From Hyphomicrobiales bacterium (lineage in GTDB: Bacteria > Pseudomonadota > Alphaproteobacteria > Rhizobiales > Rhizobiaceae), in assembly GCA_900466945.1 (NCBI GenBank), contig UBNV01000007.1, positions 62,001 through 126,000 on the forward strand: a stretch of DNA of 64,000 nt, written 5' to 3'. This document shows positions 1-64,000 of this stretch, one piece after another. The position numbers and the translations under genes were made by a program. The notes below the pieces were generated by a model. The model had not been told where the DNA came from, made no database searches, and saw only the letters and a list, made by a program, of their open reading frames with translations. How positions within the stretch are numbered: the first letter of the stretch is position 1; every line of letters begins with the position of its first letter.

Positions 1-653
1 CGGCCCCGATCCCCTATGACTACTTCACCCGCCACAAGCCCTGGCTGAAGGAAGGCCAGTCGGTGGTGGTTCTGATGGTCGCCCCCCATTCGATCGAACC
101 CTTCCTCGCCTTCGCCGAGAAGATGAAGGGCGACGTCCGTTTCCGCTCCGACACCGTCGAGAGCATGAAGGGCATCCCGCACGCCTTCGAGCTCACCTGG
201 AACCACACGACGCTGCGCGCCCTGAAGATCAATCCCACCATCACCTATCTCCAGGTCCAGTATCCCGGCCCCGACCATGTCGCAAAGGTCAAGACGATGA
301 CCGAACTCTTCCCCGACGAGGTCATCGGCCATCTCGAATTCATCAAGTTCGACGGCCACATCCAATGCGCCGGCCTGCCGCTGGTGCGCTACACCACCAA
401 GGAACGGCTGGAGGAAATCATCCGCATTCACGAGGAAAACGGCTGCCCGATCTTCAACCCGCACCGCTATACGCTGGAGGAAGGCGGCATGAAGCAGACT
501 GACCAGGTCCAGCTTGCCTTCAAGAAGGAGACCGATCCGAAGGGCTTGCTCAATCCCGGCAAGATGATCGCCTGGGAGAACCCCGACTTCGATTTCTCCG
601 CCGGCAAGAACTACCTGTTCCCGGGCCTGGAGGTGTTTTCCAAAGCCTCATAA
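1..653 (+). CDS. FAD-linked oxidase, C-terminal part (5' end outside window)
   Basis: The frame is open from the first bases and gives about 216 residues before the stop, so the N-terminal FAD-binding half lies upstream of the window. The final part carries DPKGLLNPGKMI, which resembles the C-terminal signature of FAD_binding_4/FAD-oxidase_C enzymes such as the GlcD and D-lactate dehydrogenase type, where this region lines the flavin and substrate pocket. The internal ATG at 63 is not a real start because the reading frame continues upstream without a stop. Substrate cannot be read from this part. A 7-bp hairpin without a T-run (670-690) follows. Confidence 0.7.
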   Translation, partial: APIPYDYFTRHKPWLKEGQSVVVLMVAPHSIEPFLAFAEKMKGDVRFRSDTVESMKGIPHAFELTWNHTTLRALKINPTITYLQVQYPGPDHVAKVKTMTELFPDEVIGHLEFIKFDGHIQCAGLPLVRYTTKERLEEIIRIHEENGCPIFNPHRYTLEEGGMKQTDQVQLAFKKETDPKGLLNPGKMIAWENPDFDFSAGKNYLFPGLEVFSKAS

Positions 654-888
654 GGCACCAGATGCGTCGCGGCTCCCGGTTCCGGAGCCGGACTGATAAC
701 CGCCGGAACGAACTTATTCCGAAGGTACTCCCGGCCGGCCTTCTCCGGCCCATGCGACATCAGACATGGCATCCCCCATCCCTCGGCATCAGGCGGCGAC
801 GGATCAAGATGCTGGGACAAACGGCGCGGAAGTTTTGACTTGAACCCCGACCGCAGGCGCGGCGGGCAACGATTTGGAGCTTTTGAAC

Positions 889-1470
889 ATGCGCGTACTC
901 GTCCTTCATTCCCATCCCCTCGAAGAAAGCTTCGGCCGGGCGCTTTACAAGCTCACCTGCGAGAGCCTGGAAAAGGCCGGCCACGAGGTCGACGGCTGCA
1001 ACCTCTATGAGGAGGGCTTCGACCCTGTCCTTTCGGCCCATGACCGCCGCGTCTATCACGACATTCCCGACAACCTTTCGCTCGTGCAGCCCTATGTCGA
1101 CCGCCTTAAGAAAGCCGAAGCGCTCGTGATCGTCACGCCCGTCTGGAATTTCGGTTTCCCGGCCATGCTGAAGGGCTATTTCGACCGCGTCTGGCTGCCC
1201 GGCGTCTCGTTCGATCTGGTGGATGGCAAGCTGACGCCCACGCTTCGACACATCAGAAAGCTCGCCGCCGTCATGACCTATGGCGCCACCCCCATACGCG
1301 CCTTCCTCGCCGGCAATCCACCGAAGAAGATCGTAAAACGTGTCATCCGCGCCCAGATCAAGATCGGCGCACCGGTCAAGTATCTCGCCCATTACGACAT
1401 GAACAACTGCACGGAAGAAACCCGCGCCGCCTTCATGGCCAAGGTGCGCCGCGAGATGGAGAATTTCTGA
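889..1470 (+). CDS. NAD(P)H-dependent quinone oxidoreductase, flavodoxin fold
   Basis: A 193-residue protein beginning VLVLHSHPLEESFGRAL, the strand-loop-helix that holds the FMN phosphate in the Flavodoxin_2 (MdaB/NQO1/YwrO-like) family. The TPVWNFGFPAMLKGYFDRVW stretch at about residue 85 is the second cofactor-binding loop of the same family. These cytoplasmic enzymes reduce quinones or nitro compounds by two electrons using NAD(P)H. ATG 889 is preferred to the in-frame TTG at 874 because GGAG lies 8 bases before it. It stands alone, with an LtrA-like gene 79 bases downstream on the same strand. Exact substrate is unknown. Confidence 0.8.
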   Translation: MRVLVLHSHPLEESFGRALYKLTCESLEKAGHEVDGCNLYEEGFDPVLSAHDRRVYHDIPDNLSLVQPYVDRLKKAEALVIVTPVWNFGFPAMLKGYFDRVWLPGVSFDLVDGKLTPTLRHIRKLAAVMTYGATPIRAFLAGNPPKKIVKRVIRAQIKIGAPVKYLAHYDMNNCTEETRAAFMAKVRREMENF

Positions 1471-1549
1471 CTGTCGACGATGCACGGCTTGCGAAACGGG
1501 CCAATCTTCTGGCAGAACGCTGCATGTGGCAGGCAAATGGGAGGGTGAA

Positions 1550-2752
1550 ATGGCAACCGAAAACAGTCGTCTCCGGAGCCTGATGCCGCCCCTCCACCCC
1601 CGTGACCCTCATGAACATCATCGCGCCGCCACGCCGCTTGAACTTCTGTTCGATCTTGTCTCGGTGATCGCCATAGCCTCGGCAGCGGCTGGGTTGCACC
1701 ACGCCATATCGGAAGCGCATGCGGTTGAGGGTCTGCTGTCGTTTGGCATGGCCTTCTTCGCCATATGGTGGGCCTGGATGAACTTCACCTGGTTCGCCTC
1801 GGCCTATGACAATGACGACACCACCTATCGCCTGCTGACCATGGTCATCATGGGCGGCGCCCTGGTTGTCGCTGCCGGCATTCCCAGTATTTTTGCGGAA
1901 CAGCCCGACTTCACCATGGTGATCATCGGCTACGTCGTGATGCGGCTGGCCATGACGGTTTTGTGGCTGCGCGCCGGCTGCGCCGACACTGCCCACCGGC
2001 GCACCGCCCTCGGCTATGCAATCGGCATTGCTCTCGTCCAGCTCTATTGGGTTGCCTTCCTCCTGGTGCAACCTTTGTCCGGGCCGCTCGGCTATGGCAT
2101 GTGGCTGGTCGGCTTTGCGCTGGAACTGTCCGTCCCCGCAATTGCCGAGCCACTGACAGAAATGACGCCCTGGCATCGGCATCACATCGTCGAGCGCTAT
2201 GGCCTCCTGCTGATCATCGTGCTGGGCGAAACCCTGCTCTCCGGATCGCTCGCTCTGCGCCAGTCGGCGGAAGCCTTCAACATCATGCTCGTCCACACGG
2301 CGCTGTCGGCCTTGGTAATTGTCTTTGCACTCTGGTGGGTCTATTTCAGCCCCGACCCGCATCTGCAAGATCGAAACCTGCGCCGTGCGCTGATCTGGGG
2401 CTACGGTCATTTCGTGATTTTCGCCTCAGGCGCCGCTATAGGTGCCGGCTTCGGCGTGCTCGTCGACGTGATCACAGGCCATGCCAAGGTCTCGCTGGTC
2501 ATTGGCGATTATGCCGTCGCCATACCGGTGGCCCTGTTTCTTGGCGGCCTATGGTTGGTACGCGACCAATTCGTCTGCCGCGGCAAGGCCAGGTTGGCCC
2601 TTCCGGCCTGTGCCGTCCTTGTGCTGATTGCCCCCATTATCGGCCTCGGCCTGGAAGGTGTGGCCGCTGCTACTGCCCTATGCGCCATCTTGCGCTCCTG
2701 GCTGACGTTACGTCACGTTGCGCCTGGTGAGCCGAGCCACCAGACACAATGA
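1550..2752 (+). CDS. LtrA-family integral membrane protein (low temperature requirement A)
   Basis: A 400-residue very hydrophobic protein with about ten membrane segments. The N-terminal TPLELLFDLVSVIAI followed by a His-rich start is the hallmark of the LtrA family (PF06772), and an internal HHIVERYGLLLIIVLGE motif around residue 210 is the second typical block. LtrA was named from Listeria growth in the cold; its biochemical role is unknown. ATG 1550 is chosen over GTG 1526 because GGGAGG precedes it by 6 bases. It is convergent with the RidA gene, with 22 bases between the stops and no evident terminator. Confidence 0.82.
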   Translation: MATENSRLRSLMPPLHPRDPHEHHRAATPLELLFDLVSVIAIASAAAGLHHAISEAHAVEGLLSFGMAFFAIWWAWMNFTWFASAYDNDDTTYRLLTMVIMGGALVVAAGIPSIFAEQPDFTMVIIGYVVMRLAMTVLWLRAGCADTAHRRTALGYAIGIALVQLYWVAFLLVQPLSGPLGYGMWLVGFALELSVPAIAEPLTEMTPWHRHHIVERYGLLLIIVLGETLLSGSLALRQSAEAFNIMLVHTALSALVIVFALWWVYFSPDPHLQDRNLRRALIWGYGHFVIFASGAAIGAGFGVLVDVITGHAKVSLVIGDYAVAIPVALFLGGLWLVRDQFVCRGKARLALPACAVLVLIAPIIGLGLEGVAAATALCAILRSWLTLRHVAPGEPSHQTQ

Positions 2753-2774
2753 GCGCAAGGCGAAGAACCGGATC

Positions 2775-3164
2775 TCAGACCACCTTGGCCGCCGTCACCT
2801 CAACTTCGACGAGGAAATCCGGTCGCGTGAATCCCCCCACCACCAGCAGCGTCGAGACCGGCTTCGGATCGAGCGTGTAGCGATCACGCACCTGCATATA
2901 GTCAGGAAAATCCTCCCGCCGCGTCACGAAGCCGGAGATACGGATCACATCCGCGAATGTCATGTCCGCCTCTTCCAGAATGACTTTGATGGCCTCGAAG
3001 CACAGTTCGGCCTGACCGATGACATCAGGTGGGATGGTGTCATCGGGGCGGATGCCGAGCTGGCCGGACGTAACGAGCAGGCTTGCGCCCGGGGGCACGA
3101 GCAGACCGTGATTGTAGTGTCCGAAGGGACGGCGGACAGAGGGGGGATTGAAGACCTTTTTCAT
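2775..3164 (-). CDS. RidA/YjgF/TdcF-family protein
   Basis: A 129-residue protein of the family's usual length (about 125-130). RidA proteins are small trimeric cytosolic enzymes that hydrolyse reactive enamines/imines made by PLP enzymes, or related intermediates in catabolic operons. Visible features are the LVTSGQLGIRPD block, the QAELCFEAIKVILEEADMTF helix and a VEVEVTA ending. The EVEVTAAKV region lacks the usual catalytic Arg context of RidA proper (RVEIEA), so it may belong to one of the Rid1-7 subgroups. It is the last gene of the leftward set that begins with the EamA gene at 10697, lying just after a broken LacI gene. Confidence 0.8.
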   Translation of the reverse strand: MKKVFNPPSVRRPFGHYNHGLLVPPGASLLVTSGQLGIRPDDTIPPDVIGQAELCFEAIKVILEEADMTFADVIRISGFVTRREDFPDYMQVRDRYTLDPKPVSTLLVVGGFTRPDFLVEVEVTAAKVV

Positions 3165-3252
3165 GGCTTGAGCCTAACGCAGCGAGCCTGTGGGCGAAAG
3201 GGAAAAGGGTGCCTCGCTACGCCTGTTGGCCTTACAAGTCCTGACCCTTCGG

Positions 3253-3654
3253 CTAGCGAATGCGCCGCCCCGAGGCATCGAAGAGAAAGCTCGTCCCCGG
3301 CACATCCGGATTGAAGACCCTAGTGATATCGATCTTGTACTCGCGGCAACGCGCTTCGATTCCCAGCCGCACGCCGACATAAGAGGGATCAACCAGCTCT
3401 TCTTGCGGCGCCAGGAAATGCACGATTGCGATGTGGGCTGAAACCTCCGCACGGCTCGCCATAGGGATTGGGAGAGGTGGCAAATGCGCATTTTTGCGCG
3501 CGCGTGGGGTCGCGTAGTTAAAAGCCTCGGCCGTCTCGATGATCGCCTGTCTTTTCGCTTCGGAAACGGAAAGCGTGGGGTCGTAGTCCAAGACACGCGA
3601 CACCGTGCCCGATGAAACACCGACAGCCTTGGCGATTTCCTTGATCGTCACCAC
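3253..3654 (-). pseudogene. Truncated LacI-family regulator (DNA-binding domain plus start of ligand domain)
   Basis: Reading left from GTG 3654 (GGAGGAGG ten bases before it) gives 133 residues. Residues 3-23 form a typical LacI helix-turn-helix, TIKEIAKAVGVSSGTVSRVL, followed by the hinge-helix region and the first strand of the periplasmic-binding-like domain (HIAIVHFL). LacI proteins are normally 330-350 residues, so about 200 are missing, including the rest of the effector domain. Only 88 bases separate the stop from the RidA start, so a simple frameshift cannot recover the rest; a deletion is more likely. It follows the DapA-family gene and may once have controlled the ABC transporter operon. 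A functional short DNA-binding protein is possible but unlikely. Confidence 0.7.
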
Positions 3655-3842
3655 GGCGGATTGTCCTCCTCCACACTGCAGCCCGGAGGCATGGGTAAAC
3701 CTCAAGCAAATTTACCAGGCCACTCCTGCGATCAACACAACTACTTGGTCTTCAACAAACGACACGGGCGGCAGCGGAGATGCATGCGGCCGGAGGAAGG
3801 CTGAAACCGAAACGGCGAAAAGGATTGGACCTGAGATTTCAC

Positions 3843-4736
3843 TCACGAAGCCAGGACAGCCAACCCGTAACGGCGAAGGATCTCCGCGATCTTCGCGTCC
3901 TGCTCCGGATCCGGCAGCAGCGCCGGCTGTCGGCTGGCGCCAACCGAGGCATCCTGCAGAAAGAGCGCCCGCTTCACCATCGCCGGCGCAAAACCGAGGG
4001 CGTAGAGATCGGTACGGAAGGCCGTGAAGATCGCCTGCTGACGCTCGGCCTCGGTGAGATCGCCGCCGTTGTAACCCCTGAGAATACCGGCCAGCACATC
4101 CGGAAGGGCATTGCCGAGCCCGGAAATGCAGCCCGCAGCGCCGTTCTGCAGCGCCCAGAGCACGAGATGATCAGGACCGGAATAGACATCGAAGCCGGGC
4201 ATGTCACGGGAAACCGCGAGATAGGCTTCCAGCGTTTCCCTGGCGCCACCTGAATCCTTGATCCCGGCGATATTGCCATGGGCGGCGAGCTTGCGCGCCG
4301 TCTCCGGCTCGATGTGGTTCTGTGTGCGTGCCGGAATGTCGTAGAGATAGATCGGGGTCTTCACCGCATCGGCAACCGTCGAGAAGTGCCGGATGAGGCC
4401 GTCCTGAGTGCAGGCGATAAAGAAAGGGGTGATGACGGCAATCGCCGTCACCCCGATCCGGTCGAACTCCTTTGCCAGCTTGATCGTCTCGAAGGTCGCC
4501 GGCATGCCGGCATTGACGATGACGTCGACCTTGCCGCCGACCTCATCGACCACGGCTTCCGCAAGCTTTACCTTCTCCTCGAAGGTCAGCGCGGTAAAAT
4601 CGCCATTGGTGCCGGCGCACATCATGTTGTTGCCGGCGGCCACCTGACGGCGTACCTGGGCGCGGGTGGCGTCGTAATTGATCGTCTCATCCTCGTTGAA
4701 GCAGGTGACGAGCGCGACGAAGGCCTTTTTCGACAT
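3843..4736 (-). CDS. Dihydrodipicolinate synthase/N-acetylneuraminate lyase family aldolase
   Basis: A 297-residue (beta/alpha)8 class I aldolase of the DapA superfamily. Lys160 in IAGIKDSGG is the Schiff-base lysine, Tyr132 in IYLYDIPAR is the proton-relay tyrosine, and GTNGD at 42-46 takes the place of the GTTGE pyruvate-carboxylate loop. Family members join or split pyruvate and an aldehyde, usually in breakdown of keto acids when found in catabolic operons. It is the last intact gene after an oligopeptide-type transporter (25 bases from the ATPase gene), so a catabolic aldolase is more likely than lysine biosynthesis. CCGGAGAA precedes ATG 4736. The true substrate cannot be read; a sialic-acid lyase role would fit the nearby sialidase-fold gene but is not shown. 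Confidence 0.85.
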   Translation of the reverse strand: MSKKAFVALVTCFNEDETINYDATRAQVRRQVAAGNNMMCAGTNGDFTALTFEEKVKLAEAVVDEVGGKVDVIVNAGMPATFETIKLAKEFDRIGVTAIAVITPFFIACTQDGLIRHFSTVADAVKTPIYLYDIPARTQNHIEPETARKLAAHGNIAGIKDSGGARETLEAYLAVSRDMPGFDVYSGPDHLVLWALQNGAAGCISGLGNALPDVLAGILRGYNGGDLTEAERQQAIFTAFRTDLYALGFAPAMVKRALFLQDASVGASRQPALLPDPEQDAKIAEILRRYGLAVLAS

Positions 4737-4761
4737 GGTGGTGTTCTCCGGAATTTCTGAC

Positions 4762-6381
4762 TTACGAGGCGCGGCTCAGACGGGCAGCGCGATTTTGCGC
4801 CTGAACGTCCGGATCGGGATCGAGCCCGGCGGCGAGCAGCGCCTGGGTATAGGCTTGTTGGGGTGTCTCGAAGATCTCGCGCACGGTTCCGAGCTCCACG
4901 ACCTCTCCCTTCTGCATGACCATCACATGGTCGGCGAAGTCTCGCACGACCGGCAGGTCATGGGCGATGAAGATGAAGGCAATGCCCATCTCCTTGCGCA
5001 GCCCGTCGAGAAGCGCGATGACCTGCGCCTGGACCGACACGTCGAGCGCCGAGACCGCTTCATCGCAGATGATCAGCTGCGGCTCGAGCGCGAGCGCCCG
5101 GGCAATCGCGATGCGCTGGCGCTGCCCACCGGAAAACTGGTGCGGATACCGCCCCATATGCTCCGGTCCGAGACCCACCTGGGTCAAAAGTTCGGCCACC
5201 CGCTCGCGCCACTTCGCCTTCGGCAGAATGTCTGGATGGATGACCCAGGCTTCGGAAATGAGCTGGTAGACCGTCATTCGCGGATTGAGCGACTGGGTGG
5301 GATCCTGGAACACCATCTGCAGGTCCCGGCGCAGCTTGTAGAGTTCGGCCGACGACAGTTGGAATAGGTCCCTGCCCTTCCACAGTGCCGAACCGGAATC
5401 CGGCTCATCAAGGCGCAACAGAATGCGGGCGAGCGTCGATTTGCCGGAACCACTTTCGCCAACGACGGCCATCGTCTCACCGGCCAGAAGGTCGAAAGAG
5501 ACGCCCTTGAGCGCCTCGAATGCGCCATAACTCTTGCGCACGTCCCGCACGCTCAACACGGGTTCGGCACCCTTCAGCGGCTGATGCATCTCGCCTTTGC
5601 CGGGCGCCGCCGCGATCAGCTTCTTTGTGTAGGGATGCTGCGGGTTCTTGTAAACTTCGCGCACCGTACCGGCCTCGACCAGAACACCCTTTTCCATCAC
5701 CACGACACGGTCCGCGATCTCGGCCACGACGCCGAGATCATGCGTGATGATGAGGACGGCCATGCCAGTCTCGCGCTGCAACTCCTTGAGAAGCGCCAGC
5801 ACCTCGGCCTGCACGGTGACATCAAGCGCGGTGGTCGGCTCATCCGCGATCAGGAGATCGGGACGCAGGGCCAGCGCCATGGCAATCATCACGCGCTGAC
5901 GCTGACCGCCGGAAAATTCGTGCGGATATTTGTCAAGCGCATGCTCGGGGTCCGGAATACCGACGCGTCCGAGAAGCCGAAGCGCCTCGGCCTGTGCCTT
6001 GCCAGCATCCGTGCCATGCGTGGTGAGCGCCTCGCGGATTTGCCAGCCGACGGTATAGACCGGATTGAGGTGGCTGAGCGGATCCTGGAAGATCATCGCA
6101 ATCTTGCGACCGTTGATCTCACGCCGCTGCGACAGCGGTATTGTCAGGAGATCGACGCCATCGAGCAGGATTTCGCCCGCGCTGATGCGACCGGGCGGCA
6201 TGTCGATTAGGTTCATGATCGCCGAAGACGATACCGACTTGCCCGATCCACTTTCGCCGAGGATCGCCAGCGTCTCGCCGCGGTCCAAATGATAGGACAT
6301 GTCGTGCACGGCCTTCACCACGCCGACCGCCGTATGAAACTCGACCGAGAGGTTGCGGACTTCGAGCAGATGGTCAGCCAT
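4762..6381 (-). CDS. ABC transporter ATPase, fused DppD-DppF (oligopeptide/nickel type)
   Basis: A 539-residue protein with two complete ABC cassettes in tandem. Each half has a Walker A (GESGSGKS), a Q-loop FQDP, an ABC signature (FSGGQRQRV in the first, FSGGQRQRI in the second) and a Walker B ([16 protein letters not shown]). The join near residue 260 carries the [13 protein letters not shown] oligopeptide ATPase C-terminal motif, and the second half ends with the equivalent [11 protein letters not shown]. DppD and DppF are often separate; fusion gives the ATP-hydrolysing heterodimer in one chain. It overlaps the permease stop by 8 bases, which indicates translational coupling. It powers the importer built from the three genes upstream. 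Confidence 0.95.
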
Positions 6382-7291
6382 TCTTGGCCCCTTTCATTTC
6401 CAGACGCCAGCGCTGCACCGGATCGAGCGCAATCCGCAGCCAGTTCGACAGAAGGTTCAGCGACATCGTGGTGAGGATGATCGCGAGCCCCGGCCAGAAG
6501 GAGAGCCACCAGGCATTGGTGAGATACTGCCGCCCCTGGCTGATCATCAGGCCCCAGGTGATCTCGGGCGGCTGGATGCCGATGCCAAGGAATGACAAGG
6601 CACTTTCTGCCAGCATCACATAGGCGAAATCGAGCGTCGCGAGTGTGGTCAGGGTTGGGAGGACCACCGGCAGGATATGTCGGAACAGGATGCGCTTGCT
6701 GGAGGCACCCATGACACGCGCCGCCTGGACGAACATGCGCTCGCGGATCTCCAGCACCTCTGCCCGTGTGGTGCGCAGATAGACCGGGATGCGTGTGATG
6801 GCGAGCACCATCATCAGGTTCAGGATCGATGACCCAAGAATGTAGAGCACGATGACGGCGATCAGCAGCGACGGGAAGGACATGATGACGTCGGCAAGAC
6901 GCATGATGATCTGGCTGACCCGGGGAGAGGAAAAGCCGGCTATCAGGCCTAGAACCGTGCCAATGACAGCTGAAATCAATACGGCACCGGCCGCAACCAT
7001 CACGGTGTTCTGGGTGGCGACGATGATGCGGGCGAGCAGTGGGCGACCGAGCGCATCCGCGCCCATCCACCAGACCCAGGCCTTCTCGAAATCGAAGGGG
7101 GCTGCGTTTCGACCGCGCAGGTTCTGCTTTGTGGCGAGGTCGCCAAGCCAACTTGGGCCGATGATGGCCATCACCAGGATCAAAAGCAGAAAGATCGCAG
7201 CACACAGGGCGAATTTGTCGGCAAGCAGCATGCGAAACATGCGCTTGAAGAAGGGTGGCTCGTCGATGACGACGGTGGCTTCGATAGACAT
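6374..7291 (-). CDS. ABC transporter permease, DppC type
   Basis: A 305-residue inner-membrane permease with about six membrane helices. The EAA-loop region reads VQAARVMGASSKRILFRHIL at about residue 190, where the ATPase docks, followed by the DppC-typical ESALSFLGIGIQPPEITWG. The start is taken as ATG 7291, preceded by GAGGAGAAGG, because the more upstream in-frame ATG at 7339 lies inside the preceding permease gene. DppC proteins have a long N-terminal soluble tail, present here. It is second permease of the oligopeptide-type importer. Confidence 0.93.
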   Translation of the reverse strand: MSIEATVVIDEPPFFKRMFRMLLADKFALCAAIFLLLILVMAIIGPSWLGDLATKQNLRGRNAAPFDFEKAWVWWMGADALGRPLLARIIVATQNTVMVAAGAVLISAVIGTVLGLIAGFSSPRVSQIIMRLADVIMSFPSLLIAVIVLYILGSSILNLMMVLAITRIPVYLRTTRAEVLEIRERMFVQAARVMGASSKRILFRHILPVVLPTLTTLATLDFAYVMLAESALSFLGIGIQPPEITWGLMISQGRQYLTNAWWLSFWPGLAIILTTMSLNLLSNWLRIALDPVQRWRLEMKGAKNG

Positions 7292-7301
7292 GGCCTTCTC
7301 C

Positions 7302-8216
7302 TCAATTCCGGATGCGGGGATCGAGAAGCGCATAGGCAAGATCGATCAGCAGGTTCATCAGGAAGATGGCGAGTGCCGTGACGAGGATTGCCGCGAGAAC
7401 AACGTTGAAGTCACGCTGCAGGATGGAATCGATCATCAGCTTGCCGACCCCGGGAAAGCCGAAGATGGTTTCAATGATGACTGCACCATTCAACAGGCTT
7501 GCTGCCTGGTCGCCGATCACGGTGATGACTGGCAACATGGCATTGCGCAGCGCATGGACGAAGATGATCGGGGTTGATTTCACACCCTTTGCACGGGCGG
7601 TTTTGACATAGGCCGATGATAGCGCCGAGATCATCGAGCCCCGCACGACCTGAACGATGATGCCGAAAGGCCGGACGAAGAGCACGCCGATTGGCAGGAT
7701 CCAGTGCCAGATCGTGCCGGTGCCCGAGGTCGGCAACCAAGCCAGGTTTACGGCGAAAACGACGATGGCGACGATCGCCAGCCAGAAATCGGGAACCGAG
7801 GCCCCGACAAGGGAAACAATCGAGGAGAAACGGTCGAAGAACCCACCGGCCCGAAAAGCGCCAAGCGAGCCGACGACGATGGCTGCAACCGTTACGAGGC
7901 TCATAGTAATAACGGCGAGCCAGAGCGTCCAGACAAATGCTTCGAGGACGACGTCCAGCGCCGGGCGCGCCTTGCGCAGGGATTCGCCGAGATCCCCCGT
8001 GACGACATCGCCGACATAGCGACCAAACTGCACCATCAACGGGTCGTTCAGGCCATGCAGTTCCCGGAACTGGTTCTTCATCTCTTCCGAGGCTTCGACC
8101 GGCAGGAACAGGGCCGCCGGATCGCCGGTCAGGCGAGAAAGGAAGAAGACCATGACCACGAGCCCGATCAGAGAGATCAGACTGGCCACAGCGCGTTTTC
8201 GGATGAAGCTCAGCAT
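7302..8216 (-). CDS. ABC transporter permease, DppB type
   Basis: A 304-residue inner-membrane permease. The N-terminal RAVASLISLIGLVVMVFFLSRL helix followed by GDPAALFLP and a long periplasmic loop (LNDPLMVQFGRYVGDVVTGDLG region) is the DppB/OppB layout. The EAA loop is VKTARAKGVKSTPIIFVHAL. It ends 10 bases before the DppC-type gene. Together they form the channel of an importer for peptides, or, in many rhizobial cases, oligosaccharides or opine-like compounds. Confidence 0.93.
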   Translation of the reverse strand: MLSFIRKRAVASLISLIGLVVMVFFLSRLTGDPAALFLPVEASEEMKNQFRELHGLNDPLMVQFGRYVGDVVTGDLGESLRKARPALDVVLEAFVWTLWLAVITMSLVTVAAIVVGSLGAFRAGGFFDRFSSIVSLVGASVPDFWLAIVAIVVFAVNLAWLPTSGTGTIWHWILPIGVLFVRPFGIIVQVVRGSMISALSSAYVKTARAKGVKSTPIIFVHALRNAMLPVITVIGDQAASLLNGAVIIETIFGFPGVGKLMIDSILQRDFNVVLAAILVTALAIFLMNLLIDLAYALLDPRIRN

Positions 8217-8236
8217 GGCGTCCTCGGAGAAAACGG

Positions 8237-8259
8237 TGCGGCGGGATCATCCCGCCGCA
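8237..8259. promoter_or_regulatory. Intercistronic hairpin after the binding-protein gene
   Basis: Perfect inverted repeat with 11-bp arms (TGCGGCGGGAT / ATCCCGCCGCA) and a one-base centre, in the 82-base gap between the solute-binding-protein stop and the DppB-type start. There is no T-run on either side, so full termination is unlikely. Hairpins in this position usually protect the abundant binding-protein mRNA from 3' decay or reduce read-through to the membrane genes. That role is inferred from position. Confidence 0.6.
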
Positions 8260-8298
8260 TGACTTGCCTTGAAGGGAACGGCGCGGGCCGCCCGGCGA

Positions 8299-9798
8299 TT
8301 ACTTGATCTTGATCTCGGAGAGCTGAAGCATGGAATTCGTCGCAATTGTCGGCTTGAAGTCCAGACGCTCGGAGACACGCGAGAAGCCGACCATGTGGAA
8401 GAGAAGCACATCTGCGACCACTTCGTCATGCAGATAGGCAATCAATTCCGACCAGAGCTTGGCACGTTCATCGCCGACGGCTGCAGAAGCGCGCGTGATC
8501 AGGTCGTCCACCTTCGGATCGGAGAAGCCCGACTGGGTGCCTTCAGTCGCATATTTGAAGAACATCGAGAAGGAAGGATCACCCTTCGAATTGTCGTGCA
8601 TGGCAGCGACGATCTGGGGACCACGGCCTTCTGCGAAGGGCTTCGAATAATACTGCTCGTGCTCGGCCACTTCGACGAACTTCAGATCGATCTTGAAGCC
8701 GACTTCCTGCAGCTGCTGCTGGATCGCTTCCATGATTTCCGTGACGTTCGGGAAGTTTGCCGAACGGGCGATGACGGTGATCGGTGTATCGACCTTCACG
8801 CCGTCGGCCTTGGCTTCCTCGATCAGCTTCTTGGCAGCTTCGGGATCATAGGCCGGAACCTTCACGTCCTTGTTCCAGCCAAGTGTCGGCGGTGGCACGA
8901 TGGCCGTGGCCAGCAGCGCGCTGTCTGGCAGCAGGGTGCCGAGGAAGGCTTCGCGGTCAACCGCGAGGTTCAGCGCCCGGCGAACGCGGACGTCGTTCAG
9001 CGGCTCGATATTGTGGTCGATGCGCAGATAGACGGTTTCGCTGTCGAGATAGGAGAAGTCGGTCGCCGGATTGGTAGCCTCGACCTGCGAGATCGACGGC
9101 GACAGATCGGCTTCGCCCGCCTGCACCATGGCCGCGCGAACGGCAGGGTCGGCGCGGAACAGATAGGTGGCTTCGGTCACCTCGGGCTTTGTGCCCCAGT
9201 AATCGTCGCGGCTCGTCAGGACGATCTGCTGACCGGGGGTCCAGTTGGTCAGCTTGTAGGGGCCGGTTCCAACAGGTTCGCGAACGAATTCGAGAGGCGT
9301 CTCCTCGGGCACCATGGTGACGAGCGACAGAAGCAGCGGCAGGATCGGCTGAACCGGATCAGCCTTGAAATCGACGGTGTAGTCATCGACGACGGTTGGC
9401 GTAACGGTCATGCCGCCGAAGTAGCGACGAGACTCGCAGGTATTCTTGTCGCTCATGATGCGGTCGAAGCTGTGCTTGACGTCCTTTGCATCGAAGGCGG
9501 TGCCGTCGGAGAACTTGACGCCCTGGCGCAGATGGAAACGCCAGCTGCCATCGGCATTCTGCTCCCACTTTTCGGCGAGACGCGGCTGTACGCCGGTGCC
9601 ACCGCGCACATCGAGTTCGGTCAGCGTTTCGCTAACATTCTCCATGATGATGCGGCCGATATTTGAACGCGTCGCCATGCAGGGTTCAAGCAGATCGGCC
9701 TCTTCGGGCAACACGACCTTGATCGGGCCGGACCCGGCATAGGCCGGGGAAAGGGCCGTGCCCATGGCCAGGGCACACATCAATGCAGTCTTTTTCAT
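8299..9798 (-). CDS. Periplasmic oligopeptide-type solute-binding protein (SBP family 5)
   Basis: A 499-residue exported protein. MKKTALMCALAMG...PAYA is a Sec signal peptide with cleavage expected near residue 20. The mature part shows the SBP_bac_5 order: LLEPCMATRSNIG, ETLTELD, RLAEKWEQNADGSWRFHLRQG and VKFSDGTAFDAKDVKHSFDR, then the VRRALNLAVDREAF block. It captures the substrate for the DppBC/DF importer encoded downstream. ATG 9798 has GGAGG at a normal distance; ATG 9804, two codons upstream, is closer than ideal to the same site. The frame is open far upstream into the EamA gene, which is not part of this protein. The ligand cannot be predicted from sequence. Confidence 0.93.
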   Translation of the reverse strand: MKKTALMCALAMGTALSPAYAGSGPIKVVLPEEADLLEPCMATRSNIGRIIMENVSETLTELDVRGGTGVQPRLAEKWEQNADGSWRFHLRQGVKFSDGTAFDAKDVKHSFDRIMSDKNTCESRRYFGGMTVTPTVVDDYTVDFKADPVQPILPLLLSLVTMVPEETPLEFVREPVGTGPYKLTNWTPGQQIVLTSRDDYWGTKPEVTEATYLFRADPAVRAAMVQAGEADLSPSISQVEATNPATDFSYLDSETVYLRIDHNIEPLNDVRVRRALNLAVDREAFLGTLLPDSALLATAIVPPPTLGWNKDVKVPAYDPEAAKKLIEEAKADGVKVDTPITVIARSANFPNVTEIMEAIQQQLQEVGFKIDLKFVEVAEHEQYYSKPFAEGRGPQIVAAMHDNSKGDPSFSMFFKYATEGTQSGFSDPKVDDLITRASAAVGDERAKLWSELIAYLHDEVVADVLLFHMVGFSRVSERLDFKPTIATNSMLQLSEIKIK

Positions 9799-9821
9799 TT
9801 CCATTCTCCTCCCAGATGAAT

Positions 9822-10697
9822 TCAGTTTGAAGCTTTCACGCCTCGCGAGCGCGCAGCCATGAGCGCCGCGAGGCAGATCAGAACAGCACCGACCACCGTG
9901 GTCAGCGCGACGGTTTCTTGAAACAGGGCGACGCCGCCGATAGCCACGAGCGGCAGCCGCAGAAAATCGACCGGCGCGACAATGCTGGCCGGCGCAAGCG
10001 ACATGGCATGCGTCATCAACCCCATGCAGGTGGTGCCCACCACACCCTGGAGGGCAAGCAGCGCCAGCTCCCGATTGCCGGGCATGACAAAGAAAGGCAC
10101 GGCCATCACGAGCGAGATCGGCACCGTCAGCAGCAAATTCCACACGACGAGGGTGGACGTGGAGTCACCACGCGACATCGATTTCAGGATCAACTGGATA
10201 CCAGCCTGCAGAAGCGCGCCGGCAAGAGCGAGCCCGATGGCCAAGGTAAAACCTGATGGAGACGGGCCGACAATGATCATCGCGCCGGAAAATCCGACCA
10301 GCGCCGCAGCGAGCATGGCAAGCCCCGGCCTTTCGCCCAGCAACAGGGCGGCGCCAAGAACGACGAAAATCGGAGACATGAAGGCGATAGCTGTAACATC
10401 CGCCAGCGGCCCCATGCTGAAAGCAGCAAAGAAAGCCACCATGGCGAAGAGCTTGAACACGGCCCGCACCGCATGCTGGCCAAGCGTATGGGTCGACTTG
10501 AGCACCTGCGGCCTCAGAGCCAGGAAAGGCAGCACGACGACGATACCGAAAAGAGCTCGGAAGAAGGCGATGACAAACGGATGCACGGCGCCATCGAGGG
10601 CACGCACGATCACGGCATCGGACGCAGCCAGCACCGCCGCCCCGATCGCGAAGAGCACTGCTGCGGAAACCCGCTCGCGCCTCTCTTCTACCTGCAT
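9822..10697 (-). CDS. EamA/DMT-family transporter
   Basis: A 291-residue membrane protein with two five-helix EamA repeats (about ten membrane segments), the RhaT/YdcZ-like drug/metabolite layout. Residues 10-30 (AIGAAVLAASDAVIVRAL) and the FFRALFGIVVVLPFLAL helix match repeat 1. GGGAGGG stands 4 bases before ATG 10697; an in-frame ATG at 10826 would add 43 residues with no membrane logic and is rejected. It lies only 23 bases before the binding-protein gene and reads the same way, so it is probably the first gene of the transporter operon, perhaps exporting a product or overflow metabolite. Confidence 0.85.
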   Translation of the reverse strand: MQVEERRERVSAAVLFAIGAAVLAASDAVIVRALDGAVHPFVIAFFRALFGIVVVLPFLALRPQVLKSTHTLGQHAVRAVFKLFAMVAFFAAFSMGPLADVTAIAFMSPIFVVLGAALLLGERPGLAMLAAALVGFSGAMIIVGPSPSGFTLAIGLALAGALLQAGIQLILKSMSRGDSTSTLVVWNLLLTVPISLVMAVPFFVMPGNRELALLALQGVVGTTCMGLMTHAMSLAPASIVAPVDFLRLPLVAIGGVALFQETVALTTVVGAVLICLAALMAARSRGVKASN

Positions 10698-10929
10698 GAC
10701 ACCCTCCCAGACCGACCTCCACGTCGGCATGCCCAAACCATCCAACTTCCACTCATCTTTGTCAAATGATTTTGCAATGTAAAATTTCTGAAGAAACAGT
10801 AGGACTGTTATATCATTTATTTTCAATTAGTTGGAATCATAATTTTTGCAGGTATCGAAATTTTCCAACATAAACAAACTTGACAACTTTATAGAAAAAG
10901 CAGATTTCGAGGGGCGAGAGGAGTGCTCC
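10698..10929. promoter_or_regulatory. AT-rich divergent promoter region
   Basis: This 232-base gap between the leftward EamA operon and the rightward sialidase-fold operon is strikingly AT-rich compared with its surroundings, as expected for back-to-back promoters. A TTGACA hexamer occurs at 10880-10885 on the plus strand but no convincing -10 box is found at the right spacing. It is a natural place for control by the GntR regulator encoded at 14281-15006 or by the lost LacI protein; no clear operator was found. Confidence 0.45.
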
Positions 10930-12120
10930 ATGACACCTGATGATATCGCCCGGCGCATGACCGGCGCACTCGCTGTTGCTGACTCGGGCCGGATAGAGGC
11001 CTTTCTTCCGTCCCCGATGGTCCAGAACCACGCATCCTTCTTGCATAGGCAGGCGAACGGGAGCCTGATCTGCGCCTGGTTCGGCGGATCGCTTGAAGGC
11101 AAGTCCGATATTTCGATTTACGCCTCCGTGTTACCTGAGGGCGCATCGGCCTGGGGTCCGCCTCAGCGGCTGAGCTCCGACCCTGAACATTCTGAGCAGA
11201 ACCCGGTTCTGTTCCAGGCGCCCGACGGTCGCCTCCTCTTGCTTCACACGTCGCAGCCTTCGGGCAATCAGGACGAATGCCGGATCAGGATGGCGGAGAT
11301 CGCGACGGATGCCGCCGACCCGACGCGGCTAACCGCTGCGGAAGGCCGCTATCTCGACCTGCCCCGCGGCAGCTTCGTGCGCGCGCCGGTCGTGATCCGC
11401 GCAGACAGTGCCTGGCTTCTCCCCATCTTCCGCTGCATCCCACGCCCTGGCCAGAAGTGGAATGGCAGTCACGACACCGCAGCTGTCGGCATCAGCAAGG
11501 ACGCAGGTGCGACTTGGGCGCTTGAGGAGCTTCCCCAGTCGATCGGCTGCGTGCACATGTCTCCCACAGCCCTTGGCGGAAGCCAAATGGCCGCCTTTTT
11601 CCGCCGCCGTCAGGCAGACTTCGTCTACCGCACCGAGAGCACTGATCAAGGCCTGACCTGGAGCATCCCGGCAGCGACCGACCTGCCGAACAACAATTCC
11701 TCTATCGCAGCGATCACACTCAACGACGGCCGCATTGCAATCATCTGCAATCCCGTCAATGCCGCGGCCTCCCCGGACCGTCGAACCTCTCTCTATGATG
11801 AACTCGGAGAACAGGACGACAGGCCGGAGGCGGACCCGACCGGGGGCTGCGCCCCCATCTGGGGAGTGCCGCGCGCGCCTGTCTCTGTGTGCATTTCAAG
11901 CGATGGCGGCCAGACGTTCACGCAGCGCATCCTGATCGAGGATGGACCGGGAACCTGCCTGTCGAACGATTCCACCGATGGACGAAACAAGGAAATGTCC
12001 TATCCATGGCTCCTGGCCGGACCGGACGGGTCCCTGCACATCGCCTACACCTATCACCGACGCGCGATCAAATATGTCCGGCTCGCCCCCGGCTGGGATC
12101 GTTCCGAAAACGGAGAATGA
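10930..12120 (+). CDS. Sialidase-fold (BNR/Asp-box) protein, cytoplasmic
   Basis: A 396-residue protein with three Asp-boxes of the form S-x-D-x-G-x-[TQ]-[WF]: [16 protein letters not shown] and SSDGGQTF, the mark of six-bladed sialidase/neuraminidase propellers (BNR_2 family). The N-terminal [20 protein letters not shown] resembles the family's first strand region. There is no signal peptide, so it should act in the cytosol. Members of this subfamily occur in bacterial sugar-acid operons and true sialidase activity is rarely shown. ATG 10930 follows GAGAGGAG; the frame to 10846 is open but lies in promoter-like DNA. It overlaps nothing and is one base from the PdxA2-like start, so it is the first gene of a three-gene operon. 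Confidence 0.8.
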
Positions 12121-12121
12121 C

Positions 12122-13078
12122 ATGAGCGGCATTATCGGCATCACCATGGGCGACCCCTGCGGCGTCGGGCCCGAGATCTCGGTTCGGGCTCTGGCCGAGA
12201 TGTCGGCCGAGGATCGCGCTGCCACTCGGATCTACGGCAATCTGGCCACACTCGAAGCGGCACGCAAGGCGCTCGAAGTCGAGATCGACCTTTCCCCCTA
12301 TGTCGTCGACATAGAGGTAGAGGGCGCACCCCTTCCCTGGGGCACACTGAGCCCGGTCGCGGGCGACGCCGCCTTCCGCTTCATCGAGAAGGCAGTGCGC
12401 GATGCAGAAGTCGGAACGATCGGCTGCATCGTGACGGCCCCCATCAACAAGGAAGCCCTGAACCTGGCCGGCCATCACTATGACGGCCATACGGGCATGC
12501 TGCGCAGCCTGACCGGCTCGAAGGCGGCCTACATGCTGCTTGCTTCGGAACGCCTGAAGGTCATTCACGTCTCGACCCACGTCTCGCTGCAGGAAGCGAT
12601 CCGAAGGGCGACCACCGAACGCGTGCTGGCGACCATCAAGGCCGGCAACGACCATCTCAAGCGCATCGGCTACGACAAGCCGCGCATCGCGGTTGCTGGC
12701 GTCAATCCGCATTGCGGCGAAAACGGCCTCTTTGGCACCGAAGACGACGACCAGATCGCACCAGCGGTGGCGGCCGCCCGCGCCGAAGGCATCGATGTGC
12801 AGGGACCGATTTCTGCCGATACCGTCTTCTATCGCGCTTACTCCGGCGCTTTCGACCTCGTTGTCGCGCAATATCACGACCAGGGCCACATCCCGATCAA
12901 GCTTGTCGCCTTTGATACGGCGGTCAATGTCTCCGTCGAATTGCCGATTGACCGCACCTCGGTCGACCACGGCACCGCCTTCGACATCGCTGGCAAGGGC
13001 ATCGCTAATCACGGCAACATGAATTCCGCCATCGCCTACGCCCGCAAGCTGGTTGCCGGCCGGGCCACGCAAGGATGA
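12122..13078 (+). CDS. pdxA2: PdxA-family 4-phosphoerythronate/threonate dehydrogenase (PdxA2-like)
   Basis: A 318-residue NAD-dependent dehydrogenase of the PdxA family. [14 protein letters not shown] at the N-terminus, HTGML at about 125 and the metal-binding [12 protein letters not shown] near 255 are all present. Classical PdxA makes pyridoxal precursor, but the paralogue PdxA2, found next to DUF1537 kinases, oxidises and decarboxylates 4-phospho-D-threonate or -erythronate to dihydroxyacetone phosphate. A DUF1537 kinase gene lies 2 kb downstream on the other strand, which favours the catabolic role. The stop overlaps the next start as ATGA. Confidence 0.85.
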
Positions 13079-14196
13079 CATCGATGACCGCATCCATCAC
13101 CCTCCACCAGCCGCGCCGCCTGATCGTCGGCGCCGGCATGATCGCAGAGGTCGGCGCCCTTGTCGGCGACACCTCCTCCACCCTCGTCATCGCGACACCG
13201 ATCACCGCAGGCTTTGTCGATCGCCTGAAGCTGCCGGGAAAGATCGAGGTCTTCGACGCCATCCCGGGCGAACCGGATGTCGCGACGCTGGAGGCGGCGC
13301 TCGCCGTGGCGCGCCAGGTCAAACCTCAGGTCGTCGTCGGCCTCGGCGGCGGCTCCGTGCTCGATGTGGCCAAGCTTGTCGCAGTCCTCTGGGACAGCAA
13401 CCAGACAATCACCGACGTCGCCGGCCCCAATAAGGTGGCCGGACGCAGCACCCGGCTCATTCAGGTGGCTACGACCGCCGGCACCGGCTCGGAAGCCGGC
13501 ATTCGCTCGCTGATCACCGACCCGGTAAAGGGTGCAAAGATCGCGGTCGAAAGCCCGCACATGATCGCCGATATCGCCGTCCTCGATCCGCAGTTGACCT
13601 TTACGGTACCACCAGCCGTTACCGCTGCCACAGGCGTCGATGCCATGGCCCATTGCGTCGAGGCCTTCACCAACAAGCGCGCCCATCCGATGATCGACGG
13701 CTTTGCCCGCATGGGCTTTCGTCTCGTCGGCAAATATCTTGCCCGCGCGGTCAAGGATGGCTCCGATACCGAGGCGCGCGAGGGCATGATGCTCGCATCC
13801 TACTACGGTGGGATCTGCCTTGGGCCGGTCAATACGGCGGCGGGCCACGCAATTGCCTACCCGCTCGGCACCAGGCTCGGCCTTCCGCACGGCCTCGCAA
13901 ACGCAATCGTCTTCCCGCACGTGCTCGCCTTCAACCAGTCTGTGGTTCAATCCAAGACGGCGGAAGTCGCTGAAGCACTCGGCTTCAACGCCGGCTCACG
14001 CGACGCCCTGCTCGAAAACGCCTGCCGCTTCTGCACCGATCTCGACATTGAGATGCAGCTCTCCCGTCATGGCGCAAATGAAGACGCGCTCGCAGGCTAT
14101 GCGGCCGAAGCCCATGCCAATCGGCGCCTGATGGACAACAATCCGGCCGACATGGCGGTCGAGGACGTGCTGGCGATCTACCGCGCAGCCTATTGA
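13075..14196 (+). CDS. Iron-containing alcohol dehydrogenase
   Basis: A 373-residue group III dehydrogenase. The nucleotide-binding [13 protein letters not shown] near residue 90, [12 protein letters not shown] near 135, and the metal ligands in [12 protein letters not shown] and GHAIAYPLG...[17 protein letters not shown] are the standard Fe-ADH motifs. It overlaps the PdxA2-like gene by four bases (ATGA), so the two are translationally coupled. In acid-sugar operons such enzymes may make the aldonate from the aldehyde or reduce the product; the substrate here is unknown. It should not be confused with the maleylacetate reductase at 20032, which belongs to the same superfamily. Confidence 0.88.
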
Positions 14197-14222
14197 AGGC
14201 GTTCCATTCCGGCTGAAATCAA

Positions 14223-14246
14223 AAAAGGGGCCCGCAGGCCCCTTTT
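14223..14246. terminator. Bidirectional rho-independent terminator
   Basis: AAAAGGGGCC / GGCCCCTTTT inverted repeat with a CGCA loop, so a GC stem is flanked by A-run and T-run and works in both directions. It lies between the convergent iron-ADH gene (stop 14196) and the GntR gene (stop 14281). Confidence 0.9.
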
Positions 14247-14280
14247 CCATTCTTAGATTTTGCGCCGTCGTCGCCCCAGT

Positions 14281-15006
14281 TCAACCCTCCGGCAGTGCCG
14301 CCAGAGACGCGCTCGTCTGGAAGAGGCGGGCACGGGAGCCGGTCAGATGGGCATGCATCAGCTCTTTCGCCCGAACACCTTCCCCCGCCGCGATCGCTGT
14401 TGCAATCGCCTCATGCTCGGCAAACACGCGCGACAGCCCGGCCGTATCCCGTTTAACCGAGACACCATGGAAGCGCATGCCGACGGCAATGTGATCCTTC
14501 AGCGCCTCCATGGCGGTCGAGAAGTAGGTGTTGTTCGCGGCGCGCGCGATCGCAAGATGGAACTGGAAATCCGCATCCTCGCGGTGCGCCTGGCGATTGG
14601 TGGCATCACGCATCAGTTCAAGAGCCTCACGGATCGAGGCAAGCGCAGTCGGCGTATGGCGCATGGCGGCCGCTTCGGCCGCAGCCGGCTCAAGCGTCAG
14701 GCGAAACTCGTAGCAATTGAGAAGATCCGCGACATTCTCCAACTGACCGAAGCCGAGTGGCTGCTTCATGCCAACAGCCCGCACGAAACTGCCGGCACCA
14801 CGCCGCGAATAGATGAAGCCCTGTTCACGCAGACGCCGCAGCGCCTCGCGAACGATCGGACGAGACACCTCGAACTCGATCGCCAGATCATGTTCAGTCG
14901 GCAACCGCTCATCCGGCTGGTAAGAGCCCGATTTGATCGCCCGATGCATGCGCTCAAAAACCAGATCCGCCAAGCTCTTGCGCGCTGTTCCGCTCTGCAG
15001 TCCCAT
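14281..15006 (-). CDS. GntR-family transcriptional regulator, FadR/FCD subfamily
   Basis: A 241-residue regulator. Residues 10-75 form the GntR winged helix (SGSYQPDERLPTEHDLAIEF, VSRPIVREALRRL), and residues 95-220 the all-helical FCD ligand domain with metal-ligand-type residues D144/H148 (DADFQFHLAIARAA) and EHEAIATAIAAG. FCD regulators of this kind often sense sugar acids such as gluconate or galactonate, which fits the neighbouring DUF1537 and PdxA2 genes. It starts two bases after the kinase stop, so it is co-transcribed with it. It probably represses this locus; the operator was not identified. Confidence 0.9.
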   Translation of the reverse strand: MGLQSGTARKSLADLVFERMHRAIKSGSYQPDERLPTEHDLAIEFEVSRPIVREALRRLREQGFIYSRRGAGSFVRAVGMKQPLGFGQLENVADLLNCYEFRLTLEPAAAEAAAMRHTPTALASIREALELMRDATNRQAHREDADFQFHLAIARAANNTYFSTAMEALKDHIAVGMRFHGVSVKRDTAGLSRVFAEHEAIATAIAAGEGVRAKELMHAHLTGSRARLFQTSASLAALPEG

Positions 15007-15008
15007 TG

Positions 15009-16037
15009 TCAGCCCCTGCCCTCGTGCAGTTTTTCCGCGAGCGTCGCAAGGGTGTCAGGCCCTCCGAATCCTCCGGATTTGGCGATGATACATTGCCCGC
15101 CGGCATAGGCGAGCCCAAGTCCGGGCAGGCATTCGCCCTGAAGACGGAAACTGTGGATACCCATCTCCGCAAGAATGGTCTCCGCCGTCGCGCCACCGCT
15201 GAGAAGCAGAGTTCCCGCGCCGGCCGTCAGTTTCGGATGAATGGAAGTGGCCAGATTGCGCCCCACCTGCTCGCCAGACAAAGAAACCTCACCGGGTGTC
15301 GCCTGGATCAGAACGAGTGGCCCGACTGGCGTGAACGGCTCCGTCAAAACACCATTCGGAGCCGCCCGATAATCGACGCCGGCCAGAAGAAGCAATCTGT
15401 CGATTTGCTCAAGCGTGATCCGGTCGTGCGAACCGATGGCGAAAAGACCAGGCCCCGCAGGAGGTTGGACGAGGCGTGCCTCAGTGCGGCCGGTCATCCG
15501 GATGGCAAGCGCCTCGGCCAGCCCCCGCGCACCGACCAGCAAATCCACTTGCTCGGCTTCGGCCAGCGTCAGCGCATCAAGCAGCTCGCTGTCCGAAGCG
15601 GCATCCACGATAAGGCACCGGCCAGCGTGATGCCTGAGCGCTTCGGCAACCGATATCGGCTTTTTGACACCGAATCCCTCGACATTCCCGTCACGAACGA
15701 TGCGACCAAAAGCAGGGATGGCCGGAGCCACAAGCGCCCGCGTATAGGGCACGGCGTCCAGTTCGGCGGCGACGTGTCCTTTGAGCCGAGAATCCACCTT
15801 CTTGAACAGGCGAGTGCCCAGGGGCAATTGCGCATAAACCTGTCGCATCCGATCCTGCGCCTGCTCAGCGCTGCCCTCCCTCGACGCGAGGTTGATCGAC
15901 AGGACTTCCGGCGCCAGCGCAACGGCGTTGGGAACGGCTTCCACATCCAGCGCAACTTCAACATGCAGGCCCCGCGCCGCGAAGGGAGCTCCCGTATCCA
16001 GAGCCCCGGTCAAATCATCGGCGATGATGGCCAGCAA
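15009..16037 (-). CDS. DUF1537-family four-carbon acid sugar kinase
   Basis: A 342-residue ATP-dependent kinase. LAIIADDLTGALDTGAPFA at the N-terminus is the DUF1537 (PF07005) substrate-domain signature, LFKKVDSRLKGHVAAEL around residue 85 is the second, and the C-terminal LLLSGGATAETILAEMG and IIAKSGGFGGPDTL belong to the nucleotide-binding domain (PF17042). Known members phosphorylate D-threonate, L-threonate or D-erythronate before a PdxA2 dehydrogenase acts. The start is TTG 16037, with GGGAG 6 bases before it; another TTG at 16055 lacks a ribosome site. GntR follows with a 2-base gap. Ring of evidence for acid-sugar use is good; which stereoisomer is unknown. Confidence 0.88.
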   Translation of the reverse strand: MLAIIADDLTGALDTGAPFAARGLHVEVALDVEAVPNAVALAPEVLSINLASREGSAEQAQDRMRQVYAQLPLGTRLFKKVDSRLKGHVAAELDAVPYTRALVAPAIPAFGRIVRDGNVEGFGVKKPISVAEALRHHAGRCLIVDAASDSELLDALTLAEAEQVDLLVGARGLAEALAIRMTGRTEARLVQPPAGPGLFAIGSHDRITLEQIDRLLLLAGVDYRAAPNGVLTEPFTPVGPLVLIQATPGEVSLSGEQVGRNLATSIHPKLTAGAGTLLLSGGATAETILAEMGIHSFRLQGECLPGLGLAYAGGQCIIAKSGGFGGPDTLATLAEKLHEGRG

Positions 16038-16461
16038 ACGCTTCTCCCACTTCAATGTTGTTATCTTTTATTTGAACAATCCTGACGCTTTTCCAGTAGC
16101 ATGCTTCAAATAAAATGACAAATCGACAGGCAACCGTGCGAAGTGATTTGTATCTGTGAAATAGAGCATTGCCGGGGTAACCATCTCCGTCCTGGCGGCA
16201 GCGCCAGTCATCGCCGTCGACCAGTCGATCGATGGCACAGCCATCTGACCCAAGCTCCGGGATGACCTTTGCCACTCCGACTTATCGATCAGACCTGGAT
16301 AGACGTTTTCAGGCATCAGCGGGCGATCTCTGCAGCATTCTCGCGATGAAGCCTTGATCGCCATCGGCACAATCTATCTGCTACCGACTCTGCCAATCGC
16401 CCATCACGAGAGTGAATGCTGAAGGCCCGATTGGAAGAAAACACGGGGAGACCGAACTGGA
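16038..16461. promoter_or_regulatory. Divergent intergenic region with a long inverted repeat
   Basis: A 424-base gap between the leftward DUF1537-gntR unit and the rightward ggt gene. Next to the kinase start lies an AT-rich inverted repeat with perfect 11-bp arms, TTTTATTTGAA (16066-16076) and TTCAAATAAAA (16105-16115), 28 bases apart, a good candidate operator pair for the GntR regulator. An open frame of 100 codons on the minus strand (16068-16370) has no recognisable motif or ribosome site and is not called. The rest shows nothing I can assign. Confidence 0.5.
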
Positions 16462-18057
16462 ATGCGCAATTTCGAGAAGCCAACACGATCAGTGGCCGTT
16501 TCGGCCAAAGCCATGGCCGCGACCTCGCACCCTTACGCCACGCTGACGGCGATCAACATCCTGCAGGCGGGGGGCAACGCGATGGACGCGGCAATTGCCG
16601 CATGTGCGGTGCAATGCGTGGTCGAGCCCGGATCCACGGGCATCGGCGGTGACTGTTTCGCCCTCTACGCACCGGCCGGTAAGGCTGAGGTCATCGCCTA
16701 CAATGGCTCCGGCCGCACGCCGAAGACATTGACGATTGACTGGTTCGCGGAGCGCGGACTGACCGAGGTTCCCCGTCAGTCGGCCTCCGCCGTCACCATT
16801 CCCGGCGCCATTGACGCATGGACGCGTCTGCATGCCGATCACGGCCGCCTTCCGTTTGCCGACGTGCTCGAACCTGCCATTCGCTACGCCGAGCAAGGTT
16901 ACGCCATCACGCCCCGCGTCCATCGCGACTGGCAAAAGGAAGAGGCGCTCCTGGCAGCCGACAAGGCTGCCGCAGACATTTTCCTACCCGACGGACGCGC
17001 ACCGCGGATCGGCGAAATGCATCGCCAGCCCAAATTGGCGGCAACCTTGCGCCGGATCGCAGCCGAGGGGCGCGACGGCTTTTACACAGGCCCCGTGGCA
17101 GCGGATATGGTGGCGCATATGAAAGCTCATGGCGGCATGCACACATTGGAGGATTTCGCGGAAGCCAGAGGCGAATACGTCACGCCTGTGACGACCAATT
17201 TCCGTGGATATACTGTCCACGAATGCCCCCCGAATGGCCAGGGCATCATCGCCCTTCTCATCCTCAACATCCTCGCGTGCTTCGACAACACGCTGGAACC
17301 CCAGTCACCCGACCGGCTGCATCTGGAAATCGAAGCGACACGCCTCGCCTATGCGGCACGAGACGCCTGGATTGCTGATCCCGCCAAGGCGTACGTGCCG
17401 ATCGACGAATTGCTGTCGGAAGACTTCGCCCGCGACCTGGCGACCCGTATCGATCTGAGGCGCGCCCTCACCGAGCTGCCTGATTTCGAGATGCCGCTCC
17501 ATCGCGACACCGTCTACATCTCTGTAGTCGATGAAGACCGCAATGCCGTCAGCTTGATCAATTCGATTTTCGACAGCTTCGGCACCGGTCTCGTGGCACC
17601 GGAATCGGGTATCATTCTACACAATCGTGGTCAGAGCTTCTCGCTCGAGCGCGGACATCCGAACATGATCGCGCCGGAGAAACGTCCCCTCCACACGATT
17701 ATCCCCGGCATGGTGACACGTGGCGGCCGCACCGAAATGTCCTTCGGCGTTATGGGCGGCTATTACCAGGCCATGGGACACGCCCATCTGATCTCCAAGG
17801 TCGTCGACTACGACATGGACATGCAGGACGCGATCGACCTGCCACGCCTCATCCCTGTGGGCGGCAAGGTCCCGCGCGTAGAAGCTGAGCACACCATGCC
17901 GGCGGAAACGGTGGCCGAACTCACCCGCCGTGGCTTCGAGATCGTGCCGGCAGACGATCCGATCGGCGGCGCGCAGGTCATCCGCATCGACTGGGAAAAC
18001 GGCACCCTCACCGGCGCATCTGAATCCCGCAAGGATGGCATTGCACTGGGCTTCTAG
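16462..18057 (+). CDS. ggt: Gamma-glutamyltransferase family protein, cytosolic
   Basis: A 531-residue Ntn hydrolase precursor. Thr350 (in HRDTVYISVVD) is the expected self-cleavage nucleophile that begins the small subunit; NSIFDSFGTGLVAPESGIIL and GVMGGYYQAMGH are conserved substrate-pocket blocks, and GGNAMDAAIAA with GIGGDCFALY is the N-terminal signature. No signal peptide is present, unlike periplasmic GGTs, so it resembles the cytosolic YwrD/acylase-like branch that acts on gamma-glutamyl compounds or amides during catabolism. GGGGAG precedes ATG 16462. It stands alone between two catabolic clusters and is convergent with the LysR gene. Confidence 0.88.
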   Translation: MRNFEKPTRSVAVSAKAMAATSHPYATLTAINILQAGGNAMDAAIAACAVQCVVEPGSTGIGGDCFALYAPAGKAEVIAYNGSGRTPKTLTIDWFAERGLTEVPRQSASAVTIPGAIDAWTRLHADHGRLPFADVLEPAIRYAEQGYAITPRVHRDWQKEEALLAADKAAADIFLPDGRAPRIGEMHRQPKLAATLRRIAAEGRDGFYTGPVAADMVAHMKAHGGMHTLEDFAEARGEYVTPVTTNFRGYTVHECPPNGQGIIALLILNILACFDNTLEPQSPDRLHLEIEATRLAYAARDAWIADPAKAYVPIDELLSEDFARDLATRIDLRRALTELPDFEMPLHRDTVYISVVDEDRNAVSLINSIFDSFGTGLVAPESGIILHNRGQSFSLERGHPNMIAPEKRPLHTIIPGMVTRGGRTEMSFGVMGGYYQAMGHAHLISKVVDYDMDMQDAIDLPRLIPVGGKVPRVEAEHTMPAETVAELTRRGFEIVPADDPIGGAQVIRIDWENGTLTGASESRKDGIALGF

Positions 18058-18113
18058 GCTCCGAGCGTTGCGGGCATTGAAGACATGTCGCCGACCCGAG
18101 TGTCTGCGACGCC

Positions 18114-19064
18114 TCAATTGCCCCAGACCACGGCCTCTTCATGCCGTTTGATCAGGTGCTTCAGGCTGTCGAAACTGGAGTGGACAAATGTCGAGAATTG
18201 CTCGACCGCCGGTGAACGCGGCGCGTCCACGCGGCGGAGGATCGCGAGCGCTCGCTCCGGATGGGGGATATTGATCGGCAGAGCCGTGATCGTCTTCTCC
18301 TTGCGTTGGGAAAAGACGACGCTGTGCGGCATGACCGTCAGCGCATCCGCTCCCCTGAGATAGTTGACCACACTGGCAAGCGAGCCGCCGGAATACCGAA
18401 TCCGGATCTCCGTTGCGCCGAACGAGAGCAGCAAGGCCCTGAGGTCGGCAAGCAGCGGGCTGCCCGGCGGCGGCGCCACCCAGGGAAAATCGAGGAGTTG
18501 CGAGGGCTGAAGCCGCCGCTTCAGGAGCAGCGGATGCGTGACGCGGCAGGCAATCACATTGCGTCCCGGCAGAATTTGCTGGAATGCAAGGCCGGAGCCC
18601 TCATCCAGAATGTCGATCGGGCAGATAGCGAGATCGATCTGGTCGGCCTTGAGAGCCGCCCGCAGGTCCGGGAAGTAGCCATAGGACTGGTCAATCCGGA
18701 CATCGGGGTGTGTCGCCTGAAATTCCGCACACATGGTCGAGATCAGCGAATCCATGAAGAACGGACTGCCTCCGATCCGCACCACGCCGCTCTTTCCGAC
18801 CCTGAAGCCCTCCATCAGGTCGGAGGCCTTCCTCGAGGCGGCGAGCATGGCAAGCCCATGTTCTGCGAGCGCAATCCCGAGCGGCGTCGGCTGCAGAGGA
18901 CGGCGTCCCTTGATAAACAGCGGCTCGCCGATGCGCTTTTCCAGCATCGAGAGCGTGCGCGACACCGCCGGCTGTGCCAGCCCCAGGAGGGCCGCACCTT
19001 CGGTCACGCCACCCGTTTTCACCACGGCAGCGAGCTGGATGAGATGTCGCTCGTCGAACTTCAT
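18114..19064 (-). CDS. LysR-family regulator of the hydroxyquinol operon (LysR1)
   Basis: A 316-residue regulator. The winged helix-turn-helix occupies residues 5-65 (GGVTEGAALLGLAQPAVSRT), followed by the LysR_substrate domain. It is transcribed away from the hydroxyquinol dioxygenase gene with a 98-base gap, the usual layout for a LysR activator. It is clearly paralogous to LysR2 at 31775: both begin with MK-DERHL-QLAAV, share TGGVTEGAALLG and PAVSRTLSMLE, and end with a KRHE/ERHE...VWG tail. A palindrome overlaps its start codon (19063-19077), suggesting autoregulation. Likely inducer is an aromatic ring-cleavage intermediate. Confidence 0.9.
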   Translation of the reverse strand: MKFDERHLIQLAAVVKTGGVTEGAALLGLAQPAVSRTLSMLEKRIGEPLFIKGRRPLQPTPLGIALAEHGLAMLAASRKASDLMEGFRVGKSGVVRIGGSPFFMDSLISTMCAEFQATHPDVRIDQSYGYFPDLRAALKADQIDLAICPIDILDEGSGLAFQQILPGRNVIACRVTHPLLLKRRLQPSQLLDFPWVAPPPGSPLLADLRALLLSFGATEIRIRYSGGSLASVVNYLRGADALTVMPHSVVFSQRKEKTITALPINIPHPERALAILRRVDAPRSPAVEQFSTFVHSSFDSLKHLIKRHEEAVVWGN

Positions 19065-19077
19065 AACGGATTGTTAT
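19063..19077. promoter_or_regulatory. LysR-type palindrome over the LysR1 start
   Basis: ATAACGGATTGTTAT on the plus strand has ATAAC/GTTAT arms around five bases, fitting the LysR T-N11-A rule. It overlaps the first bases of the LysR1 gene and lies 86 bases before the dioxygenase start. It matches the palindrome at the LysR2 start (31762-31776) at 12 of 15 bases. Confidence 0.6.
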
Positions 19078-19162
19078 ATTGAGGCCGAAACAAATCATCA
19101 ATCATGCATTCCACCCCTGCTAGCTTCCTTTCGACCAGCAATGCGGATTTGGGAGGAGATGC

Positions 19163-20035
19163 ATGTCGCGGGCCGCCGAACTCATCACTTTCAATGAAGC
19201 GACGTCGGCCGAGGCTTTCAAGAGCCGCTTCGGCTCGCCCGATGATTCAACCGCGCGCCTGCTCTCTGCCGTGGCCTGCCATGTCCACGACCTTATCAAG
19301 GAATTCCGCCCGACGCAGGAGCAGTGGCGCAAGGTCCTCGATTTCTTGACTGAGGTCGGCCACGCCTCGGACGAACGCCGCCAGGAATGGGTCTTGTTCT
19401 CCGATCTCGTCGGCGCCTCTGCACTTGTCGAAGAGATCAATTCCCGCCGCCCGTCCGGCGCCACCCCCAACACCATCCGCGGCCCATTTTTCCGGACTGA
19501 TACCCCGGAGCGGGCGTTGGGCAGCTCGATCTCGCTCGATGGCGCTGGCGAACCGCTGTTGGTCGATGGCCGGGTCGAAGACCTCGACGGGCTGCCTATC
19601 CCGGCCGCCGAGATCATCACCTGGCAGGCCAATGCCGAAGGCTACTACGAAAACCAGCAGCCGGATCTGCAGCCGGAATTTAATCTGCGAGGCCTGTTCC
19701 GTCCCGACCAGGATGGCAAATTCCATTATTGCACGGTCCGGCCGGCAGGCTACGGCGTCCCCGGTGACGGACCAGTCGGACGGCTGTTTGCCCAGGCAGG
19801 CTATCCACTCCACCGCCCCGCACATCTGCATTTCGTCGTGCGCGCGCCAGGTTTCGAGACCATCACCACCCATATCTACGACGCAGATGATCCGAGGCTC
19901 GGTGAAGATGCGCTGTTCGGCGTCCGACCTGAACTGGTGCATCCGTTCGAGCAGACGGTGATCGACGGGAAACCCGCCTCGCGCATCAGCGTCAGGTTCG
20001 TCATGGTCCGCGCACGACCCGGGAGGGGCAAATGA
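19163..20035 (+). CDS. Hydroxyquinol 1,2-dioxygenase (intradiol), copy 1
   Basis: A 290-residue non-haem Fe(III) dioxygenase. An N-terminal dimerisation helix region (residues 25-95) precedes the intradiol core. The iron ligands fit Tyr162 (EGYYE), Tyr197 (PAGYGVP), His221 and His223 (RPAHLHF), the pattern known for hydroxyquinol dioxygenases. It would open hydroxyquinol (1,2,4-benzenetriol) between the adjacent hydroxyls to maleylacetate, the substrate of the enzyme encoded next. GGGAGGAG precedes ATG 19163. Its stop overlaps the maleylacetate reductase start by four bases. A second copy lies at 27672; the two differ clearly in sequence. Confidence 0.9.
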   Translation: MSRAAELITFNEATSAEAFKSRFGSPDDSTARLLSAVACHVHDLIKEFRPTQEQWRKVLDFLTEVGHASDERRQEWVLFSDLVGASALVEEINSRRPSGATPNTIRGPFFRTDTPERALGSSISLDGAGEPLLVDGRVEDLDGLPIPAAEIITWQANAEGYYENQQPDLQPEFNLRGLFRPDQDGKFHYCTVRPAGYGVPGDGPVGRLFAQAGYPLHRPAHLHFVVRAPGFETITTHIYDADDPRLGEDALFGVRPELVHPFEQTVIDGKPASRISVRFVMVRARPGRGK

Positions 20036-21087
20036 AGAGCTTCACCTATGCCGGCAGCCCGGCGCGTATCCTCTTCGGCTCTGGCCGCAGCGCAGAGGTT
20101 AGCAGCGCCGTGGAAGCCCTCGGCTGCCGCCGTGCGCTTGTCCTGGCAACACCGCACCAGAAGGCGGATGCCGAAGCCCTGTCGGACCGCTTGGGTACAC
20201 TCTCCGTCGGCGTCTTCTCCGGCGCCGTCATGCACACGCCCGTCGATGTGACGGATGAAGCGCTCAAGCTCGTCAAGGACACCGAAGCCGACTGCGTCGT
20301 CTCGCTCGGTGGGGGGTCGACCACGGGGCTCGGCAAGGCGATTGCCTACCGCACCGATCTGCCGCAGGTCGTCATCCCCACGACCTATGCCGGCTCCGAA
20401 GTCACCCCGATCCTTGGCCAAACCGAAGGCGGTCGAAAGACGACGGTCCGAAACGCGAGCATCCTGCCGGAAATCGTCATCTATGATCCGGATCTGACCC
20501 TTGGCCTGCCCGTCGGCATGAGCGTCACCAGCGGCCTGAATGCCATGGCCCATGCCATCGAGGGTCTCTATGCACAGGATCGCAACCCTGTCTCGACGCT
20601 GATGGCGCTCGACGGTCTACGGGCATTTCGGGATAGCCTTCCGGTTTTGGTGAAGAGCCCTGAAGACACCGATGCGCGGGCGGAAGCTCTCTATGGCGCC
20701 TGGCTCTGCGGCACGGTGCTCGGCACCGTCGGCATGGCACTGCATCATAAGATCTGCCACACGCTGGGCGGCTCTTTCGACACGCCGCATGCCGAAACCC
20801 ATGCAGTCATGCTGCCCCACACGGCCGCTTTCAATGCCGAGGCTGCGCGGGCTGAACTGGCGGCAGCCGCCGAACTCTTCGGCGGTTCGATTGGCGGTGG
20901 TCTCTGGGACTTTGCCAAGTCGATCGGCGCGCCGCTGTCACTCAAGGATTTCGGGCTTGTTGAAGCCGATCTCGATCGCGCCGCCGATATCGCTGTCGAA
21001 AACCCCTACTGGAACCCGCGTCCGATCGACCGCGCGTCGATCCGCACACTTTTGCAAAATGCCTGGGAGGGCGTAAGGCCCGACTGA
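20032..21087 (+). CDS. Maleylacetate reductase
   Basis: A 351-residue iron-ADH-superfamily enzyme of the shorter maleylacetate reductase group, which does not need iron as strongly as true ADHs. SLGGGSTTGLGKAIAYR is the NAD(P)-binding turn, PTTYAGSEVTPILGQTE replaces the usual TTAGTGSE, and HHKICHTLGGSFDTPHAETH is the catalytic histidine-rich block specific to this group (TfdF/MacA/GraC). It reduces maleylacetate to 3-oxoadipate for entry into the beta-ketoadipate pathway. It is coupled to the dioxygenase by an ATGA overlap. The thiolase and CoA-transferase steps that follow are not encoded in this window. Confidence 0.93.
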   Translation: MKSFTYAGSPARILFGSGRSAEVSSAVEALGCRRALVLATPHQKADAEALSDRLGTLSVGVFSGAVMHTPVDVTDEALKLVKDTEADCVVSLGGGSTTGLGKAIAYRTDLPQVVIPTTYAGSEVTPILGQTEGGRKTTVRNASILPEIVIYDPDLTLGLPVGMSVTSGLNAMAHAIEGLYAQDRNPVSTLMALDGLRAFRDSLPVLVKSPEDTDARAEALYGAWLCGTVLGTVGMALHHKICHTLGGSFDTPHAETHAVMLPHTAAFNAEAARAELAAAAELFGGSIGGGLWDFAKSIGAPLSLKDFGLVEADLDRAADIAVENPYWNPRPIDRASIRTLLQNAWEGVRPD

Positions 21088-21136
21088 CTGACACGACATC
21101 TCGCGCTTGGCGCACTCTTTGGGAGGAGAGACGATC

Positions 21137-22429
21137 ATGGGAGGAAACATGTTCACGAGACGCAAATTCCTGCAGACGACGGCAGCCGGCGGCGCCGTGC
21201 TGGCAACTTCGGGCCTTGCCGCCCCTGCGATCGCGCAAGCTGCGGCGGTGAAGCTCGGCTATGTCAGCCCGCAAACCGGCCCGCTTGCGGCCTTCGGTGA
21301 AGCCGACAAGTTCGTCATCGACAGCTTCCTTGCCACGACGAAGAAGATGGGCCTGAACTACGAGGTCATCGTCAAGGACAGCCAGTCCAATCCGAACCGT
21401 GCGGCGGAAGTCGCCAAAGAACTGATCGTCGACGACGAGATCAACCTGATGCTCGTCTCCTCGACGCCGGAAACGACCAATCCGGTCTCCACCACCTGCG
21501 AAGCCGAGCAGGTCCCCTGCCTGTCGACGGTTGCCCCCTGGCAGCCATGGTTCATCGGCCAGCAGGGCAATCCAAGCGATCCGGCCAGCTGGAAGCCGTT
21601 CAACTATGCCTACCACTTCTTCTGGGGTCTTGAGGACATCATCGCGGTCTTCACCGGCATGTGGGGTCAGATCGAGACCAACAAAAAGGTCGGCGGTCTC
21701 TTCCCGAACGACGGCGACGGCAATGCCTGGGGCGACAAGGTCGTCGGCTTCCCGCCGGTGCTGGAGAAGCTCGCCTTTGGCCTCACTGACACCGGCCGCT
21801 ATCAGAACCTGACGGACGATTTCTCCGCCCAGATCAATGCCTTCAAGCAGGCCGAGACAGAGATCCTCACCGGCGTGATGATCCCGCCTGACCTCACCAC
21901 CTTCTGGAACCAGGCCAAGCAGCAGGGCCTCAAGCCGAAGATCGCCTCGATCGGCAAGGCACTGCTTTTCCCGCAGACCGTGGAAGCGCTGGGCGATGCC
22001 GGTCACAACCTCTCCACCGAAGTCTGGTGGACGCCGTCTCATCCCTTCAAGTCCTCGCTGACAGGCGAGACAGCTGCCGATGTAGCAACTGCCTTCACCA
22101 CCGCGACCGGTCGCCCCTGGACACAGCCGATCGGCTTTGCCCATGCGCTCTTCGAACTGGCGGTCGACGTCATGAAGCGTGCGGAAGACGTGACGGATGG
22201 CGATGCGGTAGCCATGGCTATCGGCGAAACCAAGCTGGACACGCTGGTCGGACCGATCGCCTGGAACAACGCCAACCTGCCACCCTTCGCCCAGAAGAAC
22301 GTTGCCAAGACACCGCTTGTCGGCGGCCAGTGGCGCCTAAAATCGGGTGGTGGTTATGACCTTGTCGTGGTCGAGAACGGCCAGGCGACGAACATCCCTC
22401 TCGGCGGAAAGATGGAAGCGCTGAGCTGA
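21137..22429 (+). CDS. Liv-type ABC binding protein (SBP1), Tat-exported
   Basis: A 430-residue periplasmic protein of the Peripla_BP_6 family. The N-terminal TRRKFLQTTAAGGAVLATSG is a twin-arginine-style signal followed by an APAIAQ cleavage site. The mature protein begins KLGYVSPQTGPLAAFGEADK and holds PNRAAEVAKELIVDDEINLM. Binding proteins of this subgroup often carry aromatic acids rather than branched amino acids, which agrees with its place inside a hydroxyquinol operon. ATG 21137 follows GGGAGGAGAG; the in-frame ATG at 21107 has no ribosome site. It has a close paralogue at 28651, with shared blocks throughout. Confidence 0.92.
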   Translation: MGGNMFTRRKFLQTTAAGGAVLATSGLAAPAIAQAAAVKLGYVSPQTGPLAAFGEADKFVIDSFLATTKKMGLNYEVIVKDSQSNPNRAAEVAKELIVDDEINLMLVSSTPETTNPVSTTCEAEQVPCLSTVAPWQPWFIGQQGNPSDPASWKPFNYAYHFFWGLEDIIAVFTGMWGQIETNKKVGGLFPNDGDGNAWGDKVVGFPPVLEKLAFGLTDTGRYQNLTDDFSAQINAFKQAETEILTGVMIPPDLTTFWNQAKQQGLKPKIASIGKALLFPQTVEALGDAGHNLSTEVWWTPSHPFKSSLTGETAADVATAFTTATGRPWTQPIGFAHALFELAVDVMKRAEDVTDGDAVAMAIGETKLDTLVGPIAWNNANLPPFAQKNVAKTPLVGGQWRLKSGGGYDLVVVENGQATNIPLGGKMEALS

Positions 22430-22445
22430 ACCCTGTGAACTAAAT

Positions 22446-22479
22446 GGCAGCGGCGCCCCGATCGATCCGGGCCGCCGCC
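22446..22479. promoter_or_regulatory. Intercistronic hairpin between SBP1 and livG
   Basis: A GC-rich stem formed by GGCAGCGGC (22446-22454) and GCCGCCGCC (22471-22479) with one mismatch, in the 70-base gap after the binding-protein stop. It has no T-run. It sits in the same relative position as the hairpin at 8237-8259 and may likewise set binding protein above permease levels. Confidence 0.45.
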
Positions 22480-22499
22480 AGCCTGACGGAGGAGTGTCC

Positions 22500-23219
22500 A
22501 TGCCGATCCTGGAATTGAATGGAGTGTCGAAATCCTTCGGGGCCCTCGTGGTCGCCGAGGATATCGGCTTTTCCGTCGAGGCAGGCGAAGCTCTGGGCAT
22601 CATCGGACCGAACGGCGCCGGCAAGTCGACGCTGTTCAACCTGATCACCGGCAACCTGTCCGTCGCCAAAGGCACGGTCCATTTCGATGGTCGTGACGTG
22701 ACCAATGTCCCGCCCATGCAGCGCTGCTTTGCGGGGATGGGCCGCACCTTCCAGATCCCCCAGCCATTCGAGCGGCTGACGGTCTATGAAAACCTGCTTG
22801 TCGCCGGCGCCTTCGGCAGCGAAAGCAGCGAAGCCGAGGTGGCCGAGTTCTGCGCCGAAATCCTGGTCGAGACCGGCCTTATCGCCAAGGCCAACCGCCC
22901 GGCGGGCAGTCTCACCCTGCTCGAGCGCAAGCGGCTGGAGCTCGCCCGCGCGTTGGCCACCAAGCCGAAGCTTCTTCTGCTCGACGAGATCGCCGGCGGG
23001 TTGACCGAAGGCGAGTGCCGACAACTGGTCGCGACGATCAAGCGCGTCCACCAACGCGGCATGGCGATCATCTGGATCGAGCACGTGCTGCATGCCCTGA
23101 ATGCTGTCGCCGAGAAGATCCTTGTCCTCAACTTCGGACGGATGATCGGCCATGGCGATCCGCAGACCATCATGGCCTCGCGCGAGGTGCGCGAAATCTA
23201 TCTGGGCATGGAGGTCTGA
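22500..23219 (+). CDS. livG: Liv-type ABC transporter ATPase, LivG
   Basis: A 239-residue cassette ATPase. Walker A is GPNGAGKST, the Q-loop lies in GRTFQIPQPF, the signature region is degenerate (LTLLERKRLELARAL, where most LivG have LSYGQQRRLEIARAL), Walker B is LLLLDEIAGG and the switch His is in IIWIEHVLHAL. The altered signature is common in LivG-type ATPases of aromatic transporters. ATG 22500 with GGAGGAG upstream is chosen over GTG 22494. It pairs with LivF to drive the LivHM channel. Confidence 0.92.
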   Translation: MPILELNGVSKSFGALVVAEDIGFSVEAGEALGIIGPNGAGKSTLFNLITGNLSVAKGTVHFDGRDVTNVPPMQRCFAGMGRTFQIPQPFERLTVYENLLVAGAFGSESSEAEVAEFCAEILVETGLIAKANRPAGSLTLLERKRLELARALATKPKLLLLDEIAGGLTEGECRQLVATIKRVHQRGMAIIWIEHVLHALNAVAEKILVLNFGRMIGHGDPQTIMASREVREIYLGMEV

Positions 23220-23222
23220 CGG

Positions 23223-23942
23223 ATGAGCCTCATCGAAACGAAGAGCCTCACCGCCTTCTACGGCGACTTCCAAGCCCTGTTCGGCGTTGACATCGTCCTC
23301 AATCCCGGCGAGACCATCGCCGTCATAGGCGCAAACGGCGCCGGCAAATCGACATTGATGCGCTCGATATCAGGCGTGCTGCGCAATGATCCCGCTGCCG
23401 TCCTGCACCGCGGCCAGCCGATAGGCGCGCTCGGCTCCCCCGACGTCATGGCCCGCGGCATTGCGCTGGTGCCGGAAGGGCGTCGGCTGTTCCCCTCGCT
23501 GACGGTCGAGGAAAACCTGCTCGTCGGTCGCCACGGCCGAAAGGTAAGCGGTCCCTGGTCGCTTGAAACCGTCTACGAGCTCTTCCCGATCCTGCAAGAG
23601 CGGCGCCGCAATCCCTCGACGGCTCTCTCCGGCGGGCAGCAGCAGATGGTCGCCATCGGCCGGGCGCTGATGTCCAATCCGGAAGTCCTGCTCTGCGACG
23701 AGCTCAGCCTCGGCCTCGCCCCCGTCGTCATCAAGGACATCTATGCCGCCTTCCCGCGCATCCGGGAAACGGGTGCGGCCATCGTCATCGTCGAGCAGGA
23801 CATCGCCCAGGCGCTGAAGGTCGCAGACCGCGTCTATTGCATGATGGAAGGCCGGGTCACGCTCGAAGGGCGCCCCGCAGAGCTCGACCGCGCCGATATC
23901 CACGCGGCCTATTTCGGAGCGGAACCCCATGAACTGGCTTGA
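23223..23942 (+). CDS. livF: Liv-type ABC transporter ATPase, LivF
   Basis: A 239-residue cassette ATPase with Walker A GANGAGKST, signature LSGGQQQMVAIGRAL, Walker B VLLCDELSLGLAPV (the LivF-typical ELSLGLAP) and switch His replaced by Gln in IVIVEQDIAQAL, the family norm. Its start lies three bases after the LivG stop, and its end overlaps the LivH start by 14 bases, so expression is tightly coupled. Confidence 0.94.
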   Translation: MSLIETKSLTAFYGDFQALFGVDIVLNPGETIAVIGANGAGKSTLMRSISGVLRNDPAAVLHRGQPIGALGSPDVMARGIALVPEGRRLFPSLTVEENLLVGRHGRKVSGPWSLETVYELFPILQERRRNPSTALSGGQQQMVAIGRALMSNPEVLLCDELSLGLAPVVIKDIYAAFPRIRETGAAIVIVEQDIAQALKVADRVYCMMEGRVTLEGRPAELDRADIHAAYFGAEPHELA

Positions 23943-24792
23943 TACCATTCTCCAGGGCATTCTGCTCGGCGGGCTCTACGCCCTCTTCGCCGCCGGCCTG
24001 TCACTGGTCTTCGGCATCATGCGGCTGGTCAATCTCGCCCATGGCGACCTGATCGTCTTCTCGGCCTTCCTAATCCTGATGCTCGTCTCGACACTGGGGC
24101 TCAACCCCTTTGTGGCAGCGCTGATCGCCGGCCCGCTGATTTTCGGGATCGGCTACCTGCTGCAGTATCACCTGCTGAACCGGACGCTCGGCAAGGACAT
24201 CCTGCCGCCGCTGCTCGTCACGTTCGGCCTGTCGATCGTGATCCAGAACGGCCTCCTCGAAGCCTTCACTGCCGACAGCCAGCGCATCCCCGCAGGCGCG
24301 CTGGAACAGGCATCCCTCTCGCTTGGCGGCATCAATGCCGGCGTCATGCCGCTGCTCACCTTCGGATCCGCGATCCTGGTCATCGTCGGCCTCAACCAGC
24401 TAATCTACAAGACGGCGCTTGGCCGTGCATTCCGCGCGACCTCCGACGACGTGGTGACGGCCGGCCTGATGGGCATCCGCCCGAACCAGATCTTCGCCAT
24501 CGCCACGGGCCTTGCCATGGTGATCGTCACCATCGCTGCGCTTTATCTCGGCACTCGCGCCAATTTCGACCCGACCGCCGGACCAGCCCGCCTGATCTAC
24601 GCCTTCGAAGCGGTCATCATCGGTGGTCTCGGTTCACTCTGGGGCACGCTTGCCGGCGGCATCATTCTGGGTGTCGCACAAACGCTCGGCGCCGCCATCA
24701 ACCCCGAATGGCAGATCCTATCGGGCCATATCGCCTTCCTGCTGGTCTTGCTGTTCCGTCCGCGGGGTCTCTTCCCACGCGCTGTCGATTGA
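23929..24792 (+). CDS. livH: Liv-type ABC permease, LivH
   Basis: A 287-residue membrane protein with about eight helices. ILLGGLYALFAAGLSLVFGIMRLVNLAHG at the N-terminus is the LivH signature, and the EAA-like loop reads GRAFRATSDDVVTAGLMGI near residue 170. GGLGSLWGTLAGGIILG closes the domain. It forms the channel with LivM and receives ligand from SBP1 and, possibly, from the orphan SBP2 encoded at 28651. Confidence 0.93.
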   Translation: MNWLDTILQGILLGGLYALFAAGLSLVFGIMRLVNLAHGDLIVFSAFLILMLVSTLGLNPFVAALIAGPLIFGIGYLLQYHLLNRTLGKDILPPLLVTFGLSIVIQNGLLEAFTADSQRIPAGALEQASLSLGGINAGVMPLLTFGSAILVIVGLNQLIYKTALGRAFRATSDDVVTAGLMGIRPNQIFAIATGLAMVIVTIAALYLGTRANFDPTAGPARLIYAFEAVIIGGLGSLWGTLAGGIILGVAQTLGAAINPEWQILSGHIAFLLVLLFRPRGLFPRAVD

Positions 24793-24799
24793 GGTGATG

Positions 24800-25915
24800 A
24801 TGACCACGAACCGAGACATCCTGTCGAACGTCATGCACCCGACGCCATCCTGGCGGGTCGAAACCCGCACGCGCCTCTCCACGCTGTTTTCAATCGCAGC
24901 TATCCTCTTCGTGATGCTTCTGGCAGCAGCCCCCTTCGTCGTCTCACGCGGCGTGGTGCAGGACCTCTTCTTCATCCTCACCATGCTGGCGCTCGCCCAG
25001 AGCTGGAACCTGCTGGCCGGTTATGCCGGGCTGATTTCCGTCGGCCAGCAACTCTTCGTCGGCTGTGGCGCCTATGCCCTCTTCGGCTTCGTCATCCTTC
25101 TGGGCGTTGATCCGATTTTGGCCATCCCGCTCGCCGGCCTCTTCGCCGTCCTCGTTTCCATCCCGACAGCCTTCTTCGCCTTCCGCCTCTACGGGCCCTA
25201 TTTCGCCATCGGCACCTGGGTCATCGCCGAGGTCGGGCGCCTGCTATTCGCTCAATGGAAGGCCCTCGGCGGTGGCACGGGCACATCACTTCCGCGCGAC
25301 GCGACGCGCGAAATGTTCGGCGTGGCCTTCCTGGAAGACATGTTCGGCATGCGGGCTGCAGCGGCCGCAGACGCAGTCGCCTTCTGGCTGGCCCTGCTCG
25401 TGCTCGTGCTGACCATCTGGTTCGTCTACCGCCTGCTCCTCTCCAAACAGGGTCTAGGACTTGCTGCCGTGCGCGATAACGAGACGGCGGCCCGGGCACT
25501 CGGGGTGGACGCCCAGAAACTGAAGCTGGTGATCTATCTTTCGACAGCCTTCATCACCGGCGTCGTTGGCGCACTCATCTATCTGCAAAAGGCCCGCATC
25601 TCTCCCGATGCCGCCTTCTCGCTCACCGACTGGACGGCCTATGTGATCTTCATCGTCGTGATTGGCGGTATCGGCACGATCGAAGGCCCGATCCTCGGTG
25701 TCATCATCTTCTTCCTGATGCAGAATGCGCTCTCAAGCTACGGGTCCTGGTACCTGCTGCTGCTCGGCGCGCTCGCCATCGTCACCATGCTTTTTGCGCC
25801 GCGCGGGATCTGGGGCCTGATCACCGACCAAACCGGCATCGAACTCTTTCCGGTCCGCCGCACATTGAGAGGCGGATCGCTTGAACAAACGACAAAGGGA
25901 GGGCCAAATGGCTGA
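24800..25915 (+). CDS. livM: Liv-type ABC permease, LivM
   Basis: A 371-residue permease with about nine to ten helices. LAQSWNLLAGYAGLISVGQQLFVG near residue 65 and the loop LGLAAVRDNETAARALGVDA near 225 are LivM motifs; GGIGTIEGPILGVIIFFLMQ is the final block. Two ATGs in tandem (24797, 24800) follow GAGG; the second is used here. The open frame upstream overlaps livH and is not coding. The gene end overlaps the monooxygenase start by eight bases. Confidence 0.92.
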   Translation: MTTNRDILSNVMHPTPSWRVETRTRLSTLFSIAAILFVMLLAAAPFVVSRGVVQDLFFILTMLALAQSWNLLAGYAGLISVGQQLFVGCGAYALFGFVILLGVDPILAIPLAGLFAVLVSIPTAFFAFRLYGPYFAIGTWVIAEVGRLLFAQWKALGGGTGTSLPRDATREMFGVAFLEDMFGMRAAAAADAVAFWLALLVLVLTIWFVYRLLLSKQGLGLAAVRDNETAARALGVDAQKLKLVIYLSTAFITGVVGALIYLQKARISPDAAFSLTDWTAYVIFIVVIGGIGTIEGPILGVIIFFLMQNALSSYGSWYLLLLGALAIVTMLFAPRGIWGLITDQTGIELFPVRRTLRGGSLEQTTKGGPNG

Positions 25916-27662
25916 CATCACAACCGACGTCCTGATTATCGGCACCGGGCCGGCCGGCTCGGCAACGGCCGCATTGCTCGCAAGCTATGGCCTCGAGCCC
26001 ATGGTCATCAACCGCTACCGCTGGCTCGCCAACACGCCGCGTGCCCACATCACCAACCAGCGCACGATGGAGGTTCTGCGCGATCTCGGCCGCGACGTCG
26101 AAGACGAGGCCTACATGTACGCAACCGAGCAGGACTTGATGGGCCAGAACGTCTTCTGCACGGCGGTCGCCGGCGAAGAAATCGGCCGCATGCAGAGCTG
26201 GGGCAACCATCCGCTTTCGCGCGCCGAACATCTCCTTTCCTCACCCGGCCGGATGAACGACCTGCCACAGACCTATATGGAGCCACTGCTCTTCAAGACT
26301 GCCTGCTCGCGCGGTGCGCAGTCTCGCATGTCGACAGAGTATCTGAGCCATGTTCAGGACGCGGAAGGCGTGACCACCACTTGCCTTGATCGTCTCACCG
26401 GCAAGCAATTTACCGTGCGCTCGAAGTTCCTCGTCGGCGCCGATGGCGGCAACTCCAAGGTCGCGGAACACGCCGGTCTCTCGTTCGAGGGCAAGATGGG
26501 CGTCGCGGGTTCGATGAACATCCTCTTCGAATGCGACCTCTCGCGCTACGTCGCTCACCGCCCTTCGGTGCTCTACTGGGTGCTGCAGCCGGGCGCCGAC
26601 GTTGGCGGTATCGGCATGGGTCTCGTGCGCATGGTCCGTCCGTGGAACGAGTGGCTTATTGTCTGGGGTTACGACATCAACCAGCAGGCGCCGGCGGTCG
26701 ACGATGCCTTCGCGACCAAGGTCGTGCGCGATCTCGTCGGCGTCCAGGACCTACAGCCGAAGATCAAGTCAGTCTCCACCTGGACCGTCAACAATATGTA
26801 TGCGACGACGATGTCGAACGGCCGCGTCTTCTGCATGGGCGACGCCACCCACCGCCATCCGCCATCGAACGGCTTGGGATCCAACACCTCGATCCAGGAT
26901 GCCTTCAACCTCGCCTGGAAGCTGGCCGCCGTCATCCGCGGCCAGGCCGGCATGGGCCTGCTCGACAGCTACCAGGCCGAACGCGCGCCCGTCGCCAAGC
27001 AGATCGTCACCCGCGCCAACAAGTCGATCGAGGAATTCGGCCCGATCTTCAAGGCGCTCGGCCTGCTCGATTCCGTCGACCCCGTGAAGATGCAGGAAAA
27101 CATGGACGCCCGCTGCAACGACACGGCTGACGCAGAAAAACAGCGTGAGGCGATCCGCCAGGCGATTGCCCACAAGGTCTACGAATTCGACGCCCACGGG
27201 GTCGAGATGAACCAGCGCTACAAGTCCGGCGCCGTCGTCACCGACGGCCAGCCGGAACCGGCTTTCGAAAAGGACGCCGAACTGCATCACCAGCCGACCA
27301 GCTGGCCCGGCGCCCGCCTGCCGCATGTCTGGCTCTATGGGCCGGAAGGCGAAAAGGTCTCGAGCCTCGATCTGACCGGCCATGGCGTCTTCACTGTTCT
27401 CACCGGCATCGGCGGCGATGGCTGGGTGGCGGCCGCAAAGTCCCTGTCGAAGGAATTCGGTCTGCCGATCACGGTTCATAAGATCGGCCCCCGCCAGACC
27501 TGGCAGGACTTCTCCGGGGACTGGGCCCGCGCCCGCGAAATCCGCGATTCCGGTGCACTGCTCGTCCGTCCGGACCATCACGTCGCCTGGCGCGCGGAAG
27601 CCGCCGTCAAGGACCCCGAAGGCGAGCTGCGGCGCGTCCTGGAAACCATTTTGGACCGGTGA
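25908..27662 (+). CDS. FAD-dependent phenol monooxygenase (TfdB/PheA-like)
   Basis: A 584-residue single-component group A flavin monooxygenase. The FAD-binding start is IIGTGPAGSATAALLA, the DG motif is FLVGADGGNSK and the GD motif is VFCMGDATHRHPPSNG; a C-terminal thioredoxin-like domain follows. The NTPRAHITNQRTMEVLRDLG and VLYWVLQPG stretches match 2,4-dichlorophenol 6-monooxygenase-type enzymes. In this operon it most likely hydroxylates a resorcinol-, hydroquinone- or nitro-/chloro-phenol-type substrate to hydroxyquinol with NAD(P)H and oxygen. ATG 25908 follows GGGAGGG. The exact phenol cannot be named from sequence alone. Confidence 0.9.
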   Translation: MADITTDVLIIGTGPAGSATAALLASYGLEPMVINRYRWLANTPRAHITNQRTMEVLRDLGRDVEDEAYMYATEQDLMGQNVFCTAVAGEEIGRMQSWGNHPLSRAEHLLSSPGRMNDLPQTYMEPLLFKTACSRGAQSRMSTEYLSHVQDAEGVTTTCLDRLTGKQFTVRSKFLVGADGGNSKVAEHAGLSFEGKMGVAGSMNILFECDLSRYVAHRPSVLYWVLQPGADVGGIGMGLVRMVRPWNEWLIVWGYDINQQAPAVDDAFATKVVRDLVGVQDLQPKIKSVSTWTVNNMYATTMSNGRVFCMGDATHRHPPSNGLGSNTSIQDAFNLAWKLAAVIRGQAGMGLLDSYQAERAPVAKQIVTRANKSIEEFGPIFKALGLLDSVDPVKMQENMDARCNDTADAEKQREAIRQAIAHKVYEFDAHGVEMNQRYKSGAVVTDGQPEPAFEKDAELHHQPTSWPGARLPHVWLYGPEGEKVSSLDLTGHGVFTVLTGIGGDGWVAAAKSLSKEFGLPITVHKIGPRQTWQDFSGDWARAREIRDSGALLVRPDHHVAWRAEAAVKDPEGELRRVLETILDR

Positions 27663-27671
27663 GGAACGATC

Positions 27672-28553
27672 ATGGAAGCGCATGAGAAGGGCTATTTCAC
27701 TGAGGAGACCTCCGTCGAGGTCGTCACCGGCCGCAACGCCAATGCCAAGGACGAGCGTCTCAAGCAGGTGATGGAGGTCATCACCCGCAAACTGCATGAG
27801 GCAGTCAAGGAACTGGAGCCGACCCAGGACGAGTGGATGGAGGCGATCCTCTTCCTCACCCGCACCGGCCAGATGTGCAACGAATGGCGGCAGGAATTCA
27901 TCCTCCTGTCAGACGTGCTCGGCGTCTCGATGCTCGTCGATGCGGTCAACAACCGCAAACCGTCGGGAGCTTCGGAGAGCACGGTGCTCGGCCCCTTCCA
28001 TGTGGCCGACGCCCCCGAACTGCCGATGGGCGCCAATATCTGCTTGGACAGCAAGGGCGAGGACATGGTTATCGAAGGCCGGATCCTCGACACCGAGGGC
28101 AAGCCGATCGCCAATGCCGTCATCGATGTCTGGCAGGCGAATGACGAGGGCTTCTACGATGTCCAGCAAAAGGGCATCCAGCCGGACTTCAACCTGCGCG
28201 GCGTCTTCCGCACCGGGCCGGAGGGGCACTACTGGTTCCGCGCGGTAAAGCCGAAATTCTATCCAATCCCCGACGACGGTCCGGTCGGTCAGCTGCTCGG
28301 CCAACTCGGCCGCCATCCCTATCGTCCGGCGCATCTGCACTACATCATCAAGGCCGATGGGTTCGAGACGCTCGTCACCCACATCTTCGATCCGGATGAT
28401 CCCTACATCCACTCCGACGCTGTCTTCGGCGTAAAGGAAAGCCTGCTCGCAGAGTTCGTCCGCAAGAAGGATGCAAAGCGCGCCGCAGAATACGGCTTTA
28501 CCGAGGAATTCTGGGAGGTGAAGCACGACTTCGTGCTGGTTCGCACGGACTGA
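27672..28553 (+). CDS. Hydroxyquinol 1,2-dioxygenase (intradiol), copy 2
   Basis: A 293-residue Fe(III) intradiol dioxygenase with the helical N-terminal domain (TQDEWMEAILFLTRTGQMCN) and the core ligands: Tyr in DEGFYDVQQ, Tyr in KPKFYPIPDDGP, and two His in YRPAHLHYI. GQLLGQLGRHPYRPAHLH is closer to well-studied hydroxyquinol and chlorocatechol dioxygenases than copy 1 at 19163. It would act after the monooxygenase encoded nine bases upstream. Two non-identical dioxygenases in one operon suggest different substrate ranges (for example substituted hydroxyquinols) or an assembled operon. Confidence 0.92.
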   Translation: MEAHEKGYFTEETSVEVVTGRNANAKDERLKQVMEVITRKLHEAVKELEPTQDEWMEAILFLTRTGQMCNEWRQEFILLSDVLGVSMLVDAVNNRKPSGASESTVLGPFHVADAPELPMGANICLDSKGEDMVIEGRILDTEGKPIANAVIDVWQANDEGFYDVQQKGIQPDFNLRGVFRTGPEGHYWFRAVKPKFYPIPDDGPVGQLLGQLGRHPYRPAHLHYIIKADGFETLVTHIFDPDDPYIHSDAVFGVKESLLAEFVRKKDAKRAAEYGFTEEFWEVKHDFVLVRTD

Positions 28554-28612
28554 CGCCCGGCGTGCTCGGGGCCGTCCCTTACATCTGTGATCATCCGTAA
28601 AACGAATTGGAG

Positions 28613-28639
28613 AAAGAGGGCGCAAACTGCGCCCTCTTT
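28613..28639. terminator. Bidirectional rho-independent terminator
   Basis: A perfect 12-bp stem AAAGAGGGCGCA / TGCGCCCTCTTT with an AAC loop, flanked by A/T at both ends. It separates the rightward hydroxyquinol operon (stop 28553) from the leftward SBP2 gene (stop 28651). Confidence 0.9.
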
Positions 28640-28650
28640 CTATACCCCCC

Positions 28651-29925
28651 TCAGGCCAACGCTTCCATCTTGCCGGCTGCCGGAATGTTCGGCGCCGTCT
28701 TGTTGTCGACGATGACCAGATCGAAGGTGCCATCGTCCTTGCGCCGCCATTGACCACCGACCAACGGCGTCTTCGTCACGTTTTTCGCGGCAAACGGCGG
28801 CACGCCTTGCCCGTTCCACTCGACGCGGCCGACGATCGTGTCGACCTTGGACGCCCCAATCGCTCCGGCCACAGCCTCCGCATCCGTCACGTCCTCCACC
28901 CGGCCCATGACATCGGTCGCCATCTCGAACAGCGAATGAATGAAGCCGATCGGCTGCGTCCAGGGACGGCCGGTCTTGGCCGTGAAGTCCGCCGCGAGAT
29001 CGGCGGCACTCTGTCCCGTCACGGATGACTTGAAGGGATGCTGCGCCGACCACCAGACTTCCGACGATAGGTTGTGACCGGCGGCGCCGAGTGTTTCGAC
29101 CGATTGCGGGAAGAGGATGGCCTTCGCCACCGTCAGCGCCTTCGGATTGAAACCCTGCTGCTTGGCCTGGTTCCAGAAGGTGGTGAAGTCGGGCGGAATG
29201 ACGACACCGGTGATGATATCGCACTGCCCGTCCCTGAAGGCGTTCACCTGGGCGGTAAAATCGTCGGTGAGGTTCTGGTATCGACCCGGATCGAGCAGAT
29301 CGAAACCGGCCTGTGCCAGACCCGGCTTCAAGCCGACATTGGGATCGCCCCAGGCATTGCCATCGGCATCATTGGGGAAGAGCCCGCCGACCTTCTTGTT
29401 GGTGTCGAGCTGGCCCCACATATTGGTGAAGACAGCGATGACATCTTCCAGACCCCAGAAATAATGGTAAGAGAACTCGAACGGCTTCCAGCTCGTCGGA
29501 TCGCCGGGATTGCCCTGTTGTCCGATGAACCAGGGCTGCCACGGCGCCTTGGTGGAAATGCATGGGATGCCTTCGGCCTCGCAGGTCGTGGCGACCGGAT
29601 TCGTGTTTTCCGGTGTCGAAGCGACCAGCATCAGGTTGATCTCGTCCGAGAGGATCAGTTCCTTGGCCACGTCCGCCGCACGGTTCGGGTTCGACTGGCT
29701 GTCCTTGACGATGATCTCGAAGTTCTTGCCCACCTCGGTCGCGAGGAAGGAGGCGATGTTATAGGCATCACTCTCGCCGAAGCTCGCCAGCGGGCCAGTT
29801 TGCGGGCTCACATAGCCGAGCTTGATCTTGGCCCCTTGAGCGATCGCCGGTGCGGCGAGGCCTCCGAAACCATAAGCGAGACCGGTAGCAGCCCCCGCCT
29901 TCAGCAGTTTTCTGCGCGTAATCAT
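28651..29925 (-). CDS. Orphan Liv-type ABC binding protein (SBP2), Tat-type signal
   Basis: A 424-residue Peripla_BP_6 protein with the signal TRRKLLKAGAATGLAYG and APAIAQ cleavage site. Its mature start KIKLGYVSPQTGPLASFGES and the blocks DSQSNPNRAA, APWQPWFIGQQGNP, VGGLFPNDADGNAWGD and YQNLTDDFTAQVNAF match SBP1 almost word for word, so the two are recent-to-moderate paralogues. No permease or ATPase gene accompanies it; it probably feeds the LivFGHM complex encoded on the facing operon. It is third in a leftward unit after the extradiol dioxygenase and hydrolase genes. Confidence 0.92.
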   Translation of the reverse strand: MITRRKLLKAGAATGLAYGFGGLAAPAIAQGAKIKLGYVSPQTGPLASFGESDAYNIASFLATEVGKNFEIIVKDSQSNPNRAADVAKELILSDEINLMLVASTPENTNPVATTCEAEGIPCISTKAPWQPWFIGQQGNPGDPTSWKPFEFSYHYFWGLEDVIAVFTNMWGQLDTNKKVGGLFPNDADGNAWGDPNVGLKPGLAQAGFDLLDPGRYQNLTDDFTAQVNAFRDGQCDIITGVVIPPDFTTFWNQAKQQGFNPKALTVAKAILFPQSVETLGAAGHNLSSEVWWSAQHPFKSSVTGQSAADLAADFTAKTGRPWTQPIGFIHSLFEMATDVMGRVEDVTDAEAVAGAIGASKVDTIVGRVEWNGQGVPPFAAKNVTKTPLVGGQWRRKDDGTFDLVIVDNKTAPNIPAAGKMEALA

Positions 29926-29955
29926 GCTGTCCTCCTCCCAGTTATGTTTGTAAGA

Positions 29956-30618
29956 CTACGCCGCGACGCGGCGAAACGGCCGGTTTCCCTCCGCGAGATC
30001 GCGAAGCATCGCATCCAGCGCCGCCACTTCCATGTCCGATGCCTGGTGGGCCCGTCCTGGAAACAGCTCACATCTGAGCCTCGCCCGTGACCTCCCAAGT
30101 GCCTCGGAAGCTTCCGCGAAGGCCGAGACCGGGATCCACGGATCCTGGTCCGAACCGGTGAGATAGACGGGCAACCCATCCAGATCCCGGGCCGCCCGCT
30201 CGTCATCCGCATGGCCCACGCGGCACCCCGTAAGATTGACCATTGCGCCATTCCAGGACCCGAAGGCCATGGCATATTCGAGCGACAGGCAGGCGCCTTG
30301 GCTGAAACCCCCGATGATAAGTGGTTTCTCCACTCCGCCTGCCTGCCGCAAGGCCCCCACGAGCCCCTCGACATACTCGAGCGAAGCGTGAAGCTCCGCC
30401 CGCGTCGAATCCGTCAGCGCATCCGTGGCGCGCGCCCCATACCAGGTATTGCCGGCGGCGCGCGGCAGGCAAAAGGACACGCCGCGCACCGAAAGCCGTC
30501 CGACGACCTGCTCCACCATGTCCTCGGGTGATTGGGTCCGTCCGTGCACGAAAACGCAGAGCACAGCGGCCTCTGCAGGTGCAACGCCAAATGTCAGAGG
30601 CTCCCCATGAATGGCCAT
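29956..30618 (-). CDS. Alpha/beta hydrolase, carboxylesterase/MhqD type
   Basis: A 220-residue hydrolase of the phospholipase/carboxylesterase family (Abhydrolase_2). The nucleophile is Ser in IGGFSQGACLS, the acid is Asp in GSDQDPWIP, and the base is His in PGRAHQAS; CVFVHGRTQSPEDM carries the oxyanion loop. In Bacillus the equivalent MhqD is paired with the ring-cleaving dioxygenases MhqE/MhqO in hydroquinone resistance, and the same pair occurs here with a 13-base gap. It may open or hydrolyse an acylated or lactone ring-cleavage product. Confidence 0.85.
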   Translation of the reverse strand: MAIHGEPLTFGVAPAEAAVLCVFVHGRTQSPEDMVEQVVGRLSVRGVSFCLPRAAGNTWYGARATDALTDSTRAELHASLEYVEGLVGALRQAGGVEKPLIIGGFSQGACLSLEYAMAFGSWNGAMVNLTGCRVGHADDERAARDLDGLPVYLTGSDQDPWIPVSAFAEASEALGRSRARLRCELFPGRAHQASDMEVAALDAMLRDLAEGNRPFRRVAA

Positions 30619-30631
30619 GATCGCCCCCCGC

Positions 30632-31588
30632 TTAGAAGTTTGCGGGTTCGAGGCCGGCGATCAGTTCCTCGCGGCGATCCTCGAACCACGGCGGGAAGAC
30701 CAGCGTGGTGCCAATCGCGTCAGCTGGCTCGTCCAGTGCCCATCCACCTTCGACCGACCAGGCGATCTCGAACAGCGCCCCACCCGGCGAGCGCACATAG
30801 CAGGACTTGAAGTAGTTCCGATCCTTCTGGTCGGAGACATCGGTAAAGCCGAGGCCTTCGATATGGGCCTTCAGCTTCAGCTGGTTCTCTTCATTGCCGG
30901 TGTTGAGCGCCAGGTGATGGATCGTGCCACCGGAGAGCGTCCAGGTGCCCTGCGGCCCGGTGGGTTGGTGAATGATCTCGACCATGCTTGATGGTCCGCC
31001 ATTGTTGGGAACCGAGAACATCAGGCCCTCGTCGCTGTCGGCTTCCTTCGTCATGCCCATCGCCACCGTCAGGAAGTCGTCCATGGAGGTGCGATCGAAA
31101 ACCGCGACGGCCGCGCCATAGATGCCACGGATGCCATGCGCTGCACCGACGCCATTGGCTTCGCTGGTGATCGGCGCGCGGGTATCGGCCGGGCTCTCGA
31201 CCAGCTCGTGATCGATCCCGCACGGATGGGCGAGCGCGACGCGCGTGATGCCGAAACGGCTCGTCTTCGCGGCCGCAATGCCGCGCTCGTTCAGCCGGTC
31301 GACCCAGTAGTCTGCCGAGCCGACCGGGATGGAGAGCTGGATGATCTTGGACTGATTGGTGCCACGCTTGCCGTAGATCCCGGGCTTCTTGAAAGGAAAG
31401 GTCGTGACGATGGTCGACGGATCGCCGTTCTTTGCACCGTAATAGAGGTGATAGACCGGGATCACGCCGTCGAAAAGCACCGTGCGCTTGATCGAATGCA
31501 GGCCAAGTATCTTTGTGTAAAAGTCATAGTCCTCCTGCGCACCGTCGGTGCTCAGCGTGAGGTGATGATAACCCGAGATGAACGACAT
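30632..31588 (-). CDS. VOC-fold extradiol dioxygenase, PcpA/LinE/MhqO type
   Basis: A 318-residue protein made of two vicinal-oxygen-chelate domains. The Fe(II) ligands fit His in ISGYHHLTLST, His in GTIHHLALN and Glu in ALFEIAWSVEG, as in PcpA-family ring-cleaving dioxygenases that open hydroquinones (para-diols) rather than catechols. GGAGGAG precedes ATG 31588; the frame to 31705 is an upstream extension without support. First gene of a leftward three-gene unit, divergent from LysR2. It could give the organism a hydroquinone branch beside the hydroxyquinol branch. Confidence 0.9.
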   Translation of the reverse strand: MSFISGYHHLTLSTDGAQEDYDFYTKILGLHSIKRTVLFDGVIPVYHLYYGAKNGDPSTIVTTFPFKKPGIYGKRGTNQSKIIQLSIPVGSADYWVDRLNERGIAAAKTSRFGITRVALAHPCGIDHELVESPADTRAPITSEANGVGAAHGIRGIYGAAVAVFDRTSMDDFLTVAMGMTKEADSDEGLMFSVPNNGGPSSMVEIIHQPTGPQGTWTLSGGTIHHLALNTGNEENQLKLKAHIEGLGFTDVSDQKDRNYFKSCYVRSPGGALFEIAWSVEGGWALDEPADAIGTTLVFPPWFEDRREELIAGLEPANF

Positions 31589-31761
31589 ACTATTTCTCCT
31601 CCATAGTCTGCGCGTGCAGGCACGGAGCCGACCTGAAACGCACGGGCCCTCCTGCGGCAGGGCCTGCCACACCCGTTCTCCTCGCGTCGGATCGGATCCT
31701 CCCAATCGTCAGACTATATCGGCGCGGGTGCCGTCTGTTGATAAAATTGCTTATGTTCCGT

Positions 31762-31776
31762 ATAGCAGATTGCTAT
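31762..31776. promoter_or_regulatory. LysR-type palindrome over the LysR2 start
   Basis: ATAGCAGATTGCTAT is a perfect inverted repeat (ATAGC/GCTAT around five bases) whose last two bases are the A and T of the LysR2 start codon. A weaker ATAA...TTAT repeat lies just upstream at 31741-31754, the spacing expected for a LysR recognition plus activation site pair. It matches the 19063-19077 palindrome at 12 of 15 positions. Confidence 0.6.
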
Positions 31777-32764
31777 GAAGATCGATGAACGTCACCTCGT
31801 CCAGCTCGCCGCCGTCGCCGAAACAGGAGGCGTCACGGAAGGTGCAGCTCTGCTCGGCATGACCCAGCCGGCCGTGTCGCGCACCCTGTCCATGCTGGAA
31901 CGTCGCGTCGGCGAGCCGCTCTTCATCCCAGGCAAGCGGCCCCTGCAGTTGACTCCGCTCGGCCAACAACTCGCGATTCAGGGCCGTTCGATCCTCGGTG
32001 CCTCGCGCAAGGCGGTCGAGATTATCAGAAGTTTCCAATCCGGCACGGCCGGCCGCATCAAGATCGGCGGCGTTCCGTTCTTCATGGATGCCGTGATCTC
32101 ACAGATGGTCGCCTCGTTCCAGGGTCAGGAACGCGACATCATGGTCGAGCAATCCTATGGCAACCTGCCGGATCTGCTCAGCGAGCTCGACTCGAGCCAG
32201 ATCGACATGGCGATCACACCGATCGGCAGCACCGACCTGAAAAGCGATTTCGTATTTCAACCGATCCTGCCCGGGCGCAACGTACTGACCTGCGCCGTCG
32301 GCCACCCTCTTCTGCGCAAGCGGCGCCTCAGCGTCGACGACATGCTGACCTATCCCTGGGTCGCCCCCCTGCCGGGCTCGCCGCTCGTGCTCGACCTGCA
32401 CAATATCCTGATCACCCTTGGCATCAGCGAGTTGCAGGTTCGCTACTCGGGCGGCTCGCTTCTGTCCGTCGTCAATTACATAGCCTCGACTGATGCCCTG
32501 GCGATCCTGCCGCATTCTGTGGTTTTTTCCTTCAAGGGTGAGAACAAGATCTCGATCGTCCCCGTCGACATCCCCCAGCCCGAACGAACACTCGGCATCA
32601 TCACCAAGCGCAAAACCTATCCCAACCCCGCCTGCCGCAAGTTCCAGGACCATATCACCAGGGAATTCACAGACCTCAAGAAGGTGATAGAACGCCACGA
32701 AAAATCGATCGTCTGGGGTCAGGGTCCCTTTCTGGCGGAGCGAGATCGAACGAACGAAGACTGA
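31775..32764 (+). CDS. LysR-family regulator, paralogue of LysR1 (LysR2)
   Basis: A 329-residue LysR protein: winged helix-turn-helix at residues 5-65 (GVTEGAALLGMTQPAVSRTL) and a type 2 periplasmic-fold effector domain. It is divergent from the extradiol dioxygenase operon with 186 bases between starts. Shared segments with LysR1 include FQPILPGRNV/FQQILPGRNV, VAPLPGSPL/VAPPPGSPL and RYSGGSL-SVVNY. The near-identical operators suggest both proteins may bind both sites, linking the two aromatic units. Confidence 0.9.
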   Translation: MKIDERHLVQLAAVAETGGVTEGAALLGMTQPAVSRTLSMLERRVGEPLFIPGKRPLQLTPLGQQLAIQGRSILGASRKAVEIIRSFQSGTAGRIKIGGVPFFMDAVISQMVASFQGQERDIMVEQSYGNLPDLLSELDSSQIDMAITPIGSTDLKSDFVFQPILPGRNVLTCAVGHPLLRKRRLSVDDMLTYPWVAPLPGSPLVLDLHNILITLGISELQVRYSGGSLLSVVNYIASTDALAILPHSVVFSFKGENKISIVPVDIPQPERTLGIITKRKTYPNPACRKFQDHITREFTDLKKVIERHEKSIVWGQGPFLAERDRTNED

Positions 32765-33033
32765 TCGACGGACGGCAACCCGCGCCACCTGACGGCTGCC
32801 CACAGGCTCGTTCCGGGATTGCCTGACGTCCAGACAGCAAAACCGGTGAACGTTTTGCACGTCTACCACCGCGCCGCCCAAAAGGATTAGCCCGGGCGCG
32901 GATTGGCAACTCAATCTCTGACCGAGAACCTGCCATATCTTCAATATCGGGACAGTTGCAGGTCATTCGGAGATAAAGGCGCGATGAGGTCAGTCAAGGT
33001 TAGCCAGCGACGGGACGTCGGGCGGCCCGTTAC
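32765..33033. other. Intergenic boundary between aromatic and polysaccharide regions
   Basis: About 270 bases with no gene, no clear hairpin terminator and no repeat that I could see. It separates the catabolic block from the polysaccharide locus and should hold the promoter for the first flippase. Confidence 0.4.
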
Positions 33034-34572
33034 ATGGCATCGATCATGACGCAGGTCGATGCCAGTGGCGATGTCTATCCATTGCCGAGCAGCAAGAGCA
33101 AGTCCCCGCTCTCGGAGCGAACCGTCAGGGCCGGGCTTCTGACGACTGGTGGCCGCCTTTTCACGAAGTGCCTCGACTTCATCACCCTTCTAATTCTTGC
33201 GCGGTTTCTAGGTCCTGAAGAGTTCGGCCTAGTTGCCATGGCGATGACCGCCGTGCTGATCGTCGAAACTCTCTCCGAAATGCCGCTGGCAGCTGCTCTC
33301 CTGAACCATCAGCAGCCGACGGAAAGCATGTATGATACGGCACTGTCGATCGCCGCACTCCGCGCTCTGACGATCATAGCACTCCTCTGCGTCATGGCCT
33401 GGCCCCTGTCCCTGCTCTATCAGGAGCCCCGACTGATCGCACTGCAATCGGCGCTGTCTCTCGCGCCCGCCATGCGCGGACTGCTGAGCCAGAAGCTGAC
33501 GGAATATACGAGAGTTATGGACTTCCGGCGAGACGTAGTGCTCGACATCATCGCCAAGGCTGGTGCGCTTCTGATTGCCGCTATCCTTGCAATTGCCACC
33601 GGCAGTTATTGGGCAATCGCCATCGGAAAGATTTCCAGCACGGCGCTTGCAATGGTCGCGTCATATTTCCTCGCTCCGCAGCGATTTCGCTTCACGCTCC
33701 GCGACTGGCATATCTTCTCCGACATGCTGGGCTGGAATGCTGCTCGGCAATTGCTGTCGGCCGTGAACTGGCAGGCTGACAAGGTCGTGCTGCCCCGCTA
33801 TGTCGATATCGGGACATTCGGTCAGTTCACCTGGGCCGACAATCTGATAGCCGTGCCGGCCCAGGCGATCATCCAGCCCATCACACCACCTCTGTTTTCC
33901 GCGTTTGTCGGAGCGCGTCAGGCTGGAAACCTCGGCAAGGCCTACCTGAAGGCATCGGCAGGGGTCTATTCGATCATGGCCCCCCTCTTCCTCGCGATGG
34001 GATTGCTGTCCGAGCCCATTATCCACCTGATCCTTGGCCCTGCCTGGCGGGAAACTGCCCCGATCCTTACCTGGCTCGCCTTTGCTGCCGCTGTGGGGTA
34101 TGCACCGACGGTGCTCCTGCCGGCGCTCGCCATGTCTCTCAACAGGACGAGAATTGCCTTCGTAAAGCTGGCAATCGAGTTTTGCGTGAAGGTTCCTCTG
34201 ATCGTCGGTCTGACCATGGCCATGACGCTGCAAGGGCTGTTGATCGGTCACGCCATCGCAGCCGTGATCGGCTTCCTGGTCAACCTCTTTCTCGTCGGAA
34301 AACTGATACAACTCCGTATCGTGACGCAGCTTTCGAGCCTGCTGCGCCCGACAGTCTCAATGCTGCCGATGGCACTCATCCTGTTTGCGGTGCAACCATT
34401 GTTCACCCCCGATGACAGCGCGCTGCAGACCTTCTTGAACCTTGCCTGGGTCTCCGCTCTGGCGGCCGCGATTTTCACTGCAACGACCCTGATCCTGTGG
34501 AAACTCGCAGGCGCACCGGACAGCTGCGAATCCCTGCTGTTGCGGATGACGCGGAAGATCGTGACCGGCTGA
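33034..34572 (+). CDS. Lipopolysaccharide/exopolysaccharide flippase, Wzx-like (copy 1)
   Basis: A 512-residue inner-membrane protein of the MATE/MOP superfamily (Polysacc_synt family), with about 12-14 helices after a 30-residue soluble N-terminus. LDFITLLILARFLGPEEFGLVAMA near residue 50 is the typical first-helix pair motif of Wzx/RfbX proteins. It should move lipid-linked repeat units across the inner membrane for polymerisation by the Wzy-like protein at 48243. Ribosome site is weak at both ATG 33034 and ATG 33046. A second, different flippase gene is at 45468. Confidence 0.88.
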   Translation: MASIMTQVDASGDVYPLPSSKSKSPLSERTVRAGLLTTGGRLFTKCLDFITLLILARFLGPEEFGLVAMAMTAVLIVETLSEMPLAAALLNHQQPTESMYDTALSIAALRALTIIALLCVMAWPLSLLYQEPRLIALQSALSLAPAMRGLLSQKLTEYTRVMDFRRDVVLDIIAKAGALLIAAILAIATGSYWAIAIGKISSTALAMVASYFLAPQRFRFTLRDWHIFSDMLGWNAARQLLSAVNWQADKVVLPRYVDIGTFGQFTWADNLIAVPAQAIIQPITPPLFSAFVGARQAGNLGKAYLKASAGVYSIMAPLFLAMGLLSEPIIHLILGPAWRETAPILTWLAFAAAVGYAPTVLLPALAMSLNRTRIAFVKLAIEFCVKVPLIVGLTMAMTLQGLLIGHAIAAVIGFLVNLFLVGKLIQLRIVTQLSSLLRPTVSMLPMALILFAVQPLFTPDDSALQTFLNLAWVSALAAAIFTATTLILWKLAGAPDSCESLLLRMTRKIVTG

Positions 34573-34637
34573 GCGACGAAGTACGACGCAGTTTAGTGAA
34601 AGACCGTGCCCTATGCCGGTAGACGCACTGGAATTGC

Positions 34638-35963
34638 TCAGCCGACAAAGGGAACGGAGGCAACCGCACGACGCCCGTGATCGTTCGGCGCGAGTTGTGG
34701 TGAGCCGGCTTTGATCACCTGCTGCCGATAGATGTCGAGGAGGCTTCGCTCCCAAGCCAGCGAAGACAGCGCCAGTTTTTCCCGATCCTGGAAACCCTTG
34801 AAACTCATCTGGGAGATGTGACCGTTGTCTGCGGCCAATTCGGCCAGGGAACGGCTGAGCCCTCCCGTTTCGTATGGATTGCAGGACAGGCCAACTCCCT
34901 GTTGAAGGATCTCGTCGCGCGTTGCGGCAAAATCGCTGATGATCACGGGGATGCCCGATGTGAAGGCCTCGTAAGCAACAAGTGAAAATGTCTCGCGTGA
35001 ACGCGTCGGCACGACCAGGCAACGCGTCTCGGCCGCAATTTCCTTCAGCCCTCTCCGGTCCTTGAAACCAGCGATCTTCGCGCCTGGATAGATGTCCGTG
35101 ATCTCGGAGGCCAGGGCACCTTCACCGACGAATGTGATGGGCACATTTGCCTGCTTGGCCGCTTCGGCCAGGAGCAATACCCCTTTGTCGTGTTCAAGGC
35201 GACCGACGAAAAGAAAACTGCGATTTGCCTCAGCATGCACGCGCGCGTCGGACCACGGCTGAACCGGATTGCGCAGCACCTTGATGACATCGGCAGGGAT
35301 GCCACCTCGTTCGAGCAGGGGAACCATGCCTTCGTGCACAGCAAGCACCGTCGCCCCCGATCCCGAGAGATCCATCAGAAAGCGCCGCTCGATATCCCGG
35401 GCAATCCGCCATGTTTTTTCGAGCCGAGACCGACGATCGCAATTGGCGCCGAGACAGGGAAGCGACAGGGGTTTGGCCGTACAGGGCAGGCCCTGCTGAA
35501 AGTGAAAATAGCCACCATTAGGGCAGGCGAGAAAATAGTCATGCGCCGTGAGGATGACACGGTCCATCACGGGCCGAAGCGCATCGAAGATGGAGGGCGA
35601 GAGGATCTTGGACCAGTTGTGAACGTGGTAGAGCGTCTCCGGCGTATCCTTCGTACGGATGAGCGATTTGAGCCGTCGGGCCGCCGGGACGTTGTAGAGC
35701 CCCTTGACCACGGCCATCGCAAAGGAACTGCTGCGGAGGTCGCTGGCACCCACTGCATGAAGCGTGATGCCACGCAGGGTCAACTCCTCGTTTCGGCCGA
35801 AATCACCGCAGAAATACTCTACCGAAAGTCCGCGATCCGCGAGCATGCCGGCATTCCTGAGCGCAATAACCGAGGGGCCGTCCCGCGGCTCGGAAAGATC
35901 GCTGATCACCACCACTCGACGCGGGAGGCCTTCCACTCCGCTGGCATCCGTCAGTCCCGTCAT
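34638..35963 (-). CDS. Glycosyltransferase, GT4 family
   Basis: A 441-residue GT-B fold enzyme. The N-terminal acceptor domain starts RVVVISDLSEPRDGPSVIAL; the donor domain has FLFVGRLEHDKGVLLLAEAA and the nucleotide-sugar block RSRETFSLVAYEAFTSGIPVI, an E-x7-E type motif of retaining GT4 enzymes. A Cys-rich stretch (CPNGGYFHF...CTAKPLSLPCLGANC) is typical of a GT4 subgroup in exopolysaccharide loci. GGGGGAA lies before ATG 35963. It is convergent with the flippase and would add one sugar of the repeat unit; which one is unknown. Confidence 0.88.
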   Translation of the reverse strand: MTGLTDASGVEGLPRRVVVISDLSEPRDGPSVIALRNAGMLADRGLSVEYFCGDFGRNEELTLRGITLHAVGASDLRSSSFAMAVVKGLYNVPAARRLKSLIRTKDTPETLYHVHNWSKILSPSIFDALRPVMDRVILTAHDYFLACPNGGYFHFQQGLPCTAKPLSLPCLGANCDRRSRLEKTWRIARDIERRFLMDLSGSGATVLAVHEGMVPLLERGGIPADVIKVLRNPVQPWSDARVHAEANRSFLFVGRLEHDKGVLLLAEAAKQANVPITFVGEGALASEITDIYPGAKIAGFKDRRGLKEIAAETRCLVVPTRSRETFSLVAYEAFTSGIPVIISDFAATRDEILQQGVGLSCNPYETGGLSRSLAELAADNGHISQMSFKGFQDREKLALSSLAWERSLLDIYRQQVIKAGSPQLAPNDHGRRAVASVPFVG

Positions 35964-36057
35964 CGCGCGTTCCCCCTACGCTGACATCAAAACGCATATG
36001 ATCTTCACATCCGCTCCCCCCGCGGGCGGCTCCCCATGTCCTTACGCAAGAGAGCCG

Positions 36058-38088
36058 TCACACCCTTCCTGCACCTGCAGGGTTCCCCTCGTTCGCCACC
36101 GTCATCCGCTTCTTGCCGAGACCTGCTGCCCGCTCCGGCGCCAACGATCCGGTCAGTCCGTCGAGAAGCGCACGAATATTTCCCTTCAGCCGGCCCTTCC
36201 GGTCCACATAGGGCTCAGGCGCGAGCAGCCGTCCTGCGTTGCTGGCAACATTCCGAAAGATCTGGCCCGCCACGAGATCAGGTTTCATCGTCCCCTTCTT
36301 CAGCATATACAGAGGATTGGCGACCTGTGAGTAGCCCAAGCGCTCGCCGCTAGTACGGCCACTCTTGACGCCCATATGCACACCCTGGCAGCCGGACCAT
36401 CGAACGAGGCGCCCACCCGTCTTGGCCAGTGCTGCTCCAAAATCCCGATCCTCCAGCCAGCCGTAGAGGACGAGCCGGTCGTCGAAGCGAAGCGGCCCGA
36501 TGGCCTTCATGCGGAAGGCCATGTTGCAGCCATAGGGACTGAAGGGTTCGATCCATCGCCTGGCGCCGACTTCGGCTGCGGCTTCGACCATCTGCGCAGC
36601 CTCTTCGAAGACGATGCCCGGCCCCTTGATACCATCCGCAATGACATGACCGGTGATTCCGACAACGGAACTCTCGTCTTGAAAGACCTGCGCAGCCTCG
36701 GCCAGCCAATCCGGGTGGGCTATGAAATCATCATCGAAGAAGGCGACAATGTCCGTTGTCGGGTCAAGCTGGTTGAGTGCCGCATTCCGCTGGTTCGCCA
36801 GTCCGACGGGTCCCAGCACGATCTTCAAGCCTTCAAGGTGAACAAGGTCCCCGGCATCCTCGGGCGTTACGCAGGAGACGATGACCGAGGATGGAAGAAG
36901 CCGTTGGTTCGACAGGAAATGTCGTACGGTCTTCGAGACGACCTCCGGCCGCCCGAGCGTGGCAAACACAGCCGCAACTCGCGCGCCAGGAGGCGCGCCG
37001 GGGAAAACGCGTCTTGTCGCAGCCATCGGAGATTCAAGCAGTTCCAGATATCCTTCGGCACTATCATGCCAGGAGAATTTCTTGCACTGTTCCCGCCCGC
37101 GCCCGGCAAGATCAATTTGCAACTGCGGAGACATGGCAAGCGTCTCGATGTGCTTGACCCACTGAGCAGGATCGAGTGGGGACGCCATTAGCGCGGCTGC
37201 GCCGCAGACTTCGGGCATGCTTGCGCAATCCGATGAAACGACAGGACAGCCACGCGCCATCGCCTCGACGATAGGCAGCCCGAAGCCCTCCGTCAGGGAC
37301 GGAAACGCAAGACACAGCGCATGGTCGAGCAGATATGCGAGGTCATCGTCAGGTACGCGACCGCACAGGTGGACATTGGCAGGTAGGCGGGCTGCGCTCC
37401 GCTCTTCGATCTCGTCGCCACCGGCTATCACGATGTTGATTCCGGATGCCGCGAGGCTCGGAGCAATCTCGATCAGCAAAGACATATTCTTGTGTTTTGC
37501 GCCGGAGCCTATTGCCAGCACGAAGGGCCTGTCTCCGACCTGGACGGGGAGCTCGGGAGGCAGGCTTGCCCGGTCCGAATTCCATAGGAGTGCGTGTTCA
37601 TGACCGTTCGGCAAGACCACGATCTGGGGAAGCGAGATCGGCAGATAGCGGGCTATCTGCCGCGCCGAAGCATGCGAAACAGTCGCAATCCTGACGGCAC
37701 GTCGGGCAAAAAGGGGTTGCAGGCTCCGGTAGGCGGCGCGAAAACCGCGCGTATAGCTGTCAGGCGAAGAAAGGACATTGGTGTCGTGGATGCAGACAAT
37801 CTGATCGCTCTTAATGACGGGCGCCATGTTGCAAAGATTCAGGAGCCGTTGTCCCCGCGCTGCAATCGGAAGCTCGACTTGCTCCCATCCATAGCCGCCT
37901 AGGACACCCACCTCGACTGCATCCAGTCTTTCATAGGCAGGATGCAGGCCACCTTTCGGAAATAGCAGACTCGCGCCGCGCGTGGCTTCGATCCGATCGA
38001 GTGCGTTGACGATGTTGCGAGCATATCTCTGCACACCGCTGAGATTCTGGATAAGAAAACGACCGTTGACCACGAAGGATTCTCTCAT
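36058..38088 (-). CDS. Bifunctional glycosyltransferase, GT4-GT2 fusion
   Basis: A 676-residue two-domain protein. Residues 5-375 form a GT4 enzyme (FLIQNLSGVQRYARNIV start; FVLAIGSGAKHKNMSLLIEI; FPSLTEGFGLPIVEAMARG). Residues 385-660 form a GT2 enzyme with the metal site FFDDDF and the acceptor block GWLEDRDFG. The second half is a clear paralogue of the free-standing GT2 at 43577: they share GVH-G-K-GR-SG-RLGYSQ-ANP-Y and EPWVDRQGRLKGN/EPYVDRKGRLKGN. ATG 38088 is chosen because the earlier in-frame ATG gives an Arg/Cys-rich leader with no match. One chain could add two consecutive sugars. Confidence 0.87.
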   Translation of the reverse strand: MRESFVVNGRFLIQNLSGVQRYARNIVNALDRIEATRGASLLFPKGGLHPAYERLDAVEVGVLGGYGWEQVELPIAARGQRLLNLCNMAPVIKSDQIVCIHDTNVLSSPDSYTRGFRAAYRSLQPLFARRAVRIATVSHASARQIARYLPISLPQIVVLPNGHEHALLWNSDRASLPPELPVQVGDRPFVLAIGSGAKHKNMSLLIEIAPSLAASGINIVIAGGDEIEERSAARLPANVHLCGRVPDDDLAYLLDHALCLAFPSLTEGFGLPIVEAMARGCPVVSSDCASMPEVCGAAALMASPLDPAQWVKHIETLAMSPQLQIDLAGRGREQCKKFSWHDSAEGYLELLESPMAATRRVFPGAPPGARVAAVFATLGRPEVVSKTVRHFLSNQRLLPSSVIVSCVTPEDAGDLVHLEGLKIVLGPVGLANQRNAALNQLDPTTDIVAFFDDDFIAHPDWLAEAAQVFQDESSVVGITGHVIADGIKGPGIVFEEAAQMVEAAAEVGARRWIEPFSPYGCNMAFRMKAIGPLRFDDRLVLYGWLEDRDFGAALAKTGGRLVRWSGCQGVHMGVKSGRTSGERLGYSQVANPLYMLKKGTMKPDLVAGQIFRNVASNAGRLLAPEPYVDRKGRLKGNIRALLDGLTGSLAPERAAGLGKKRMTVANEGNPAGAGRV

Positions 38089-38407
38089 GTCGCCGACCTG
38101 CCTTCGATGCCTGCAAACGTGTACTGAAACCCGATACTCACGCTGTACTCCTCTATCACCGCAACGGCGTCGGAAGTCTCCAACATTGCCAGGCAGTGTC
38201 ATTTGCCAGCACTCCCACCCTTGGATGGAACCGTTGGCTGATGGGCTTCCGGCAGGACGCGCCGGAGGCTAAAATACCGTTTCTGCAGGCTATCGACCGT
38301 GTCTGCCGCTTCCTAGTCGACACTGCTGGCGATGGCTCATCAGAAAGACGTAAGACCCGACCGACTTATGGACTGCAAATGCGGCTGCCCTCACACCGCC
38401 CTCGAGT
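38089..38407. other. Intergenic gap upstream of the fusion gene
   Basis: A 319-base stretch between two leftward genes (GT fusion start 38088, next gene stop 38408). I see no small ORF with a ribosome site, no terminator-like hairpin and no repeat. It is long enough for a separate promoter for the fusion gene. Confidence 0.35.
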
Positions 38408-39583
38408 TCAATGCAGGGGTGAGTGGCTGACCCCCTCGAACACAGGCGAAAGCGAGGTTGCATAAGGCTTCACATCGACCACCGTGTGACGCTCCGAAAG
38501 TGCCTGATCGATGATCCTTTTCATTCCGGCCTTGAAGTTGGCGACACTGAACTGTGCAGCATGAAGCTGGATGAGTTCGGGATAGAAGCGGTGCTCCATC
38601 GTCTCGAAGAGTTCTATCGAATCGGCCAGCGACTCCACCGTCTGCTCCTTGAACAACAGTCCGGTGTGGCCAGGGACGATAGTGTCGAGTGCACCGCCCC
38701 TCCCAAACGCGATCACGGGCCGTCCGCTGGCCATTGCCTCGACCGGCACGATTCCGAAATCCTCCTCCCCGGGGAAAATAAGGGCGCGGCAGCGGGCAAG
38801 ATAGTCCTTGAGCTCGGCGAACGAAGCCGGCCCAGTGAACCGGATCGTCGGCCCGGCAATGCGCTTGAGTGCTGCAACATCCTGGCTGTCGCCATCGCCC
38901 ACCACCACGAGGTTCCGGTTGAGTTTCGTGAAGGTGCGGACAGCGAGGTCGATGCGCTTGTACGGCACGATCTGGCCGGCGCAGAGATAGAAGTCGTCCA
39001 CGCTTGCCACCGGTGAGAATTCGTCGACCGCGACGGGTGGGTGCAACACCACAGATGATCGGCGGTAATATTTTGCGATGCGACTGGCCACGTGATGCGA
39101 ATTGGCGACGAAGCGATCGACCCTCAGGCTCGAATTCGCATCCCAGGCCCGCATCAGCGGCGCGATTAGCGGCATCATCATCTTTGCAAGGAACCCGGCA
39201 TTGCGCCGGTAGAGATGATAGTGATCCCAGATGTAGCGCATCGGCGAGTGGCAATAGCAGATATGCACGGCCTGTGGCGGAGGGATAATCCCTTTGGCAG
39301 GTCCGGATTCACTCGACAGGATCAGGTCGTATCCAGTGAGGTCGAACCCCTCGAGTGCAAAGGGCATGAGCGGCAGCAGGGACTGATAACGCTTCCTTGC
39401 CCCAGGGATACGCTGCAGGAAGGATGTAGAGATCCTGTGCCGCTTGAGCTTATCCGAGATTTTGTCGTGATCGCAGACCAGCGTGAAGATGTCTGCGTCG
39501 GGATACATGTCGCACAGCGCCTCGACGACCTTTTCGCCGCCTCGCATCGACACCAGCCAGTAATGGACAATCGCTACCCGCAT
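38408..39583 (-). CDS. Glycosyltransferase, GT4 family (WbaZ/mannosyltransferase-like)
   Basis: A 391-residue GT-B enzyme. MRVAIVHYWLVSMRGGEKVVEAL at the start, HICYCHSPMRYIWDHYH near residue 110, and FYLCAGQIVPYKRIDLAV with FPGEEDFGIVPVEAMASGRP in the donor half are typical of the WbaZ-like group, often mannosyl or glucosyl transferases. The E-x7-E motif is intact. The start is near a divergent 322-base region that also serves the ExoF-like gene. Confidence 0.9.
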   Translation of the reverse strand: MRVAIVHYWLVSMRGGEKVVEALCDMYPDADIFTLVCDHDKISDKLKRHRISTSFLQRIPGARKRYQSLLPLMPFALEGFDLTGYDLILSSESGPAKGIIPPPQAVHICYCHSPMRYIWDHYHLYRRNAGFLAKMMMPLIAPLMRAWDANSSLRVDRFVANSHHVASRIAKYYRRSSVVLHPPVAVDEFSPVASVDDFYLCAGQIVPYKRIDLAVRTFTKLNRNLVVVGDGDSQDVAALKRIAGPTIRFTGPASFAELKDYLARCRALIFPGEEDFGIVPVEAMASGRPVIAFGRGGALDTIVPGHTGLLFKEQTVESLADSIELFETMEHRFYPELIQLHAAQFSVANFKAGMKRIIDQALSERHTVVDVKPYATSLSPVFEGVSHSPLH

Positions 39584-39905
39584 GCTTTTTCATTCCCATC
39601 GCTTTAGCATGGCACTTTAGGCGGGCAGGCAGCCGTTCGCGAAGAACGCCCTACGGTCACCCGAGAGAACAATCCCTTCGAGAATGCCGAGAATGCTCGA
39701 CCGAAGGAGGCAGCAACGGGGGGTATGAAGGGTTCAGACCTCATCCATTGGGAGTGGGGGCGTAGGCGCTCCTACCAAAAGTGACTAGGTCCCGACGCGG
39801 GGGAGAGAATTTACTCGCGACGGCATGCCGCGATGATGGGTCTCGGAAGACCTTAGCCCGGGAAGAACCCTGTTGGCGGTGGTACGACAATGATGGGACC
39901 GCTCC
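39584..39905. promoter_or_regulatory. Divergent promoter region of the exopolysaccharide locus
   Basis: The 322-base gap between the leftward GT4 gene and the rightward ExoF-like gene. It is GC-rich and contains a TCGCG...CGCGA inverted repeat (around 39815-39834) with an inner GGCATGCC palindrome, and purine-rich tracts, but I find no consensus sigma-70 pair I would stand behind. Regulation by the LuxR or Crp-type proteins encoded at 53.6-55.4 kb is possible. Confidence 0.4.
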
Positions 39906-41225
39906 ATGCCGAAACCAATCACTTCGATGCGATCACGGCCCGGAAGGCCATTGTCGAAAGTCTTGCGGCTCGCCGTCGCCGGTGTGCTTTGTCTGCCGGC
40001 CGAGGGCACCTTCGCGGCCGAGGTGCCGCTGATGCCGCTGACCCAGCTGCGGGTGACCATTGTGGAGTGGATTGCGTCCACCGGGGAATACAAGGAATGG
40101 ACGCCGCTCAACGGCGAATACATCGTCTCCCCATCGAGCACGATCGCGATCCCTCTGCTTGGGGAGTTCTCCGTGGAGAACGAAACACCAAGCCAGGTGG
40201 CAGGCAAGATCAGCGCGCTTCTCAAGCAGAAGACGGGACTGGCCGAGCCTCCGGCCGCATCGGTCGAAGTTGTTCGATACCCGATGTTCTACGTGTCTGG
40301 CGCCGTCGAGCGCGCCGGTGAACTGGAATATCGCCCGGGCATCACGGTGACGCAGGCCGTCGCTATGGCGGGAGGGCGCGAACGGCAAACGGACGCCAAC
40401 GGCTCGCGTGAACTCGAACAATTGCGATACGCCGGCGAGCTCAACGGCTACGATCTGAAGCTCAACCAACTCATGGCACGGCGCGCACGCCTCGAAGCGG
40501 AACTGGCGGAGCGCACCAAGATCGAGTTCCCACCGGAACTCGTCAATGCCCCGGACGGAAGCGCCGGGAAGGTCTTCGTCCAGAGCGAGACCGATCTCTT
40601 CGTCGCCAGAGCCGAAGCACTGAAGCGCCAACTGACCTCGCTGTCCGAACTTCAGGTTCAGCTTCAGAATGAAATCAACGTGTTGAATGAGAAGACGGCT
40701 GTCCAGGACCGCCAGATAACGATCGCCGAAGATGAACTGGCGAGCATTTCGTCACTCGTCGATTCGGGCACGCTCGCGAAATCGCGAGAGACTGCCCTCG
40801 AGCGCGTCGTGGCGGATCTGAGCAGCGACAAGCTGGACCTCGTGATCGCCGCCATGCGCGCCAAGCAGAAGCTGAGCGAAACGGAACGCGATGCCATAGC
40901 CTTGAAGGGGCAACAGCGCACCGAGGCCGGCCGCGAACTCCAAGAAATTGTCGCCGAGTTCGAGGACACCAAACTGAAGCGCAATACAGTGATCGCGCTT
41001 TTGCAGGCAGCGGGTGCGGCTGTCTCCAGAGACGCAGCCCGCGTCGCAGCCAACACGCAGACACTCGAATACTGGGTCACGCGGGCGGGCGGCGACGGCA
41101 TTCCTCTGAAGCTACCGGAATCGGCCGAACTGGCCCCGGGAGACGTGCTCGACGTCCGCTATGACATTTCGTCCACCGTTGCCAGCGCCTCGCCCCCGGC
41201 AATCGTCGTACAGCCCTCACAATGA
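39906..41225 (+). CDS. Polysaccharide export protein, ExoF-like (outer-membrane/periplasmic, coiled coil)
   Basis: A 439-residue exported protein with a signal peptide (cleavage near AEGTFAAE, about residue 38) and no lipobox Cys. The Poly_export (PF02563) domain covers residues 60-120 (GEYIVSPSSTIAIPLLGEF), a SLBB-like part follows (FYVSGAVERAGELEYRPGIT), and residues 220-360 are a long coiled coil. This layout is that of rhizobial ExoF, the partner of ExoP, rather than a simple Wza lipoprotein. It is the first gene of the exoF-exoP-GT2 unit. Confidence 0.9.
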   Translation: MPKPITSMRSRPGRPLSKVLRLAVAGVLCLPAEGTFAAEVPLMPLTQLRVTIVEWIASTGEYKEWTPLNGEYIVSPSSTIAIPLLGEFSVENETPSQVAGKISALLKQKTGLAEPPAASVEVVRYPMFYVSGAVERAGELEYRPGITVTQAVAMAGGRERQTDANGSRELEQLRYAGELNGYDLKLNQLMARRARLEAELAERTKIEFPPELVNAPDGSAGKVFVQSETDLFVARAEALKRQLTSLSELQVQLQNEINVLNEKTAVQDRQITIAEDELASISSLVDSGTLAKSRETALERVVADLSSDKLDLVIAAMRAKQKLSETERDAIALKGQQRTEAGRELQEIVAEFEDTKLKRNTVIALLQAAGAAVSRDAARVAANTQTLEYWVTRAGGDGIPLKLPESAELAPGDVLDVRYDISSTVASASPPAIVVQPSQ

Positions 41226-41261
41226 TCGCCGGATCCCAAGACCTTGGAAAGGATAGAGCCC

Positions 41262-43580
41262 ATGGCAGTCCACGAGCTTGCAACGATCGATGGTCTTCAG
41301 ACACCCGAGCGGGGGGAAAGCCTGCGGTCGGAGACGGTGTCTTTCCGCGATCTGGTCAACTTCCTGCGCGACAATGCTCGGCTGATCGCGCTATCGACGG
41401 TCATCGGGCTTCTGTGCGGCGTCATCTACATTGCGAAAACGCCTTCGAGCTATGAAGCCTATGCCCGTCTCGTCATCGACCCGGAGCAAAGCCGGATCCT
41501 GTCCCAGGACGCGACCACGGGCACGGTCATCATCGAGGCGGCCGAAATCGCCAGCCAGGTGGAGATCGTCAAGTCGGAAGCGATTGCTGCCGACGTGATC
41601 AACAGGCTCGGTCTCCTCGACGATCCGGAGATCGTCAACAGTTCCTCCTTGTATGGAGCCTTCCGCAAAAATATGGCCCTGGCCGCAGATTTTGTCTTTG
41701 GCGGCAGTGGATCGGATGAGACACCGCAAGCGGACGAAGAGCGCATGCGGCGCACAATGGAGGGTTTTCTGTCCCGCGTCTCGGTGCGCCGCGTCGGCCA
41801 ATCTTACGTTCTCGAAATCGGCTATCGTTCGGGCGATCCCGAAAAAGCGGCGGTGACGGCCAATGCTTTGGCCGAAGCCTATATCCGAAACGGCATGAAC
41901 GATCGCGCCGCCGCCGCAAAACAGGGCGCGCTCTGGCTGGAAGGCCGCCTCATGGAGGTCGGTCGAAAGGCACGAGAGGCGGCGCTCGCCGCAGAGGAAT
42001 ATCGTAACGAGCACGACATCACAGCCATGGCGAACGCCACAACGCTCGACCAGCAGCAGCTTTCCGAGGTCAGCAGCCAGATGTTGGCAGCGAGGGCTGC
42101 AACGGCCGATGCCTCCGCGAAATTGACCACGCTCACCGGCCTGATCCAGTCCAACTCGACCGATGCAAACCTGCCGGAACTCGTGGATAATCAGCAGCTG
42201 ATGAAGTTGCGTGAGGAAATGCGCGTCGCGGAAACTCGCCTCGCCGGGTTGAAGGAGCGCTATACCGCCGGAAATCCGGCCATCACGGCGGCAACGGCCG
42301 ATATTGCCAGGATCCAGTCCAACCTCGTTGACGAACTGCGTCAGGTCGAGGCGCTGTATCGTTCGAACCTCGAAATCGCCAGGAGCAGGGAGGCGCTGGC
42401 CGAACAGCAATTCGCCAGTGCCAACCGCCAAGGGGCGGACAAGAACATCGCACGCGTGGAACTGGCCGAAATCGAAAGCCGCGCAAGCACCTATCGACAG
42501 ATATACGAGAGCATACTTCAGCAGTTTGTCGGCGCGTTCCAGACTCAATCCTTCCCGCTCGGAAAGGCGCGCATCGTCACCGCAGCGACCGAGCCGCTGA
42601 GCCGCATCTGGCCCAAACCCTCTGTGCTCCTGCCGTTTTCAATGGTTTTGGGCATGTCTTTCGGCCTGCTCGCGGCCGTCAGCCGCCATGTTCTGGATCG
42701 GCGTGCAGGGTCGGGAGAACGCCTCCAGCGGGAACTCGGCCTGGCGTCGCTGGGACATGTTCCGATCTACCGACGGGATGGCAGAGCGGGCGAACCGGCA
42801 GCCGGCCTCCCGCCCACCATCCTGCCACTGAGAGCCATCCTAGACACGCCCTATTCCCCCTTCTCCGAAGCATTGCGCGGGGTGAAGAACTCGCTCGATT
42901 CGTTGATGCCGGCTGATGGCTCGATGGTCGTCGGCATAACCTCGGTTGGAAGCGGCGAAGGCAAGACGACAATCGCCACCAATCTCGCACAGCTCTACCA
43001 GAACGAGGAACAATCGGTCCTGTTGGTCGATGCCGACTTTGTTTCGGCACGACTGACAAGGCTTGCCTACAACGCAGCGCCCGACTTCGCGATCAAGCCG
43101 ATCGCCTCCACCATGCTCGGCGAACCGTCGGAAGGCGCCACCGTGTCGCGTCTCCCGCGCACCCCCCGCCACTCGGAACGGGTCGTGATCGATCACGACC
43201 CCGACTACGGCTCGGAGGACACGGCTGTCCCGGTTCCCTTGCTGACCGTCGAACAGACGCGCCGACTGGCGATCGCTCCCTATCGCTATGGGCACCTTTC
43301 AGCCCTGAAGGAAGCCTTGGCCAAGCTGCGGACGCAATACAAGCTGATCATCGTCGACATGTCTGGGTTCGAGGAATCAGCTGATACGCGCGCGATCTGC
43401 TCTCATGTCGATGGTATCATCCTGGTCATTGGCGACAGCAGAAAACTTACCATCGAACGGCTGACCGAGGCACTCAAGTCCTTCGGCCGCTCACGGATTT
43501 CCCTTCTCGGCGTTATCTCGAACCGCAGCAGCGCTGGCACTGCACGACGATCTGCCTTCACCGGGGGCATGCTCGGATGA
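41262..43580 (+). CDS. Polysaccharide co-polymerase/BY-kinase-like, ExoP/GumC-like
   Basis: A 772-residue inner-membrane protein. A Wzz domain with helices near residues 45 and 455 encloses a long periplasmic coiled coil; the C-terminal cytoplasmic ATPase has Walker A VGSGEGKTTIATNL, Walker A' LLVDADF and Walker B LIIVDMSGF. It controls chain length and couples synthesis to export with the ExoF-like protein. The tail lacks the tyrosine cluster typical of autophosphorylating BY kinases, so tyrosine-kinase control is doubtful. ATG 41262 follows GGAAAGGA; TTG 41244 is the alternative. Its stop overlaps the GT2 start (ATGA). Confidence 0.92.
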   Translation: MAVHELATIDGLQTPERGESLRSETVSFRDLVNFLRDNARLIALSTVIGLLCGVIYIAKTPSSYEAYARLVIDPEQSRILSQDATTGTVIIEAAEIASQVEIVKSEAIAADVINRLGLLDDPEIVNSSSLYGAFRKNMALAADFVFGGSGSDETPQADEERMRRTMEGFLSRVSVRRVGQSYVLEIGYRSGDPEKAAVTANALAEAYIRNGMNDRAAAAKQGALWLEGRLMEVGRKAREAALAAEEYRNEHDITAMANATTLDQQQLSEVSSQMLAARAATADASAKLTTLTGLIQSNSTDANLPELVDNQQLMKLREEMRVAETRLAGLKERYTAGNPAITAATADIARIQSNLVDELRQVEALYRSNLEIARSREALAEQQFASANRQGADKNIARVELAEIESRASTYRQIYESILQQFVGAFQTQSFPLGKARIVTAATEPLSRIWPKPSVLLPFSMVLGMSFGLLAAVSRHVLDRRAGSGERLQRELGLASLGHVPIYRRDGRAGEPAAGLPPTILPLRAILDTPYSPFSEALRGVKNSLDSLMPADGSMVVGITSVGSGEGKTTIATNLAQLYQNEEQSVLLVDADFVSARLTRLAYNAAPDFAIKPIASTMLGEPSEGATVSRLPRTPRHSERVVIDHDPDYGSEDTAVPVPLLTVEQTRRLAIAPYRYGHLSALKEALAKLRTQYKLIIVDMSGFEESADTRAICSHVDGIILVIGDSRKLTIERLTEALKSFGRSRISLLGVISNRSSAGTARRSAFTGGMLG

Positions 43581-44524
43581 ATGTGGAATCGATGAAGCCG
43601 AAATCACTCCCACCGCTCCACAACGCAAAGCTCTTTCCCGGATTGACCGTAGTGGTCGGCATACCGAGCTCCGGACGCCGGGACATCATCTCGGCCGTCG
43701 TTCCACATCTGGCGCGTCAGGCGCGAAAACCGGACCAACTTGTCATCTGCGCACCGACATCCGAAGACGCAGACATGTCGGAATTGGCCACCCTGCCCTT
43801 TCCTGTCCAGCTGTTGAAATCCGAGCCCGGTCTCTGCCGGCAACGCAATGCCATCATCGACGCCGTTCCGAATGCTGACATTATCCTCTTCCTCGACGAT
43901 GATTTCTTGCTCGCACCGACATATATCGCCGAGGTGGAGCGGCTGTTCCTTGGAAACCCCGATGTCGACCTCATGACCGGAACGGTGCTTGCCGATGGTG
44001 CGACAGGCCCGGGGTTTTCTGTCGATGAGGGGCTGGCGCTCCTGCGCGATGCACCACCTCCAGCGCAAGACTTGTCCCTACGCGACACATACAGCGGCTA
44101 TGGATGCAACCTGGCCGTCCGCATGTCGACAGTCCATATCTGCAAGCTGCGCTTTGACGAAGAACTGCCATTCTATGGCTGGCTGGAGGACGTCGATTTC
44201 AGCCGCGCTGCCGCCCGCTTCGGCCGTGTCGTTTCATCCCCAAACCTGCTTGGCGTGCATCTGGGAACCAAGACCGGACGAATGTCCGGCCTTCGCCTCG
44301 GCTACTCCCAGATCGCCAATCCCATCTATCTGGTCGGAAAGCGTACAATGTACTGGAGGCACGCACTGCCTCAGATTATCCGGAATCTGGCTTCCAACAT
44401 GACCAGGGCCTGGCGCCCGGAACCCTGGGTCGATCGCCAGGGACGCCTGAAGGGAAACCTTCTTGCGATCGGCGATGCCCTCAGGGGACGCCTCTCACCG
44501 CAGAATATTCGTCGCATGGACTGA
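43577..44524 (+). CDS. Glycosyltransferase, GT2 family
   Basis: A 315-residue GT-A fold enzyme. The nucleotide-sugar site begins VVGIPSSGRRDIISAV, the metal-binding DxD is LFLDDDF near residue 103, and the acceptor/catalytic block is YGWLEDVDFSRA near residue 205. It is a paralogue of the C-terminal half of the GT4-GT2 fusion at 36058. It is translationally coupled to the ExoP-like gene, so it probably acts in the same polymer pathway. The sugar added is unknown. Confidence 0.9.
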   Translation: MNVESMKPKSLPPLHNAKLFPGLTVVVGIPSSGRRDIISAVVPHLARQARKPDQLVICAPTSEDADMSELATLPFPVQLLKSEPGLCRQRNAIIDAVPNADIILFLDDDFLLAPTYIAEVERLFLGNPDVDLMTGTVLADGATGPGFSVDEGLALLRDAPPPAQDLSLRDTYSGYGCNLAVRMSTVHICKLRFDEELPFYGWLEDVDFSRAAARFGRVVSSPNLLGVHLGTKTGRMSGLRLGYSQIANPIYLVGKRTMYWRHALPQIIRNLASNMTRAWRPEPWVDRQGRLKGNLLAIGDALRGRLSPQNIRRMD

Positions 44525-44617
44525 AGAGGGTCGGCGTCTCACGACCGCCTGCAGCAAGTGAGGCAGCTGCGGTCATCGGCTTTCGCGGATTATAGAAGCT
44601 CGCCGGGGCGCCGCCAG

Positions 44618-45487
44618 TCAGCGCCTGGGCCTATTCAGCCTGAAATAGAATCCGGCGCTTTCACTCGGACCGAGTTCCGGATGCGTGTCGATAACATGCG
44701 ACAGCTCTGGTATCGACCAGCGATCTGCCTGCTCGTAGCCAAGCCTCTCGAGATCCTGCACGAAGCTCGCTTCGTCGCGCATCTGATAGGGCACGTAGGC
44801 ATTTCCGATGCGCTCGAGCGTGACGACAGGTTTACCGTCCCGACGGAACGACACCTTGTTCAGAATGAGATGGGGAGGCAGCCGGGGAAGCGCTGAGAGA
44901 AGGTTGGACAGGGGACGATCGAGATATTGCATCAGACCGGATCCGAGAAATACCGGAAGCACCGGGGCCACCGAAAGATCATCGATGAAGCGCAATTGGG
45001 TTATCCCCTCCTCGGCTGCTCGTCGACGACCCGCTTCGGCGATTTCCGGCAGGTCATAGATGACCCAAGGGAAAGTGTCGGAGAGATCGAGGAGCCCGCG
45101 GAAAGCGCGAAACTTGGTCCCCATGTGACCACCGGCATCCAGAAGCCCCTCCGTCTCTCCCCTCAGCCGTGCCAGCCAGAAAAGCACGGGATAGTCCCAA
45201 GGCGCGACCTTGCACATGGCATCGAAGGAGACCGGTGCAATTTCCTGATGATTGTAGCCAGCTAACCTTCCCGCTTTTTGGGCAGCGATGATTGCGTCAT
45301 CGAAGGACGAGTAGACCCCCGTGAATCGTCGGGGCAGCGGAGACAGATAGCGTAGCCTGCCGCCCAGTGCCCTGGCCGGACCCAAGGCCAGACCAAGCCC
45401 GGTCTCGAAACCACGGAGCGCCCTGCGGGTCATCCTTTTCAAAAGGGCCACCCTGCGCGCTGTCGGGTCATACTCTGTTTGCAACAT
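44618..45487 (-). CDS. TIGR04325-family putative methyltransferase
   Basis: A 289-residue protein. FTGVYSSFDDAIIAAQKAG near residue 60 and ETEGLLDAGGHMGTKFRAF, a Rossmann SAM-binding turn, are diagnostic of the TIGR04325 group found in O-antigen and capsule loci, thought to methylate sugars. ATG 45487 is used because GGGGAG lies about 12 bases upstream, and it overlaps the flippase gene by 20 bases; longer starts run deeper into that gene. Co-transcribed with the flippase. Confidence 0.8.
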   Translation of the reverse strand: MLQTEYDPTARRVALLKRMTRRALRGFETGLGLALGPARALGGRLRYLSPLPRRFTGVYSSFDDAIIAAQKAGRLAGYNHQEIAPVSFDAMCKVAPWDYPVLFWLARLRGETEGLLDAGGHMGTKFRAFRGLLDLSDTFPWVIYDLPEIAEAGRRRAAEEGITQLRFIDDLSVAPVLPVFLGSGLMQYLDRPLSNLLSALPRLPPHLILNKVSFRRDGKPVVTLERIGNAYVPYQMRDEASFVQDLERLGYEQADRWSIPELSHVIDTHPELGPSESAGFYFRLNRPRR

Positions 45488-47039
45488 GCTCAACGCCATC
45501 TCCCCAGTTTGATGTGACAGCAGGCAGAAACCTGCGCGAGATCCTGTAGAGCAAAGCAAGCGTGGCGCCGTAGATCAGGCAACCGGCCGCCATCTGCAGA
45601 AAATTGACAACCAGCCCACTCTGGACCGAGAGCGTTCCCACCTCGCCCAAGAGCACGACGGCGCCGGCCATGGCAAAGGATCCCAGAAGGGGCATGAGAC
45701 AACCCTTCATGACACTCTGCCAGCGCACCGCGCCGTACCGACTTTGAAGCCAGGCTGAAACGAGGAAAGAAAAAATGGCGGCGAGCAGCTGTCCCGCAGC
45801 AGCGGCCACCACGCCCAGAGGCGAAAAAACCAGGATCAACCCCACGGCGACGAGACTGTTAACGAGGATCGCCGCTGGCACCTTGCGGATCGATCCGGCA
45901 AGCGACAGCAGCGGTTCGGTGACATAACCAGGCACGAGCAGAATCTGCTTGAGGGACAGCAGGCTGACCAAGATCGCGGCCGGGGCCCAGCCGGCGCCGA
46001 GCACGATCTGAACCAGCGTGCCGGACATCAAGGCAAGTCCAAGATAGATTGGGGCCGAAATCACCATGAGGAGGATGACGAACCGAGTGGCTTTCCGCCC
46101 GAGCGCGGGGGATGCCCCCTCCCCTCCGGGAGTGGCGCTGCCGTTCGCCATCGCGATCTTGCGGAATGAACTCCAGGCGATCTGCCGCGCCGGCTCGGCG
46201 ACGATATCGGTAAAGGCCGAAACGATGCGCTCCGCGGCACGGTAGTAACCGGCATCTGCGAGACCAAGAACGCTGCCGACCACAAGCGTTCCGGAGTAGG
46301 AGCGGATCAGCACGAGAGCTCGATTATAGGTGATATGCTTCGAGAACTCGAAGAGTTCACGAACGAAAGCCGCTGTGATCTTCAGTGCGGGAAGCCATTT
46401 CAGGACGGCAAGCGACGCCACCAAGCCTGCCACCTGGCTCACCAGCTTTCCCGCCGCCAAAGCATAGATGTTCCAGCCGTGGAGGAGGCCGTAGATGGCG
46501 ATGAGGGTGGCGGAGCATTCAGCGGCAATGCGAATAATGCTGAGCTCCTTCAGCCGAGCGTCCGCGATCAACATGCCCTCGCAGACGGACGAAAAGGGCG
46601 TCGGCAGCAACCACAAACTGAAGACGACGACAAGCCACGCTTCGGCTGTCATATCGAACTGCAGGTCCAGGATGGCTGCTGCGCTAAGCCCGACGGCGGT
46701 TGCGCCCATGCCCGCGATCAGGGAAATGGTGGCAATCTGATCGACGCGACCATCCTCATGCGTTGTCTTCATCACGAATTCCCGCCAGCCACCCTCGGCG
46801 ACGACGACAAGCAATGTGACCAGGGCTGCCGTATAGGAAAACAGCCCGAATTCTGCCGAGTTCAGAACACGTGCGGCGATGATGAACGTAGCCAGCTGGC
46901 TGACCTGCATCACGATCTTGGCAAGAAAGGTCCACATGGCGCTGCTGAACATTGTCTGGCCATCACGCCTCCAGCGCCCGAGAACGCCATCTCGGGAAAG
47001 CCACGTGCAAGCCTTTGCAAATATTCTTGTCATCGGCAT
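45468..47039 (-). CDS. Polysaccharide flippase, Wzx-like (copy 2)
   Basis: A 523-residue integral membrane protein of the MOP superfamily with about 12-14 helices. The first-helix motif is QLATFIIAARVLNSAEFGLFSYTAA (residues 47-71). It shares the fold but little sequence with the flippase at 33034. A locus with two flippases may make two polymers, or one may export a variant repeat unit. Its 3' end overlaps the methyltransferase gene. Confidence 0.88.
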   Translation of the reverse strand: MPMTRIFAKACTWLSRDGVLGRWRRDGQTMFSSAMWTFLAKIVMQVSQLATFIIAARVLNSAEFGLFSYTAALVTLLVVVAEGGWREFVMKTTHEDGRVDQIATISLIAGMGATAVGLSAAAILDLQFDMTAEAWLVVVFSLWLLPTPFSSVCEGMLIADARLKELSIIRIAAECSATLIAIYGLLHGWNIYALAAGKLVSQVAGLVASLAVLKWLPALKITAAFVRELFEFSKHITYNRALVLIRSYSGTLVVGSVLGLADAGYYRAAERIVSAFTDIVAEPARQIAWSSFRKIAMANGSATPGGEGASPALGRKATRFVILLMVISAPIYLGLALMSGTLVQIVLGAGWAPAAILVSLLSLKQILLVPGYVTEPLLSLAGSIRKVPAAILVNSLVAVGLILVFSPLGVVAAAAGQLLAAIFSFLVSAWLQSRYGAVRWQSVMKGCLMPLLGSFAMAGAVVLLGEVGTLSVQSGLVVNFLQMAAGCLIYGATLALLYRISRRFLPAVTSNWGDGVEHVANRV

Positions 47040-47343
47040 TCCTGCCTTATTCGTCTTCTACGATATGCACAGCGGGAATTCGTGTCGGCTTCCCTCTCGC
47101 GGCGTTCAGGATCGGGGATGACTTCAGACTTTGTTCACCATTCTTCGGTGTAATTCGGTTCTCATGGAAGCCCGGACGGCTAAGGCGCTCTCGTTACCGT
47201 CATCAGGTTTCTTCAATGCACAGCACTGGCGAGAGGCTTACCAATGAGCGAGATTGCTTTGAGACTCCAACTCAGATGGCTCGTCCTTCTCTTCTGCCTT
47301 AGCTTCTGGGTGGCCGTTGCCTATTGGGCATTCTGACCTCGCT
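47040..47343. other. Intergenic region holding one small ORF
   Basis: A 304-base gap between the leftward flippase (start 47039) and the leftward ExoY-like gene (stop 47344). It contains the plus-strand 30-codon ORF listed separately. No terminator-like hairpin was found. Confidence 0.4.
47244..47336 (+). CDS. Candidate small single-span membrane peptide (30 aa)
   Basis: A 30-codon ORF from ATG 47244 to TGA 47334-47336. After nine polar residues with two Arg it has one hydrophobic helix, WLVLLFCLSFWVAVAYWAF, and ends within it, the shape of known small membrane proteins. GAGAGG lies about 8 bases before the ATG. It reads opposite to both neighbours. I know of no family for it. Short ORFs with a helix do arise by chance, so this is a candidate only. 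Confidence 0.35.
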   Translation: MSEIALRLQLRWLVLLFCLSFWVAVAYWAF

Positions 47344-48018
47344 TCATAGGTCGTTTCGAGCAAAGAGGACGACTACGATCGTCTTCATAATGATCGCCAG
47401 ATCCGTACGTATCGAACATGTCTTGTAGTAGACGACATCGAACTGAACACGTTCTTCATATGACGTGTCTGGGCGCCTTGAGACTTGCCAAAGCCCTGTG
47501 AGCCCGGGCGTCATGGCAAGGTAGCAGTGCAGGTTCGGGCCGTATCGCTCGAGTTCCTCGGCGACGATCGGCCTTGGCCCCACGATGCTCATATCCCCCG
47601 CGAGGATGTTGAAAAGCTGAGGCAATTCGTCGAAGCTCGTGACCCTCAGAAGCCTGCCCAGCCAATGAATGCGCGGATCCTTCTTCAGCTTCTGACTATC
47701 CTCCCACTCTTTCCTCCGGTCTGGATCCGTCTCCAGTAGGTCGGCCAGGACCTTGTCGGCATCTTTCCGCATGCTGCGAAATTTCAGGCAGGAAAAGGAG
47801 CGGCCGCCGCGACCTATCCGCTTGTGGCGGAAGATGAGCGGCCGGCCATCGACGAGCAGCAGGGCAATGGCAATGACGACGAGGGCTGGGAGTAGAAATA
47901 GAGCTGCCAGCAGCGACAAGACAATGTCGAAGACACGCTTCATGGTCCGCCGCGAGACTTCCGGCGGCGACATGAGTTCAGCGTCACGTTGGGTAAAATT
48001 GTCTGAATACAACGACAT
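47344..48018 (-). CDS. Undecaprenyl-phosphate sugar phosphotransferase, ExoY-like
   Basis: A 224-residue bacterial sugar transferase, the same size as rhizobial ExoY (about 226). One N-terminal hydrophobic hairpin (DIVLSLLAALFLLPALVVIA) anchors it; KFRSMRKDAD, the DE pair in TSFDELPQLFNILAGDMS and GPRP plus PGLTGLWQVSRR are catalytic and conserved. It starts the repeat unit by placing a sugar-1-phosphate (galactose or glucose type) on undecaprenyl phosphate. AAAGGACAGGG precedes ATG 48018. It is the only initiating enzyme seen in the locus. Confidence 0.93.
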   Translation of the reverse strand: MSLYSDNFTQRDAELMSPPEVSRRTMKRVFDIVLSLLAALFLLPALVVIAIALLLVDGRPLIFRHKRIGRGGRSFSCLKFRSMRKDADKVLADLLETDPDRRKEWEDSQKLKKDPRIHWLGRLLRVTSFDELPQLFNILAGDMSIVGPRPIVAEELERYGPNLHCYLAMTPGLTGLWQVSRRPDTSYEERVQFDVVYYKTCSIRTDLAIIMKTIVVVLFARNDL

Positions 48019-48242
48019 TCCCTGTCCTTTCGATATCCCTAAGCTGCCTTTCAAACTGCGCGGAAGCAATTGATCCAGGGAGGCAGCGGGTAAACCGATA
48101 GGGGTAGATCCAACGTCGATCCTCGGCCGAAAAGGCGAGTGCAGCAGAAGGGCAGCATCGGTGCCGGCGTCGATTGTAACGGAGGATGAAGCGAGTGGTC
48201 ATACTGAAGGCCGGGAGTAGCTGTTTCCCGGTACAGCAACCG

Positions 48243-49625
48243 TCAGGCTGGCAAGGGCGCCGCTGCTCTGACACCACGGGGAACAGCACTCCGCAACCCT
48301 GCCATGACGAAGAAAATCAGGCCAAGATCCACGGTAGATCCGGAAATCAGCGCTCCGACGATAAGGCATAGACAGCCGTTTCGCGCTGCAAGCCCGACAT
48401 CGGCCTCATAGCTTCGCGGTGTCCCACGAGGCAGAAGAACACCGGTCAGGAGAAAGAGAAGGAAGAACAACGTTCCTGGCACCCCGACATTCGCCAGAAG
48501 GGCAACCGCAAAGGACGATGTTCTGACTGTGCCGAGACCGACCCCCAGACCATAGGAATCGAAGAAGTTCGATATCCCGGACGCGTTCCAGCCCCCTCGC
48601 TCGAGGGCAGACAAAGACGTCGGTTTACTGAGGATGGTGATGTCGACGAAGTCATAGACCTGACGGTAGACGTCATCGCTCAAGATCAGCACGAAGACGA
48701 AGAGCAGCGCTGCAAGCGGAAATGCCAGGACGACGGCGAGGCTGGCCCGCGTTCCGGTCGAGCCACCGCAGCGGAACAGGCTCGTGGCATAGAGGATAGC
48801 CAGACAGATCGGCAAGCCGGCGATCCCCCCGGAGGAAGTCGAGCGGACAATGAGGACGCAGGAGACGAGAAACAGAATCCCGCTTGCCTTGCCGTGACGG
48901 CCGCAAATCCACAATGTCCCACAATAGCCGACCACGGCCATGCTGGCGCCGGCGAAGGCCGAAGCCTCGGGCCATGAGCCGATAATGCGTCGCATCCCTG
49001 CAACCAATTCGTCGGCATGAAAGGTGTAGGAGGCGTTCCGGATATAAGCGAAAAGATCGACGAGAGGCGTGCCAGGACTGACCAGGTCCGCAAGGCCGAA
49101 GAAGACATTTGCCGCGCCGAAGCCCAGCAAGCCGATTACCACGTGCCGGAAGCCCTGTGGCGTTGACGCAATGGCAAGGATAAGGCTGAAGGTCACAAGA
49201 TCCGCAACGAGGTAGACGGCCTGGGTGAAATTGCCGCTGACCGGGCCCAGCGGAATGGTGCCGTTGATGCCGGCGCTTGCGTCTGCACCGAGTGGGACGA
49301 TGGTCATCGTGTCCTGTAACAAGCGCGGGGCGAAATAGCCGACAAAGACGCCATAGACCACCAGCAGAGTCAGCCAGACGAAGGGCTGAGACCTGAGAGC
49401 CCGGTCGATGACAAAGGTCGGATTGCCGTGCAGCCACAGCGTCGAGAGCAACAGAAAGCTTAGAAAGAAGTGGCCGGGCTGGATCCCCGTCGATCCGAAC
49501 AACAGTGCTGCAGCACCGCCGAGCACCGGAAAGAACGAGAAGGCGATGACGGTTGGTCCGCTGCCCCGCAAGAGGCACATAACACCGATCACCAATGCCA
49601 CGATGCCGATAGGTTCGATACCCAA
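48243..49625 (-). CDS. Polysaccharide polymerase/O-antigen ligase-like (Wzy-like) membrane protein
   Basis: A 460-residue protein with about 11-12 hydrophobic segments and a large periplasmic loop in the second half (residues 300-360), the Wzy/ExoQ-like layout. Sequence identity to any one family is not obvious to me; the call rests on topology and place among flippase and ExoY-like genes. The start is TTG 49625, with GAGGGGG five bases before it. It lies 46 bases downstream of the GT4 gene and 224 bases upstream of the sugar-phosphotransferase gene, all leftward. Confidence 0.75.
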   Translation of the reverse strand: MGIEPIGIVALVIGVMCLLRGSGPTVIAFSFFPVLGGAAALLFGSTGIQPGHFFLSFLLLSTLWLHGNPTFVIDRALRSQPFVWLTLLVVYGVFVGYFAPRLLQDTMTIVPLGADASAGINGTIPLGPVSGNFTQAVYLVADLVTFSLILAIASTPQGFRHVVIGLLGFGAANVFFGLADLVSPGTPLVDLFAYIRNASYTFHADELVAGMRRIIGSWPEASAFAGASMAVVGYCGTLWICGRHGKASGILFLVSCVLIVRSTSSGGIAGLPICLAILYATSLFRCGGSTGTRASLAVVLAFPLAALLFVFVLILSDDVYRQVYDFVDITILSKPTSLSALERGGWNASGISNFFDSYGLGVGLGTVRTSSFAVALLANVGVPGTLFFLLFLLTGVLLPRGTPRSYEADVGLAARNGCLCLIVGALISGSTVDLGLIFFVMAGLRSAVPRGVRAAAPLPA

Positions 49626-49671
49626 CCACGCCCCCTCGATTGCATTCGACGGCTTTCGGCCTTGAAGCCGC

Positions 49672-50847
49672 TCAGGCCGATCGTGCTATTGTGTCCAAAA
49701 CCTGTGCCTCCGCCGCCTTCGGATCCGTTCCCCCGCGAAGGATATCGTGGCTGATGCGGATATGATTGCGAATGTACTCATCCGCGCCCAGACCGCCACG
49801 CCCCATGCGGGTTTGCGCTCGGACTGCCATCTGGTGAGCCCGATCAGGCTGTTCTGCGACATCCACCAAAGCCGACAGCAATTGAGACTGGTCGCCAGGG
49901 GGAACGTAGCGGATCTCCTTGTCGGAGAAGTAATGTCGAAGCCCACCCGTGTCCGATGCGATAACGGGAACACCGGCCAATACGGCTTCCTCGATGGCGG
50001 TGATCCCACTTGCATGCAGGTTATCCTGCAGGGGCACGCAGACGACACTCGCAGCGGCGAACGCGCCGATCAGTTCGGCAGCCGATTTCGCCAACCGAAC
50101 GTCGACATTCGGAATGCCCGCGACCAGCCGCCTGGGCACGGTCCCCGAAAGGATGGTCAGCGAGAAATCGGGCCGCTGTTTCGCGACATCGACCAGTGTC
50201 TTCCAGTCCCGATGCCTGTCATTGCCGATCGCCAAGATCCGAAGGGGTTGCTGCAGAGGCGCTCGTGGCTGGACAATCGTCTCGGAAGGGATGCCGAAGG
50301 GAATGAAACGCAGATCCGCGTCGGGAAAATGCGATTTGGCAACCTGCATGTTCACCGGCGACAGGAATGTCAGAACGTCCACGCGCTTGATCAGTGCAGA
50401 ATAGAGATGACGTTTGATGACGGACAGCTTGCTCCAATGATCGAAGAGCCAGACCGTTTGTCCGATGATCTTCGTCTTAAAGCCTTTGAGCCTCGCCACG
50501 GCTGCAACTGCCAGATACTGGGATTCCGTATGGGTCCAGATAACGTCTGCAGTCTCGAGTTCTCTGCGCTGGCGCCAGGCATGCAAGAAGTCGAACCCCA
50601 GGAGAAGCCGCGCGCCATAGCGGAGTAATTTGCCGGCCATGGTCTCGGGATAGGCCTTGGAAAAGGACACCACGCAGCCGAGGTCGTTCGCCCGACCATA
50701 ACCATAGGGAGTGTCGTCATTGATTCCGACGAGGCTTCCATCTGCCCAACTCGCCTTCCAGCGATCGACGTCCTTGTTTTCGGCCAGATGCACAAAGACA
50801 CGCAACTCTCCACCGGATGTCTGACGATCGGCATGACTTGATGACAT
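49672..50847 (-). CDS. Glycosyltransferase, GT4 family
   Basis: A 391-residue GT-B fold enzyme. The acceptor half includes WTHTESQYLAVAAVARLKG and KTKIIGQTVWLFDHWSKL; the donor half has RILAIGNDRHRDWKTLVDVA and CVPLQDNLHASGITAIEEAV, a divergent E-x7-E block, and ASDTGGLRHYF. ATG 50847 is preferred over TTG 50865. It is the first gene of a leftward unit through the polymerase and is divergent from the GT8 gene. Confidence 0.85.
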   Translation of the reverse strand: MSSSHADRQTSGGELRVFVHLAENKDVDRWKASWADGSLVGINDDTPYGYGRANDLGCVVSFSKAYPETMAGKLLRYGARLLLGFDFLHAWRQRRELETADVIWTHTESQYLAVAAVARLKGFKTKIIGQTVWLFDHWSKLSVIKRHLYSALIKRVDVLTFLSPVNMQVAKSHFPDADLRFIPFGIPSETIVQPRAPLQQPLRILAIGNDRHRDWKTLVDVAKQRPDFSLTILSGTVPRRLVAGIPNVDVRLAKSAAELIGAFAAASVVCVPLQDNLHASGITAIEEAVLAGVPVIASDTGGLRHYFSDKEIRYVPPGDQSQLLSALVDVAEQPDRAHQMAVRAQTRMGRGGLGADEYIRNHIRISHDILRGGTDPKAAEAQVLDTIARSA

Positions 50848-51070
50848 CGAACCCACTTGAAGCAAGAATGGAACAAAGTCCCGACAGAACGAGTAAAACT
50901 CGGCTCAAGTCAGGGCCAACTGCACGTGACACCCATCTAAAATGAAGTCAGCACATTACCTTACCCATTTCTTAACACGCCCCACCGGGGCGGAAAAGTC
51001 TCCTATCGGTCATTGCGGGACCGCTGATTCACTTGTACTTTTTGATGAACGTGGTTGAGGGGATTTCGAC
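50848..51070. promoter_or_regulatory. Divergent promoter region
   Basis: About 220 bases between two divergent glycosyltransferase genes. The middle (50935-50985) is AT-richer than its surroundings and includes a TTAACA-rich tract, compatible with promoters in both directions. No certain -35/-10 pair was found. Confidence 0.35.
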
Positions 51071-52027
51071 TTGAATACCCAGTGCATCGTCTATGTCACC
51101 GACGAAAATTATTTCTTCCCAACGGCTGTTTCGGCCCTTCAGGCCCGCAAAGCGGCCTCCCTGTCGACCGATATCGTCATCGTCTTTACGGAAAACTTCA
51201 AGCACAGGGCGGAAGCAGAGGATTTCTGCCGGGCGACCGGCATCATCGTGCTGGATGGCGCGCAATTCCTGTCTGCGAAGTTTGCCGAGGTCGATCGGCG
51301 AGAATTCGGGGCACGTATCAGCATCGCTGCAATGGGCCGCCTTCTGCTCTCCGACCTTCTGCCCGCACACTACCGCCAGGCCATCTATATCGACGGAGAC
51401 ACTCAGATTGTCGGTGACCTCGCCGCTCTGGAGGCGGTGGAAGTCCCACAGGGCAAGGTGTTTGCCGCCATGGATTACATGTCGATCATCGAAGCCGCTC
51501 GCACTGGACAGCCGCAGAGCTACTTCAATTCCGGCGTTCTGAAATTCGCCCCCTCTGACTGGATCGGACCAGCAGCCTTTCGGTACTTCACAGAACACGG
51601 GGGCCATCTTCACGATCAGGGTGCGCTGAACACCGTGGCGGGCGACGCCCCAATATTCATCTCGAACCGATGGAATTTCCCCAGGCAGTTCCTCCACCTT
51701 ACCGACAAGCACCCGACGATTATCCACTTCGCCTCCCATCCAAAACCTTGGGACGGGGTCTATTTTCCCTGTTCGCGGAAAGAGACCATTGTCTACAGCG
51801 AGGCTGTGAAGGCCTATCCGCTGCTGGCGCTTTTCGTCCGAAAGATCTCCCTGCCCAGACGTTTGGCGTACCGTCTGCGCTCAATAGGGGACCGAATGGC
51901 TTATTATCTGCCGTTTCTGAGACGTGGTACAGATCCTGAGGCAATTCGCCGGGTGGTCTGCGACTGGCACTATGACGAGACAGCGCTATCGCCTTCCCGC
52001 AATGCCCAAGAGCCCAAGCCCGTCTAG
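51071..52027 (+). CDS. Glycosyltransferase, GT8 family
   Basis: A 318-residue GT-A enzyme of the retaining GT8 (LgtC/galactinol synthase) family. CIVYVTDENYFFPTAVSAL is the start block, YIDGDTQIVGDL carries the DxD metal site near residue 112, and HDQGALNTV plus HFASHPKPW are the two late GT8 motifs (the latter holds the metal-binding His). It begins with TTG 51071, with GAGGGG nine bases upstream and no ATG nearby. It probably adds a galactosyl or glucosyl unit. Confidence 0.9.
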   Translation: MNTQCIVYVTDENYFFPTAVSALQARKAASLSTDIVIVFTENFKHRAEAEDFCRATGIIVLDGAQFLSAKFAEVDRREFGARISIAAMGRLLLSDLLPAHYRQAIYIDGDTQIVGDLAALEAVEVPQGKVFAAMDYMSIIEAARTGQPQSYFNSGVLKFAPSDWIGPAAFRYFTEHGGHLHDQGALNTVAGDAPIFISNRWNFPRQFLHLTDKHPTIIHFASHPKPWDGVYFPCSRKETIVYSEAVKAYPLLALFVRKISLPRRLAYRLRSIGDRMAYYLPFLRRGTDPEAIRRVVCDWHYDETALSPSRNAQEPKPV

Positions 52028-52100
52028 CCGCACGGCGTCAAATACGACACCAGTGCCGCCACTCTGGCTGACAGCTACGGCGTGAGGAGAGCACTGGGTG

Positions 52101-53471
52101 ATGAAAACAAAGGGCAGGACAACCGTAGACCTCCGGAAGGCGACCAGCCTTGCGGGCATCTTTCTGGCGGTCGGAAGCGCAACCACAATGCCGGCATCTG
52201 CAGCAGAAGTCCTAGCCCAGCCTACCTCTGCCTTTCTCGACAGCATCGGGGTCGTTTCCACTTTCGAGGACCGGGGCCAGCCTTATGAAAAGACGCTCGA
52301 AATGCTCCGCTATGGGGGCTTTCGGTGGCTTCGCGGTGGAATCGAAGGTCTTCGCGAGCAAGGTCCCCTGACGATCGATAGCTTCCTGCGGCTGCACAAG
52401 GAGGCGGGCGTCAAGATCAGTTGGGGGTTAGGCAGCGGCATCAGTGACCTCGATCGCCTCCTGTCGACAGGGCGCATTCTGGCCGAAGCCGGTGCGCTCT
52501 TGGCCTTCGAAGGCAACAACGAGCCGAACAACTGGCCCGTCACCTACAAGGGACGGCAGGGAGGAGGTCGAGGCTCGTGGGTCCCGGTGGCCGAGCTACA
52601 TGCTGACCTCTACCGCGCCGTCAAGAGCGATCCCCTGCTGGCCGAATACCCGGTCTGGTCGGTTTCAGAGCCCGGTGCACAGACGGACAATGCCGGTCTG
52701 CAGTTTCTGGAAATACCGGAAGGCGCCGGCACCCTGATGCCGTCAGGAACACGCTTCGCCGACTACGCCAATGTCCACAATTACCTCTACCACCCGAACG
52801 TACCGGACCCCGCCGACAACAAGAGCTGGAATGCCGCCGATCCAACCAGCTCCTCATCGGTGGACGGCCTCTTTGGCAATTTCGGTAGGACCTGGGCAAA
52901 CAGGCATCAAGGCTATCCGGAGGCAGTCCTCGCAGATCTGCCGCGCGTGACGACCGAAACCGGCGTGGCCATCAAGGGGGAGGTGGACGAAGAGCTCCAA
53001 GGCGTAAACCTGGTCAACTTGTATCTGTCGCAGTTTGCCCGGGGCTACAGCTACACGTCGGTCTATATTCTGCGAGACCGAACGGACGAACAGGGTGCCC
53101 AGACCTATGGCTTCTTTCGTCCCGACTTCAGCCCGAGACTGGCGGCGCACTACCTGCACAACCTCACCCGGATCCTGGATGACTCTGGCCGCCGGGACGT
53201 GTTGGACCGGCTCGACTACGAGATCAGCCCGCAAGCGGAGACAGTCCATGATCTGCTACTGCAAGACAGCGATGGCGCGTTTCAACTGGTCATCTGGGGC
53301 GAGGCTCTGACGGGCGAGACCATGATCAAGGTCAATCTTCGGGACAAGGTCAAGCGGGTGGAACTGTACGATGCCGTCAAGGGCACCACACCCCTTGCAA
53401 CCTTTAAGGGCACCTCGCAGATCGAACTCGGCGTGAGTGATCATCCGCTGGTATTGAAGCTCGTGTTTTAA
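52101..53471 (+). CDS. Secreted glycoside hydrolase-like protein (clan A type)
   Basis: A 456-residue exported protein: signal peptide with cleavage near ASAAEV (about residue 35). The core looks like a (beta/alpha)8 retaining glycosidase, with a candidate acid/base Glu141 in AFEGNNEPNNW and a candidate nucleophile Glu286 in TTETGVAIKG, both in the expected strand-end contexts; a C-terminal beta domain follows. It is unlike ExoK/ExsH-type exopolysaccharide lyases. It may trim or release the polymer made by this locus. GAGGAGA precedes ATG 52101. The exact GH family is not assigned. Confidence 0.75.
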   Translation: MKTKGRTTVDLRKATSLAGIFLAVGSATTMPASAAEVLAQPTSAFLDSIGVVSTFEDRGQPYEKTLEMLRYGGFRWLRGGIEGLREQGPLTIDSFLRLHKEAGVKISWGLGSGISDLDRLLSTGRILAEAGALLAFEGNNEPNNWPVTYKGRQGGGRGSWVPVAELHADLYRAVKSDPLLAEYPVWSVSEPGAQTDNAGLQFLEIPEGAGTLMPSGTRFADYANVHNYLYHPNVPDPADNKSWNAADPTSSSSVDGLFGNFGRTWANRHQGYPEAVLADLPRVTTETGVAIKGEVDEELQGVNLVNLYLSQFARGYSYTSVYILRDRTDEQGAQTYGFFRPDFSPRLAAHYLHNLTRILDDSGRRDVLDRLDYEISPQAETVHDLLLQDSDGAFQLVIWGEALTGETMIKVNLRDKVKRVELYDAVKGTTPLATFKGTSQIELGVSDHPLVLKLVF

Positions 53472-53508
53472 AACTGGTTTTCAGTCAATCACGAGGACTG
53501 CTGCACAC

Positions 53509-53550
53509 AAAAAAGAAACGGAGCCCCGCCCTCAAGGGCAGCCGGCTCCG
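53509..53550 (-). terminator. Rho-independent terminator of the LuxR-type gene
   Basis: Hairpin CGGAGCC (53519-53525) / GGCTCCG (53544-53550) with an inner GCCCT/AGGGC stem. The A-rich tract at 53509-53518 is a T-run when read leftward, so it ends transcripts of the minus-strand regulator whose stop is at 53615. Confidence 0.8.
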
Positions 53551-53614
53551 ATGTCGCAATTCCAGACAAAACGGCGCTCCAAAACCCACGAAGGCCGGAT
53601 TTGCAGCGGTATTC

Positions 53615-54349
53615 CTACTTAAGCTTAAAAGCAACCTGCGTACGGTTGGTCACGTTGAGCTTTTTCATGATGTTTCGGATATGCACTTTCACCGTGCTTT
53701 CGCAGAGGTTCATCTCATAAGCGATGATCTTGTTCGCCTTGCCGCGGCGCAGCGCTTCTGCAACTTCGACTTCCCGCGGCGTAAAGCCCTCGTGCAGGTA
53801 GCTCGACCCCTTGACTACCGAGTTCAGTGCCTCGCGGTTTGCGAGCAGACTGCTTGCGGGAATGAAGACGCCACCCGCTCGCGCAAGTGAGATTGCTTCC
53901 GCCGCCACACTGATATTGACGCTCGTCGGGATATATCCGCGCGCACCGCAATCGATCGCCTTCAGTATATCTCCGAGATCGTCAGATTCTGCGATGACAA
54001 TCACGGGGCTCAGCTTGAAGGCTGCCGTAACATCCTCGATTTTTTCCGAGGCAACGGCCCCGTTGGGCTTGTTTCCCGTCAGAACAAGCAGAATTGCCGA
54101 CGGATCAGACGCAAACTGCCGCTTGCGCCATTCCTCGACGGATCCGACCGCCGCAATCTGCATCGTCGGATCATAGCTCGACAAGCTGCGAGACAGGCAT
54201 TCGCGATCCAGCACCCGGCTGTCGAGAATGAGAATGTACTCGCCTGACTTGGACCCGGCCGCCTGGCTGCTCGTCAGTGAACTTATGTAATCGATATCGG
54301 CCTTCGTGACTTTATTGGTATTGGTTGAGGTCGACGCATAGGTACCCAT
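53615..54349 (-). CDS. LuxR/NarL-type regulator with non-canonical receiver domain
   Basis: A 244-residue protein. After a low-complexity Thr/Ser/Asn start, residues 37-155 look like a receiver: LILDSRVLDRECLSRSL at the first strand keeps one acidic residue, but the third strand reads LLVLTGNKPNG with no phospho-accepting Asp, and the fifth ends GYIPTS where Lys is expected. Residues 180-240 are a GerE helix-turn-helix (FTPREVEVAEALRRGKANKI, STVKVHIRNIMKKLNV). It should bind DNA without phosphorylation by a histidine kinase. GAGGGG precedes ATG 54349. Its place suggests control of the polysaccharide genes. Confidence 0.88.
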   Translation of the reverse strand: MGTYASTSTNTNKVTKADIDYISSLTSSQAAGSKSGEYILILDSRVLDRECLSRSLSSYDPTMQIAAVGSVEEWRKRQFASDPSAILLVLTGNKPNGAVASEKIEDVTAAFKLSPVIVIAESDDLGDILKAIDCGARGYIPTSVNISVAAEAISLARAGGVFIPASSLLANREALNSVVKGSSYLHEGFTPREVEVAEALRRGKANKIIAYEMNLCESTVKVHIRNIMKKLNVTNRTQVAFKLK

Positions 54350-54620
54350 TTCAAACCCCTCAATTCTGCATTTTTCGAGCCGCCGAGCGTCTCGAAGACA
54401 AAATAAAACCCCGCCCCCGAAAGGAGCTCTCCTGCTAGATCTCAATTTTCCTAAGATTACAGGGGTAAGTTTTCACGGTTCTATTAGGACTGCATTAACC
54501 TAAGTTAAGTCACTAACAAAGAAGCCGTAATTCTCCCATTTATGGTCGATGCAAGCGGATTTTGGATGGCTTTTGGGTCGACAACAGCGAATTAGAGACC
54601 GACTGCCTGCTGCGAGACTG
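54350..54620. promoter_or_regulatory. Upstream region of the LuxR-type gene
   Basis: 271 bases between the LuxR-type gene and the Crp-family gene, both leftward. At 54495-54508 lies TTAACCTAAGTTAA, a perfect 5-bp inverted repeat around four bases, in an AT-rich tract about 145 bases before the LuxR-type start. It could be an operator. No confident -35/-10 pair. Confidence 0.4.
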
Positions 54621-55358
54621 TCAAGGCTGCTCTATTTCCTGCAAGCTCGTGGTGTCGTGGCTGCTACCCGTCAGGTAACTTGGGTCGAAATCGACCAGTT
54701 CCATCAGTTTCCGCCGGTTGAGAAACTCGACAATGCCGTTGCGGAAGGAAAGCAGACCGCCTAACCGCATTTCCTTGAGCACGCGATTGACATGAACGGT
54801 CGACAGTCCCAGGGCATCTCCGATTTCCGACTGCTTCAGTGGGCACTCGAATCCGTTCAGGCCAGGGCGGGAAGGATTGCCCGCGCGAACGGCCAGCTCC
54901 AGTAACAGGTGACCGGTGCGACCGAAAGCATCTCGCCGCCCGATACTGGCAAGTCGTTCGGCGATGCGCGCGTGGCGTTTCATTAGTTCGATGGTCATGA
55001 TCAGCGGCAGTTGCGAGCCACCGTCGCTCCCGGCACCGGACATCTGACCCTGGAATTCATAACAGGTCACGTCGGAGACGGCATGAACGGTCTCGTGCGA
55101 CATGCTCGTAGAAGCGGACGAGAGAACGTCCCCATGCAGGAAGAAATCTGTCACGATACGTGTGCCGTTCGACATCGTCTTGCTCGAGATCGTCCAGCCG
55201 CTCTCTATGAACAGGACACGTGACAAGTGGCTATCGACGTCGAAAATCGTTGTTCCAGCGGGATAGCTGCGCAGGCTGGCGCGGGTAGGCCGGGCACCGG
55301 GCTTCCGGTGTTCTGAGGCCAATGCTTGACGCATGTTAAGATGATCATCCAGCCGCAT
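54621..55358 (-). CDS. Crp/Fnr-family transcriptional regulator
   Basis: A 245-residue protein: cyclic-nucleotide-binding-like jelly roll at residues 30-130 (YPAGTTIFDVDSHLSRVLFI, LHGDVLSS) and a Crp-type helix-turn-helix at 170-230 (LKQSEIGDALGLSTVHVNRV). It has no N-terminal Cys cluster, so it is not an Fe-S Fnr, and the residues that hold cAMP are not evident. This resembles small Crp regulators often found in rhizobial genomes. It sits between the polysaccharide locus and the NRPS/PKS genes and could serve either. ATG 55358 is chosen over 55385. Confidence 0.87.
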   Translation of the reverse strand: MRLDDHLNMRQALASEHRKPGARPTRASLRSYPAGTTIFDVDSHLSRVLFIESGWTISSKTMSNGTRIVTDFFLHGDVLSSASTSMSHETVHAVSDVTCYEFQGQMSGAGSDGGSQLPLIMTIELMKRHARIAERLASIGRRDAFGRTGHLLLELAVRAGNPSRPGLNGFECPLKQSEIGDALGLSTVHVNRVLKEMRLGGLLSFRNGIVEFLNRRKLMELVDFDPSYLTGSSHDTTSLQEIEQP

Positions 55359-56050
55359 GATATCGCCTATTTGTCCGCACCCCACGGACTAACAATTTTT
55401 TAACACATTTACTTCCCAGCGTAATCAGATTCATTCCGAATTTTGCCAAAGTGATTACCAGTTTAGGTTAACCGAAAGCCCGAAAGAATGTTCCGTGGCG
55501 CAAGCGGCAGGCGGAAGAGTGCTTCGCACCCTGCCATTCTTCAAAGAATTGTTCGTCATTAAAAAAAGCAGAAACCTATACCCTTCATATAGGCCATTGA
55601 GTACAAATTCTACCAGGTTAACTGTCCAAAAGTGGTAGGAATCTGGATTAGATACTTCTTTTGGACTAGGTCTTGCAGCAGTTTAGCGTCGAGGTTTAAG
55701 GGCGAAGGGGGAGCATCGCCCGACAGCGTCGAGGTTCATCTCTGTTAACATGCGCATCCGTCCGACCACACGCTTGACGCCCCGGACCGCGCGCTTGGCC
55801 CCTGGACTTTTACTCACTATTCACAGTCTCCGCCTTTCCGGCGGATGGTTCGAGGGCGCGTTGCACCTCACTGGCCAAACGGATTAGACCGAGGCTAGTC
55901 AGCCGACCCTTTTCACCCCAATGACCAGATGTTCATTTCACGGTCCCGTGAAATTCTAAAGCTTGGGGAATGCCTTGCCGAACGAGCACTCGGCCGCACG
56001 GCCGGGTGACCGGATGGCAGCATAGGCAATCGAATGGAGCGGGACCACAG
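55359..56050. promoter_or_regulatory. Long upstream region of the NRPS/PKS genes
   Basis: A 692-base gap with no supported ORF. It holds two inverted repeats: GTCCAAAAG (55624-55632) / CTTTTGGAC (55658-55666) separated by 25 bases, and ATTTCACGG / CCGTGAAAT (55935-55954) separated by two bases. The second lies about 97 bases before the adenylation-protein start. The part at 55560-55700 is markedly AT-richer than the surroundings. Likely contains the promoter and operators for the cluster. Confidence 0.5.
55935..55954. promoter_or_regulatory. Candidate operator palindrome upstream of NRPS gene
   Basis: Perfect inverted repeat with 9-bp arms (ATTTCACGG and CCGTGAAAT) around TC. It looks like a dimeric repressor or activator site; the factor is unknown. 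Short spacing and symmetry argue against chance and there is no T-run, so it is not a terminator. Confidence 0.5.
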
Positions 56051-57970
56051 ATGACGGAATTTCAGGTCGTGGGGGATAAAGGACAGGCGGCGGGCGGCAG
56101 CGGCCGCCGACCGACCCGCTACAACAAGAGCCAGAGCGTGCCGGAGGTCGTCAGGGATCATGCCAACGCATTCCCGGATACCGTGGCCATCATTTGCGAT
56201 GATGCCCGTCTGACGTATGGCGAACTAGATGCGCTCTCCGACGGACTCGCCACGTACCTCGTGTCCTGCGGCGTCGAAAAAGGCGATATCATATGCCTGC
56301 TTGTCCCGCGTGCGTTGGAAACAGTCGTTGCCAAACTCGCGATACTGAAGGCCGGGGCAGGATATCTTCCGCTCGATCCGGCTTATCCGGCAGACCACCT
56401 TCAATATGTTCTGGACGAATGCCGCCCCAAGGTCGTCTTCACCACCAGCAATAGCGGTTCGGAGCTAGGTGCCCTCGGCCATCCTGGCAGCCGCATCGTC
56501 GACCTGCATACGGTTCTGCGAAGCCTGGGACCTGGTGATCCGTCCCGCTTGCCGAGCATCGGCGGATCGGACCTCGCCTATGTCATGTACACATCCGGCT
56601 CGACAGGTCGGCCGAAAGGCGTGGCGGTCCCACACAGCGGCATCACTCGCCTGGTGCTCGATCAGAATTTCATCGAATTCCGCCCGGGAGACATGGTCCT
56701 CCATTCGACGACGATTTCCTTCGATGCATCGACCGTGGATGTCTGGGGCGCGCTCCTGAACGGATCAACCCTCGTGATCATGTCGAAGGCGAACTTCTCG
56801 CTGACCGACATGCGGGATTTGATCAGGGTCCATGACATCACATTCGTCAACTTCACGACGGGGCTCTTTAACATTTTCGCCGACCATGCGGATGAACCCA
56901 TGCCCAGCCTGCGCCATGCGATCTTCGGCGGCGAAGTCGCATCAGCTCCGCATGTGAAGCGCTTTGTTGCTGCCCATCCAGCCTGCCTTCTGACCAACGT
57001 ATACGGTCCGACGGAAGCGGCGTGCATCGCAACGACCTTCACAGTCCCCGCAGATTTCGACGCATCGGAACTGCCGATCGGCAGACCAATCGCCCATACC
57101 GATGTCATCTTGGTCGATGACGATCTTCAGGTTGTGGCACCGGGCATCGAAGGCCAGATCGCCATCGCCGGTGACGGGCTGGCCCTTGGATATTTCAATC
57201 GACCCGACCTGACAGCCGAACGGTTCGTCTCGATTAAAACCGTCGAAGGCACGACGCGTTGTTACCTGACAGGTGACCTCGCCGTCATGGACGAGAACGG
57301 GACATTTCATTTCCGGGGACGCCGCGACCGCCAAGTCAAGATCAACGGCAAGCGCATCGAACTGGAGGAGATCGAGACGGCTCTGCGCCGTCATCCACGC
57401 CTCGCCGAAGCGGTGGTGGAATGCCGGGAGACCGGCGGCGTGAAGCGCATTATCGCCTATCTCCGCCCCCGCGAAATACAGGACATGACCAATGCAAACC
57501 TCGTTCCAGCGGTCATGGAGCGGCTGCGCAACAGTCTGCCGGCCTACATGATCCCGAGCACAGCGCTCGTCATGCCGGATTTCCCCCTGACACACGCCGG
57601 AAAGATTGACAGGGCACGCTTGCCCCTGCCTCCGATCGAGGACATCCAGCCAGTGGCCATCCGCAGTCGCAGCGAGGAAATTCTCATGCGGCTCTGGCGC
57701 GACGCCCTCGGGCTGGAGGTCGTTCCGGCCGACCGGAACTTCTTTGACCTCGGCGGCACGTCTCTCCAGCTGATGCGGGTCCATGCAGGCCTCGAGCTTG
57801 AACTCGGCCAGCGATGCGAGGTTCTGGCTCTCTTCAAGCATCCCACAGTGCGCGACATGGCACGCTTTCTGGACGGCCGCGAGCAGATGCCGTCTCGGGC
57901 CACAGTGGCCGACCAGCGAGCCGCCCTGCAGCGTAAGACGATGGCCCAGTTCCGCCGGAGCACCCCATGA
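56051..57970 (+). CDS. NRPS-type loading protein: adenylation domain plus carrier domain
   Basis: A 639-residue protein. The adenylation domain (residues 30-540) shows core motifs A3 VMYTSGSTGRPKG (Tyr177 starts it), A4 TISFDASTVDVWGALLNG, A5 NVYGPTEAA, A7 YLTGDLA, A8 GRRDRQVKINGKRIELEEIE and A10 LTHAGKIDR. Asp in FDAS at the pocket mouth points to an alpha-amino acid; by eye the ten pocket residues read DAVNIGVCIK, which matches no code I know. A carrier domain follows with phosphopantetheine Ser571 in LGGTSLQL. No condensation domain precedes it, so it starts a chain. Its stop overlaps the next start (ATGA). GGAGCGGGA precedes ATG 56051. Confidence 0.93.
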   Translation: MTEFQVVGDKGQAAGGSGRRPTRYNKSQSVPEVVRDHANAFPDTVAIICDDARLTYGELDALSDGLATYLVSCGVEKGDIICLLVPRALETVVAKLAILKAGAGYLPLDPAYPADHLQYVLDECRPKVVFTTSNSGSELGALGHPGSRIVDLHTVLRSLGPGDPSRLPSIGGSDLAYVMYTSGSTGRPKGVAVPHSGITRLVLDQNFIEFRPGDMVLHSTTISFDASTVDVWGALLNGSTLVIMSKANFSLTDMRDLIRVHDITFVNFTTGLFNIFADHADEPMPSLRHAIFGGEVASAPHVKRFVAAHPACLLTNVYGPTEAACIATTFTVPADFDASELPIGRPIAHTDVILVDDDLQVVAPGIEGQIAIAGDGLALGYFNRPDLTAERFVSIKTVEGTTRCYLTGDLAVMDENGTFHFRGRRDRQVKINGKRIELEEIETALRRHPRLAEAVVECRETGGVKRIIAYLRPREIQDMTNANLVPAVMERLRNSLPAYMIPSTALVMPDFPLTHAGKIDRARLPLPPIEDIQPVAIRSRSEEILMRLWRDALGLEVVPADRNFFDLGGTSLQLMRVHAGLELELGQRCEVLALFKHPTVRDMARFLDGREQMPSRATVADQRAALQRKTMAQFRRSTP

Positions 57971-60900
57971 ACGTCGACACCCGGCCAAACGGCCTTAATC
58001 CGGAGACCGACGCCACAGGTGATCCTGATCTGCCAGGCGGCATTGCCATTGTGGGAATGTCCGGTCGGTTTCCGGACGCGCCTGATATCGCCGCACTCTG
58101 GGACCTCGTCAAACGTGGCGGCAACGCCTTTCGCATCTTCGCTACCGACGAGCTGGAGGACGGCTTCACAGACGAGGAACGCTCATCCCCCGAATTCGTC
58201 GCATGCCGCCCACATCTCGCGGACGTAGACCGCTTCGACGCCGAGTTCTTCGGCATGTTCGCCCGCGAGGCGGCCCTGACGGATCCCCAGCATCGTGTCT
58301 TCCTTGAAATCTGCTGGGAAGCGCTCGAAGGCGCGGGCTACGATCCCTACAAGAGCCCCGGCCTTGTCGGCGTCTTTGCTGGCTGCTCGATGCCGACCTA
58401 TCTTCTGAACAACGTTCTTGCCGACCGCGCCGCCGTGGAGGAGGTCACCTCCAACTACCAGATCGGATGCTACAACCAGCTGATCGGCTCTCTCGGCGAT
58501 GCCCTTGCCACGCGGATCGCCTACAAGTTCAATCTCCGCGGCCCCGCCTTCACCCTGCAGTCGGCTTGTTCCACATCCCTGCTCGCAGTGTCCCAGGCCT
58601 GCCAGAACCTTCTGACCTACAGTTGCGACATGGCGCTGGCGGGCGGCGTCTCCATCACCATTCCTCAGAAGCGTGGCTATATCTACCAGGAAGGCGGGAT
58701 GGTTTCCCGCGACGGGATCTGCCGCCCATTCGATGCCGATGCTTCCGGCACCGTCTTCGGCAGCGGCGCAGGCGTGGTTCTCCTGAAGCGTCTGGAAGAC
58801 GCCGTAGAAGATGGCGACCTGATTTACGCAACGATCCGTGGCTACGCCGTAAACAATGACGGCTCCGACAAGATCGGCTTTACCGCCCCGAGTGCAGAAG
58901 GACAGGCTGATGCCATCAGCGCCGCGATCGCCCATGCCGGCATCGACCCGGCAACCATCGGCTATATAGAATGCCATGGAACCGCGACACCTCTCGGCGA
59001 TCCCATCGAGTTCTCCGGTCTGAAAGAAGCCTTCAATGGCGCACATGACCAGAAGGAAACATGCGCGCTCGGATCGTTGAAAGGGTCAATCGGGCATCTC
59101 GATGCGGCCGCTGGCGTGGCTGGGCTGATCAAGGCCACGCTCGCCTTGCACCATCGCAAGATCCCGGCGATGCCGAACTACGAAAAACCCAATCCCCGGA
59201 TCGATCTGGGCAACACCCGGTTCTACATTCCACGCCAGACAACGGACTGGTTTTCTGGCTCAACGCCGCGTCGCGCGGGCGTAAGCGCCTTCGGCGTCGG
59301 TGGAACCAACATCCATGTTGTGCTGGAGGAGGCCCCGAAACGCGCCGATACGCGCGAGCAGCTTTCCGGTCCCATGATCCTGCCGCTTTCCGCCCGGTCG
59401 GAGCCTGCACTGTCGGAGATGCGCAAAAACCTTGCAGATCGCCTTGAAAAGAAAGGCGACATTTCCCTGCAGGCGGTCGCGGCCACGCTTCAGCAGGGCC
59501 GCCACGCATTCAAAACGAGGACAGCCATTTCGGCAGCCACGGTTGATGAAGCTATCATGGCCCTTAGACGGGACGGCTTGGTAACGGCGACCGCCGAAGA
59601 TCAACCGCCGCCGATCGTCTTCATGTTCCCCGGCCAGGGCGCGCAATATGTCGGCATGGGAGCAGCCCTCTATGACGGCGAACCGGAGTTTGCCCGCTGG
59701 ATCGATCGCGGCACCGAACTCCTGAAGATGCGTTTCGGCATCGATCTCAAGGAATACATCTGCCATGCCGGCGCCGTCAGCAGCGCGATGGCGGCGGAGC
59801 AACGGGAAACCCGGATCGCGCAGCCCTGCCTCTACCTCGTGGAATACGCTCTCGCTCAGCTCTGGATGAGCCGTGGTCTGCGGCCAACAGCCATGATCGG
59901 GCATAGCGTCGGCGAGTTCGTCGCGGCCACGCTTGCGAATGTCATTTCGTTCGAGGATGCCTTGACCCTGGTGGCGACCCGCGGGCAACTGATGCAGGAT
60001 CAGTCGCCTGGAGCTATGCTGTCCGTTCGTGCAGCACCGGAGACGCTGCGCGAGCACTTGATGGGCCATGCGGAGATCGCCGCGATCAACGCGCCCAAGC
60101 TTTGCGTGGCCTCAGGTCCTCTTGAAGACATCGAGGCCCTGTGTTTCAGGCTTGAGAAGGCCGGCATTGCATTCAGCCGGCTGCATACTTCGCATGCCTT
60201 CCATTCCGCGATGATGGAGCCCTGCATCGACGCACTGCGTGATGTCGCATCGAAGGTGACATACGGTCGCGCCACCATCCCCTACATCTCCTGCGTGACG
60301 GGGGACTGGCAGACTGACGCGCTGGGATCCTCGCCGGACTACTGGTCGCGGCATTGCCGTGAACCCGTCCGTTTCTCCGATGGCCTCGTTACATTGTGCA
60401 AGGACCAGAGCCCGATCCTTCTCGAAGTAGGCCCTGGCCGAACCCTATCTGTCTTCGCAGCTCAAACCATCGGCCGGGACCAGTTGCCGGCCATCGTGCA
60501 GTCTCTTCCAGAGCATGACAACGCCTCTGCGGCACGGCATTTTGTTGCCGACGCCCATGGTCGCCTCTGGATGGCGGGCAGCGATCTTCCCTGGCCCGGC
60601 CTGCCCAACGAAACCCGAAAAACCGTCTCGCTGCCGACCTACCCTTTCCAGCGGCAGCGACACTGGATCGACGCCCCGCCGTCCGTGCGGCGCGCACACG
60701 CGGCCCAACCCGCACAACAAACAGAACCCGAGAGTATCAAGAGCGAGCCATTCGCAAGAGACGAGGTGGAAACCATGAACGCCATCAGCACCATCACGGT
60801 CGCCGATCGCACTCCGGAACTGGAGACCGCGCTGATCACCCTTTTGAGCGAGATGTCCGGCGAACCGATTGATTCAGGCAACGTCAACGACAGCTTTCTC

Positions 60901-63900
60901 GAACTCGGCTTCGATTCCCTTTTCATCGGCCAGTTCGCTCAGAAAATCGACAAGCAGTATCGCGTGAAGATCTCGTTCCGCGAACTGCTTGGCAACATCC
61001 CGTCGATTGCGGCCCTGGCGAAATATCTGGACCAGGCCCTGCCGCCCGAGCCGGCAAAGGTGGAGGTAGCGTTTAGCCCAGCGCCCGCAGCCGCGGTGCA
61101 GCCTGTTGCTGCCCAAACAGCCGCGGCCCCGAAGGCGCCGCAGATCTCGGCACCACTCCCGGCACCACTGCCAGGCATCGCAGGCGGCATCCAGACAGTG
61201 CAGCATGGCAATATCCCGGCCAGCACAGGCCTCGAAGCTCTGCTGCAATCGCAGCTATCGCTCACGCAGAACCTCTTTGCCCAACAATTCCAGCTTCTTC
61301 AGGGCGCAGCATTGGCGCCAGCGGCCGTTGTGGCGACGGCACCGCCGGCATTGGTCCCGCCGATTGTTGCCCCGGTCACCGTGGCCGCGCCACAAGCCAC
61401 GGTGACACCGCCGACGTTTCAGGACAGCGGCCCCGCCGAGGAGATCGGCGGAGAACGTTATCGCCACTACCAGCAGGGAGGATCGAAGGCCAAGACGGAC
61501 ATCACACCTGAGAAGGAAAACTTCATCAACGATCTGGTCCTGGCTTATTCCAACCGCAACAAGCGGTCCAAGGAATACACCCAGACGCATCGAGCCCGCC
61601 TCGCAGATCCCCGCACCGCCTCCGGCTTCCGGGCTGAATGGAAGGAAATGATCTTCCCCGTGGTTTGCGATCGCTCCAAGGGCGCCCGCATCTGGGATAT
61701 CGACGGCCACGAATACATCGACCTGGTCAACGGTTTCGGCCAGACGGCTTTCGGCCATGCGCCGGACTTCGTCGTCGACGCCATGAAGATCCAGATGGAC
61801 GATGGTTTTGCCATCGGCCCCCAGACGCCACTTGCCGGCGAGGTCGCCGAACTCTTCGGCGCCATGACCGGCCACGAACGCGTTACCTTCTGCAACACGG
61901 GATCCGAAGCTGTTATGGCAGCCATGCGCCTCGCCCGTGCCGTCACCGGCCGCGACAGAATCGTCGTATTCGCTAACGACTATCATGGCCAGTTCGACGA
62001 AGTTCTTGTGAAAGGTCGCGCCAAGGCCAAGGATCCGATTGCCCTGCCGATCGCGGCCGGCATCCCGTCCGGCTCGGTCGGCAACATGGTTGTGCTGCCC
62101 TATGGTGCACCGGAAAGCCTAGACTGGATCAGGGCGAATGCCGAGGATCTCGCGGCAGTGATCATAGAACCGATCCAGAGCCGGCATCCCGAATTGCGGC
62201 CGCGCGATTTCGTGGCCGAATTGCGCAAGATAGCCGATACATCGGGCTGCGCGCTCGTCTTCGACGAAGTGGTCACCGGATTCCGCGTCGATCCCGGCGG
62301 CGTTCAGGCCATCTGGGGCATCAAGGGTGACATGGCGACGTACGGCAAAGTCGTCGGCGGCGGCATGCCGATCGGTGTCCTGGCGGGAAGCAGCCGCTTC
62401 ATGGATGCCCTGGACGGTGGGCATTGGAATTATGGCGACGACTCCGTGCCGAATGTGGTCCCGACCTTCTTCGCCGGCACATTCGTCCGCCATCCCGTGG
62501 TTCTGGCAGCGGCCCGCGCCGTGCTTCACCACATCAAGGGCGAAGGCTCCGCCCTCTACGACCGTGTGGCGCGTCGCACCGAAGCCCTGGTCGACGAGAT
62601 CAATTCGGAACTCGCCAAGCGCGGCGTCCCGCCCTGCCTGCGGGGCTACAAGAGCTGGTTCGTCACGGACTTCAGCAGCCAGGATCCCCTCGGCGGCCTG
62701 CTCTACCCCTATCTGCGCATGAACGGCATCCATATCCAGGATGGCTATCCCTGCTTCCTGACGACAGCCCATACCGAAGAGGATTTCAAGACGATCGCGC
62801 GTGCGTTTCGCGATGCGATCGACGCGCTGCAAGTGGTCGGCATCTTCGCCCCCAAGGTCGAGAGCGAACTGACAGGCCCGGCGCCTGCACCTGACCGTGG
62901 CCCCAAGCCGACCCTGCATCAGGCAGTCCGCGCCGAAAGCGCCGCTCTGACGGAAGCACAATCCGAGATCTGGCTGGCAGCGCAGGCAGGTGACGAAGCA
63001 TCATGCTCGTTCAACGAGTCCCTCTCGCTTGAACTGAACGGTTCCCTGGACCGCAAGGCCTTCCTTGCCGCCATCGATGCGGTCATTGCCCGGCATGACG
63101 CCCTGCACATCCGTTTCGACCGAAACGGCGAACGTTTTCGTTTCATCTCCGACTTCAAGCTTCCGGTCGATGCCGTGGACCTGACCGGAGAGGCTGATGC
63201 AAAAGCCGCTCTCGACGACTTGATCGAGACCGACGCGAAGACCCCGTTCGACCTGGTGGAAGGTCCATTGGCGCGAGCCTATCTCGTGGCGCTCGCCCCG
63301 GACCGTCATGTGCTGGTCTTCACCGCGCATCACATCGTCTGCGACGGCTGGTCGCTGAACGTCATCATCAACGAACTCGCCGCGATCTATTCGGCGACCT
63401 TGAAGGCGGAACCGCTCTCGCTCGAGCCGGCCATGTCTTTCGCCGATTATGCCGATAACCATGCGCCAAGCGCGGATGTCAGCACCACGACCTCGCAGTT
63501 TTGGCATGAACAGTTCAGGGAACTGCCCGAACTCCCGGACATGCCTTTTGATCGCCCATACCCCGATCGGCGCAGCTATGCCGGCGGGACTTGCACCGTT
63601 ATCGTGCCCCCGGAAATCACCACTGCGGTTCGGAAACGTGGCGCGCGGACGGGGGCAACGATGTTCTCGACCATGCTGGCGGCCCTCCAGGTCATGCTCG
63701 CGCGCCTGTCCGGCCAGAATGATGTCGTCATCGCGGTGCCGTCTGCAGGCCAGAGCCTGCTCGACGAACGTATTCTCGTCGGACACTGCGTGAACCTGCT
63801 CCCGATCCGCCAGACTGTCGAGCTGGCAAAACCTTTCGAAGATCATCTTAAGACTACGCAACAACTGGTCCTGAAAGCCTTCGAGCACCAGGACTACACT

Positions 63901-64000
63901 TATGGCACCCTTGTAAAGACCCTGGGGGTCAAGCGCGACCCGCGCCGGCTGCCGCTGACGGGCATCCAGTTCAACCTCGAACGCATCGCAGCGAACGCGG
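57967..64000 (+). CDS. Hybrid PKS-NRPS: KS-AT-ACP-aminotransferase-C (3' end outside window)
   Basis: The frame is open to the window end (2,011 residues seen). Ketosynthase, residues 24-455: Cys201 (SACSTS), His337 (ECHGTATPLGDP) and His377 (GSIGHLDAAAG) complete the triad. Acyltransferase, about 550-860: FPGQGAQYVGMG, Ser647 (GHSVGEFV) and HAFH at 743, the malonyl-CoA type. ACP Ser984 (GFDSL). An Ala/Pro-rich linker (1040-1180) precedes a class III PLP aminotransferase, 1210-1620, with Lys1461 (TYGKVVGGGMPIG). A condensation domain from about 1655 has HHIVCDGWS at 1788. No ketoreductase is present, so the beta-keto is aminated. Same order as the iturin/mycosubtilin type, but primed by an amino-acid adenylation protein. 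Confidence 0.95.
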   Translation, partial: MNVDTRPNGLNPETDATGDPDLPGGIAIVGMSGRFPDAPDIAALWDLVKRGGNAFRIFATDELEDGFTDEERSSPEFVACRPHLADVDRFDAEFFGMFAREAALTDPQHRVFLEICWEALEGAGYDPYKSPGLVGVFAGCSMPTYLLNNVLADRAAVEEVTSNYQIGCYNQLIGSLGDALATRIAYKFNLRGPAFTLQSACSTSLLAVSQACQNLLTYSCDMALAGGVSITIPQKRGYIYQEGGMVSRDGICRPFDADASGTVFGSGAGVVLLKRLEDAVEDGDLIYATIRGYAVNNDGSDKIGFTAPSAEGQADAISAAIAHAGIDPATIGYIECHGTATPLGDPIEFSGLKEAFNGAHDQKETCALGSLKGSIGHLDAAAGVAGLIKATLALHHRKIPAMPNYEKPNPRIDLGNTRFYIPRQTTDWFSGSTPRRAGVSAFGVGGTNIHVVLEEAPKRADTREQLSGPMILPLSARSEPALSEMRKNLADRLEKKGDISLQAVAATLQQGRHAFKTRTAISAATVDEAIMALRRDGLVTATAEDQPPPIVFMFPGQGAQYVGMGAALYDGEPEFARWIDRGTELLKMRFGIDLKEYICHAGAVSSAMAAEQRETRIAQPCLYLVEYALAQLWMSRGLRPTAMIGHSVGEFVAATLANVISFEDALTLVATRGQLMQDQSPGAMLSVRAAPETLREHLMGHAEIAAINAPKLCVASGPLEDIEALCFRLEKAGIAFSRLHTSHAFHSAMMEPCIDALRDVASKVTYGRATIPYISCVTGDWQTDALGSSPDYWSRHCREPVRFSDGLVTLCKDQSPILLEVGPGRTLSVFAAQTIGRDQLPAIVQSLPEHDNASAARHFVADAHGRLWMAGSDLPWPGLPNETRKTVSLPTYPFQRQRHWIDAPPSVRRAHAAQPAQQTEPESIKSEPFARDEVETMNAISTITVADRTPELETALITLLSEMSGEPIDSGNVNDSFLELGFDSLFIGQFAQKIDKQYRVKISFRELLGNIPSIAALAKYLDQALPPEPAKVEVAFSPAPAAAVQPVAAQTAAAPKAPQISAPLPAPLPGIAGGIQTVQHGNIPASTGLEALLQSQLSLTQNLFAQQFQLLQGAALAPAAVVATAPPALVPPIVAPVTVAAPQATVTPPTFQDSGPAEEIGGERYRHYQQGGSKAKTDITPEKENFINDLVLAYSNRNKRSKEYTQTHRARLADPRTASGFRAEWKEMIFPVVCDRSKGARIWDIDGHEYIDLVNGFGQTAFGHAPDFVVDAMKIQMDDGFAIGPQTPLAGEVAELFGAMTGHERVTFCNTGSEAVMAAMRLARAVTGRDRIVVFANDYHGQFDEVLVKGRAKAKDPIALPIAAGIPSGSVGNMVVLPYGAPESLDWIRANAEDLAAVIIEPIQSRHPELRPRDFVAELRKIADTSGCALVFDEVVTGFRVDPGGVQAIWGIKGDMATYGKVVGGGMPIGVLAGSSRFMDALDGGHWNYGDDSVPNVVPTFFAGTFVRHPVVLAAARAVLHHIKGEGSALYDRVARRTEALVDEINSELAKRGVPPCLRGYKSWFVTDFSSQDPLGGLLYPYLRMNGIHIQDGYPCFLTTAHTEEDFKTIARAFRDAIDALQVVGIFAPKVESELTGPAPAPDRGPKPTLHQAVRAESAALTEAQSEIWLAAQAGDEASCSFNESLSLELNGSLDRKAFLAAIDAVIARHDALHIRFDRNGERFRFISDFKLPVDAVDLTGEADAKAALDDLIETDAKTPFDLVEGPLARAYLVALAPDRHVLVFTAHHIVCDGWSLNVIINELAAIYSATLKAEPLSLEPAMSFADYADNHAPSADVSTTTSQFWHEQFRELPELPDMPFDRPYPDRRSYAGGTCTVIVPPEITTAVRKRGARTGATMFSTMLAALQVMLARLSGQNDVVIAVPSAGQSLLDERILVGHCVNLLPIRQTVELAKPFEDHLKTTQQLVLKAFEHQDYTYGTLVKTLGVKRDPRRLPLTGIQFNLERIAANA

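Follow-up and report, generated by a model that had tools for sequence, protein, structure and literature searches.

The synthases of mycosubtilin, iturin and bacillomycin D are primed with fatty acids via an AMP-ligase domain, and fatty starters are also taken by puwainaphycin-type AMT synthases. A KS-AT-ACP-AMT-C module occurs in synthases of the puwainaphycin and microcystin (McyE) type. For statine-type units, a T-bound amino acid is proposed to prime a KS, and a KR makes the hydroxy group. One report describes the AMT of MycA as acting in cis, drawing its amine from glutamine and giving a beta-aminothioester; it also presents zeamine Zmn16-18 as a valine-primed PKS in which an amino acid on T is proposed to prime the KS (PMC3547906). 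A preprint gives a FAAL or an aromatic acid as the source of puwainaphycin- and McyE-type starters, and predicts that the A domain of the cyanobacterial Athmu type accepts an alpha-keto acid, from which a loading-module KR would yield an alpha-hydroxy starter (PMC13252402).

Here we analysed a window of 64,000 nucleotides, meaning the whole stretch of DNA under study, that carries the start of an aminating PKS-NRPS assembly line beside exopolysaccharide (EPS) genes. Most probably, the line extends an alpha-amino acid with malonyl, aminates the result to a 3,4-diamino acid and joins this to Gly, as one inherited unit with the EPS genes; no product is known.

Architecture of the synthase genes

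The initial annotation had read the order A-PCP followed by KS-AT(malonyl)-ACP-AMT-C, without a KR, and Pfam bears this out, with AMP-binding and PP-binding matches in gene 1 and KS, AT, PP-binding, Aminotran_3 and Condensation matches in a single frame of gene 2 (Table 1). The annotated start of gene 1 is probably correct: alignment with the congener ORFs of loci L018, L021 and L022 begins near this Met, and GGAG lies 11 bases 5' of it. Genes 1 and 2 overlap by 4 bp, an arrangement found in 38 of 52 adjacent A-T/KS pairs. By Pfam, gene 1 consists of A and T only, without a loading-module KR, and ends in a basic tail such as 47 of 48 free A-T-type proteins carry.

Table 1. Features of the synthase genes and the neighbouring EPS locus
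Feature	Position	Strand	Basis
EPS locus, directly upstream of synthase genes	38408..50865	.	Pfam; linkage, co-inheritance
GT	38408-39583	-	Pfam
Poly_export	39906-41225	+	Pfam
Wzz/AAA	41244-43580	+	Pfam
GT2-like	43577-44524	+	Pfam, below cut-off
ORF	44618-45559		no Pfam match
Wzx	45468-47039	-	Pfam
Bac_transf	47344-48069	-	Pfam
Wzy-like	48243-49625	-	no Pfam match; named by appearance
GT	49672-50865	-	Pfam
Regulators of LuxR type and Crp/Fnr type, separating gene 1 from the EPS locus	53615..55385	-	named by appearance
Gene 1, free-standing A-T starter protein	56051..57970	+	Pfam PF00501/PF13193/PF00550
Gene 1 A domain	about 56153-57604	+	Pfam
Gene 1 T domain	about 57683-57871	+	Pfam PF00550
Gene 1 basic C-terminal tail, QRAALQRKTMAQFRRSTP			
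Gene 2, KS-AT-ACP-AMT-C-[A-T]	57967..64000, continues past window to equivalent position 66138	+	Pfam; full translation P0003, 2723 aa
KS, amino-acid-primed group	58042..59331	+	PF00109/PF02801; trees; catalytic residues
AT, malonyl-type motif	59617..60474	+	PF00698
ACP	60829..61029	+	PF00550; linker lengths AT-to-ACP
AMT, class III PLP aminotransferase	61564..62856	+	PF00202; PLP Lys; tree
C domain, start of Gly module, HHIVCDG	62938..64000	+	PF00668

Within the gene 2 chain, PF00202 sits between PF00550 and PF00668, as expected of a KS-AT-ACP-AMT-C module. No KR, DH or ER family was matched by Pfam, nor would such a domain fit between AT and ACP, which lie about 110-120 residues apart (the median over the family is 112). 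The AT carries GHSVGE and HAFHS, which we take to be malonyl-type motifs. The catalytic residues are intact: gene 2 retains Cys/His/Lys/His in its KS and the Lys in its AMT, and across the family alignments the four KS residues are kept in 101/101 KS domains, the AT Ser of GHS in 102/102 and HAFH in 101/102, and the HH of the C domain in all 69 C domains that share a reading frame with a preceding AMT. The KS, AT and AMT counts take in the window as well as its relatives, and contain near-duplicates. Extension to the right, as the initial annotation had proposed, completes gene 2 as C-A-T, its A domain bearing a Gly code; a C-T-TE protein, a formyltransferase-fold/beta-propeller protein and a PPTase follow in that order.

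The chemistry, including transamination and the diamino product, is inferred from this order. The gene 1 A domain would activate an alpha-amino acid and load its own T domain, from which the aminoacyl group would pass to the gene 2 KS for condensation with malonyl supplied by the AT. Without a KR, the AMT is predicted to exchange the beta-keto group for an amine, which would leave a 3,4-diamino-acyl group on the ACP; the C domain would then couple this group to Gly on the next T, and the C-T-TE protein would free the product. Should the AMT be inactive on the chain, the beta-keto group would stay and close on the alpha-amine, forming a ring of tetramic-acid-like or related type. Cyclisation is possible for beta-keto aminoacyl chains, and AMT activity is itself only inferred; against such silence, the PLP Lys is kept in 103/103 aligned AMTs and three further checked positions in 102-103 of 103, and the AMT has been retained in this module across several phyla. 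We regard loss of amination as very unlikely and keep the diamino product as the working prediction.

Proposed priming by an amino acid

The proposed priming agrees with the surroundings of the KS throughout the family. Of 96 family loci with upstream DNA, 39 have A-T and KS in one in-frame fusion, and in 48 the A-T adjoins the KS as a separate neighbour. The nine without a clear A-T beside the KS comprise three with T-KS but no A, two with a larger NRPS upstream, one with T only, two where nothing was found upstream, and L123, whose upstream protein, a short cut A fragment with a T and a sulfotransferase, was not counted as an adjacent A-T and whose KS falls outside the amino-acid-primed group in the KS tree.

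The initial annotation had placed an Asp at the pocket mouth of the A domain; this residue, Asp235, is indeed kept in gene 1, as is Lys517, and recurs in 84/84 start A domains read. With its A-T directly 5' of the KS and this Asp, the pair of window genes has the features of an amino-acid-primed module. The end domain of gene 1 is PF13193, of the amino-acid type, where FAAL-type partners have PF23024 instead. Codes were matched to published ones, and the residues assigned are inferred from the codes alone. Start A codes of relatives are most often Val-type (33 of the 84) and sometimes Thr-type (7) or Pro-like, and 59 of 72 A domains following AMT-C have a Gly-type code. For Val-coded relatives, the product expected on this reading would contain 3,4-diamino-5-methylhexanoyl-Gly. 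The code of gene 1, DAVNIGVCIK, found no match in the open-licence papers searched, and the starter residue cannot be assigned from it.

In the KS and AMT trees, the family separates from fatty-acid-type (FAAL-type) AMT synthases; for the KS, the separation from FAAL-primed domains has support 100/99 and p-AU 1.9e-06, the rows of the AU test having been named only after the first KS tree had been viewed. Because of this phylogeny, membership of the iturin/mycosubtilin/puwainaphycin sub-type was rejected. No FAAL gene was noticed beside gene 1 among the neighbouring ORFs read or scanned.

The C-T-TE protein of the window organism has no A domain of its own, and its T could be served in trans by the gene 1 A domain (A1). 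The reading that gene 1 serves this last module only was rejected on account of the in-frame A-T-KS fusions. A related scheme, in which a fatty or other acyl group reaches the KS in trans while gene 1 loads the A-less T of C-T-TE, could draw on that missing A domain and on the fatty starters of iturin- and puwainaphycin-type synthases, but it conflicts with the 39 fusions, with the tree positions of KS and AMT, with the absence of a noticed FAAL gene, and with loci in which an A-T precedes the KS even though the last module owns an A (of odd code in L078 and L085, of Gly-type code in L092 and L105). We consider it very unlikely, and retain priming by the aminoacyl group of gene 1.

The initial annotation had named three observations that would refute amino-acid priming: a KS among fatty-acid-primed clades, an A domain for a non-amino acid, and an upstream partner bringing another starter. 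None was met, the upstream partner being the A-T protein itself, and the priming claim is well supported. Its description as unusual needs correcting: it holds only beside the characterised enzymes considered here, but the priming logic is widespread in genomes, over at least four phyla. The initial annotation also had no view of the Gly module, the odd last module or, apart from noting the sequence, the EPS setting.

Linkage to the EPS locus

Putative regulators separate gene 1 from the EPS genes (Table 1); the annotation of Rhizobium sp. SL42 has a response regulator and one of Crp/Fnr type at the equivalent place. A Bac_transf gene occurs no more than 30 kb from the cluster in 15/15 congeners, 9/12 further genomes and 31/49 named genomes, compared with 0/7 other AMT carriers. 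The last are seven of 12 phylum matches outside the family, one of them, G354, without its architecture; of 80 named loci, 30 were set aside as Rhizobiaceae, as lying on short contigs or as near copies, and the sample also lacks L084. Expected linkage counts assume independent loci, which related genomes are not. Among 60 congeners, the Wzx flippase of the EPS locus is present in 15 of 16 carriers of the cluster, the exception being G017, and in none of 44 non-carriers. The assembly line and the neighbouring EPS genes are one inherited unit, and EPS linkage recurs in distant taxa with differing gene arrangements.

The frequent siting of the synthase genes in an EPS cluster is a hint that their product is part of the sugar coat around the cell; a joint function is not proved by linkage and co-inheritance at a single locus. 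The terminal C domain of the C-T-TE protein is catalytically altered, with Gln replacing the second His, and the TE is of the Cys type. The fourth protein, after C-T-TE, joins two folds known from sugar enzymes. Its N-terminal half is predicted to have a formyltransferase fold: a model of this half from a relative (pLDDT 75) matched Fmt (3q0i; Z 15.4, rmsd 2.6 over 175 residues), ArnA (Z 14.3) and WbkC (Z 13.7). Sugar N-formyltransferases are expected to show an Asn-x-His-like motif with catalytic Asn/His/Asp; in alignment A2 no such motif is seen at the expected place, the motif not having been mapped onto the structure. NCBIfam gave no name to this protein or to the Wzy-like protein.

On a bold but possible reading, the synthetase produces a beta,gamma-diamino-acyl-glycine unit for transfer onto the EPS of the same locus; the altered terminal C and the TE, joined in rhizobia by the formyltransferase-fold/beta-propeller protein, would form a sugar-facing transfer apparatus. 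Covalent attachment is inferred, from linkage and co-inheritance only. It is also possible, without being our expectation, that the product is a free small molecule, a secreted diamino-acyl-Gly dipeptide or ring acting as metal chelator, signal or antibiotic, tied to the EPS genes by co-regulation alone and at no stage bound to sugar. In its favour, a C-T-TE protein is present, vicinal diamines can bind metals, and 18/49 named genomes, several on short contigs, lack a Bac_transf gene within 30 kb. The recurrence of EPS linkage across distant taxa in varied arrangements, the flippase that tracks the cluster and the sugar-enzyme folds of the fourth protein speak against a free product. If decoration of EPS is correct, a PKS-NRPS would equip the surface polymer with positive charge or with diamine groups able to bind metals.

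Comparison with known systems

The family points to a large branch of aminating PKS-NRPS systems with probable amino acid starters. We found no description of it in the open-licence literature searched, which is not absence from print: PMC12283262 and PMC9113097 gave no description of it, and PMC5563371 concerns other clusters. If the prediction holds, the genes would give genetic access to 3,4-diamino acids, which are amine analogues of statine. Their frequent siting in EPS loci ties assembly-line natural products to bacterial surface polysaccharides, two fields rarely joined, and opens a directly testable question: does an NRPS-PKS product decorate EPS?

The synthases of mycosubtilin, iturin and bacillomycin D (MycA, BamA) have the KS-ACP-AMT-C order and class III AMT in common with the family, but the trees place their KS and AMT apart from it. 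BamA has ligase-like fragments ahead of its KS and its AT is a separate protein, whereas the family AT lies within gene 2; in place of a FAAL-type ligase and ACP giving a fatty acyl starter, the upstream partner here is an amino-acid-type A-T. Similar KS-AT-ACP-AMT-C modules on Planktothrix and Nostoc plasmids, their products not named, also belong to this other KS/AMT group. The Athmu type resembles the family in that an A domain picks the starter of a PKS line that aminates later; unlike it, the family has no KR and keeps Asp235, so that the Athmu-type start features are absent. Zeamine and the statine-type units share with the family an amino acid on T that is proposed to prime the KS. There a KR acts on the beta-keto group to give a hydroxy, a feature absent here by Pfam match and AT-ACP spacing; in the family, the AMT is expected to give an amine.

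Organization of the gene cluster

The window corresponds to positions 62001-126000 of its contig. The initial annotation proposed an A-T protein followed by KS-AT-ACP-AMT-C without a KR. Domain matches uphold this order, and a domain search of the cluster returned no KR match. DNA to the right of the window completes gene 2 as a megasynthase of 2723 residues, KS-AT-ACP-AMT-C-A-T. Among the aligned domains, near-duplicates included, all 101 KS domains have the Cys, His, Lys and His, all 103 AMT domains have the Lys, and the AT Ser and HAFH motif are present in 102 and 101 of 102, respectively.

Features of the cluster and of related loci (positions are those of the window unless a locus, L, is named)
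Feature	Position	Description
Gene 1	56051-57970	A-T
Gene 2	opens at 57967	starts KS-AT-ACP-AMT-C
C-T-TE protein (P0004)	after gene 2; L002:10136-12691	851 aa
Fourth protein	after C-T-TE	560 aa, GINT1_N match
PPTase	after fourth protein	opposite strand
Relative of fourth protein	L062:17123-18751	formyltransferase fold and GH130/GH43-like β-propeller in one protein, as in its relatives
T + sulfotransferase protein	L123:1-1545	Pedosphaera MAG, ahead of the KS gene; start cut by record end
PAF-acetylhydrolase-like protein	L050:16676-18103	475 aa
Cupin/JmjC-like protein	L139:3053-4018	321 aa

Probable amino-acid priming

The arrangement before the KS was counted in 99 loci, after removal of four near-duplicates and exclusion of 15 loci of FAAL-type (fatty-acid-primed), siderophore-like or other synthases; three lacked upstream DNA, leaving 96. 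The A-T is fused in frame to the KS in 39 and lies in a neighbouring gene in 48, including L068 with a shortened A domain. The remainder comprise T-KS without an A domain (three), a larger upstream NRPS (two), an upstream T only (one), a truncated A fragment together with T and sulfotransferase (L123), and two loci in which no A-T or other partner was found upstream of the KS. Adjacent pairs of all kinds number 52, and 38 of them overlap by 4 bp, with ORF starts assigned mechanically; in 47 of 48 free A-T-type proteins the final 20 residues have a net charge of at least +3. Three loci (L073, L106 and L135) encode T-KS-AT-T-AMT-C-A-T; because no A domain precedes it, their first T has to receive its starter in trans or from some other source.

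Amino-acid-primed and FAAL-type rows separate in both the KS and the AMT tree, with L123 and the siderophore-like loci outside the main group of the KS tree. FAAL-type rows were identified by annotation (L142, bacillomycin D; L143, fatty acyl-AMP ligase) or by PF23024 beside AMP-binding (L055, L059, L143 and L145, with L056 under the cut-off). In a more careful KS tree, built from 27 rows, the separation has 100/99 support, and forcing the window KS into the FAAL group is worse by 293 log units (p-AU 1.9e-06), the rows of this test having been chosen after a first KS tree had been seen. The KS phylogeny places the window KS outside the FAAL-type rows and does not refute amino-acid priming.

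A-domain codes were taken from the GrsA positions, using an anchor that was confirmed against 1AMU. Asp235 is present in each of the 84 start A domains that were read, consistent with the amino-acid type proposed at the outset; 33 codes are Val-type, seven Thr-type and three Pro-like (DVQF-type), the remainder being mixed. In published work, DAFWLGGTFK is assigned to Val and DVQFVAQVVK to Pro (PMC9113097), DFWNIGMVHK to Thr (PMC3547906) and DILQLGMIWK to Gly (PMC12283262). The code of the gene 1 A domain, DAVNIGVCIK, is common to eight loci, duplicates removed. Sister codes such as DAFLLGAVIK suggest, by inference, a branched-chain ancestry, with the residue itself undetermined. After AMT-C, 59 of 72 A domains have a Gly-type code, including that of the window's cluster (DILQLGMIWK). 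An aminoacyl starter would be condensed with malonyl, the β-position would then be transaminated, and an amide bond to Gly would follow. The product unit is most likely a 3,4-diamino-acyl-Gly, each chemical step being inferred from enzyme families.

The terminal module

The C domain following AMT has HHxxxDG in all 69 same-frame cases, and in the C domain preceding TE the second His is often substituted. At this position, C-T-TE proteins have Q in 28, H in 18, N in one and Y in one (one unread); C-TE proteins without T have A in five, S in four, H in two and Q in two; and C-A-T-TE proteins have H in nine and Q in three (one unread), many close relatives being included. In the window's cluster the terminal C domain reads HQTCFDG, the TE has Cys (GLCVNG) at the expected Ser site, and the last module has no A domain; for these reasons, it has probably ceased to add a residue and may serve to release or transfer the chain. 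The loss of the second His and the GLCVNG Cys suggest that P0004 and its relatives are a repurposed release module. A near relative, L018, has HH in the terminal C domain, and the second-His state therefore changes easily.

The fourth protein

Structures were modelled for the L062 relative, as the whole protein (mean pLDDT 81) and as the N-terminal half (mean pLDDT 75). Residues 282-534 of the model, the C-terminal half, are predicted to form a β-propeller whose nearest structures are mannoside phosphorylases and GH43/GH62-type enzymes (Z 21.3, rmsd 2.8 over 234 residues). The modelled N-terminal half has a formyltransferase fold, superposing on Fmt (Z 15.4, rmsd 2.6 over 175 residues) and on the sugar N-formyltransferases ArnA (Z 14.3), WbkC (Z 13.7) and WlaRD (Z 12.4). 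The usual formyltransferase catalytic motif is not apparent in the protein. A sugar-facing role would fit these models, while a common fold does not show function. We know of no characterised enzyme that pairs these two folds.

Distribution and exopolysaccharide setting

The megasynthase is found in 16 of 60 congeners, own genome counted; gene content (five genes) and gene order are identical in the own and 14 fetched congener loci, and one further locus (L023) lies on a short contig. In L030 (genome G047), gene 2 is two overlapping frames (1864 and 864 aa) split within the C domain, a broken copy or sequencing error in an otherwise complete cluster. In a family-level sample of 247 genomes, the own genome and five others carry the megasynthase, a seventh match being a stand-alone AMT. 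L032-L034 and L047, from congeners and one family member, have a stand-alone AMT (473-523 aa as open frames, 43-45% identity) within another NRPS-PKS cluster. Such an AMT is present in 8 of 60 congeners; Agrobacterium vitis and A. tumefaciens plasmids hold AMTs at about 41-43% identity. In a phylum-level sample of 398 genomes, 20 have an AMT match at E <= 1e-90, comprising the own genome, seven others of the megasynthase kind and 12 others; architectures were fetched for the seven carriers and seven of the 12. In a named-genome scan that confirmed 573 stretches, the best 80 include Rhizobium, Gemmobacter, Reyranella, Novosphingobium, Paraburkholderia, Nevskia, Lysobacter, Dyella, Rhodanobacter, Flavobacteriaceae, Acidobacteriota, Haloferula (Verrucomicrobiota) and others.

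Exopolysaccharide (EPS) genes are among the flanking genes common to distant loci; within the window, the region at 38-51 kb is an EPS locus of this sort. All 15 congeners searched have Bac_transf no more than 30 kb away, against a chance expectation of 0.61 (the sixteenth carrier, on a short contig, was left out). The same holds for 9 of the 12 further carriers (chance expectation 0.43) and for 31 of 49 named genomes from the best 80 of 573 (chance expectation 1.54; maximum of 12 in 200,000 simulations). The three misses among further carriers are G675, where the contig end was reached, G502 (Bac_transf at 35 kb) and G543 (87 kb). None of seven FAAL-type or other AMT carriers has Bac_transf within 30 kb. 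Poly_export, looked for only in the Bac_transf misses and these seven, occurs at this distance or less in 4 of 18 named misses versus 0 of 7. Among the 60 congeners, the EPS flippase occurs in 15 of 16 carriers versus 0 of 44 non-carriers (p 3e-13), being absent from G017 and 39-41% identical in four carriers, and a Wzy-like gene in 16 of 16 versus 8 of 44. This pattern shows that a single locus is inherited together and does not prove a function; relatedness among the genomes also makes them non-independent.

Two other neighbours recur. The PAF-acetylhydrolase-like protein, whose N-terminus is membrane-like by appearance, lies beside the cluster in 15 loci. The cupin/JmjC-like protein, possibly a hydroxylase, is near it in nine; in L139 its gene ends just ahead of the fused A-T-KS gene.

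Comparison with known systems

An amino-acid start combined with AMT and no KR was not found in the literature searched, which was limited to open-licence papers. On the AMT side, the closest known systems are synthases with fatty, aromatic or α-keto acid starters (PMC13252402; PMC3547906). On the priming side they are amino-acid-primed modules, but these contain a KR. If the product proves to be EPS-bound, the system would be more than a variation on known AMT synthases.
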